Source of the DNA: an uncultured Lachnospiraceae bacterium
Lineage (GTDB): Bacteria > Bacillota > Clostridia > Lachnospirales > Lachnospiraceae
Assembly (NCBI GenBank): GCA_947169935.1
Contig: CAMVRS010000019.1
Span: 1-35,053 of the forward strand
Direction of reading: 5' to 3'
Length of the DNA stretch: 35,053 nucleotides
In this document: positions 1 to 35,053 of the stretch, piece after piece
How positions within the stretch are numbered: the first letter of the stretch is position 1
How the letters are laid out: the number at the start of each line of letters is the position of its first letter
Notes under the pieces: model-generated
The model's input: only the letters and a program-made list of their open reading frames with translations
Told to the model about the DNA's origin: nothing
The model's database searches: none
Position numbers and translations under genes: made by a program

Positions 1-966
1 TGCCGGTAAGGTTTTCGTTGAGTGTCAGATTATAATATATCCTGGCCCTTCTCGCGGCATCTATCTGTCTTTCCACATAAAGCGCGGAATCGGCTTCTTC
101 ATTAAGATCCTGTTCCTGCAGTGATATAAATAGCTTCCCTAAGAGCTCTTCTTCGCGGTCTGCCCGGTCCGTCACATCATCGCGTATATTGGGCCAGTTG
201 CGCATAACCTGCATGATCTGTGAATATTCGGCATCCCAAGCTGAAGGATCGGTGGTAAGAGCCTTATCCCAGACATCCTCAAGCTTCGTCCTGTCCATCA
301 CAAGCTGCTTATACTGCGCAAGCGCCTCTGATGCATCCAGTGCAGCCCTGTCAAAATCCAGATCATCGTTTTCAAAGAAGAAGAACAGCATGCGGTACAT
401 ATAATTTTTGCTGCCGGTATCGCTGTAACTCACGCCGCCGCTTAAGTAAAAGTTATAAAGTGCTTCAAGCTCCGGCAGGTTCTCCATATCGTAAAGTGAT
501 GTGGAGGTATAGATATCTACAGGCTCTTCCGTTACGGGATCCCTTGGGATACCGTCGTCATCCACCACTACTGTTACCAGATAGGGATACAAATCCTTCT
601 CCTTAACCTTTTCCGCTGCGGGCAGTATTGTGGTTATGGAGCTTGCGCCCTCTATGTTCTTCCAGGCGCCGCCGTCAAGCTCGGAGCTGTAATAGGCTAT
701 GGGCTGGTCATGCTCCGCGCGGCTGTCAAGTGCTGCCTGGTATATCTCCGCAGAAAGCGACTTTGCGCTCATGAGGTAGGTGCCTACGAAGAGCCAGCAT
801 TCTGGAACTTCATTCCCAAGTACCGTGGTATAGTATTCGTAGGTCACTTCCGAAGTCTTTGCTTCTGCCCTCATGGGAGGCATAAGCGACGCTGCAGTGG
901 GGGCAAGGAGGCTCACACTTAAGAAAGTACCCAATATGCTTTTGAGGATCCTGTTCCGCCTCTTCA
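1..966 (-). CDS. Large exported protein, paralogue of its upstream neighbour (C-terminus cut by window edge)
   Basis: The reading frame is open from an ATG at 966 to the left edge, so about 322 N-terminal residues are visible. GAGGT lies just before the ATG, 13 nt after the stop of the preceding gene, so the two are co-transcribed and probably co-translated. Residues 1-36 form a Sec signal peptide: Lys/Arg start, hydrophobic core, then an AEA-type cleavage site. From about residue 53 the protein aligns with the 1333-aa protein upstream. Shared blocks include ECWLFVGTYLMSAKSL against GYLFIGTWIINAQNL, an ENLPELEAL / EKLPELKSL motif, and AARRARIYYNLTLNEN against AARRARAYENLVDNEN. I know no named family for it. 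It is probably an extracytoplasmic component of the envelope system encoded by this operon. Paralogy and export are seen directly; the role is not. Confidence 0.85.
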
Positions 967-979
967 TCCTACCTCACGC

Positions 980-3900
980 TCATTCGCCGTCTGCTTCCAG
1001 ATCAAGCCTGTCAAGAAGCTGTGCTATCTTCTTATCTACCTGGGGCGTTATCAGTATTGCCCACTCGGTTCCCGGTATATATGCGCAGGTGCAGTACAGA
1101 TACTTGCCGCTGCAGCCTTCGTCAATGTACGCGTACTTGGCTGTCTTGCTGCCCCTGATACTCTCATCCGTCTGGGATACGGCTGCCACGGTCATCTTAT
1201 CCGTCTCGGAATTGTTCTTGTTCACATCCCTGCTGCCTATCTCAAATACGTAGCTGGCACTGCCGGTCACCAGCTGTGACATTGTCACCTTAAAGTCCTT
1301 CTGGACCATACGGAATCTGGTATATCTCCTGCATTTATCTACTGCCGCAAGGGATACGTATTCACGGCTGTAATCGCTCACATACTGTCTGTAGATGAAC
1401 GGACATTTTTCAAGCAGCAGGTCGTTTAACAGATCCGTAGCATAGTCATATGCTGCCTTATCTTCCCTGGCCTTTGCAAAATCCGATAAAGCTGCGATAA
1501 CCGCTGCCTGGTCACCGGCAGACAGTGCACCGAATTCTTTTCCGAAAGCATCCTTTATCGCATCATCAAAATCTTCAGGTCCAAGACCGGTACCGGGTCC
1601 GAAATCCGGTATTTCGGGGGGAGTGGGATTTCCGTTGTTTCCTGTTCCTCCCTCGCCGCCTACTCCGCCGTTATTTCCGCTGCCTTCGCCATCACCGGTG
1701 TTGTGATCGTTTCCGCTTCCGTTACCGCCGTTTCCGCCGTTATTTCCGTCACCGTCCCCGTTTCCGTGGCCGGAAGTATCACCATTTCCGGAACCGCCGC
1801 CACCGGGGCCGCCTCCGTTACCGTTATCGCCGTCTCCGTTATTATTGTTCCCGTCAACGTTACCGTTATTACCGCCGTTATTATTGTTCCCGTCTCCGGT
1901 ACCGTCAGGTCCCAGACCTGTACCGGCTCCGTTTCCTCCTGAATTGGCATCGGGACCGTCATATTCATATATAAAGGGACTTTCTGTCCTGTTGACTAAA
2001 GCTGCTTCCACACGGTGTATTACGCTGGACGGCGCTTCATGTCTTACAAGAGCTTCATATATGGGCTCAAGTCCGGGGGATCCCAGATCTTCCAGCGCCT
2101 GTATGGTATCATCACCGGGATATATGCCTTCGGGTATATCCTCAAGGATCTTATCAACTATCTTATCCGCCACAGCCTTGGGGGTATTGCTTACTTCGGC
2201 ATTTGCTCTTTCCCCGGCCGAAGTCCCCGACATCGCCATTTTATTCTTTTCCGCATTTGCATCGTCCAGAGCCTTCTGTGTGTCTTCGATCTTGCGTCCC
2301 AGCTCTTCTGCTTCCTTAAGGTTGTTATTATCAAGCGCATTCAGATACTGGGTCTGAAGTTCGGCCTTCTGCGCTTCCAGCTCGCCTGCCTCATCCAGGA
2401 TCTCGCCGCCCTCCTTTATGGTAGCCAGCAGATCCTTAAGCCATCTGATATGCTCATCAAGTGCTTCCCCTGCATAAGACTGAAACGCATCCGTTGATAT
2501 GCCCACTCTCTGATCTTCCGCCCAGTCGATACGCTCTAAAATATAAGCAATAGCATCTTCTGTGGAAAGGCGGAGACTCCTGGCCTTTATGAAACGCTGC
2601 AGCTCGGAAGCCACGCCGTTAACGCCTGCCTTCTGATCCTTAAGTATCTCATCCAGCGTGCTCTGGGTGGTTGCGGGATCGGCTACAGCCTCTTTATAAT
2701 CATCATTTACCGAAGCATGCAGATATGTCTGGAACTTGGTATCACCGACCGATAAAAGCTGGGTCAGCAGATTCAGTTCTCTCGACTTATGCGCTATAAC
2801 GCTGTTAGTGATATTTTCAAGGTCCACCAGATCACGCAGCTGTGAACGCACTCCCGCAAGTCCGGCAGGTGCATTATCGATCACATAGGTTGACAGATCG
2901 TATTCCAGCTGCTGTGTAATGGTATTGCCGTTAGTCAGGGACATTCCGCTGTACTTGATATAAGCATCCTGACAGCCTGTAATGGCAGATTCCACCGCTT
3001 CCGTTATCGAGTCCACAGGAGCAAAGGTATCATTGGGATAGTACAGTTTAAATCTGTTACCCACATGTGATTCCCCGGTAGTTATAAGCGTATATAACAG
3101 GTTAAGCACCGGTCCCACTACATAATTATGATTTTCATTATCTACCAGGTTTTCGTATGCCCTTGCTCTTCTGGCTGCATCAACTTTTTCTGCCAGCAGC
3201 ATCGCTTCATCCGCCAGCTCCTTGTCTTCGGAAGTACCTGTAGCCCTGAGTGCGGTATATAAACCCTTAATGCCTTCAAGCTTGATATCCAGATCATCTG
3301 TCACGTCATCTCTTATGCAGGAATAATGCGCCCACATATCCTGGAAATTCCAGATACGGCTGCGCAGCGCTTCTATCCCGCCGAAACCCTCAACGTCATC
3401 TCTCCATTTCCTTTCATTAGTCCAGGAAATGCTGCCTCTGATAAGACGCTCCTGCTGGTCCCAGTCAGCTGCGGGCCAGTATCCTCCGTTATAATACCCC
3501 CACCTGTAATTAAACTTGCTGGTTCTTCTGCCGCTGAGATATAAGGACACCGCCCTTTCCAGAGACTCCAGAAAACCTGCACCGCTCTCCTGGAAACGCC
3601 ACGCCGGAACTGTCCATCCTCCTGTACAGCTGAGTCCTATACCGCTGCAGCTGTGTGTCTGTTCTATAAAACAGGTAGTCGAATTGCAGTTCCACGGGTC
3701 TGCAGCATAAAATGCTATTCCCGTCTGCCCTGCTATCTCAAGTATGTATTTACAGTCCCTGTCCATATCCGCATTGCGTTCCAGTTTACCGTCACGGTTA
3801 AAAACCTCCTCGATACGGTTATAGATATACATCTCGGACTTGCCGTTATTGGGATCCACCAGCTTGGCGTCAAACTGCATCTTAAGACTCTTAAGCTCCG

Positions 3901-4981
3901 GCAGTTTCTCTATATCGTAGGGATCGGTTATATTAAAGATATCTACCCCGTCTCCGCCGTAATCCTTTGTAACAGTCTTCGCCTTAACAGGTATACCGTC
4001 CTCACCCACAAATACGGAAACCCAGCAGTCTTTTATCTCCTTATCCAGAACGGTTTCCGAGATTGGAAGTATATATTCGAGGCCTGTAGCTCCCGCTATA
4101 TTTCTCCAGTTATTGCCTGCCAGCTCGGATTTGTACAGATCTATCTGCTGGTCGTAATCCGACATGGACTGAACAGCCGCCCTGTAAAAAGTAGCGTTCA
4201 GATTCTGAGCATTGATTATCCAGGTACCTATGAACAGATATCCTCCCGGAAGGGGAGTCCCCCTGTTCTTGATAAAGTTCGAATAGCTTACCATGTCGCT
4301 GTAATCCAGGACATCATTTCCGGGCATATCCGCATACCCGCCGGTCTTTCCTGCCTGTGCAGCTGAGCGCATAAGCTCAACCAGGGCGTCGTAATCGATT
4401 ATGGGATCCCCTGTATCCCCGCCGGCAAGCTGTTCATACATATCAAGGATCTCTTCATCGGAAAAATCCATGGCCAGCGTCTCCATGCTGCGGACATAAT
4501 CGATGATAAGCTGTCCCAGGGTGTATTCGCTGTTCATGGGCTGTGAATTGTAATCAACGCCGGGTGTGAAAGGTGATCCTGGCGATTCTTCACTCTCCTC
4601 TGTCCAGGGATTTATTTTTATTGTCTTTAAAGGATCCTCAGGATCCACTGCGGTATCGGCTATCACATCACCAAGTGCAGCCAGTACATCCTGCATCCTT
4701 ACATCACTCCACCTGGTACCGCCGGCATGACAATCACGTACGGCATCTTCGATAAGCCCGTTATTGAGCATATCGTAATGTGACGCCCCGTTAAGATTAC
4801 TGCCGACAAACGCACTTAAAATATTATCCGTGATCTTAACTGCATGAACCCTGGATAACCCCGGAGTCAGCACATCCGAAAATATGTTGAAAAGAAGCGC
4901 AGTCATAATAAGCCCGACCACATAACGTCTGGCCATGAGCTTAAGATCCTTATAGCGATTTTTTATCTTCTTCTCATTCAT
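980..4981 (-). CDS. Very large exported protein with Gly/Asn-rich linker (1333 aa)
   Basis: This is an exported protein of unknown family. A hydrophobic segment at residues 18-35 ending near HA-V looks like a signal peptide or N-terminal anchor. Residues about 239-620 form the block shared with the downstream gene. A coiled coil follows around 860-925. Residues about 1010-1130 are an almost pure Gly/Asn/Asp linker bracketed by GTGLGP motifs. A C-terminal domain of about 200 residues has several Cys and a GTEWAILITP motif that weakly recalls Cache domains. The start is uncertain. The ATG at 4981 lies only 6 nt after a -10 box (TATATT, 4988-4993), so it would be leaderless. The ATG at 4936 (residue 16) has AAGGA 10 nt upstream and leaves a cleaner signal peptide. 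It lies downstream of the TolC-like gene and has its own candidate regulated promoter. Confidence 0.9.
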   Translation of the reverse strand: MNEKKIKNRYKDLKLMARRYVVGLIMTALLFNIFSDVLTPGLSRVHAVKITDNILSAFVGSNLNGASHYDMLNNGLIEDAVRDCHAGGTRWSDVRMQDVLAALGDVIADTAVDPEDPLKTIKINPWTEESEESPGSPFTPGVDYNSQPMNSEYTLGQLIIDYVRSMETLAMDFSDEEILDMYEQLAGGDTGDPIIDYDALVELMRSAAQAGKTGGYADMPGNDVLDYSDMVSYSNFIKNRGTPLPGGYLFIGTWIINAQNLNATFYRAAVQSMSDYDQQIDLYKSELAGNNWRNIAGATGLEYILPISETVLDKEIKDCWVSVFVGEDGIPVKAKTVTKDYGGDGVDIFNITDPYDIEKLPELKSLKMQFDAKLVDPNNGKSEMYIYNRIEEVFNRDGKLERNADMDRDCKYILEIAGQTGIAFYAADPWNCNSTTCFIEQTHSCSGIGLSCTGGWTVPAWRFQESGAGFLESLERAVSLYLSGRRTSKFNYRWGYYNGGYWPAADWDQQERLIRGSISWTNERKWRDDVEGFGGIEALRSRIWNFQDMWAHYSCIRDDVTDDLDIKLEGIKGLYTALRATGTSEDKELADEAMLLAEKVDAARRARAYENLVDNENHNYVVGPVLNLLYTLITTGESHVGNRFKLYYPNDTFAPVDSITEAVESAITGCQDAYIKYSGMSLTNGNTITQQLEYDLSTYVIDNAPAGLAGVRSQLRDLVDLENITNSVIAHKSRELNLLTQLLSVGDTKFQTYLHASVNDDYKEAVADPATTQSTLDEILKDQKAGVNGVASELQRFIKARSLRLSTEDAIAYILERIDWAEDQRVGISTDAFQSYAGEALDEHIRWLKDLLATIKEGGEILDEAGELEAQKAELQTQYLNALDNNNLKEAEELGRKIEDTQKALDDANAEKNKMAMSGTSAGERANAEVSNTPKAVADKIVDKILEDIPEGIYPGDDTIQALEDLGSPGLEPIYEALVRHEAPSSVIHRVEAALVNRTESPFIYEYDGPDANSGGNGAGTGLGPDGTGDGNNNNGGNNGNVDGNNNNGDGDNGNGGGPGGGGSGNGDTSGHGNGDGDGNNGGNGGNGSGNDHNTGDGEGSGNNGGVGGEGGTGNNGNPTPPEIPDFGPGTGLGPEDFDDAIKDAFGKEFGALSAGDQAAVIAALSDFAKAREDKAAYDYATDLLNDLLLEKCPFIYRQYVSDYSREYVSLAAVDKCRRYTRFRMVQKDFKVTMSQLVTGSASYVFEIGSRDVNKNNSETDKMTVAAVSQTDESIRGSKTAKYAYIDEGCSGKYLYCTCAYIPGTEWAILITPQVDKKIAQLLDRLDLEADGE

Positions 4982-4987
4982 GCACTA

Positions 4988-5020
4988 AATATACCACACT
5001 GCCTGCAACAAGACCGCAAT
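4988..5020 (-). promoter_or_regulatory. Direct-repeat promoter D upstream of the 1333-aa gene
   Basis: Read on the minus strand, ATTGCG (5020-5015) and GTTGCA (5009-5004) are separated by 5 nt, an 11-bp period. They are followed by exactly 10 nt and the -10 box TATATT (4993-4988). The layout is the same as at three other sites at 15422, 15809 and 18422. The distal half-site is the least perfect of the set. The predicted transcription start falls at or next to the ATG at 4981. Confidence 0.65.
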
Positions 5021-5043
5021 ATAAGCATAAGACTTACAGCCTG

Positions 5044-8000
5044 TCAGTAATACAGTGAAATAAGCTCCTCAAGTTCTTTGATCCTTGCATCATAAGTTTC
5101 GATGTTTTCATCATAAAAATCTCTCGTTTTATCCGAAGAATCCCATTCGTTTTCTTTTTCGGTCAGTGCCGCACGCGCCTTATCACGCGCAGCATATATC
5201 TCATTTTTCATATTGCTGACCGTATCCTTGATCTGATCAATCTCTGCTTTGTCAGCTTCCAGCTGTTTCTTTGCTGCCTCCTGGTCTATCGATCTGTTAA
5301 GCTCATCCAGCGTAGAGTTTAACTGCGTTTTCTTGTCCTTCAGCGCATTCAGGCTGTTCCTGCACAGATTAAGCATGTTTGCTAATGCCCCAAAAGAGTT
5401 TCTATTTACGATTGCTTCAAGCGTTTTGACCTTGGTCTCCAAATTCGAGATCTGTGATTCGGTCAATGCCAGCTCATCCTGCGTCTGGGTGATCGCACTC
5501 TCTACCGCTGCTTTTGCAATCGGCGACATATTAACCCAGGCCTCCAGCACCCTTATCTCCTCTTCAAGAGCTGTTATTTTACTCTTTCCGCTTTGTTCTA
5601 TAGCTGCAATCGTCAGCTTTACTGCGCTGTCGGAATATGCATCGGCTGCGCTCTTTTCTGCAGCCACAAACGCGTCTTTAGTATACTTCACACATACCAG
5701 CTCCGCTTTGGCGCTCTCATCGGCTGCCTTCTTTGCCTTTATTGCTTCCAGTTCATCCCGCGCTGCTTTGAGCTTAACATCCTTAAAAGGATCGTATTTA
5801 AGCAGTAACTTATCTGTCTTCTTAATCTCGGATTCATAAGCTTTGACCAGATTTTCAAGCTGTTTTATCAGACTCTGATCCGTTGTTTTTGATGTGGCAT
5901 CATTTTCCAGAGCCTTTTTTAGTGCTTCTATCTTATTTAGTGCCTCGGCTTTTTCATTTTCAAGCGCAGCCTTACGGTTGAGCAGATCTTCCCTGTCCTT
6001 TAAAAGACCGGCTTTTTCCACCACCGACCTGACATTTTCCGCATTTACCTCCAGCCCATCTTTTTCAAGATAGGCCACGGCCCACTGTCCGGTCTCGCTG
6101 CCGTAGAGCATTGCGTCGGAAAGCTGGTCCGCAGCTGCTGCATATATCTCATCACCGTGTTGCAGCAGAGCCTCCTGTATCTCATCATTACTGACGGTGC
6201 TCTCATCTATGGCAACCTTATCCTTTTTCGCTCTCAGCATATTTATTTCATCCTGCAGTTTATTTATATCTTCCTGCGTTACACCCTTGCCCTCATTCTT
6301 CTTAACGAGCATGGATGCCATTTCCTTCTCTTTTTCAAGGATCGAAACATCTATACTGTCCAGCATTTCCTGCTTCTTTTTTTCTTTTATAAAATCCTTT
6401 GCGGCATTTTCAAGTATGGTATTTCTTGCCGCTATCTCCGCCGGATTAAGACCTGCAGCTATAGCCTCCTCAGAAGCCGCCTCGCGGTCCATCTGTTCTA
6501 CCATCTTTGCTATCTCTGCCGCATCATCAGTCAGACACTTTTTTACTTCGTCATCCGTGATCGTATCGGCCACGGTTTCCAGCTGTGCATCCAGTTCTTC
6601 AATGCGCTGCTTATAATAGGTCATGGTCGCACTGTCTGCTTCCTGACCGTTGGCATCCGTTGCCGCATTCAGCAGATCCTGCAGCCTTTCTTTCTCTGAC
6701 GTTATCTCTTCTGCCTTGCGTTTTTTCAGTATCTCCCTGGCTGCTATCTCCTGCATATCGGCTTCGGTAATAGTCTCATCGGCTATCAGTTTCTTACCGG
6801 AAGCATCAAAAGAAGCCCCGCCTATGTAACTGCCGTCTTCGGCAAACATCCTCAGGGTCAGTTTTCCGAGATCGTTCTTGATAAAGGACATATATGCAAA
6901 AGGATCGCCCGCATCAACCAGATCGTTGGAGAAAAGGAACAGATTCTGCTCTGCACTCAGGTTATAATATGCAACCTTTTTACCAAGTGCAAAATTCTTT
7001 TCCACAGCGGCGTCATCAAACTCAAAACGCAGTTTTATCATATCGGTATTGGTATCTTCCTCAACCGTATATTTGCCGATCACCTTTGACAGATCCTCGG
7101 TCCCGGGCAGGGTTGCCTCTTTGATATTGAGCGGTCCGACAGAAACGGTGGGATCTATAACGCATTCATCAATAAAATCATCCCCGTCATAAAGCCTTAT
7201 CGCTACTTTATCCACTTCCTGGACGGTAATGGTCAGATGCCGGATCGCCTCACCCGCGGGAGTGGTTTCTCCGATCTGCCTGTTGTCGCTCCAAAGTTCA
7301 AACTTTGTAATGTTATATTCAAAATCGTCAGGTACCTGGATATACAGCATAAACTCTTCGTTTTCAACGATGTATCTTATACTGTAGATAGCGCCTTTCT
7401 TGGTTATGACATCAAGACTGTCCAGATCATCCTCGATATTACCGGTACCTCCCACACCGGCCTGGGTGCTGATGGCTTCCTCAACAAAGTATGCGGAAGC
7501 ACCGCCGCAGGTAGTACGGTCATATTCAAACAAAGTGGAAGAATAAAGTGAAAGCGCGTCATTCAACGCTGTCCTGGCATTTTCATATTCCGTAAGCTCA
7601 GCCTCATATTCCTCCATGGTCATCTGCCCAAGGGCGTTAAGAGCCTCATCATAGATAAGCTGGTTCTGAAGCTTTTCCACATCCTTAACAGCCTGCAGAT
7701 AAGCCTTTCTTGTCTCTATATAGCTGTCGAAACCATCCGTAATGGCATTGGAAAGTTCGGTCCTGGCGTTATTATAATCCTTTAATGCGCTCTCATATTC
7801 CAGGGTTGCGGAATAGAGCACATAGGGATCGTCTTCCACATAACGGATACCGTCGATCTCTCCCTTCCACCAAACCTTGGGGAATTTGAAAAACAGTATC
7901 TTCTTCTTTCCTGTCCAGGGATCATCGATACGCTTCAAGAAGTTATCATAATCCTTCTTAAAAGCACGCTTGTTGATCTTGCTGCCGTCCAAAGCCTGCT

Positions 8001-8916
8001 GCACATAGCCGCTGATCATACCGATATTACCGCTGTATTGGGATTTCATCAAATTATAGTTGGTCATAAGAGCCAGCTTGGCAAGTTCTTCCGCCTGCTT
8101 TGCCTCATAGACATTCTCTTCCCTTATGTTGCTGGCACTCGAATCAGAAGAGCTCATTGCATAATACTTAAGCTGGTCTATGCAGTCCCTGGACATATTG
8201 GATGATATAAAGGCATTGTCAAAAGTATAGCCGCTTGTAACATCAAAGCCCAGCTCCCTGCCCAGCTTTTCCTTCGCACGCTGCAGGGTAGTCTGTTCCG
8301 ACGCCATGGAATTCTCCAGACCTTCAAGCCTGTCATTCTGCTGGTCAACCTGCGCCTGGGTTGCAGTGCCTTCGATCACACGCGCCTTATTCTTTTCTAT
8401 GGCAGCCTTAAGGCTCTTGATACGCTCTTTTAAGAAATCTATCTCATTAGTGCTGGTGATGATGTCTATATAAATGGTACTTATCTTTTCATAGGTTTTG
8501 AGCTTTTCATCCGTGATCTTATGGTTCAGCGTGTCGATATCATACTGCAGCTGTACGGGTTTGTACTGGAATTCAAAAGCCTCCGCCTCATTAGGTTTGG
8601 TAGGAAATGAAAAGTTAAGCAGAGGCGACCAGCGGAAAGTACTCATGTTCTTCTGCTTTTCCGCTATGGCACGGATAGCCGAATTCCTTGCCGCCTGCTT
8701 TGCCTCTATCTGGATCTCCAGCGCCTCTATCTTCTCACTGTTTGCTGCCGCTATGGACTTGGCTGAAGCAAGGCGGAGCTTGCCGGCAGCCTGTGTCTCC
8801 GAGCCGGGACAGATATCAGAAAAGCATGGAAAAAGAAGAGTGATCAGCAGCAGGGCTGTGACCGCTCTGGTCAATAGAGACTTTTTGAAGTTTTTCGACA
8901 TACCGTTCTTCTTCAT
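5044..8916 (-). CDS. TolC-like outer-membrane-factor-type protein with long coiled-coil extension (1290 aa)
   Basis: Residues 12-43 are a signal peptide. Residues about 48-470 look like the TolC/OEP fold: long helical stretches with the marker RVIEGTATQAQVDQQNDRL (about 179-197), then a helix ending LGRELGF, and a second similar helical half to about 470. Residues about 495-720 are predicted beta-rich. The rest, to 1290, is almost continuous coiled coil of Glu/Lys/Ala heptads. Classical TolC proteins are about 450-500 aa and make trimeric channels across an outer membrane, so both the presence in a likely Gram-positive and the extra 800 residues are odd. No lipobox, LPXTG or SLH motif is visible. 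It may form a tube or strut through the cell wall; that is inference. The start may be residue 6 (8901) instead. A dispersed repeat separates it from the MORN gene. Confidence 0.88.
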   Translation of the reverse strand: MKKNGMSKNFKKSLLTRAVTALLLITLLFPCFSDICPGSETQAAGKLRLASAKSIAAANSEKIEALEIQIEAKQAARNSAIRAIAEKQKNMSTFRWSPLLNFSFPTKPNEAEAFEFQYKPVQLQYDIDTLNHKITDEKLKTYEKISTIYIDIITSTNEIDFLKERIKSLKAAIEKNKARVIEGTATQAQVDQQNDRLEGLENSMASEQTTLQRAKEKLGRELGFDVTSGYTFDNAFISSNMSRDCIDQLKYYAMSSSDSSASNIREENVYEAKQAEELAKLALMTNYNLMKSQYSGNIGMISGYVQQALDGSKINKRAFKKDYDNFLKRIDDPWTGKKKILFFKFPKVWWKGEIDGIRYVEDDPYVLYSATLEYESALKDYNNARTELSNAITDGFDSYIETRKAYLQAVKDVEKLQNQLIYDEALNALGQMTMEEYEAELTEYENARTALNDALSLYSSTLFEYDRTTCGGASAYFVEEAISTQAGVGGTGNIEDDLDSLDVITKKGAIYSIRYIVENEEFMLYIQVPDDFEYNITKFELWSDNRQIGETTPAGEAIRHLTITVQEVDKVAIRLYDGDDFIDECVIDPTVSVGPLNIKEATLPGTEDLSKVIGKYTVEEDTNTDMIKLRFEFDDAAVEKNFALGKKVAYYNLSAEQNLFLFSNDLVDAGDPFAYMSFIKNDLGKLTLRMFAEDGSYIGGASFDASGKKLIADETITEADMQEIAAREILKKRKAEEITSEKERLQDLLNAATDANGQEADSATMTYYKQRIEELDAQLETVADTITDDEVKKCLTDDAAEIAKMVEQMDREAASEEAIAAGLNPAEIAARNTILENAAKDFIKEKKKQEMLDSIDVSILEKEKEMASMLVKKNEGKGVTQEDINKLQDEINMLRAKKDKVAIDESTVSNDEIQEALLQHGDEIYAAAADQLSDAMLYGSETGQWAVAYLEKDGLEVNAENVRSVVEKAGLLKDREDLLNRKAALENEKAEALNKIEALKKALENDATSKTTDQSLIKQLENLVKAYESEIKKTDKLLLKYDPFKDVKLKAARDELEAIKAKKAADESAKAELVCVKYTKDAFVAAEKSAADAYSDSAVKLTIAAIEQSGKSKITALEEEIRVLEAWVNMSPIAKAAVESAITQTQDELALTESQISNLETKVKTLEAIVNRNSFGALANMLNLCRNSLNALKDKKTQLNSTLDELNRSIDQEAAKKQLEADKAEIDQIKDTVSNMKNEIYAARDKARAALTEKENEWDSSDKTRDFYDENIETYDARIKELEELISLYY

Positions 8917-8932
8917 ACTAATTCACTTCTGT

Positions 8933-8996
8933 CAAGATTCTTCGTCGCTGCGCTCCTCAGAATGACACGATACTGCTATGCTCCTCAGAATGACAC
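8933..8996 (-). repeat. Dispersed intergenic repeat, copy 1 (full plus partial unit)
   Basis: On the minus strand a GTGTCATTCTGAGGAGCG unit (8968-8933) ends in ACGAAGAATC. It is preceded by a partial second unit at 8996-8981. The element fills the gap between the stop of the MORN gene and the start of the TolC-like gene. Related copies lie at 19394, 21429 and 23831. Similar sequences are common between genes of many unrelated bacteria. Confidence 0.8.
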
Positions 8997-10237
8997 TATT
9001 TCTCGATGTCCGCAAGGCTCTCTGCCTTGATAAAGTAAAATGAGAAGGTGTCAAGTCCCTGGTCGGTAACAAAGGTATAGAGCAGGCCGTCCTTGTGGTA
9101 GGTATGCAGATAGACCTCGTATTCCTCCTCATAGTCACTGACTTCGGTATATTCGGTAAAGATCGAATTCATCGTGATATCTGCCGGCCCGTTAATGACT
9201 ATGCCTTCTGTTGCCGCACTCATCTTATTTACGGTAAGTATCTCCGGAAGGGTTGCATAAGAAACACCCACATATATAGGCTCTCCAAGATATGCCGACA
9301 GTGCGCTGAATGTCTTTACCTGTCCTTCCGCGGTATTAAAGGTATTTTTCATTACATAGACCTGCTCTACGCTGGCCTCGGTATTAATGGATTCCTCATC
9401 AAGATATTCCACGGTCATGGCGCTTATATCCGGCATAAAACGGACTCTCTCTCCGTCAGCCTGATAGATGGTCCTCTTGCCGTTATATGCTGCTGCCAGC
9501 TCACTTGCCTTCTTTCCGATCAGATCACTGTACTTGATATCATCCAGGGTAAACTGACCATTGAATATGGCATTATGTCCCATATCATAAAGGATACCAT
9601 GGCCTTCCTTCATATCCAGCGCAAACTCGCCTTCGTACTCAAGGCTTCCGTTGGTCCTGAAAAGCTTGCCCGTGCCGCTGTGAAGGTTCTCATGGAAGGT
9701 TCCCTGATACCAGAGTACACCGTCCTGATAATACTGGTTGCCCTGTCCTTCATACATGCTGTTTGTAAAGCAGCCCTGATATACAACAAAGCCGGCGGGA
9801 TTCATCAGAGTTCCCTGTCCGTTGCAGGCTCCGCTGCTCACATCGCCTTCATAAGCAAGATAGCCGCTCTTTCCCTTGATACGTACCGTCCCCTTTGTAA
9901 ACTTGAGCAGTATATCATTGTAATCATAAGTCTTGATCCCGTCATTCTTGCTTCCGGGAAACAGTCCGCTCCATGAACTGTATACATACATAAAGGACAA
10001 TACGCCGACTATTATGACCACGGCAAAAGCCAGCTTTTTGCTGACCATCCAGCGGCCAATGGTATAATAATCATCCTTATCACGCGGCTTGACATTTAAG
10101 GTCTTGGTAAAGAATGTCTTTATAAGTTCCGTCAGACGCGTAAGGATAAAGCTGGGTTTGGTATACAGCTTTATCTTGGTAAGGATAGGCGTTATGCGCG
10201 CCTTCATCGATTGTAACAGTATTCTGAATATATTCAT
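8996..10237 (-). CDS. Membrane-anchored MORN-repeat protein (413 aa)
   Basis: Residues 1-68 are rich in Lys/Arg and probably cytoplasmic. A single membrane helix lies at about 69-88 (LAFAVVIIVGVLSFMYVYSS). By the positive-inside rule the rest is outside the membrane. Residues about 127-230 hold four to five MORN-type repeats, for example YEGDVSSGACNGQGTL, YQGTFHENLHSGTGKL and YEGEFALDMKEGHGIL. Residues 235-413 form an unassigned domain. MORN repeats are usually structural or membrane-binding modules; an extracytoplasmic array is less usual. An AAAGGAGAG site precedes the ATG. The gene sits 24 nt after the cyclase-like receptor gene and upstream of the TolC-like gene, so it is part of the same run. 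It may be a scaffold. Repeat identity is confident; role is unknown. Confidence 0.88.
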   Translation of the reverse strand: MNIFRILLQSMKARITPILTKIKLYTKPSFILTRLTELIKTFFTKTLNVKPRDKDDYYTIGRWMVSKKLAFAVVIIVGVLSFMYVYSSWSGLFPGSKNDGIKTYDYNDILLKFTKGTVRIKGKSGYLAYEGDVSSGACNGQGTLMNPAGFVVYQGCFTNSMYEGQGNQYYQDGVLWYQGTFHENLHSGTGKLFRTNGSLEYEGEFALDMKEGHGILYDMGHNAIFNGQFTLDDIKYSDLIGKKASELAAAYNGKRTIYQADGERVRFMPDISAMTVEYLDEESINTEASVEQVYVMKNTFNTAEGQVKTFSALSAYLGEPIYVGVSYATLPEILTVNKMSAATEGIVINGPADITMNSIFTEYTEVSDYEEEYEVYLHTYHKDGLLYTFVTDQGLDTFSFYFIKAESLADIEK

Positions 10238-10261
10238 TATGCTGTTATACGCTCTCCTTTA

Positions 10262-12721
10262 TCAAAGATGCAGATTTCCGACAAAATTCTCAGCAGTATT
10301 TTCATCATTCAGATAACGTTCACACTCAAACAGATACCATTTTGAGAGCTCGTCATCCGGCGCAAACTTGAGCACTTCCGAAAACCTGGAACGTGCGAAG
10401 TAGAAATCTTTCTCGTAGAAAAGACGCAAAGCTTCTTCAAAACGGGGTTTCTGTGCGCTGCGTATCTGTCTCACCGCAGGTGCCTCCGCATCGAAAAGCT
10501 CATAGAGCTTTATACGCTTGTCCGGATATTCGGGATCGGGTACTATAAAGCCGATATAACGCGTCTCACCTTTAAAATTCTCGTGCTCCAGAAGAGCCTC
10601 CGTGGCTACAACTCCAAGTTTCATTTCCCCGAAGAAATTGATATAGGTATCCAGCAGATCGTTCTCCGGTGATGAAAGATATATCGATGCCTGTCTTGCA
10701 TCCCCGGCAACACCGTATACATAAGGCGCGAAATGAAGAAGTATGCCTCCGCCCGTAATACCGCCTATCTGCTCTTCCTTTAATTTGAGCATCAGCTCAC
10801 AGCCGAAAGCCGTTGCGGACGGATTCTCCTCCAGGAAGAGAAACTTCATTTTGGACAGGTCGCTGTTATGCGAAATGAATATACCGTCAAATTCCTCACG
10901 GCATTCTTCGGTTATCTCCATCATGGTATTACGGCAATCCAGCTCCTGCCGGCCGCTGACGTCTGAAGAATAAACCTTTAAGCAGGCAATGGCACCGCTT
11001 CTCTCTGAGATGTCACCGCTGTTTACTTCGGTGATAGACTGACGGTCCAGTATGCGCTCTATGCTCTTGGGAGCAAAACGGAAATATGCTTCGTATGTAA
11101 GGAACTTAAGCCTGTTGTTATTGGCAACATTCTTGGTGATCTCCATAACGCTGTTCCACATATAGTTCATATCCCTGCCCACAACGGCAGGCTTATCGAT
11201 CATCTCATCATCACCCTTTGAAAGCTTGCCCAATGCATTCTGGAGTTTCAAAAGATCGGAAGACTGCCAGAGCAGGAATGCAATCCCTACAAGGCTTCCT
11301 ACGATAAAGAGGATCAATATAAAGCTTAAATTTCCGGTCAGCCCTGTTAAGAGTCCTGCAAAAAAGCTTTCGCCGGTACTTTCGTATATCATTGCCATTC
11401 CGGAATGCCCTGCGCCGGCAAGGTTGATCGCCATCAGAGTCATCTGGCGTCCTTCATCATCTATGTCAAGCTCTGCCATGGAATCACCGTTAGCCACGTT
11501 CTGCATCATATCCATGACAGACGATCCGTATATTTCGGAGATATAACTCTTGTTCATACCCGAAGCACTGATCACTACCTTGCCGGATATAGTATTTACC
11601 AGAAGTACATCCGTGATATATGTCATACTGTCGATACGTCTTCTGATCCTTGACGATAATACGGCATAATCATCTGTATTATACAGATTCTCGTCATTAA
11701 GATCCGTGAGCGTATATCCATCGACCACGCCAAAGGCATCCATATAGGTATAGATCTTATGCTCGTATCTGGCGTCCAGACGGTTTTCTCTCATAAGCAG
11801 AAGAACGGAACCCGCACATATAAGCAGCATAAACACCTCTAGAGAAGCCACCGCATAAACAACACGGCGCCTTTCCTTGAAAATAACCGCACAGAGTACA
11901 ATGACCATACTTCCTATAAACCCTATCAGGATAAAAAGTGTAGCATCGTAACCGGCAGCCCTCATATACTGTCCGCTTGATACTTTTCTGTTTTCGTAAA
12001 ACTCCTTTGCCTCGCGGTTTATGGCAAAATATCCCGGATCCGAATCATCATAACGCAGATGCAGATCACCGCCCCAGTATTCAGCCTGTACAAAATAATG
12101 GGGAAGTACGCATTCCCGGACCATGAATTCGGTAACTTCCGAATTCTCTTCCCACAATTTTTCCACATCGTCTTTATTATCCGAGTTGATCCGGATCATA
12201 TCGGATGCCGAAAGCTGATAAACATAAGCCTGCTGTCCGTTTTTGGATACCGCCGTTATGTTCATGACATCTTCCGTTGCCTCAAAACCGGTAAGAACCA
12301 GATCCTGAGGAAAACGGAATGCGCGGCTTACATGGGTTACCTGCAGGTTTTCATTAAAATTAGCCACACAGTATTGTTCTTTTAAATACCCGTTGTCATA
12401 GTACGCTTCCGAAAAAATAGCAGACAGATTCTCATCGTTAAGGGCATCGATCTTTTCGATACGGAAATACTTTAAATATTCATCTTCTTTTGTGGTAAAA
12501 AGAATATCCGCGGTATAATCATCACCTATACGCCAGATAAGACCGCCGCCCACACTGTGATTTTCCATAACATACCAGGCATCCCCTACACGGGCGCTGT
12601 CATTGTCCAGAGTATATTCTCCCTGCTTGCTTATCTTGGAATAGATCCATATCCCGATACATGACAGGATAAGCAGCCATATTGCTATGCATATTATTAC
12701 CGTTCTGATCCTTTTAGTCAT
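10262..12721 (-). CDS. Membrane receptor with degenerate class III cyclase-like domain and TPR-like tail (819 aa)
   Basis: Order of parts: membrane helix (about 8-28), extracytoplasmic domain (30-255), helices at about 261-281 and 287-310, a second extracytoplasmic Cache-like domain (312-460), helix (465-486), a short HAMP-like linker, a cyclase-like domain (about 545-745), and a TPR-like repeat (760-803, FEEALRLFYEKDFYFARSRF onward). The cyclase match rests on RFAPKSIERILDRQSITEV at its start and RIKLYELFDAE near its end, both typical of cyclases with a C-terminal TPR. Key residues look lost. The usual LFSDIR metal-binding Asp is replaced by Lys in IACLKVYSS, and the usual NLASR is ASIYLSS. 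I therefore expect a sensor or scaffold with no cyclase activity. AAAGGA precedes the ATG. It lies 19 nt after the kinase-like gene. Confidence 0.85.
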   Translation of the reverse strand: MTKRIRTVIICIAIWLLILSCIGIWIYSKISKQGEYTLDNDSARVGDAWYVMENHSVGGGLIWRIGDDYTADILFTTKEDEYLKYFRIEKIDALNDENLSAIFSEAYYDNGYLKEQYCVANFNENLQVTHVSRAFRFPQDLVLTGFEATEDVMNITAVSKNGQQAYVYQLSASDMIRINSDNKDDVEKLWEENSEVTEFMVRECVLPHYFVQAEYWGGDLHLRYDDSDPGYFAINREAKEFYENRKVSSGQYMRAAGYDATLFILIGFIGSMVIVLCAVIFKERRRVVYAVASLEVFMLLICAGSVLLLMRENRLDARYEHKIYTYMDAFGVVDGYTLTDLNDENLYNTDDYAVLSSRIRRRIDSMTYITDVLLVNTISGKVVISASGMNKSYISEIYGSSVMDMMQNVANGDSMAELDIDDEGRQMTLMAINLAGAGHSGMAMIYESTGESFFAGLLTGLTGNLSFILILFIVGSLVGIAFLLWQSSDLLKLQNALGKLSKGDDEMIDKPAVVGRDMNYMWNSVMEITKNVANNNRLKFLTYEAYFRFAPKSIERILDRQSITEVNSGDISERSGAIACLKVYSSDVSGRQELDCRNTMMEITEECREEFDGIFISHNSDLSKMKFLFLEENPSATAFGCELMLKLKEEQIGGITGGGILLHFAPYVYGVAGDARQASIYLSSPENDLLDTYINFFGEMKLGVVATEALLEHENFKGETRYIGFIVPDPEYPDKRIKLYELFDAEAPAVRQIRSAQKPRFEEALRLFYEKDFYFARSRFSEVLKFAPDDELSKWYLFECERYLNDENTAENFVGNLHL

Positions 12722-12740
12722 AATGATTCCTTTTTACCTG

Positions 12741-13586
12741 TTATTGTAACAATGACTCCAAACCTATTTTCTCAAAACTTCTGATGAACAGCCTCAGCCA
12801 CGGGACATCACCGAATATCAGATTGGTTATGAAAGTGACTATAACAAATATTGCAAGAATGAGACTCACCCACAGGAGTATACGGAACAGATTTCCCTTA
12901 TTGCGGTTGAACCAGGCTTTGAGCGCAGCCAGTATCCCGTGTTTTTTATTGGGCTCTGCCGCTATCTCAACATCCTTATAAAGCTCCTTGAAACTGCCGT
13001 AACTGGTCTTTTCCGTCTTTTTCTTTAAGAGCAGATAACTCTTTGCCTTACTGGCAGCCTTGGGCTCTAACAGTTCCAGAAGTATCTTTGCACATTCCAC
13101 TGCGCACTCGGATTCTCCGATGGTATCATCGAGCTGGGTAAGATCAAGCTTATAACTGATATGCACGGCACGATCCCTTGCAAGCTGTATCTCTCTCTGC
13201 TTAAGTACCAGGAAAAGAACGGGCCAGGGAAGATTGGAGGTCATGCAGGAAATGATGAGATTTATACAGACCTCCTCACATTCGACAAGCGTCATGGCGC
13301 CGCCCATATAAAAATCATCCAAAGGACGTTCCTGTACATAAGGATAGACCACGAAGTTGCGCCCTTCCTCAGAAAGGATAACGGGCTCTGCCTCCTTGGG
13401 TATATCCTCGCGGCTGTCATAGATATCGATAAAACGGTGCATGATCTTATGATCATCTACGGCCAGGACGGTGCACTTGCCTCCGGCAGTGTCCCTGGTA
13501 TCCTCGCAGATCATCACTTCATTTGCAGGCGATATTTTATATCTGTGTAACAGCCTGTATCTGGATGGCTGAAAACCGTCACTCAT
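12741..13586 (-). CDS. Kinase-like (pseudokinase?) protein with C-terminal membrane anchor (281 aa)
   Basis: I chose the ATG at 13586. It overlaps the upstream stop by 8 bp (ATGAGTGA) and has GAGGA at good spacing; a longer frame would start at 13613. The first 60 residues resemble the N-lobe of Ser/Thr kinases (RYRLLHRYKISPANEVMICE), and FVVYPYVQERPLDDFY resembles a kinase hinge. No glycine-rich loop, HRD or DFG motif is visible, so any kinase fold would be inactive. Around residue 165 SYKLDLTQLDD may mark the remnant of the C-lobe. A basic linker leads to one membrane helix near residues 234-256 (RILLWVSLILAIFVIVTFI) and a short outer tail. It is translationally coupled to the 601-aa gene, which suggests that the products interact. 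The family assignment is tentative. Confidence 0.82.
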   Translation of the reverse strand: MSDGFQPSRYRLLHRYKISPANEVMICEDTRDTAGGKCTVLAVDDHKIMHRFIDIYDSREDIPKEAEPVILSEEGRNFVVYPYVQERPLDDFYMGGAMTLVECEEVCINLIISCMTSNLPWPVLFLVLKQREIQLARDRAVHISYKLDLTQLDDTIGESECAVECAKILLELLEPKAASKAKSYLLLKKKTEKTSYGSFKELYKDVEIAAEPNKKHGILAALKAWFNRNKGNLFRILLWVSLILAIFVIVTFITNLIFGDVPWLRLFIRSFEKIGLESLLQ

Positions 13587-15384
13587 TCTTATCCTCGAAT
13601 CCGCTCTTCTCAACTATAGCGTATGCATAGGTGCAGATCACCGGCATATCGGTACAATAGATCCTTATCTCATATACACCGGGCTTAGCGGGTGCTGTAT
13701 AGATTCCGTCAGCGGTAATGCTGCCCGATCCTGCCTCCGTAAGCTCGTAAGTTACGCTGCACTTCTCCATATTGTTGTAACGCACGCCAAAGTAGTGGTT
13801 CTCCTTGGTACTCATGCGCACAGTAGGCGTATCGGGAGAAATGCTCCTGCCGGAATAATCCTCTGCAAGTTCCAGATCGTTTCCTGCGGGGAAACGAATG
13901 GCTACCCAGCGGTAAGTCAGCACAAGATAATCGACATTCTTAAGGAGTCTTGCCCCGACAACAAAGCTGCCCTTATCATTCAGAACACGTACGGCTGTTT
14001 CCGCGTCCACAACGGTACGCTGTTCGGGTGCAAAGATATCTGGGTTACCATAGATAGTACTCTTTGCATTTGCCCCCAGCGACTCATCTTCACGGATATA
14101 CTCGTATCCTACATCCACATATACATTACCGCGGCCAAGACCATGTACTATCTCGCCCGAATAATGAACGGAACCTTTACGCGCATTCTCACCAAGAGGG
14201 ATCTCCAGAACGCCCGTAGCCACTTCCGGGAAGTTTGAGCTGCGCTCAGCTGCCGAAGAATTATCCCTGATCTGTACCATTGCAGGGCCCGAGCTAGAAG
14301 AAAGATCGGCGTTCTTTACGAAGTATTCAAGATACTCACCGCGGCGCATCTCCTGGGCCGGTGAGGTGATATAATTCTTTGCCACTGTATCCTCTACATC
14401 TTCGATGATGTAGGCGCTGTCGGTACGTACCAGCTTAAGATCGGCCAGCGTGATGAAATCTCCCTGGGAGCCGATATTTCTCATCTCCAGGTTAAGTCTG
14501 CCTATCTCACGGTTAACCAGCTCTCTGGGCTGCATGTCGGAGAGAAGTACTTTAAGGGCAAAGTTTGCGGGAACTGGCACACTGCGGTCATTTTCATATC
14601 CTGCTGCCGTTCCGGTCTTCAGGATAATGTTGCTCTCCAGGGCCGGTGTATTCAAAACCATCATCCAATATTCATAATAAAGACTCTCACCCTCATTGAG
14701 TTCCACATCCACGATCTCGATGGCGATCTCACTGCTGCCGTCGGCACAGGAGAAAGCGGGAACCTGAAGTACTCCGCGGTAAGTAAGCCTTACATCGGCA
14801 TTATCAAGTTTCTTGACTACCACTCTGGCCTTAACCAGCTTTGAACGGCTTACGGTGGCAGGCATTGTGTACTCCACCATAAAATGATCGGAGGACATAA
14901 GCGTTCCACGGGTAAGGAACTCGGAATCCATCTCAAAATCCAGGGGCAGATCGCTCTTATCTACCAGGAAAAGTTCATAACCTTCCTTTACCCTGTTGTA
15001 CTGGAATTCTTTTTCCGGATCGGACTGATCGATCGCATAGACTTTGTGAACCGGCTCCTCTTTATAACGCAGGCAGAGCGTAGCCTCGTTTGATTTAAGG
15101 TTCTCAAAACCGGCAAGGGACGATAGCTTCTTGACATCTGAAGCTTCCACCACTATCTCCCTGCCCATACCGTCTATCGCCACGCCGCTCTCAACCAGCA
15201 GCGAAAGATCATCCAGCGAAAAAACTCCCAGGCCGCAGACAACGCCCTGACCGTACATCAGGCCGTTCAAAAAACGGCGCTTATTATTAAAGTAATCCTG
15301 TTCAGCCTGGTAATCCGCGCTGGATAAGCGTTTCTTTGGATAGTAACGGTTCCTTTCGAAAGGGTAGATCTGTGAGTTTGTCAT
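13579..15384 (-). CDS. Contractile-injection-system-associated-like protein with C-terminal Ig-like domain (601 aa)
   Basis: Residues about 5-78 carry a pattern I associate with proteins encoded in extracellular contractile injection (eCIS) and phage-like gene clusters: ERNRYYPKKRLSSADYQAEQ, then FNNKRRFLNGLMYGQGVVCG, then GVAIDGMGREIVV. The middle is beta-rich and unassigned. Residues about 525-595 look like a bacterial Ig-like domain (SGSITADGIYTAPAKPGVYE). No signal peptide or membrane helix is visible, so it is probably cytoplasmic unless exported by another route. GGAGAGAG precedes the ATG, and a direct-repeat promoter lies 38 nt upstream. No sheath, tube, baseplate or AAA ATPase genes are present in this window. 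A link to an injection system therefore rests on this one family resemblance and on what may lie beyond the left edge. Confidence 0.85.
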   Translation of the reverse strand: MTNSQIYPFERNRYYPKKRLSSADYQAEQDYFNNKRRFLNGLMYGQGVVCGLGVFSLDDLSLLVESGVAIDGMGREIVVEASDVKKLSSLAGFENLKSNEATLCLRYKEEPVHKVYAIDQSDPEKEFQYNRVKEGYELFLVDKSDLPLDFEMDSEFLTRGTLMSSDHFMVEYTMPATVSRSKLVKARVVVKKLDNADVRLTYRGVLQVPAFSCADGSSEIAIEIVDVELNEGESLYYEYWMMVLNTPALESNIILKTGTAAGYENDRSVPVPANFALKVLLSDMQPRELVNREIGRLNLEMRNIGSQGDFITLADLKLVRTDSAYIIEDVEDTVAKNYITSPAQEMRRGEYLEYFVKNADLSSSSGPAMVQIRDNSSAAERSSNFPEVATGVLEIPLGENARKGSVHYSGEIVHGLGRGNVYVDVGYEYIREDESLGANAKSTIYGNPDIFAPEQRTVVDAETAVRVLNDKGSFVVGARLLKNVDYLVLTYRWVAIRFPAGNDLELAEDYSGRSISPDTPTVRMSTKENHYFGVRYNNMEKCSVTYELTEAGSGSITADGIYTAPAKPGVYEIRIYCTDMPVICTYAYAIVEKSGFEDKNE

Positions 15385-15421
15385 TTTCTCTCTCCATTAT
15401 TTTGTTGTGATGGTTAATATA

Positions 15422-15454
15422 AATATATCAAGGCAGCCGCAACACATGCGCAAC
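15422..15454 (-). promoter_or_regulatory. Direct-repeat promoter C upstream of the 601-aa gene
   Basis: On the minus strand, GTTGCG (15454-15449) and GTTGCG (15443-15438) are separated by 5 nt. Ten nt follow, then the -10 box TATATT (15427-15422). The predicted transcription start is near 15415, giving a leader of about 30 nt before the ATG at 15384. There is no separate -35 match, which fits an activator-dependent promoter. Confidence 0.7.
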
Positions 15455-15483
15455 GGCAGCCATTTAGCACATTCCGGCCGGCG

Positions 15484-15756
15484 CTATATATCAAGATCAC
15501 GGGCAGCGCCTGCATTTCCCTCATCCGTATCGTATTTCTTATGTGAAGAACTTTCGGGCGTTACGTCCTGTCCGTCACCCGGATCCTCCTGTGTATCTTC
15601 GATCCCGGCATCCGCATCGGCTTCTGTTGCGAAAACATCAAAATAGCCCTGAAAATAATAGCCCAGGGCAACTATCCCAAAGGCAACATAAAGAAGCAGA
15701 GCTCCCAATATAAAGCTCTTACTGAATCTTCTGACTTTTTTACTCCCTTTTCCCAT
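15484..15756 (-). CDS. Small single-pass membrane protein (90 aa)
   Basis: A basic N-terminus (MGKGSKKVRRFSKS) is followed by a single membrane helix at about residues 15-38 and an acidic tail rich in Asp, Glu and Ser with no visible fold. By the positive-inside rule the tail lies outside. GTGGGGGAAA precedes the ATG. It is the first gene after direct-repeat promoter B and is separated from the 601-aa gene by 99 bp that contain promoter C. I do not recognise a family. Position and regulation suggest a small accessory subunit of the envelope system. Confidence 0.8.
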   Translation of the reverse strand: MGKGSKKVRRFSKSFILGALLLYVAFGIVALGYYFQGYFDVFATEADADAGIEDTQEDPGDGQDVTPESSSHKKYDTDEGNAGAARDLDI

Positions 15757-15808
15757 TTTCCCCCACTATCTGGTGATATGTCCTTACAAAAAGACAACAT
15801 CTTGTGAT

Positions 15809-15841
15809 ACGATACACTAAAAACCGCAACAAAAGCGCAAC
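15809..15841 (-). promoter_or_regulatory. Direct-repeat promoter B upstream of the 90-aa gene
   Basis: On the minus strand, GTTGCG (15841-15836) and GTTGCG (15830-15825) are separated by 5 nt. Ten nt follow, then the -10 box TATCGT (15814-15809). The predicted start is near 15802, about 45 nt before the ATG at 15756. It lies just after the stop of the response-regulator gene, with no terminator between, so readthrough from that operon is possible. Confidence 0.7.
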
Positions 15842-15866
15842 ATCATTATGTAAACCAACCACTTTT

Positions 15867-16661
15867 TCAGAAGGATGATTTGATCTCCATAAGCTCCGCT
15901 ATACGTTCTTCGGCCCATGAATACTGCCGCATATACTCTCCCATAAATTCCCGCACAGCCTCGGGATCACTGTCGATAAAACGGTAAAAATCACAGTCAA
16001 CCATATCCGTCTTTATCGCAAGGGAATTGTATTCACGTATCAGCACCTCACCAGAGCCCGCATCTGTCAGGCTTCTGCGAAGATCCGATATGAAAGTTCT
16101 GAGCTGGGAATTGCGGCTCACGAGATTACCGCCGTCTTCCCAAAGGATGCTTATTAGCTCTCCCATGGTAACAGACGCGCCGCGGCTGTCTATAAGATAT
16201 GCAAGTATCTCCTTGCATTTGGCCCTTTTAAAGAGAACGGGCCTGTTATGCGCGAACACCTCAAAATTACCGAAGCAGCGCACCTTAAGTCTGTTTGCTG
16301 TCCCTACGGGATGCCTGAGATGGACCAGTACTTTTTCAACGTCCGGAACATCAGCCGGCTTCACCAGATATCCGCTGGCGAATATGTTATGGGCATCCAG
16401 TGCATATTCCTTATGCCCGGTCACAAAGACTATATTTACTTCGGGCTGGATCTTCTTTAATGCTTCGGCCATCTCAAGACCGTTCATTTCCGGCATTTCG
16501 ATATCAAGAAACGCAACATCTATATGATGGGATCTGGCATAAGACAACGCTTCCAGCGGAGAAATGAGCCCGACATGATTTCCTTCGGGATCCAGCTCCT
16601 TCATGTTATGTATCATGGCGTTTACCGCCAGCTGTTTGTCGTCGATCGTTATGGTATTCAT
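15867..16661 (-). CDS. Response regulator with SARP-like DNA-binding output (264 aa)
   Basis: Residues 1-120 are a receiver domain: acidic pair in TIDDKQLAV, phospho-acceptor Asp near residue 54 (VAFLDIEMPEMNG), conserved Thr in FVTGH, and Lys in YLVKP. Residues about 128-220 form an OmpR-type winged helix (KCKEILAYLIDSRGASVTMG, then QLRTFISDLRRSL). The last 40 residues (DCDFYRFID, then YMRQYSWAEERI) look like the start of a BTAD-type helical extension, as in SARP/AfsR regulators. That family typically binds direct repeats with 11-bp period next to the -10 box. Exactly such repeats lie before this operon (18422-18454) and before three envelope genes, so I infer that they are its targets. It is the last gene of the two-component operon, 35 nt after a lipoprotein gene. 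GAGGT precedes the ATG. Confidence 0.93.
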   Translation of the reverse strand: MNTITIDDKQLAVNAMIHNMKELDPEGNHVGLISPLEALSYARSHHIDVAFLDIEMPEMNGLEMAEALKKIQPEVNIVFVTGHKEYALDAHNIFASGYLVKPADVPDVEKVLVHLRHPVGTANRLKVRCFGNFEVFAHNRPVLFKRAKCKEILAYLIDSRGASVTMGELISILWEDGGNLVSRNSQLRTFISDLRRSLTDAGSGEVLIREYNSLAIKTDMVDCDFYRFIDSDPEAVREFMGEYMRQYSWAEERIAELMEIKSSF

Positions 16662-16696
16662 ACAATGGTACCTCTTTTACAGGCTGAATGTTAAGA

Positions 16697-17134
16697 TCAG
16701 TACTCCCCTGTGTGAATAAAGCTTATTCCCGCGCCGGCGCCTTCAATATCGTCCTGCCAGCTCATCTTACCGTCAGTGATGCTTATGCTTCCGCTGCCAT
16801 TCTGATATATGATTTCTTCCGTTACTTCGCCTTCCTCATCATATATACCGCGGATGCATTCCATGTTTTCATATTTGATCACATTACCTGCGGCGCTGCC
16901 GGAAAAACTCCAGAATCTCGCCCGGTCAAAACCATCGCCTTTGCTTATCTCGCCATACCAGAGCCCGCTTTCATCGCTCCACATATCAATGACCGTATCC
17001 CCGCCTGCCTCATCGGACCATTCACCCGAAAAGTCCACCTCGGCCTTTGAGGCAGCGTTCCTGGCGCTGGGTATCCCACACGCACTGAACAGCATCATTA
17101 TTGTAATGGCTATGGTAAATGCTTTCTTCTTCAT
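16697..17134 (-). CDS. Lipoprotein related to the operon's first lipoprotein (145 aa)
   Basis: This is a secreted lipoprotein: Lys-rich start, hydrophobic core and lipobox LFSAC with the modified Cys near residue 19. The mature part is beta-rich. It aligns with the lipoprotein encoded at 17855-18370 at the C-terminus: GSGSISITDGKMSWQDD against GTGRIYYLDGNVFWMDE, each followed by an AGxG..F segment. Near the mature start both have a GEW / GTY strand. The start codon overlaps the kinase stop by 4 bp (ATGA), so it is translationally coupled to the kinase. I infer that the two lipoproteins sense a signal or modulate the kinase, which has almost no sensor domain of its own. No family name is known to me. 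Confidence 0.88.
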   Translation of the reverse strand: MKKKAFTIAITIMMLFSACGIPSARNAASKAEVDFSGEWSDEAGGDTVIDMWSDESGLWYGEISKGDGFDRARFWSFSGSAAGNVIKYENMECIRGIYDEEGEVTEEIIYQNGSGSISITDGKMSWQDDIEGAGAGISFIHTGEY

Positions 17135-17853
17135 ATCACATGTCTGGTCTCATCCAGAGGTATCTCTATCCTGACTATGGTCCCCTGTCCCGTATTGATG
17201 ATATTAAGCTCACCGTTGCACATGAGCTTAAGCCTCTCCCGCGTATTCTTTATACCTGTGCTCCTGTGCTCGGCCTGCTGTTTGGTCTCGTTTCCAAACC
17301 CTACTCCGTTATCTTCCACACTGATAACGACCCTGTCTTTTTCCAGCCTGCTGCTGATATTTATCACGCCGTTATCCTTACGGCTTATACCATGGCGTAT
17401 GGCATTCTCCACCATGGGCTCAACCACCATCAGCGGAAGGCAGAAATCGGTGAATTCCGTATCGTAATTAACTACGAAATTTACAGCAGGGTCTGCCTTT
17501 TCAAGCGCAACATATTCTCTGATACATTCCAGCTCGGTATCAAAGGTAACAGGATCATCGGAACTCATGGCGTCCAGATTAGCCCTCAGATAAGAAGAAA
17601 AATGCTGTACCGCCCTGGCAGCCTGCCTGGGATCCTCAATGCAAAGCTGTTTGATCGCCAGCAGGGAATTAAAGATAAAATGTGGCCTTATCTGATTCTG
17701 CGAAATACGCAGCTTCAGTCCGGTCATTTCCTTATCCTGCTCTTTAAGCTTCTCATCCCGTTTCCTTATCTCTTTTATATCCCATATAACAAGGATGATA
17801 AGGACCAACAGCAAAACAGCTGTCGGGATCAAAGCAATATACCATTTGATCAT
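17131..17853 (-). CDS. LytS-like sensor histidine kinase (240 aa)
   Basis: The ATG at 17853 follows the upstream stop by one base; a GTG at 17868 is the alternative start. One membrane helix lies at about residues 4-25, with virtually no extracytoplasmic domain. A coiled linker leads to a His_kinase-type H-box (NQIRPHFIFNSLLAIKQL) and a HATPase domain with the N-box (VVEPMVENAIRHGI) and a DNGVGFG motif. This is the LytS/YesM branch of kinases that phosphorylate a partner response regulator. Its partner is very probably the regulator at 15867. It is unusually short for the branch, which often carries a 5TM or Cache sensor. With lipoprotein genes on both sides, sensing may be delegated to them. 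Confidence 0.93.
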   Translation of the reverse strand: MIKWYIALIPTAVLLLVLIILVIWDIKEIRKRDEKLKEQDKEMTGLKLRISQNQIRPHFIFNSLLAIKQLCIEDPRQAARAVQHFSSYLRANLDAMSSDDPVTFDTELECIREYVALEKADPAVNFVVNYDTEFTDFCLPLMVVEPMVENAIRHGISRKDNGVINISSRLEKDRVVISVEDNGVGFGNETKQQAEHRSTGIKNTRERLKLMCNGELNIINTGQGTIVRIEIPLDETRHVI

Positions 17854-17854
17854 A

Positions 17855-18370
17855 TTATTCGCCAGCACTCTCCGATGCAGCCGCTTCCTCTTCTACACGT
17901 TCAAATATAAAACCCGATCCGGCGTTATCCTTTTCATCCATCCAGAAAACATTGCCGTCAAGGTAATAGATCCTGCCGGTCCCGTCACTGTAAACATCCG
18001 TAGTAGTAACGCCGTTTGACATATTCTCCGCAGACGGGAGCAGATATGATGTATGACTGCCCGCGGTATATTCCAGCCCCAGTCCGTCTTCCGCCGGTTT
18101 TGCCGTGAATTCGTAGCTTTGGATATTTGTTATATCCTTATCCGGAACGGAGATCGTGCAAAGGAAACCATTACCCGCCAGCTCGATGGAAAGCACCGCC
18201 AGCTCGTTCACTGAATCGATATATGTGCCTTCCCATTGAAAATCCGTGGGAGGCGTAAACGGAACCATGTCCTCCTTGGCAATGTCTGCATCATTTTTCT
18301 GGCACGCGGATAACAGCGATACCATGATCATCGCTGTCAACAATAATACTGGTCTTTTTAAAATCTTCAT
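17855..18370 (-). CDS. Lipoprotein, first gene of the two-component operon (171 aa)
   Basis: The start at 18370 gives MKILKRPVLLLTAMIMVSLL followed by SAC, a proper lipoprotein signal with the modified Cys near residue 23. A longer frame to 18445 is rejected because its extra residues would spoil the signal peptide and would cover promoter A. GGGAG lies about 15 nt upstream. The mature part is beta-rich and related to the lipoprotein at 16697 in its C-terminal half. It ends in a Glu/Ala/Ser tail. The direct-repeat promoter A lies 50 bp upstream, so this operon is probably under control of its own response regulator. Confidence 0.87.
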   Translation of the reverse strand: MKILKRPVLLLTAMIMVSLLSACQKNDADIAKEDMVPFTPPTDFQWEGTYIDSVNELAVLSIELAGNGFLCTISVPDKDITNIQSYEFTAKPAEDGLGLEYTAGSHTSYLLPSAENMSNGVTTTDVYSDGTGRIYYLDGNVFWMDEKDNAGSGFIFERVEEEAAASESAGE

Positions 18371-18421
18371 CACTGTCTGACATCTCCCGGATATCTGAAT
18401 AAGGCACAATACACCATTAGA

Positions 18422-18454
18422 AGTATAACAGCAAAAGTGCAACAAAAATGCAAC
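18422..18454 (-). promoter_or_regulatory. Direct-repeat promoter A of the two-component operon
   Basis: On the minus strand, GTTGCA (18454-18449) and GTTGCA (18443-18438) are separated by 5 nt. Ten nt follow, then the -10 box TATACT (18427-18422). The predicted start is near 18415, giving a leader of about 45 nt. The same geometry as the sites at 15809, 15422 and 4988 points to one regulator and to autoregulation. Confidence 0.72.
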
Positions 18455-18458
18455 ATAT

Positions 18459-19121
18459 TTATAAAGATACTTTCCTTAATTTCTCCTTTGCCATATACCA
18501 GGCCATGACATGTACCGCCTGCGCAAAGGATCCGTCCTTTATCATCGCTTCTATCTCGCGCTTCTCATAGATCTCCGCTTCCAGGAACTCGGTATCATCC
18601 AGAGCCTGTCCGCAGATGCGCCTGCAATTCTGCGCCAGAAGCACGTGGGCATAATTATCCGCCATTGTTGCGTTGGAGGGTATGGTGATGAGCGGGATCC
18701 ATTCATCTGAAGTATAGCCGGTCTCTTCAATCAGCTCGCGTTTAGCCGCCTCAAGGGTATCTTCTGTTGCGGTACCGGTGTTTTCACCGGCCCTGTATTC
18801 CTTTCCGTCGCTGCGCTCTATCCCGCCTGCGGGAAACTCCACCGTAACGCGCCCTATGCCCTGCCTGAACTGTCTTACGCAGATCAGCCTGCCCTTCTCA
18901 TCCACAGGCACTATCACCACGTAATCCTTGCGGCTGTAACTGTAATACGGACCGAAAACGGATCCGTCGGGGAAACGGTAGACCGACTTGCGGAAATCTA
19001 TCCATTCATCCTCAACAAGATGCTCCCGGCTGACCTCCGTCCACTCCAGTTCCGCATTCTCCGGCGAAATTGAGGACACGGGGACGGTCCTCCTGTCCTC
19101 AGCCGTTTTGTTTTCTTCCAT
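18459..19121 (-). CDS. NUDIX hydrolase, ADP-ribose pyrophosphatase-like (220 aa)
   Basis: It probably hydrolyses ADP-ribose or a related nucleoside diphosphate sugar in the cytoplasm. The Nudix core is AAKRELIEETGY, preceded by the FPAGGIE strand that is typical of the ADP-ribose branch. A 12-residue insertion separates that strand from the core, and the first Gly of the Nudix box is not in its usual place. VRQFRQGIGRVTVEFPAGG and the late SNATMADNYAHVLLA segment also fit. The ATG at 19121 forms TGATG with the stop of the 74-aa gene, so the two are translationally coupled. A GTG one codon earlier is possible. No terminator is seen before promoter A. Confidence 0.9.
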   Translation of the reverse strand: MEENKTAEDRRTVPVSSISPENAELEWTEVSREHLVEDEWIDFRKSVYRFPDGSVFGPYYSYSRKDYVVIVPVDEKGRLICVRQFRQGIGRVTVEFPAGGIERSDGKEYRAGENTGTATEDTLEAAKRELIEETGYTSDEWIPLITIPSNATMADNYAHVLLAQNCRRICGQALDDTEFLEAEIYEKREIEAMIKDGSFAQAVHVMAWYMAKEKLRKVSL

Positions 19122-19345
19122 CACTTAGCCAGCTTCTTTACAGTCTCGAGTACATCCCCCAGCTTGCCGCTTGCCATGGCAGCCTTAACCCCGGTAACGA
19201 TCTTGCCTTCGATATCATCGGGGATATCAACGCCGGAAAGCTTCTCCACTGTTTTTACGGGATCATCGGCAAATTCCTTCATAAGCTTGGGATCAGCCTT
19301 GATCTTCTTTACGATCTCGTCAATCTTCTTCTTTACATCGATCAT
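19121..19345 (-). CDS. Small helical protein (74 aa), unknown function
   Basis: A very good Shine-Dalgarno (AAGGAGGA) precedes the ATG. The protein is Lys/Asp/Glu-rich and predicted helical, with KADPKLMKEFADDPVKTVEK followed by LSGVDIPDDIEGKIVTGVKA and a GKLGD turn. The pattern of an N-terminal helix, an F..DP..A motif and a 'GVDIPD' turn recalls leader regions of NHLP/Nif11-type peptide precursors. There is no Cys-rich or otherwise obvious core peptide, and no modification enzyme is nearby. It is coupled to the NUDIX gene through TGATG. I treat it as a genuine small gene with no assigned function. Confidence 0.78.
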   Translation of the reverse strand: MIDVKKKIDEIVKKIKADPKLMKEFADDPVKTVEKLSGVDIPDDIEGKIVTGVKAAMASGKLGDVLETVKKLAK

Positions 19346-19393
19346 TTTTTGTTCCTCCTTAATATGATAGTTTATTACAATAACACTCTTGTT

Positions 19394-19443
19394 AAGATCC
19401 TTCGCTGCGCTCAGGATGACATAGGTTCTGCGCTCAGGATGAC
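19394..19443 (-). repeat. Dispersed intergenic repeat, copy 2 (full plus partial unit)
   Basis: On the minus strand GTCATCCTGAGCGCAG occurs at 19443-19428, and again at 19420-19405 followed by CGAAGGATC. The first unit supplies the stop codon and last residues of the glycosyltransferase gene. It is the same element family as the copies at 8933, 21429 and 23831. Confidence 0.8.
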
Positions 19444-20153
19444 GCTCTCATTTCCTTCGCAAATCTGCAGAAATCACCAAGTGCCTTTATCCCTATCTTC
19501 ACGATCTTGATCAGATCGATGGAATTCTTTCCTGCTGTCCTGCCTTTAAAGCTGATGCTCTTATACCCCACCCTGCAGCCGTAGTGTTTGAAAAAGGCTG
19601 TCAGTATAATATTGGGCAGGAAATAATCCTTAGGGATCCTGTATAGATATTTTTTCAGGCATCCGCTCTCCATCAGCCTGAACGGAACATTTGCATCGGG
19701 GACTCTTACTTTAAAGAAAAAATAGAGAAGCCAGGTTACGACTTTTTCCACAAAAAACCTGATACGGCCGTCGCCGCGTTTTTTCCTGTTACCAAGGATA
19801 ACATCATATTCATGTCTGTGATGCCAGAATGCAGGAAATTCATCGGCCGAAGTCTGGCCGTCGGAATCTGTCTGAAAGATATAATCCGCCCCTCTTGAAA
19901 TGGCGTGATCATAAAGTGCGATACATTTGGGACCGTGCTGCTTATCCGTATCCTCCAGTATCTCAAGTCTGTCAAATTCGCTGCACAGTTGTTTTAATAT
20001 AGCGTGCGTAGAATCAGAGCTTCCGGCATCGGCTATAACAAGCTTTGAGCCTTCGGCTTTATATGCTATGTGCGGATACCATTCCCGCACCACGCTCTCG
20101 ATATTGGCCTCCTCATTGTAGGCAGGCATTACGATATAGAGTATATCACCCAT
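19434..20153 (-). CDS. Family 2 glycosyltransferase (239 aa)
   Basis: This is a GT-A fold glycosyltransferase that transfers a sugar from an activated donor to lipid or polysaccharide at the inner membrane face. Visible marks are the N-terminal YIVMPAYNEEANIESVV, the nucleotide-binding IADAGSSDST, and the DSDGQ metal-binding motif. There are hydrophobic stretches near residues 140-155 and 180-195, but no long C-terminal membrane domain. Substrate cannot be told. The last residues (RASS and stop) are encoded by a dispersed repeat, so the original C-terminus may have been altered. The gene starts 27 nt after tRNA-Pro with no terminator between, so it is probably transcribed from the tRNA promoter. 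Confidence 0.9.
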   Translation of the reverse strand: MGDILYIVMPAYNEEANIESVVREWYPHIAYKAEGSKLVIADAGSSDSTHAILKQLCSEFDRLEILEDTDKQHGPKCIALYDHAISRGADYIFQTDSDGQTSADEFPAFWHHRHEYDVILGNRKKRGDGRIRFFVEKVVTWLLYFFFKVRVPDANVPFRLMESGCLKKYLYRIPKDYFLPNIILTAFFKHYGCRVGYKSISFKGRTAGKNSIDLIKIVKIGIKALGDFCRFAKEMRASS

Positions 20154-20180
20154 CCTGTTCTTGCATTCTCCCCTGATATA

Positions 20181-20254
20181 TCGGGGTTACAGGATTCGAA
20201 CCTGCGGCTTCCTGGTCCCAAACCAGGCGCTCTACCAAACTGAGCCAAACCCCG
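20181..20254 (-). tRNA. tRNA-Pro (anticodon TGG)
   Basis: A 74-nt cloverleaf can be folded. The acceptor stem CGGGGTT pairs with AACCCCG, with discriminator A at 20181. The D arm contains GGCTCAGTTTGGTAGAGC. The anticodon stem CCTGG/CCAGG encloses loop TTTGGGA with anticodon TGG. The T arm contains GGTTCGAATCC. CCA is not encoded. It reads all or most proline codons. Confidence 0.97.
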
Positions 20255-20264
20255 CACAGAGTTT

Positions 20265-20293
20265 ATTATAGCTATTGGCAGGTCTTGTGTCAA
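20265..20293 (-). promoter_or_regulatory. Consensus sigma-A promoter of tRNA-Pro
   Basis: On the minus strand, TTGACA (20293-20288), a 17-bp spacer and TATAAT (20270-20265) lie 10 bp before the first tRNA base. Both boxes match the housekeeping consensus exactly. It probably also transcribes the glycosyltransferase gene downstream. Confidence 0.93.
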
Positions 20294-20310
20294 ACATTAG
20301 ATTTTAGAGT

Positions 20311-20796
20311 TCAGATATACATTATCTTGAGTTCAAGAGCATTATTTTCATCTATCATGATAACACCGTAGCTGGCTCTGTGATCCCTCTGTCTGGGATA
20401 AGCCAGGGATCCGGGATTCATCACCCATATTCCGTTTTTCTTATGTATCTCGGGGATATGTGTATGGCCGTACAAGGCTATATCAGCTGCAACACTTTCC
20501 GCTTCATCCTCCAGCATCTCGGTGCTGTAGTTAACCCCGTATCTGTGCCCGTGGGTCATAAATGCCAGATGTTTTCCGGGCAGATCAACCAGACGGTACG
20601 CAGGACTGTAGCCGTTAAAATCCATGTTGCCTGCCACTGTCAAAACAGCGGTCACGCCTGTTTTCCGCTTCAGCAATTCCTCATCACCGCAGATATCCCC
20701 GCAGTGCAATATCATATCGACATCACCTTCTTTATTCAGTATATCCGCAAGCCGGCTCAGATTTCCGTGTGTATCGCTGATCACCACTATCTTCAC
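20311..20796 (-). CDS. YfcE/MJ0936-type metallophosphoesterase (161 aa)
   Basis: This is a cytoplasmic dinuclear-metal phosphodiesterase. All family motifs are present in order: ISDTHGN at the N-terminus, LHCGDI, AGNMD, MTHGHRYG and YGHTHIP, then the MNPGSLAYPR loop. Length is usual for the family. The physiological substrate is not known from sequence. The start overlaps the stop of the rdgB-like gene by 4 bp (ATGA), so they are coupled; in my recollection this pair is often adjacent in clostridia. The tRNA-Pro promoter begins just after its stop. Confidence 0.94.
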   Translation of the reverse strand: MKIVVISDTHGNLSRLADILNKEGDVDMILHCGDICGDEELLKRKTGVTAVLTVAGNMDFNGYSPAYRLVDLPGKHLAFMTHGHRYGVNYSTEMLEDEAESVAADIALYGHTHIPEIHKKNGIWVMNPGSLAYPRQRDHRASYGVIMIDENNALELKIMYI

Positions 20797-21413
20797 AGAA
20801 TACCCTCCTCAATGAGCTTGTCCCGCATGGCGCGCAATGCTTTTCCGCGGTGGCTTATGGCATTCTTCTGTTCCCTGCTCATGGCCGCTGTAGTGCAGCC
20901 AAACTCCGGCACATAAAAGAAAGGATCGTAACCAAAACCTTCACTGCCCGAAAGCCCGCGGTCTATGATACCTTCCACGCATTCCTGTACGGTCATATCT
21001 TCCCGGCCGGGAACGCATGCCGCTATAGAGCACACAAAACGTGCGCCACGCTCTTCATCCGGCACGTCTTTCATATCTTCTATTATGTCCATCATAGCCT
21101 GCGTATATGTACGGTCGCCCAGCCAGCGGTGAGACTGCACGCCGGGCATGCCGCCCATGTGATCGATCTCCAGGCCGGAGTCATCCGCCAGCACAACGGC
21201 GTCCTTATACTCAGGCTTATTCTCCTTTATATACGCCGCAACAGCCCGCGCTTTTATTAGGGCGTTCTCCCTGAATGTCGTACCGTTCTCATCGATCTCC
21301 CCGTCAAAGCCGGTATCGCTCATGGGTATGACCTTTACATCAAGGCCGGAGAGGATCTCACCTATCTCCCGTAATTTATCTTTGTTTCCTGTTGCGAAGA
21401 TTATGTTTTTCAT
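20793..21413 (-). CDS. rdgB: XTP/dITP diphosphatase (RdgB/HAM1 family, 206 aa)
   Basis: It hydrolyses non-canonical purine triphosphates (ITP, dITP, XTP) to the monophosphate and so keeps them out of nucleic acids. Family motifs are FATGNKDKLREI at the N-terminus, ENALIKARA, LADDSGLEID, GFGYDPFFYVPE and SHRGKALRAM at the C-terminus. Length is normal. AGAAGGGAA precedes the ATG. A dispersed repeat (21429-21462) separates it from the peptidase gene upstream. Confidence 0.96.
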   Translation of the reverse strand: MKNIIFATGNKDKLREIGEILSGLDVKVIPMSDTGFDGEIDENGTTFRENALIKARAVAAYIKENKPEYKDAVVLADDSGLEIDHMGGMPGVQSHRWLGDRTYTQAMMDIIEDMKDVPDEERGARFVCSIAACVPGREDMTVQECVEGIIDRGLSGSEGFGYDPFFYVPEFGCTTAAMSREQKNAISHRGKALRAMRDKLIEEGIL

Positions 21414-21428
21414 AGTATTCCCTTCTGT

Positions 21429-21462
21429 AAAGATCCTTCGGGCTAACGCCCTCAGGATGACA
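21429..21462 (-). repeat. Dispersed intergenic repeat, copy 3
   Basis: On the minus strand, TGTCATCCTGAGGGCG is followed by a short spacer and CGAAGGATCTT. It fills the gap between the peptidase stop (21464) and the rdgB start. In this copy GGGCGTTAGCCC can pair as a small hairpin. Confidence 0.75.
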
Positions 21463-21463
21463 T

Positions 21464-23803
21464 TTACGGCAGCTGCTCGCTCCAGCAGCTGTTATCATAG
21501 ATATCTGTAAACTTGTATGCTGCGATATATCCGCTGCCTACTGCCGTATTGCTGATGAGAGGCTTGCCGCTGACTACCCAGGTCTCGCCTATCATATAAT
21601 TATCCATATAGGAACCGTTGTAGTTATATACGTCAGCGATAAAATCAACTTCATCCCCGTCCTGCAGTTCTATAAGACCGCGGGATACCGTATCGGTCAC
21701 ATTGCTGTCATAATCGGGATCGGCGCCTGCGATGTATCCGTAAGGCTCTTCATCAGTGAAGAGAAGGATAAGATTTACGCGCTCTCCGTTCAGGAATGCG
21801 GGTACGCGTCCGGTAATGGTATAATCATCGCCGTCTTCCACGGTATCAAGATGATAGTAAGCCACAGGCTGGCTGTTGATGGAAAGCCAGGTGCCGTCGC
21901 AGTCTGCCACCAGATTTCCCTTCTCATCAAACTGATAGACATTATCAAGTCCCATATCAACATAGCCCGTACCGGTATCAACAAACATATTAAGATCAAC
22001 GGAATGTACCAGCTCCCACTGTTCCTCCGGCAGCTCGATATAATAGCCGCTCTTGCCGCTCTTCCAGGTAAGCAGTGTCTGGTCCAGCTGATGTTCGGAT
22101 ACATAGCGCGCAGTATCTTCGTTGCTTAAGCTGCGGCCGCCGAATCCTCCCATATCGCCAACCAGTGAAAGAATATCATCAAAGCTGAAAGGTGAGCTGT
22201 TGCTGTCGCCGCTCAGCATCGAAAATGCGTTTCCGCCGCCTGCAGCCTGTCCGGCACCCTGCACGCCGGCAAATTCCCTGATGCAGGCTGTGTATTCGGA
22301 ATCAAGTCCGATGGAATCATAAAGGTTTGCAGCTTCCTTAACAGATTTACTCCCGGTCCTGTAAGGGAAATAAACGGATACGCCGTATGCATTCGTCATG
22401 TTCGAGGAAGTCCTGTTATATTTGACAGCTGACAGGATAGTATCAGCCAGGGCATCGCCTTCTTTGGTTCCCATGTTCTTTGCAAAGTGTACCATATCGA
22501 TCTGGTCCAGTTTGGAGGACTGGGCAAATTCACGGCTGCTGCTTCTTGCATTGGAAACCTGTGCATACTGCTCCAGCTTTATCATCTCTGATGTACTCTG
22601 CGCAAAGGCCTTGAATTCATCCCCGACTGTCTGGGAGAGTTCAGCCAGGTCAACAACAGACAAAGTAGTCTTCTGCCCCTGGGCACTCTTTGCACAAACG
22701 CGTACGAAATCGTCCGCTATCATCTGCCCTATCTCTATGGTAGCCATGGAGGTATTATCCGAAAGCGCAGTGAGCCAGTCGGTGTAATACCAGCCAAGTC
22801 CCGGCTCCGTCTCTTCGGATGCGATGATATAGTCAGCATGATCGGCGATCATCAGGTCCGTTTCGATCGTAGCCATAAGGCAGGCGTCAAAGCCGATGAA
22901 ATCGTACTTAATACCTGCATTATTAAGAGCGCTGTTTATCTCATCCAGGGTCATGGATCCGCTGCCGCTCTTTAATTCGTCATAACCGTAGCCCGAAAGA
23001 GATCCGCCGCCGTGATCCCAGAAGATCAGCATATTACGGTTTGCGGGATAATTCTTTGCGCAGTATTTTATGAAAGTCGAAAGGCAGGAAGGATCGGTCA
23101 TTGCGCCGTTTCCCATATCATCTTCCAGCAGGTTAAGCTTTCCGTTCTTTACCTGATATATCTGATGCACCTTATTTGAGATGCCGTTTATCTGCCATTT
23201 CTTGCAGCCGCCGGTATAGACTATGACGTTTACCTTATCGGAGAGCTTTGCGTTCATCATCTCCCTAAGATCGTTGCTGCCCATACCGTACTTGGACTCA
23301 AGGTCCGTGCCGCACATATATACCATGATGGTCACGGTATCCTTGCCGCCGCCCAGGATATCGGTATATTTGATCCTGGCTTCGGGTGCCACATCATAAT
23401 TAAGCTTACCGGCATTCGAAGCGTCTGCCCAGCCGGCGGAAGATCCGCTTAAAACGGATGAATAGGAACCGCCGCTGCTCTGGGAACCGCCGGTAGAAGT
23501 CGAAGAAGATCCCGAAGAATAGCTGCTGCCTGTATCCACGCTGCCGCCATCATCGCCGCTTCCGCCAAACAGGCCGGAAAGCCCGCCGCCTCCGCCGAGC
23601 AGAACTATCGCGATGATTATTATTGTAATGATGGGATTACCGCCGCCCCCGCTTCTTCTGGGGCCGCCACCTCCCTGGCCGGGTCCTCCCGGAAGCCCGC
23701 CGCCTCCGACAGGTCCGCTGCCCGTGCCGCTGCCACGCAGATTGACGCCGCTGCCTCCTCCCGTTACATTTTTTTCTCTTCCTCTTGGTCTGTTGTCCGG
23801 CAT
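21464..23803 (-). CDS. Clostripain-family (C11) cysteine peptidase with Gly-rich N-terminus and membrane anchor (779 aa)
   Basis: The peptidase domain starts near residue 150 (DTVTIMVYMCGTDLES). The C11 catalytic dyad is visible as His264 in IFWDHGGGSLSGYGYDE and Cys308 in GFDACLM. Such enzymes usually cut after Arg or Lys and often self-activate. Residues 1-55 are a Gly/Pro/Arg-rich segment, followed by one membrane helix (about 57-69, PIITIIIIAIVLL) and a Ser/Gly linker to residue 130. This arrangement gives a type II membrane protein with the enzyme outside. The C-terminal 250 residues form an unassigned beta-rich domain. AGAGG precedes the ATG. No partner genes are obvious. The peptidase identity is firm; topology is inferred. 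Confidence 0.93.
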   Translation of the reverse strand: MPDNRPRGREKNVTGGGSGVNLRGSGTGSGPVGGGGLPGGPGQGGGGPRRSGGGGNPIITIIIIAIVLLGGGGGLSGLFGGSGDDGGSVDTGSSYSSGSSSTSTGGSQSSGGSYSSVLSGSSAGWADASNAGKLNYDVAPEARIKYTDILGGGKDTVTIMVYMCGTDLESKYGMGSNDLREMMNAKLSDKVNVIVYTGGCKKWQINGISNKVHQIYQVKNGKLNLLEDDMGNGAMTDPSCLSTFIKYCAKNYPANRNMLIFWDHGGGSLSGYGYDELKSGSGSMTLDEINSALNNAGIKYDFIGFDACLMATIETDLMIADHADYIIASEETEPGLGWYYTDWLTALSDNTSMATIEIGQMIADDFVRVCAKSAQGQKTTLSVVDLAELSQTVGDEFKAFAQSTSEMIKLEQYAQVSNARSSSREFAQSSKLDQIDMVHFAKNMGTKEGDALADTILSAVKYNRTSSNMTNAYGVSVYFPYRTGSKSVKEAANLYDSIGLDSEYTACIREFAGVQGAGQAAGGGNAFSMLSGDSNSSPFSFDDILSLVGDMGGFGGRSLSNEDTARYVSEHQLDQTLLTWKSGKSGYYIELPEEQWELVHSVDLNMFVDTGTGYVDMGLDNVYQFDEKGNLVADCDGTWLSINSQPVAYYHLDTVEDGDDYTITGRVPAFLNGERVNLILLFTDEEPYGYIAGADPDYDSNVTDTVSRGLIELQDGDEVDFIADVYNYNGSYMDNYMIGETWVVSGKPLISNTAVGSGYIAAYKFTDIYDNSCWSEQLP

Positions 23804-23830
23804 GATGTTATACCTCTGTTATTATTTGAT

Positions 23831-23865
23831 AAGATTCTTCGTCGCTACGCTCCTCAGAATGACAC
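23831..23865 (-). repeat. Dispersed intergenic repeat, copy 4
   Basis: On the minus strand, GTGTCATTCTGAGGAGCG is followed by TAGCGACGAAGAATCTT. It is nearly identical to copy 1 at 8933-8968 and lies between the methyltransferase stop and the peptidase start. Confidence 0.8.
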
Positions 23866-23888
23866 AGGCTATACTCTCTTTCCCGCTG

Positions 23889-25040
23889 TCATCCCTGATT
23901 TTTTTTGGGCGGTTTGGCGCCCATATACTGCAGGAAATATGTTTTCAGCATTCCGTTATATATCTTGCGGTTCTTATCCGCCTTTCTTCCTATATCCTTC
24001 TCCGCATCCTCATAGGATGTGATAAGGAACATGGACCAGTCCTTAAGTGCACGATACCTCTCCCCTATCGTATTATAGAGAGCCGGCAGTGCAGCCTTTT
24101 CTTCAAGCCTCTCTCCGTATGGCGGATTGGTGATGATGAAGCCATAAGGCTTGGGATGTGAAAGCTGCTCTACACTGCGCTGCTGGAAATGTATCAGCTT
24201 ATCCACGCCCGCGCGCTGCGCATTTTCCCTTGCCGCCTTTATTATGGCTCCGTCTATATCATAGCCCTGGATATCACAGTCGATATCCAAAGTCTCTAAA
24301 GATCTGGCTTCTTCCTTTGCATCCCGCCAGAGCTGCGCGGGTATTATATGCTCCCATTTCATGGCGGTAAAGCTCCTGTTAACTCCCGGCGCGATATTTG
24401 CCGCCATAAGCGCTGCCTCTATCGGGAAAGTCCCGCTGCCGCAGAAGGGATCCACCAGTATGCGGTCACCCTTCCAGGGGCTTAACATTATCAGCGCTGC
24501 CGCCAGGTTCTCTGCCAGCGGCGCCTTGGACGTAAGCAGTCTGTAGCCTCTCTTATGCAGGGAATCCCCGCTGGTATCCAGCCCCACGCTCACGATATCT
24601 TTCTTGATAAATACACGGATAGGGTAATTATCTCCGTCTTCCGGAAACTGCTTTATCCCGTATTTTTCGGAAAGCTTATCCACCATGGCCTTCTTCATGA
24701 CAGACTGTATGTCGGAGGGTGAAAAAAGAGCACTCTTAACGCTTGCTGCCTTTGCCACCCAGAAACGGCCGTTCTTCGGGATATACTTTTCAAGCGGCAG
24801 ACTTTTGGTCCCCTGGAAAAGCTCCTCAAAACTCTCCGCCTTAAAACTGCCCAGCTTGATCAGCAGGCGCTCCGCCGTTCTCGAGCACACGTTAACACGG
24901 CAGACTGCCTCTGCGTCCCCCGCAAAGGTCACTCTGCCGTCTTCGACATCTGTCACATCATAACCAAGATCAATGATCTCTCTTTTTAAAACCGCCTCCA
25001 ACCCAAAGTGACAGGGGGCTATAATCTCAAAACGCTCCAT
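23889..25040 (-). CDS. THUMP-domain class I rRNA methyltransferase (RlmL/YpsC-like, 383 aa)
   Basis: This is a probable 23S rRNA guanine-N2 methyltransferase of the YpsC/RlmL-N family. Residues about 1-165 are the ferredoxin-like and THUMP RNA-binding part (MERFEIIAPCHFGLEAVLKR at the start). The catalytic domain shows motif I DPFCGSGTFPIEAAL and motif IV ITNPPYGERLEE, the pattern for N2-guanine methylation. I chose the ATG at 25040 because family members start with this sequence. A longer frame begins at a TTG at 25079, which is inside the -35 box. The C-terminus is a short basic tail. A promoter lies immediately upstream, so the message is probably leaderless or nearly so. Confidence 0.94.
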   Translation of the reverse strand: MERFEIIAPCHFGLEAVLKREIIDLGYDVTDVEDGRVTFAGDAEAVCRVNVCSRTAERLLIKLGSFKAESFEELFQGTKSLPLEKYIPKNGRFWVAKAASVKSALFSPSDIQSVMKKAMVDKLSEKYGIKQFPEDGDNYPIRVFIKKDIVSVGLDTSGDSLHKRGYRLLTSKAPLAENLAAALIMLSPWKGDRILVDPFCGSGTFPIEAALMAANIAPGVNRSFTAMKWEHIIPAQLWRDAKEEARSLETLDIDCDIQGYDIDGAIIKAARENAQRAGVDKLIHFQQRSVEQLSHPKPYGFIITNPPYGERLEEKAALPALYNTIGERYRALKDWSMFLITSYEDAEKDIGRKADKNRKIYNGMLKTYFLQYMGAKPPKKNQG

Positions 25041-25050
25041 CGTGGGGCTT

Positions 25051-25079
25051 ATTGTAGCACAACCTCCCGGGATACGCAA
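25051..25079 (-). promoter_or_regulatory. Promoter for the RNA methyltransferase gene, close to its start codon
   Basis: On the minus strand, TTGCGT (25079-25074), a 17-bp spacer and TACAAT (25056-25051) lie 10 nt before the ATG at 25040. The expected transcription start is only a few bases before the start codon. The nearest purine-rich GGGAGG lies inside the spacer and cannot serve as a ribosome site on this transcript. Confidence 0.6.
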
Positions 25080-25081
25080 GC

Positions 25082-25098
25082 ACGCGGTCTGCCCGCGT
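25082..25098 (-). terminator. Weak hairpin downstream of the DUF218 gene
   Basis: ACGCGG and CCGCGT pair around a 5-nt loop just after the DUF218 stop. No T-run follows on the minus strand. It may be a weak terminator or an insulating hairpin before the methyltransferase promoter. Confidence 0.3.
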
Positions 25099-25107
25099 CA
25101 TACCGGT

Positions 25108-25893
25108 TCAGAATACCCACTCATACATGATCCCGAAAAGCTCCCTCAGATAATAGGTAGGGAATAGCCACAGGGGAGTCGTTGCGGAAACCGCATAATG
25201 CTCAAGTCCCAGACCGTCAGCGATCAGAAACGCCCTGTATTCATGGAACTCATTTGTCACCAGCGCCAGCTGCGGGTTAAGCCCCTCAGCATCCACGATC
25301 TGCTTTGAGAACTGCAGGTTCTCCCTGGTTGAGGTCGAACGGTTCTCAAGATATAAACGCGAAGGATCTATACCCTTTCCCACAAGATATTCATACATAC
25401 AGGAAGCCTCTGAAACGATCTCGTCAGGTCCCTGTCCACCGGATAAAACACAGACAGACTGCGGATTATCCGACAGATATTCGAATGCCGCATCCAGACG
25501 CGACCTTAACATAACGGAGGGTCCGCTGTCGTATACCTTGCAGCCCAGTATCACGACCGTCGCCCCTGCAGGCGGCTTTTTATTGGCTGCAGATATCATA
25601 AATGCGCTCTCAACAATAACTATAATGATACCTGTTACCAGAAAAGCAGCTATAGCTCCCAGAAAGATCTTTCCTGCTTTTTTCTCCCACATTGCTGCGA
25701 TCATCGCATTTGCTTTCGGCATGAATACCGCATATAATAACACCAGCAGGGATGCAGCCATACCCACGGCATTCCCGGTGTTCAGGATCCTCCTGCGCAA
25801 GTATGGCATAAAGCAGAATGTAAAAAGCGAAACCGCCGCCAGGGCCAGCAATGTGCGTATTACGATATTAACCATGATACTTTGCTTCATCAC
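25108..25893 (-). CDS. DUF218/YdcF-like membrane protein (261 aa)
   Basis: The N-terminus has three membrane helices: about residues 8-29, 40-60 and 76-97. The DUF218 domain starts with ATVVILGCKVYDSGPSVML and continues with a VLSGGQGPDEIVSEA motif, an ENRSTSTRENLQFSK motif and VTNEFHEYRA. These are the conserved acidic and Asn/Glu positions of the YdcF/SanA family. The biochemical role of the family is poorly settled; SanA/ElyC-type members are linked to envelope integrity. Two adjacent ATG codons (25893 and 25890) are both possible, with an AGGAAACAGGG stretch upstream. It has a consensus promoter at 26021-26049 and a leader of about 120 nt. Confidence 0.92.
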   Translation of the reverse strand: MMKQSIMVNIVIRTLLALAAVSLFTFCFMPYLRRRILNTGNAVGMAASLLVLLYAVFMPKANAMIAAMWEKKAGKIFLGAIAAFLVTGIIIVIVESAFMISAANKKPPAGATVVILGCKVYDSGPSVMLRSRLDAAFEYLSDNPQSVCVLSGGQGPDEIVSEASCMYEYLVGKGIDPSRLYLENRSTSTRENLQFSKQIVDAEGLNPQLALVTNEFHEYRAFLIADGLGLEHYAVSATTPLWLFPTYYLRELFGIMYEWVF

Positions 25894-25901
25894 CCTGTTT
25901 C

Positions 25902-26015
25902 CTATCTCACTTTACCCGGAAGCATCATTTCAGCCAGTTCCCTTACCTCTGCTGTCTTAATGCGCAGCACAACCTTTGTCTCAGGCGGGTAATTCTTTAT
26001 TGCCAGCGCCGCCGG
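25902..26015 (-). other. Leader of the DUF218 gene with possible short reading frame
   Basis: The stretch between the promoter and the DUF218 gene contains an open frame of about 37 codons ending at TAG 25904-25902. It has protein-like composition (PPETKVVLRIKTAEVRELAE) but no ATG until its last eight codons. The ATG at 25928 would encode MMLPGKVR and has GAGGTAAGGG upstream. It could be a short leader peptide or chance. No riboswitch fold was recognised. Confidence 0.25.
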
Positions 26016-26020
26016 CTTTT

Positions 26021-26049
26021 ATTATACAATATCTATATCTTCCGCACAA
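26021..26049 (-). promoter_or_regulatory. Sigma-A promoter of the DUF218 gene
   Basis: On the minus strand, TTGTGC (26049-26044), a 17-bp spacer and TATAAT (26026-26021). It starts right after the terminator of the preceding surface-protein gene. Confidence 0.75.
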
Positions 26050-26056
26050 GAAAAAC

Positions 26057-26080
26057 GGGACGTGCCAATTAGCACGTCCC
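26057..26080 (-). terminator. Palindromic terminator after the 1195-aa surface protein gene
   Basis: A perfect 9-bp stem (GGGACGTGC / GCACGTCCC) with a 6-nt loop is followed on the minus strand by GTTTTTC. The same 24-nt palindrome occurs at 29795-29818. Confidence 0.88.
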
Positions 26081-26102
26081 CTCTTCATTCCGCAGACCGG
26101 TT

Positions 26103-29100
26103 TTACAATGCTATTCCTTCCGCCGGAGTTATCTTAAAGCTCAACGTAACAGTTCCTCCATACTCATAGCTGTCTTTATCCTCATTATAAAATGGCATGA
26201 TCATTAAGGAACCGCCCTTATCGCCTGCTGCAGTATTGGTACCATAGCCCAGTTCAAATTCTTCACCGATCTTCAGCACCGCCTTAGCTGCAGTCACATC
26301 GGTCACATCGGGATTAATGGAACATCCGGTGAATACAGGCTCAAAAGCGCTGTCGACAACTCCATTATTTACCTTGTATTCCGTACCACTGATAGTGATC
26401 GCGCTTATATCAGCAGGGGTCATCTTTGCCTTATAAAGTGCGAATACACCGCTGTATACTCCTACATCCTTATAATTCGGTTTAAAGTCGAAATCTTTTA
26501 TCTTTCCGTTTGTAATATAGGTATTGGCTGCGATATGATTGCTGCCCAGCTCTTCACCTTTGTTGACAGTATACTGCTTGGCTGAAAGAGGTGCAGACTT
26601 CCAGTCGCCGTTCTTATCACGATAAACCTGATAGAGTTTTACATTGGGCTTATCCAGACTGCCCTTTGAAGCGGGAGCATCAGTAACGACCGAGTATACA
26701 GTTGAATTGTCCATACTGCCCGGATAAGGGTTAACATTGTTATATACCGGCATATAATACAATTCCATGACGCCTACTGTATAAGTTCCTATCTCAGCGC
26801 TTCCGGTAAGACAGTTGCCTCCGGTAACGGTGGCTGTAACCTTTGCTTTCTTTCCAAGTTTAGTATTGTTACTGAACGTAAATCTTATAGATGCATAACC
26901 CAGGTAATAATTCGTCTCGGGATCACGCACATCTATTTGTATGGTGAATCCGCTGTAGAGACTGTAACAGTTCCAGCTTAACGGTCTATCCTTACCGCTC
27001 ACGCATCCTATACTGTCAGGTACAGCTCCCTTGATATTGAACAAGCCGTTATCGGAAACTGTAAAGCTTATATAGCCTTTCTTTATAGCCTCCTTAAGCT
27101 GTATCTTTGTCTGCTTTATGGGAACCTTTACGATGCCGGCAGGATCGATAGCCTGTCCACAACGGCCCGAACCACCAATGAGCAGATTTTTTTTACTGCC
27201 GCTGTAAGATATAGAAGAACTTACATAATAATTATTAGATTTATCATTATTAACCAGTCCCGCTTTATTTCCTGCTTCTGATATATCCCAGCTGGACCCG
27301 TTTATGGTAAAGAACTTCTTATTGAGCTTAAGTCCCTGTATGGTTACTGTCTTTCCGTTCTTTGCATTATAATAATCTCCCGCTCCGACTACACGTACGG
27401 TGTAGATATTGGAAGCGGTTATCACTTGTCCGGCGTGTTTTCCGTTAGCATTGCTGTATCTTGCAACAAAGCTAACGGTATAATCCTTGCCGTATTCCAG
27501 TTCTTTCCTGCTCTTATCCTTTACAACGATATTGAAGCTTGCAGAATCACGGCCAACGCCGTCCCACTTAACAGACTTGGTTCCTATGCTGATGGTAGCG
27601 TATTCCATATCATAATTCGTGGTATCCGATACTCGGAACTGGCACAATACTGAAGGGTCATGTGAAGGATTAACGAATCCGTCGGTATCCCTGCCGCTTG
27701 CGAACTGATCATACTTATACCCTCCGAAAACCGCTCCGCAATAGTTATTTATACCCCTGAATACCATGAGATAATCGCCTTCAGCGTTGATCTTATTAGG
27801 ATCGGTCAGCTCTGTAGGATCCCAGCAGTTATCTTCAAAATTCCATTTCCAGATCTCCTGGGTGTAATCGGTGCCTGATTTAAGGGTTAAAGTAGTATAT
27901 GTGGACTTATTGTTATTGGTACCGTAGGTATAGTAATACTTTGTGAGCCTGGGATTGATACCTCTGATCTTTCCGTTCTTTAATACATAGGTATCTTTGC
28001 TGATACCGGTCACCGAAGCAGCAGAGGAATATATATAAGTATAAGGATCGTCCATGTTATCATCGCTATCGTGTCCGTTATTGTATCCGTCATAGTTGCT
28101 GCTGTTTTCATGGATGTAATCATATTTATACTCATATTCCCCCATATTGACGGGAAGTATATCAAAATAAACCGTAGCTGAAAAACCTGTGTATCTGCCC
28201 TTTCCGGTAATCTCTGCACGTGGACGCCGGTCTCCTGTCTTTAAGGGAACATAGGTGCCATCCTCACTGACAGACATGGATGCATCAGTATTGTTGAAAT
28301 ACTTGACTGTGTAGTCCGTATCAGGTTTCAGTTCAGTGGATCCACAAACATCGCTTATCTTGCCGCTATTGCTATAATTCACCTTGATACGCAGATCAGC
28401 CGCCTGTTTCTTTCCGTTAACCTTTGTTCCCAGAGCCACATGGGCACGTGTATCATAATAAACGGCAGGGATAGCGGAAACATAAAGGTTTTCAGCTGCC
28501 GCCTTGCTGATCTGAGCCACAAACAGATAATCCTTCTTTCCGCTCAGCTCGAAAAACTTTCCGGTTCCTGAAGAATCATAGGTTGACGCATCAGGATTAA
28601 CATTGACGGTAGATTCGTATGATCCCGAGGTATAATTATCATTCTTAGCATTGAAACCATCGGTATATACCGTCCAGCCCATAAGATGATCGGTCTTTGT
28701 GTCTATAAAACCGCCCAGGGTGTACTCCCCGTCAGTTTCGCTCAGCACTTCATCGGTCTTGCCCAGCATAAAGAGCAGATCGCTTGCTGTCCCTTTAAAA
28801 TCATACGAATTAAACTCATATGTCTTTGTGAATACCTCACCGTTATTGTTAGCGGTAAATACTACATAGTACTTTGCCTTTAAGATGTAATATTCGCCAT
28901 GGATGTTTTTATCCAGCTCATAGTTATCATCATAAACGGGATCAAGTTTCACCTCCATGGGTACGCTGCTGTAACTGTCGGCTGAAAGATCCACATCTGA
29001 AAGATCCAGGACCACATCGCCGCTAAGCATTGCCTCTGCATTAAGCTCATAAGCAAAACCGTCTGCGATATCCAGGTCAAAACCGCTGTAATCAACTTCA

Positions 29101-29690
29101 TCCTCCGCTATCACATAGCTTCCGTCCTCTGCCACATCACGGCCTTCGATAGCCGCATCAGCAGATGCCTCATAACTTAAGCTTATTACTCTCTTTGCTA
29201 CGGTAACTTCTGCGGACACAATATGATCTGCATCAGCTGCTGCTGCCTTAACTACAGCATAAATAGTTGTGCCTGCGGGTACCTCGGAAAGCACCAGACC
29301 TTCTGCTGTATCGAAAGTATCTGCAGTTACTGCCAGAGCTGCTTCCTTATCCGCAAAGAACTTATAGCTTGTGGTATAGTCCGTGCCAAGCTTAAGCTCT
29401 GCTCCGTCAGAAACCAGTTTCGGTGCGAAAATGGCATCCAAATTGCCCTTTGCATTGCTTCCATCCTCACCGTACTGAAGCTTTGATACTGCTACGGAAA
29501 ATGCGCCGTCTGTAGCACTTATTACTCCGCTCTCATCTGCTGCGTCTTCCTTAACTTCATCATCCTCTGCATTTACTACGGCTGTATTTCCCAGGAATGC
29601 GCCTGCCTCGGACGTAAAGAGCATAACTGCGGACATCATTGCGGCAGCTTTACGCGCAAGGCTCCTTTTTCGTGTAAAGAATTTTTGCAT
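26103..29690 (-). CDS. Large exported surface protein with Ig-like/MBG-type repeats (1195 aa)
   Basis: I chose the ATG at 29690: GAGGGAGGGAG precedes it, and it gives a typical signal peptide (MQKFFTRKRSLARKAAAMMS, then a hydrophobic core and VNAE). A longer frame starts at 29723. The acidic stretch after the signal peptide (DDEVKEDAADESG) resembles that of the next surface protein. The body is beta-rich, with several modules of the form LKPDTDYTVKYFNN, then ITGKGRYTGFSATVYFDI, as in Ig-like or MBG-type domains of clostridial adhesins. No LPXTG, SLH or choline-binding repeats are visible, so its attachment to the wall is unclear. I assign no specific ligand. It is a single-gene unit with its own terminator. 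Confidence 0.88.
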   Translation of the reverse strand: MQKFFTRKRSLARKAAAMMSAVMLFTSEAGAFLGNTAVVNAEDDEVKEDAADESGVISATDGAFSVAVSKLQYGEDGSNAKGNLDAIFAPKLVSDGAELKLGTDYTTSYKFFADKEAALAVTADTFDTAEGLVLSEVPAGTTIYAVVKAAAADADHIVSAEVTVAKRVISLSYEASADAAIEGRDVAEDGSYVIAEDEVDYSGFDLDIADGFAYELNAEAMLSGDVVLDLSDVDLSADSYSSVPMEVKLDPVYDDNYELDKNIHGEYYILKAKYYVVFTANNNGEVFTKTYEFNSYDFKGTASDLLFMLGKTDEVLSETDGEYTLGGFIDTKTDHLMGWTVYTDGFNAKNDNYTSGSYESTVNVNPDASTYDSSGTGKFFELSGKKDYLFVAQISKAAAENLYVSAIPAVYYDTRAHVALGTKVNGKKQAADLRIKVNYSNSGKISDVCGSTELKPDTDYTVKYFNNTDASMSVSEDGTYVPLKTGDRRPRAEITGKGRYTGFSATVYFDILPVNMGEYEYKYDYIHENSSNYDGYNNGHDSDDNMDDPYTYIYSSAASVTGISKDTYVLKNGKIRGINPRLTKYYYTYGTNNNKSTYTTLTLKSGTDYTQEIWKWNFEDNCWDPTELTDPNKINAEGDYLMVFRGINNYCGAVFGGYKYDQFASGRDTDGFVNPSHDPSVLCQFRVSDTTNYDMEYATISIGTKSVKWDGVGRDSASFNIVVKDKSRKELEYGKDYTVSFVARYSNANGKHAGQVITASNIYTVRVVGAGDYYNAKNGKTVTIQGLKLNKKFFTINGSSWDISEAGNKAGLVNNDKSNNYYVSSSISYSGSKKNLLIGGSGRCGQAIDPAGIVKVPIKQTKIQLKEAIKKGYISFTVSDNGLFNIKGAVPDSIGCVSGKDRPLSWNCYSLYSGFTIQIDVRDPETNYYLGYASIRFTFSNNTKLGKKAKVTATVTGGNCLTGSAEIGTYTVGVMELYYMPVYNNVNPYPGSMDNSTVYSVVTDAPASKGSLDKPNVKLYQVYRDKNGDWKSAPLSAKQYTVNKGEELGSNHIAANTYITNGKIKDFDFKPNYKDVGVYSGVFALYKAKMTPADISAITISGTEYKVNNGVVDSAFEPVFTGCSINPDVTDVTAAKAVLKIGEEFELGYGTNTAAGDKGGSLMIMPFYNEDKDSYEYGGTVTLSFKITPAEGIAL

Positions 29691-29794
29691 TTTTCTCCCT
29701 CCCTCATGTGTGTTTATATGCACTAAACCCTGATTTTACTATAATTTTGCCAAATAAGCAACCACAGCAAAACAGCTTCCTGCCATCGAAAAAA

Positions 29795-29818
29795 GGGACG
29801 TGCCAATTAGCACGTCCC
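29795..29818 (-). terminator. Palindromic terminator, second copy (likely bidirectional)
   Basis: It has the same 9-bp stem and loop as at 26057-26080. Here the hairpin has A6 on one side and T5 on the other, so it could stop transcription in both directions. It lies after the hairpin at 29843 and downstream of the surface protein gene ending at 29874. Confidence 0.88.
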
Positions 29819-29842
29819 TTTTTCATTACCGTTATGAACAGA

Positions 29843-29860
29843 CCGGGGATCTCTCCCCGG
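29843..29860 (-). terminator. First hairpin downstream of the 1207-aa surface protein gene
   Basis: CCGGGGA and TCCCCGG pair with a 4-nt loop, 13 nt after the stop. A weak TCTGTTC follows on the minus strand. With the palindrome at 29795 it makes a tandem terminator. A similar hairpin lies at 33594. Confidence 0.65.
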
Positions 29861-29873
29861 CCCGGTCAATCTG

Positions 29874-32800
29874 TCAGTCAACATTTACATTGATGGTTAT
29901 TGTCTTTCCGTTGATCTTCGTAGTAAGTTTACACTTTCCTTTGCTCTGGGCATATAAAACAAGCTTTTCGTCTTTATTGTAATCCGCATACGCCACTTCT
30001 CCGTTGCTGGACTTAAAGGTCACAAGATCTTCCATATAGTCAAATGTAAGATAAACAATACTGCCCGCATCCGTATTGAGCTGGTATTTATTCGAATTCG
30101 GTTTCGTCTCTTTGATCACCGCACTTGTGATCGTAGGATTTTCCACTATAAGTACCACGCCGCATACGGGAGTACCTGCCTTATCCAGACCTGTCAATAC
30201 GTAACTGCCAGTCTTAAGGGGCTTGACAGAAGTCTTTTTGATCTCAAAGTAAGCCTTATCCGTATCCGATACCACCCATTCAGCCACTTTAAAGCCTTTG
30301 ACCTTAAGAGTCTTTTTAACATTAACATTTGCGTGGATATAACGCGTGCTTAAAGGTTCAGGTTCCTTAACCTGTACCTTCTTTGTGTATGCCTTTCCGT
30401 TTACATATGCAGTGATCGTTGTACTGCCTGCTGTTCTTGCCCATACGGTTCCGTCACCATATACACATGCAACATCAGGGTTACTGCTGCTAAACCATAC
30501 AGGCAGGTCGTCACTTCCTGTTGAGAACTCAAGAGATACTAATCCCAGCGTTCCATGTGACTCCAGCTTAAGTGGCTTTTTATCCTTGAATGCAGGCTGT
30601 ACGATAGTGATCTCTATGGTGCGGTTTCCGTCTGTTATCTTTGCCGGCTTGCCGCTTTCGGTAACCTTCTTTGCTTTAAGTTTGCCTTTTTTATTTAAGG
30701 ACACGTATTTCTTATCCACCTTATTATCAACCGGCTTCCAGCCGCTGCCGGGCATCATAAAGCTCTGTCCTTTTACCAGAGTAAGCTCTGTAACTTCATC
30801 GAGTCCTTCCGGAACGGGATTCATGGGTGAAGGGTGGTATTTTGCTGACGCCTTGGCGATACGTACTTTTTCAGCCATATTGCCATTTGAATCATGGATT
30901 GTTGTAAAGGTGGATTCAGCAGCTATTTCCCCGCCTTCAGGCTCGATTATTTCCAGACCTTCGGCTAATACTATAGCATTTTCACCCTTATCAAAAACAG
31001 CGATCGCCGCATTTTTACCTTCTGCTGTCAGGTCACAGTTCTCAAGTCCCATTGCAACTTCAGCTATAATGGCACCATTGTTTTTGCTGGCCAGCTCAAC
31101 TTTGGCATCATAGATACCTAAAACATAGCAGTTGATACACTCCTCAGGAGTATCCATGGTAACTGTCTTCCCGCTGCCTTTAATGCTTACGATCGAGTTT
31201 GAGAATATTCCTCTGTTCCCGGTTTTGAAGGAAAAATCACCGTTGATAACGGATTCGTCGAGAGGATAACCGCTATCGATAACTATCGCATTATACTCCG
31301 TGTCGAATGATGCCGATCCTTCCAGGTTAAGCGCATGTTTCGAATAGATCAACGCTGCTCCCAAACCGGTAACTGCGTGGTTTCCGGGAATAAACATCTG
31401 GCCGTTCAATGTCAGTGTCCATGTATCCGGATCAAAGCTTGCCTTACCGTCGCCAAGTATATCGCCCTTATTCGTAGACGTAACCTGGGTATTGCCAAGC
31501 CACAGATCGTATTTCTTTTCGGCGATCTTTACTTCTTTCGCAACGTTATCGTTTCCGTCTACAACTGTTGTTACATTTATATTATAAGAATCCTTTACAA
31601 CCTTTACTTTGCCTCCCTCCGGTATAACAATATCAAGACCTTCCTTAATATTTATCTCTCTGTTATCTCCGAAGCCCTTAAAGGCATATGCCTCACTGTC
31701 AGCAGTTGCTTTTGCGGTAACTTCACCGCCGTTAATCTCGATATTTCCGTCACAATAGATTCCGGCTGAGCCGCCCTTAGCATTGATTATCCCGTTATTG
31801 ATCACTATTGCCGATCCGTCCATTCCACAGTTGATTGCTTTCCTCTTCTTACTCTCTGCATTAATACTTGTATCGGCGCCGTCTATCGTTAGCTTTGCTG
31901 CTGCTACATAAATAGGGTCGTTATCGGAAGTAAGATTGAATTGTCCCCGAATAATTATCGCCGCCTTATCAGCACAAATTATATCGTTGTTATAATTTAT
32001 CGTGGCATTGCCGCTGACAGTCAGGGGTATCTTAGTATAAATAAGAGGCTTATTCGAAGGAGCACTGGGAGCAGCTCCGGTACGGTATGAGATACCATTT
32101 ACATTTTTAAATGTAAGAGTACCTGTTTCCGGATCAAAACCTGCTTCCTCTCCTATACCATCTACGCCCATAAGATAATCGTGATTCCATGTAGCCAGAC
32201 GATATCCTGCTACCCACACATCATAGTACTGCCCTTTTTCAATAATTACACGATCAACCGCATCTCCATTATAGGCAGTTATCGTTTTCTTAGTCTTATC
32301 ATCTATACCTTCTTCCGGTATGTTTACTGCTGTTCCGTCAAGTATGATAGTCTGTTCAACATTCCCGCCTGCATATATGGGAAGATCGCCTCCGCTGCTA
32401 GCCGCATCAAGCTTTCCCTTAACGGTGATCTTGCCGCCCGGGGTACTGATACCTCTTCCCTCACGGGTTGTATCCAGCATTTCGCCATCAGCAATTACAT
32501 ACGCATCTTCACCGATATAGATATCGCCTCCTGCACGGATAGCAACAGCCACAGACTCAGATCCCGTTTCAAATGCATCCACATATGTTATTACTAATCC
32601 TGAATATATGTTTAACTTTTGAGAACATTCAATACCACTATAATAACCGTTAAGTCCTGATGCATACACTTGAACGTATGCATCTGTTACTTTGACATCA
32701 TATTTGCATTCAATCTCACCGCCTGTACTTGACCTTTCTGCCTCGCCGGCATCGGCTACTACCTTCAGACCTCTCTCATTGTTGTCCATCCAGTCGATCT

Positions 32801-33497
32801 TTGTATCCGAATCCGATGTACGGGTTTCAAATGCCAGATTTCCTCCCTTGCAATATATCGATCCTCCCCATTTTGCATTGGGATGGGTAACCGGTTTGAT
32901 CTCCAGCGTTCCCTTTACCCTTTTCCCTTCAGCATCCAGGGTACTTCTGAAGGTCACATTACCCCAGTCATAGGTATAAACACCGTAGCTCACACTATTG
33001 TTTTTTCCTGTTACTTTTATTTCGCAGTTTCCGATGACATCTACGTAAAGAGCATCACCTTTAAACTCTATACCGTGCTGACAGTCACCGTTAAGTTTTA
33101 TATTATGCAGCGTAAGCCTGGTTTCTTTGTCATTGTCAAAACGCATGTATGATGCATTAGCGTCATTGACATTACCTGTAAAAGCACTTCCGTCTGCATT
33201 TAAAGCCTTTCCTTCTTTGCCTTTCAGGTCAACACCGTTAACAATTAATACATTAACTGTTGTACCGCCGTCCAGCGCCGGCTCATCATCTGCCGGATCA
33301 TCCTCTTCCACGGTTGCCGCATCTGAAGCAGCCTCCTCTTCGACAGCCGCGTCGTCCTGTCCGTCTTCTGCCTGAGCTTCCGACACAGCGTCATCCGCAT
33401 CATCTGCCGCAAATACGGTAAATCCCGTATCCGCAAGCGTGCCGACACACATCACTGCAGTCAGCAAAATTGCCAATAGTTTTTGGAATTTCTTCAT
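29874..33497 (-). CDS. Large exported protein with beta-solenoid-like region and C-terminal Ig-like module (1207 aa)
   Basis: GGAGG precedes the ATG. Residues 1-31 are a signal peptide (MKKFQKLLAILLTAVMCVGT, FAA cleavage). An acidic Asp/Glu/Ala stretch follows to about residue 78. Residues about 80-900 hold many short beta strands of the type GGEVTAKATADSEAYAFKG and GGKITVKGKLDAASSGGDLP, resembling beta-helix or carbohydrate-binding surface proteins. The unit that begins YDVWVAGYRLAT and ends DPETGTLTFKN recurs as YDLWLGNTQVTS with DPDTWTLTLNG. The last ~320 residues are a two-part Ig-like module (LTLVKGQSFMMPGSGW; TAGSTTITAYVNGKAYTKKV). That module is shared with the neighbouring gene. No sortase signal is visible. 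Ligand unknown. Confidence 0.9.
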   Translation of the reverse strand: MKKFQKLLAILLTAVMCVGTLADTGFTVFAADDADDAVSEAQAEDGQDDAAVEEEAASDAATVEEDDPADDEPALDGGTTVNVLIVNGVDLKGKEGKALNADGSAFTGNVNDANASYMRFDNDKETRLTLHNIKLNGDCQHGIEFKGDALYVDVIGNCEIKVTGKNNSVSYGVYTYDWGNVTFRSTLDAEGKRVKGTLEIKPVTHPNAKWGGSIYCKGGNLAFETRTSDSDTKIDWMDNNERGLKVVADAGEAERSSTGGEIECKYDVKVTDAYVQVYASGLNGYYSGIECSQKLNIYSGLVITYVDAFETGSESVAVAIRAGGDIYIGEDAYVIADGEMLDTTREGRGISTPGGKITVKGKLDAASSGGDLPIYAGGNVEQTIILDGTAVNIPEEGIDDKTKKTITAYNGDAVDRVIIEKGQYYDVWVAGYRLATWNHDYLMGVDGIGEEAGFDPETGTLTFKNVNGISYRTGAAPSAPSNKPLIYTKIPLTVSGNATINYNNDIICADKAAIIIRGQFNLTSDNDPIYVAAAKLTIDGADTSINAESKKRKAINCGMDGSAIVINNGIINAKGGSAGIYCDGNIEINGGEVTAKATADSEAYAFKGFGDNREINIKEGLDIVIPEGGKVKVVKDSYNINVTTVVDGNDNVAKEVKIAEKKYDLWLGNTQVTSTNKGDILGDGKASFDPDTWTLTLNGQMFIPGNHAVTGLGAALIYSKHALNLEGSASFDTEYNAIVIDSGYPLDESVINGDFSFKTGNRGIFSNSIVSIKGSGKTVTMDTPEECINCYVLGIYDAKVELASKNNGAIIAEVAMGLENCDLTAEGKNAAIAVFDKGENAIVLAEGLEIIEPEGGEIAAESTFTTIHDSNGNMAEKVRIAKASAKYHPSPMNPVPEGLDEVTELTLVKGQSFMMPGSGWKPVDNKVDKKYVSLNKKGKLKAKKVTESGKPAKITDGNRTIEITIVQPAFKDKKPLKLESHGTLGLVSLEFSTGSDDLPVWFSSSNPDVACVYGDGTVWARTAGSTTITAYVNGKAYTKKVQVKEPEPLSTRYIHANVNVKKTLKVKGFKVAEWVVSDTDKAYFEIKKTSVKPLKTGSYVLTGLDKAGTPVCGVVLIVENPTITSAVIKETKPNSNKYQLNTDAGSIVYLTFDYMEDLVTFKSSNGEVAYADYNKDEKLVLYAQSKGKCKLTTKINGKTITINVNVD

Positions 33498-33544
33498 GAT
33501 TGCCTCCTCATAAAATTATACGTAGCAAAATTACTACAGAATTT

Positions 33545-33573
33545 ATCATACACCCTTGATAATGCTTGCGCAA
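33545..33573 (-). promoter_or_regulatory. Promoter of the 1207-aa surface protein gene
   Basis: On the minus strand, TTGCGC (33573-33568), a 17-bp spacer and TATGAT (33550-33545). A second -10-like TATAAT lies about 20 bp further on without a good -35. The leader is about 40 nt and ends in GAGGAGGCAATC before the ATG. Confidence 0.6.
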
Positions 33574-33593
33574 GATTACATTAAGCCAAAAGA

Positions 33594-33612
33594 CCGGGGA
33601 GCAATCCCCCGG
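33594..33612 (-). terminator. Hairpin terminator after the InlB-repeat surface protein gene
   Basis: CCGGGG and CCCCGG pair around a 7-nt loop, 30 nt after the stop. TCTTTTGG follows on the minus strand. It is related to the hairpin at 29843. Confidence 0.75.
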
Positions 33613-33642
33613 CCTCCTGGTTCAATGTATTATCTCATACAT

Positions 33643-35053
33643 TTATTCGGTTACCGTAACATTGATGGTATAGGTCTTTCCGTAGATCTTGTATGTGATC
33701 TTGCTCTTGCCTGCCTTCTGTGCACGAAGGATACCATTCTCATCAACATAGGCAAACTCACCCTTGCTGCTCTTAAACATCACTCTCTGTCCTACAGCCA
33801 GGAAGGTAACCGCTTCACTTTCTCCCTTTTTAAGGGTGATGTTATACTTCGTCGCCGTCTTATTTGCTGCAGCAAATTTGGTATTTGTAATAGCAGGATC
33901 CTGTACAAATACTTCTACCTTGTATTGAGTACCATCCTTTGCCGTACCGATAACATAGGTGGAATTGGAGGTTAATCCCTTGATCTTATTCCCTTTAACC
34001 TCTACTATATCGGGATCTACTGCTTCCCACTTATCGATCTTAACACCTTTGATCTTAAGAGTAGCCTTACCGCCTATTGTCATCCAGAACTGACGGCTGG
34101 GAAGCTGGGGCTCCAACTTGCATGTTGCCTTTGCCGTATATGCTTTACCGTTAACATAAGCGGTAATGGTTGCAGATCCGTCATTGTTTCCGTATAGCTG
34201 TCCCTCTGTACTGACAGATACAGTATTAGGATTGCTGCTGTAGTATGCTACAGGCAGATCACTGCTGCCGGGATTAAAGCTTACAGCTTCAGCCCAGCCG
34301 CCGTTGATCTTATAAGATTTAACGGTAAACGCAGGCTGAACTATCTTAAGCTCTATTGTTCTGGTACCGTTTGTGATCTTAGCAGGCTGACCGTCAGCGG
34401 TCACCTTCTTTGCAGTTAATTTCCCCTTCTTGGAAATGCTCACGAATTTCTTGGACTCCGGAGCCACTGTCCAGCCTGTTTCAGGCATATCAAACTTCTG
34501 TCCCTTAACAAGTGTAAGCTTATCAGTAGCCGCAGTAATGACCGGTACAGGATTAAGCGCTGACTGCTTAAGCGCCCAGCCTGCATAGATAGTTATATTT
34601 GCAGTGACAGGGGTGGCAAAGTCATATACAGTCTTGCATTCCGCATCGCTGAACCATCCTGTAAAGGCATACTCTGAATCTTCAGGGTCAACAGCAGGTC
34701 TTTCAACAGGCTTACCTTCTTCTACCTTTTCGGTAAAGCTGCTTCCCTTACCGTTCAGATCGAAGGTAACGGTATAGAATATCTTTTCAGGCTCCCAGAT
34801 CGCATACAAGGTCAGGTCACTCTCTACGGGAGTTGCAAAATTATAAACCGTCGTACCTGTTTTCTCGGTACTCCATCCTTTGAAGATATAATCGACTGCA
34901 GAAGGATTAAATGCAGGTGCGCTTGCCTTCTGTCCCTTTTCGACCAACTGCTCCTTAGGAAGATCTGCTGCATCGCCATGACCGTTAAGATCAAATTTCA
35001 CCTTATAGTATGTCTTGCTTGCATCCAGCCATCCTGCATAAAGCGTGACAGGG
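33643..35053 (-). CDS. Surface protein with InlB-type repeats and C-terminal Ig-like module (N-terminus beyond window)
   Basis: The frame is open across the right edge, so the start and signal peptide lie outside. The first visible residues (PVTLYAGWLDASKTYYKVKF) are the end of one repeat. Two further Listeria/Bacteroides (InlB B-type) repeats follow: FDLNGHGDAADLPKEQL to SDLTLYAIW, and FDLNGKGSSF to ANITIYAGW. These repeats are typical of cell-surface and adhesion proteins. The last ~320 residues are the same Ig-like module as in the gene at 29874, with LTLVKGQKFDMPETGW, a KLTAKKVTADGQPAKIT motif and SATITAYVNGKAYTAKA. It ends at KIYGKTYTINVTVTE without an anchor motif. A GTG at 35001 is inside a repeat and is not a credible start. 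Confidence 0.9.
   Translation of the reverse strand, partial: PVTLYAGWLDASKTYYKVKFDLNGHGDAADLPKEQLVEKGQKASAPAFNPSAVDYIFKGWSTEKTGTTVYNFATPVESDLTLYAIWEPEKIFYTVTFDLNGKGSSFTEKVEEGKPVERPAVDPEDSEYAFTGWFSDAECKTVYDFATPVTANITIYAGWALKQSALNPVPVITAATDKLTLVKGQKFDMPETGWTVAPESKKFVSISKKGKLTAKKVTADGQPAKITNGTRTIELKIVQPAFTVKSYKINGGWAEAVSFNPGSSDLPVAYYSSNPNTVSVSTEGQLYGNNDGSATITAYVNGKAYTAKATCKLEPQLPSRQFWMTIGGKATLKIKGVKIDKWEAVDPDIVEVKGNKIKGLTSNSTYVIGTAKDGTQYKVEVFVQDPAITNTKFAAANKTATKYNITLKKGESEAVTFLAVGQRVMFKSSKGEFAYVDENGILRAQKAGKSKITYKIYGKTYTINVTVTE

What the first reader, a model, noticed from the sequence alone, without database searches (positions are those of the whole stretch)
4988..18454. Four promoters with an identical 33-bp direct-repeat layout: a regulon of the local SARP-like response regulator
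At 18454-18422, 15841-15809, 15454-15422 and 5020-4988 the minus strand shows GTTGCR, 5 nt, GTTGCR, 10 nt, then a -10 hexamer (TATACT, TATCGT, TATATT, TATATT). Half-sites are exactly 11 bp apart and the gap to the -10 is exactly 10 bp each time. The only deviation is the distal half-site of the last one (ATTGCG). All four lie directly before genes of the left-hand system and none was found elsewhere between genes in the window. SARP/AfsR-type regulators are known to bind 11-bp-period direct repeats next to the -10. The regulator at 15867 has that type of output domain, so it probably activates its own operon and the envelope genes.
Basis: partly seen in the sequence, partly recalled or inferred. 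Interest (0 to 1): 0.87.

Follow-up and report, generated by a model that had tools for sequence, protein, structure and literature searches.

The report
Injection-system switch with four matching promoters
A gut-type bacterium carries a phage-tail-like injection machine whose genes start from four promoters with the same repeated DNA tag, and comparison with relatives suggests that the neighbouring sensor-regulator pair recognises that tag and switches the machine on.

Summary
The four 33-bp sites are exactly as described; 0.001 would be expected per window, and the 4.21-Mb genome holds these four and no other. A consensus drawn from 14 orthologous sites finds those 14 and nothing else in 35 same-genus genomes. 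All 14 lie in the four genomes with this regulator's orthologue; eight genomes with a homologous system but without the orthologue have none.

The "left-hand system" is the leading part of a contractile injection system (CIS) cluster.

The regulator has a receiver domain and a SARP-like winged helix but no recognisable BTAD domain. Relatives of it have their own 11-bp repeats within 300 bp after the regulator gene: 27 of 80 loci at period 11, 2-6 at other periods. In five same-genus genomes a related regulator goes with 16-21 matches of a looser form of the pattern genome-wide.

Best reading: the phosphorylated regulator binds the repeats as a side-by-side dimer and activates its own operon and the CIS operons. 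No binding or transcription was measured.

The parts
18422..18454 (-). Site P1: half-sites 18454-18449 and 18443-18438, -10 18427-18422; before the lipoprotein-kinase-lipoprotein-regulator operon
   Evidence: found with the same spacing in 4 of 4 genomes with the regulator (distal half-site GTTTC in the three relatives)
15809..15841 (-). Site P2: before the 90-aa membrane protein gene
   Evidence: present in this genome and G031; in G019 and G025 the next frame starts 4 nt after, or overlaps, the regulator's stop and there is no site
15422..15454 (-). Site P3: before the CIS13-family gene and its operon
   Evidence: in 4 of 4 genomes (proximal half-site GTTACG in G025)
4988..5020 (-). Site P4: before gene A (1333 aa) and the CIS structural genes; ATG 6 nt after the -10
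   Evidence: in 4 of 4 genomes (distal half-site GTTACG in G019)
15867..16661 (-). Response regulator: receiver domain (D7, D8, D53, T81, K101) and SARP-like winged helix; proposed binder of P1-P4
17131..17868 (-). LytS-type sensor histidine kinase (His_kinase PF06580 + HATPase_c)
16697..17134 (-). Small lipoprotein-like gene between kinase and regulator, weakly similar to the other lipoprotein-like gene
   Evidence: lipoprotein label by eye
17855..18370 (-). Lipoprotein-like gene, first of the P1 operon (start codon inferred)
   Evidence: lipoprotein label by eye
15484..15756 (-). 90-aa protein with one probable membrane helix (by eye)
13579..15384 (-). CIS13-family protein (residues 9-141)
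   Evidence: NF053767 E 7.9e-21, 74.7 bits, below the curated cut-off 370; 56-59% homologues lead 8 further loci
12741..13613 (-). 290-aa probable membrane protein of the CIS cluster, only a below-cut-off Pfam match
10262..12721 (-). 819-aa probable membrane protein of the CIS cluster, no Pfam family
8996..10237 (-). MORN-repeat protein of the CIS cluster
5044..8916 (-). 1290-aa probably secreted protein, weak (below cut-off) outer-membrane-efflux-like match
980..4981 (-). Gene A, 1333-aa probably secreted protein, first gene after P4
1..967 (-). Start of gene A2, cut by the contig end; its counterparts in G031 and G025 are followed by CIS structural genes

Best explanation
The four sites are operators of the response regulator at 15867-16661. 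Shown here: fixed 11-bp direct repeats, 10 nt before an extended -10 with no -35, found only where this regulator's orthologue is found and only in its CIS cluster. Inferred: a signal reaches the LytS-type kinase (perhaps through the two lipoprotein-like neighbours), which phosphorylates the regulator; two regulator molecules sit side by side on the repeats over the missing -35 and recruit RNA polymerase as AfsR does. This raises the sensor-regulator operon itself (P1), a small membrane protein (P2), the CIS13-led operon (P3), and gene A with the structural genes behind it (P4), so the injection machine is made all at once.
For: Exact sites and chance tests. 14 sites in 4 genomes with the same spacing, and none in the other 31 same-genus genomes with the consensus of those 14, 8 of which have a homologous CIS cluster. 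The regulator's DNA-binding profile finds AfsR (E 0.0043) and EmbR (0.0096) ahead of OmpR/PhoB-type regulators (best 0.067) among solved structures. SARP sites are 11-bp direct repeats beside the -10 (passages of PMC10936776). Motif-blind test in 80 other regulator loci: exact 7-mer repeats before a TANNNT within 300 bp after the regulator in 11 at period 11 and 0 at periods 8-10 and 12-16; with one mismatch 27 against 2-6 (77 of the 80 hold the full 300 bp, same counts). Three regulator types in the genus go with three half-site types.
Against: No binding, transcription or phosphorylation data. The AfsR match is weak. BTAD, a defining part of SARPs, is not detected in any of 46 family members scanned. 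53 of 80 related loci show no repeat just after the regulator. Without the -10 condition, TTGC pairs are not in excess at period 11 in those loci (50, against 102 at 12 and 82 at 9). P2 is absent in two of three relatives. Five of the eight CIS-only genomes hold a more distant family member on another contig, so the family alone does not predict CIS control. In three of the five genomes with the large sister regulon a second family member is present and some sites lie on its contig, so which regulator binds there is open.
Confidence: 0.87

Rival explanations
1. The repeats are operators of a different regulator, encoded elsewhere, and this response regulator has other targets.
For: Direct binding was not tested. 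Direct repeats with an 11-bp period suit any OmpR/PhoB-type winged helix (recalled), and the genome may encode other regulators of that kind.
Against: Sites and regulator orthologue occur together in 4 of 35 genomes and were not found apart. Related regulators often sit beside their own versions of the repeat.
Confidence: 0.07
2. The sites are operators of this regulator but repress: the regulator blocks the -35 region until a signal releases it.
For: The repeats cover the place where sigma region 4 would bind.
Against: There is no recognisable -35 to block (best 2-3 of 6 matches), as expected for activator-dependent promoters; AfsR activates from this position.
Confidence: 0.05
3. The pattern is a by-product of local duplication or composition, without function.
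For: All four sites lie on one strand in 14 kb.
Against: Shuffles give 0, other periods and gaps give 0, and the sites are kept in relatives while most of the surrounding intergenic DNA has diverged.
Confidence: 0.01

Closest known systems
AfsR and other Streptomyces SARP activators
   Same: Winged helix most like AfsR and EmbR; 11-bp direct repeats over a poor or missing -35, next to the -10. In the alignment the window's recognition helix keeps AfsR residues R87, T88, S91, R94 and has R for K95.
   Different: Receiver domain at the N-terminus and no detectable BTAD; the base-contacting R92 of AfsR is D here; half-site GTTGCR; the target is an injection machine, not antibiotic genes.
PhoB/OmpR-type response regulators and the pho box
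   Same: Receiver plus winged helix; 11-bp direct repeats about 10 bp before the -10 (geometry recalled).
   Different: Profile is nearer to AfsR and EmbR, though all these E-values are weak; paired with a LytS-type kinase.
Extracellular CIS loci with BTAD or GerE regulators (Geller 2021, PMC8213781; passages seen)
   Same: BTAD and GerE domains were listed as shell domains of eCIS loci and proposed to regulate them.
   Different: In the passages seen the regulator is only a neighbour; here operators, the borders of the regulon and the link to the regulator are proposed.
Thylakoid-anchored CIS of Anabaena (PMC8894136; passages seen)
   Same: Cis13 there is a tail-fibre-like protein whose C-terminus anchors the machine in a membrane; the first gene of the P3 operon has a CIS13-family N-terminus.
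   Different: A 601-aa protein matching the family only at residues 9-141, followed by probable membrane and secreted proteins that I did not trace in that paper.

Membership tests
SARP (Streptomyces antibiotic regulatory protein) family | AfsR/EmbR-like winged helix | tested here: met
   best solved relatives are AfsR and EmbR, with weak E-values 0.0043 and 0.0096
SARP (Streptomyces antibiotic regulatory protein) family | BTAD domain after the winged helix | tested here: not met
   no BTAD match up to E 0.1 in the window protein or in any of 46 members scanned; the protein ends about 55 residues after the Trans_reg_C match
SARP (Streptomyces antibiotic regulatory protein) family | Operators are 11-bp (or 22-bp) direct repeats close to the -10 | tested here: met
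   definition from PMC10936776: 8 bp from the -10, equal to 10 here if the repeat is counted as 6 instead of 8 contacted bases
SARP (Streptomyces antibiotic regulatory protein) family | Transcriptional activation through sigma region 4 | not testable with these tools
   -
Response regulators | Receiver domain with phosphorylation site residues | tested here: met
   Response_reg E 3.6e-17; D7, D8, D53, T81, K101 present
Contractile injection systems | Sheath, tube, baseplate, cap and AAA ATPase genes in the cluster | tested here: met
   Relatives' loci: Phage_sheath_1, Pvc16_N, Phage_T4_gp19, DUF4280, AAA, GPW_gp25, Baseplate_J, AAA. Own genome: sheath match, CIS_tube and Phage_base_V on contig C100, next to the window only by synteny
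Contractile injection systems | Functional contraction and delivery | not testable with these tools
   -

The most novel reading that the evidence does not exclude
BTAD-less, SARP-like response regulators form a large family, mostly in Clostridia, that serves as the on-switch of injection machines: a CIS here, a type IV-like system with some 15-20 co-regulated, mostly large proteins (candidate effectors) in sister lineages. Each regulator has its own half-site word in a near-invariant frame (11-bp repeat, fixed distance to an extended -10), so the operators can be used to list the cargo of each machine from genome sequence alone.
Probability: 0.45. Interest if true: 0.85.

Novelty: new variant of a known kind. 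Interest (0 to 1): 0.66.

Why it matters
To my knowledge (recalled, and none of the searches listed below showed otherwise) how contractile injection systems are switched on in Gram-positive gut bacteria is open; BTAD domains had been listed beside such loci (PMC8213781). Here the operator, its frame and the likely members of the regulon are defined tightly enough to test with one binding assay. The same frame with other half-site words appears beside related regulators, which gives a way to predict regulons, and in sister lineages it marks many promoters that may reveal the cargo of a type IV-like secretion system.

Tried and rejected
Looked for further members of the regulon in the own genome with up to 2 mismatches: 9 extra hits, all with 2 mismatches, against 11 in the control, so not counted. 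One of them (contig C199:4067-4099, before an open frame of 914 aa that runs to the contig end) resembles P2; left as unexplained. Two other such hits were fetched (L042, L043) and only scanned for the site and for window proteins; the remaining six were not fetched.

Looked for the same sites in the eight distant CIS loci: none (L063 is short and L058-L065 are stretches, but one search covers the whole genomes). With the looser pattern, two of these eight genomes have matches (G026 three, G002 one) that do not fit the consensus. A REC-LytTR regulator precedes the CIS13 gene in L061 (Pfam); the gene in the same place in L060 looks alike by eye only.

A first consensus search had the spacer one base short and found 1 unrelated match in 35 genomes; corrected.

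The 1500-1800-bp control stretch gave 2 at period 11 and 0-2 at other periods, but only 67 of 80 loci hold that stretch in full and it is probably mostly coding, so the other periods in the same stretch are the fairer control. In 18 shorter loci (L012-L029) plus L035 and L036, period-11 repeats were also listed in 10 of 20, without a control.

Considered LytTR operators, because the kinase is LytS-type; rejected because the regulator has no LytTR match. Considered an ordinary -35/-10 promoter; rejected. Searched the own genome for the relatives' coupling protein: 5 partial matches on 4 contigs, best E 1.9e-31; not followed.

Literature (open-licence papers only): SARP + response regulator + contractile injection system (3), SARP + Firmicutes + response regulator + direct repeats (0), 'SAPR family response regulator' (0), contractile injection system + Lachnospiraceae (1), AfsR + SARP + cryo-EM + direct repeats (1), at least 3 of CIS + two-component + transcription + Cis13 (28, of which 20 listed), type IV secretion system + Lachnospiraceae + effector + coupling protein (0), SARP + response regulator + Clostridioides difficile (0), contractile injection + rumen (3). 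Passages were seen of PMC10936776, PMC8894136 and PMC8213781; the others only as listing and start of abstract. None of what I saw describes such operators for a CIS; this is no proof of absence.
Full report
Observation. The four sites read exactly as described: GTTGCA-N5-GTTGCA, GTTGCG-N5-GTTGCG, GTTGCG-N5-GTTGCG and ATTGCG-N5-GTTGCA, each followed by 10 nt and TATACT, TATCGT, TATATT, TATATT. They are the only matches of RTTGCR-N5-RTTGCR-N10-TANNNT in the window, with 0 matches in 100 shuffles and an expectation of 0.001 by composition. Changing the period (7-16) or the gap (6-15) gives none. In the whole genome (4,210,437 bases, 306 contigs) the four are the only matches, with none in the reversed control. 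Allowing two mismatches gives 13 against 11 in the control, so the rest is background. A stricter form found nothing outside this window in 295 genomes of the order.

Conservation. The regulator has orthologues of about 80% identity in 3 of 34 other same-genus genomes, G031, G019 and G025. The block from the NUDIX gene to gene A is collinear in them; the 90-aa gene gave a tblastn match only in G031. Aligned promoters show the repeats and the spacing in all four genomes at P1, P3 and P4, with single changes in some half-sites (GTTTC in the distal P1 half-site of the three relatives, GTTAC in one half-site each of G025 P3 and G019 P4). P2 is kept only in G031. In G019 the next frame starts 4 nt after the regulator's stop and in G025 it overlaps it, and no site is found there. 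That makes 14 sites. Their shared frame is RTTDC-N5-TGTTRCR-N7-KKN-TAWNNT, with an extended -10 (T 13 of 14, G 12 of 14). The four window sites have no recognisable -35. A search of 35 genomes with this frame, about 108 Mb by the sizes listed, returned the 14 sites (by construction) and nothing else, control 0.

What the system is. The P3 operon opens with a protein whose N-terminus matches the CIS13 family of contractile injection systems (E 7.9e-21, though below the curated cut-off). Homologues of it (56-59% identity) occur in 8 further same-genus genomes. Seven of these loci carry matches to the same six genes in the same order; the eighth, L063, reaches the contig end right after the CIS13 gene. 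Of those seven, all hold a Pvc16-like start, six the start of a tail sheath and six a tail-tube motif within the fetched stretch; Pfam confirms sheath and Pvc16_N in L061, tube and DUF4280 in L059 and an AAA ATPase in L062. In G031 and G025 the structural genes follow gene A and A2 directly. Of 10 further proteins scanned from the own genome's contig C100 and from G031, 7 gave CIS-type or AAA families: CIS_tube twice, a YQBQ/prophage-tail match, Phage_base_V, GPW_gp25, Baseplate_J and AAA. In the own genome the sheath and some of these genes lie on contig C100, whose first frame looks by eye like the end of A2, so the two contigs are probably neighbours. The window contig ends at base 1 inside A2. 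Where the machine sits is not known. In the Anabaena CIS, Cis13 anchors the machine in a membrane (passages of PMC8894136); the probable membrane and secreted proteins beside it here make a membrane-tied machine plausible, which is inference.

The regulator. It has a receiver domain with the phosphorylation residues and a winged helix just below the Pfam cut-off (24.5 against 26.2 bits). A profile of 25 C-terminal parts, the window's included, finds AfsR (0.0043) and EmbR (0.0096) before OmpR/PhoB-type regulators (best 0.067) in the PDB. No BTAD match appears in 46 members. It is thus SARP-like, not a full SARP. In that alignment the AfsR residues R87, T88, S91 and R94 are kept, K95 is R, and R92, which contacts a base in AfsR, is D. 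The kinase is of the LytS type, usually partnered with LytTR regulators (recalled).

Family test. 80 related regulator loci, the best of 563 confirmed, came from named records: mostly Clostridia and other Firmicutes, with a few labelled Coriobacteriaceae, Bacteroides, Treponema or other spirochaetes and one deltaproteobacterium. Without assuming a motif, I looked for 7-mer direct repeats before a TANNNT within 300 bp after the end of the regulator match. Exact repeats: 11 of 80 loci at period 11 and 0 at periods 8-10 and 12-16. One mismatch: 27 against 2-6. 77 of the 80 hold the full 300 bp, with the same counts. Half-sites differ, among them TGTTGC, TGTGGC, TGTGAC, TGTCAC, TGTCAT. So the frame looks like a property of the family and the word changes with the regulator. 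53 of 80 loci show nothing there. A test tied to the TTGC word found 8 sites in 6 of 80 loci; at that period and distance to the -10 it gave 8, the next best combination 4, while TTGC pairs alone are not in excess at period 11.

Sister regulons. A genus scan with the looser TTGCR-N6-TTGCR-N10-TANNNT gave 129 matches against 5 in the control; 94 of the 129 lie in G009, G032, G021, G017 and G005 (17, 21, 19, 21, 16; control 0 in each). These five carry a 43-46% related regulator, with sites before the sensor operon (four of the five loci) and before the next operon (all five). Three of the five have a second, 35-38% related regulator, and some sites lie on its contig, so the assignment to one regulator is open. 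G020 has seven matches (five of the consensus type) but no regulator match at E 1e-20 in its 72%-complete genome, an exception. A few matches in the five genomes do not fit the consensus. Near this regulator lie, in G005 (L038), a type IV coupling-protein gene (PF02534, 3.6e-51), DUF1292 and an Rce1-like gene, and in G032 (L039) a STAS gene. Of 10 downstream proteins scanned, out of 31, 8 have no Pfam match; the other two are a SpoIIE-type phosphatase and a glycosyl hydrolase family 3 protein. Downstream frames have a median of 729 aa against 382 for other frames in the same loci; 19 of 23 have a basic C-terminal tail against 16 of 38, and 4 of 23 against 0 of 38 end in a tail like NNKAVVPKRK. 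These counts include G020's locus. G024 and G012, with a third regulator type, have a third word, TTTTGCTTCAC repeated, at 4 + 4 places (one in each genome was known before), control 0, and none in the four other genomes searched. There the distance to the -10 is not the same as in the window.

Mechanism. AfsR binds two 11-bp repeats overlapping the -35 as a side-by-side dimer and gives sigma region 4 another docking point (passages of PMC10936776). The frame here is the same within the uncertainty of where a half-site ends: 8 contacted bases plus 8 equals 6 plus 10. Predicted regulon: P1 the sensor operon (positive feedback), P2 a small membrane protein, P3 the CIS13-led operon, P4 gene A, A2 and the structural genes. 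In all four genomes the ATG of gene A lies 6-7 nt after the -10 and a Lys/Arg-rich start is kept, which suggests a leaderless message; this is inference.

Limits. Nothing was measured in a cell or a tube. No structure model was obtained. Genomes are drafts, and the contig break prevents seeing the whole P4 unit in the own genome.

Noticed in passing
G009, G032, G021, G017, G005 (e.g. L185, L187-L199, L037-L041): 16-21 matches per genome, most of them CTTGCAC direct repeats before a -10, in genomes with a related regulator; beside it in G005 a VirD4/TraG-like coupling-protein gene. They precede mostly large proteins, 8 of 10 scanned without Pfam match, some with a basic C-terminal tail of the type NNKAxVPKxK: candidate substrates of a type IV-like secretion system.
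   Followed up: partly
G024 and G012 (L035, L036, L200-L207): Third operator word (TTTTGCTTCAC repeated) at 4 + 4 places with 0 in the control, with a third regulator type.
   Followed up: partly
window 4979-4993: ATG of gene A is 6 nt after the -10 (6-7 nt in all four genomes): possible leaderless message.
   Followed up: partly
L061 3784-4482, L060 15743-16501: In homologous CIS loci a REC-LytTR regulator (Pfam for L061, by eye for L060) stands directly before the CIS13 gene: the machine seems to have changed regulators within the genus.
   Followed up: partly
L030 (G000:C199) 4067-4099 and 4157-6900: A site like P2 with two mismatches before an open frame of 914 aa that runs to the contig end; chance is likely but not certain.
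   Followed up: partly
window 16697-17134 and 17855-18370: The two lipoprotein-like genes around the kinase may be diverged copies of each other (weak cross-matches in L031 and L033); possible sensor partners of the short kinase.
   Followed up: no
window 21464-23803: Clostripain-family peptidase (PF03415, 3.7e-43) with a glycine-rich N-terminus.
   Followed up: no
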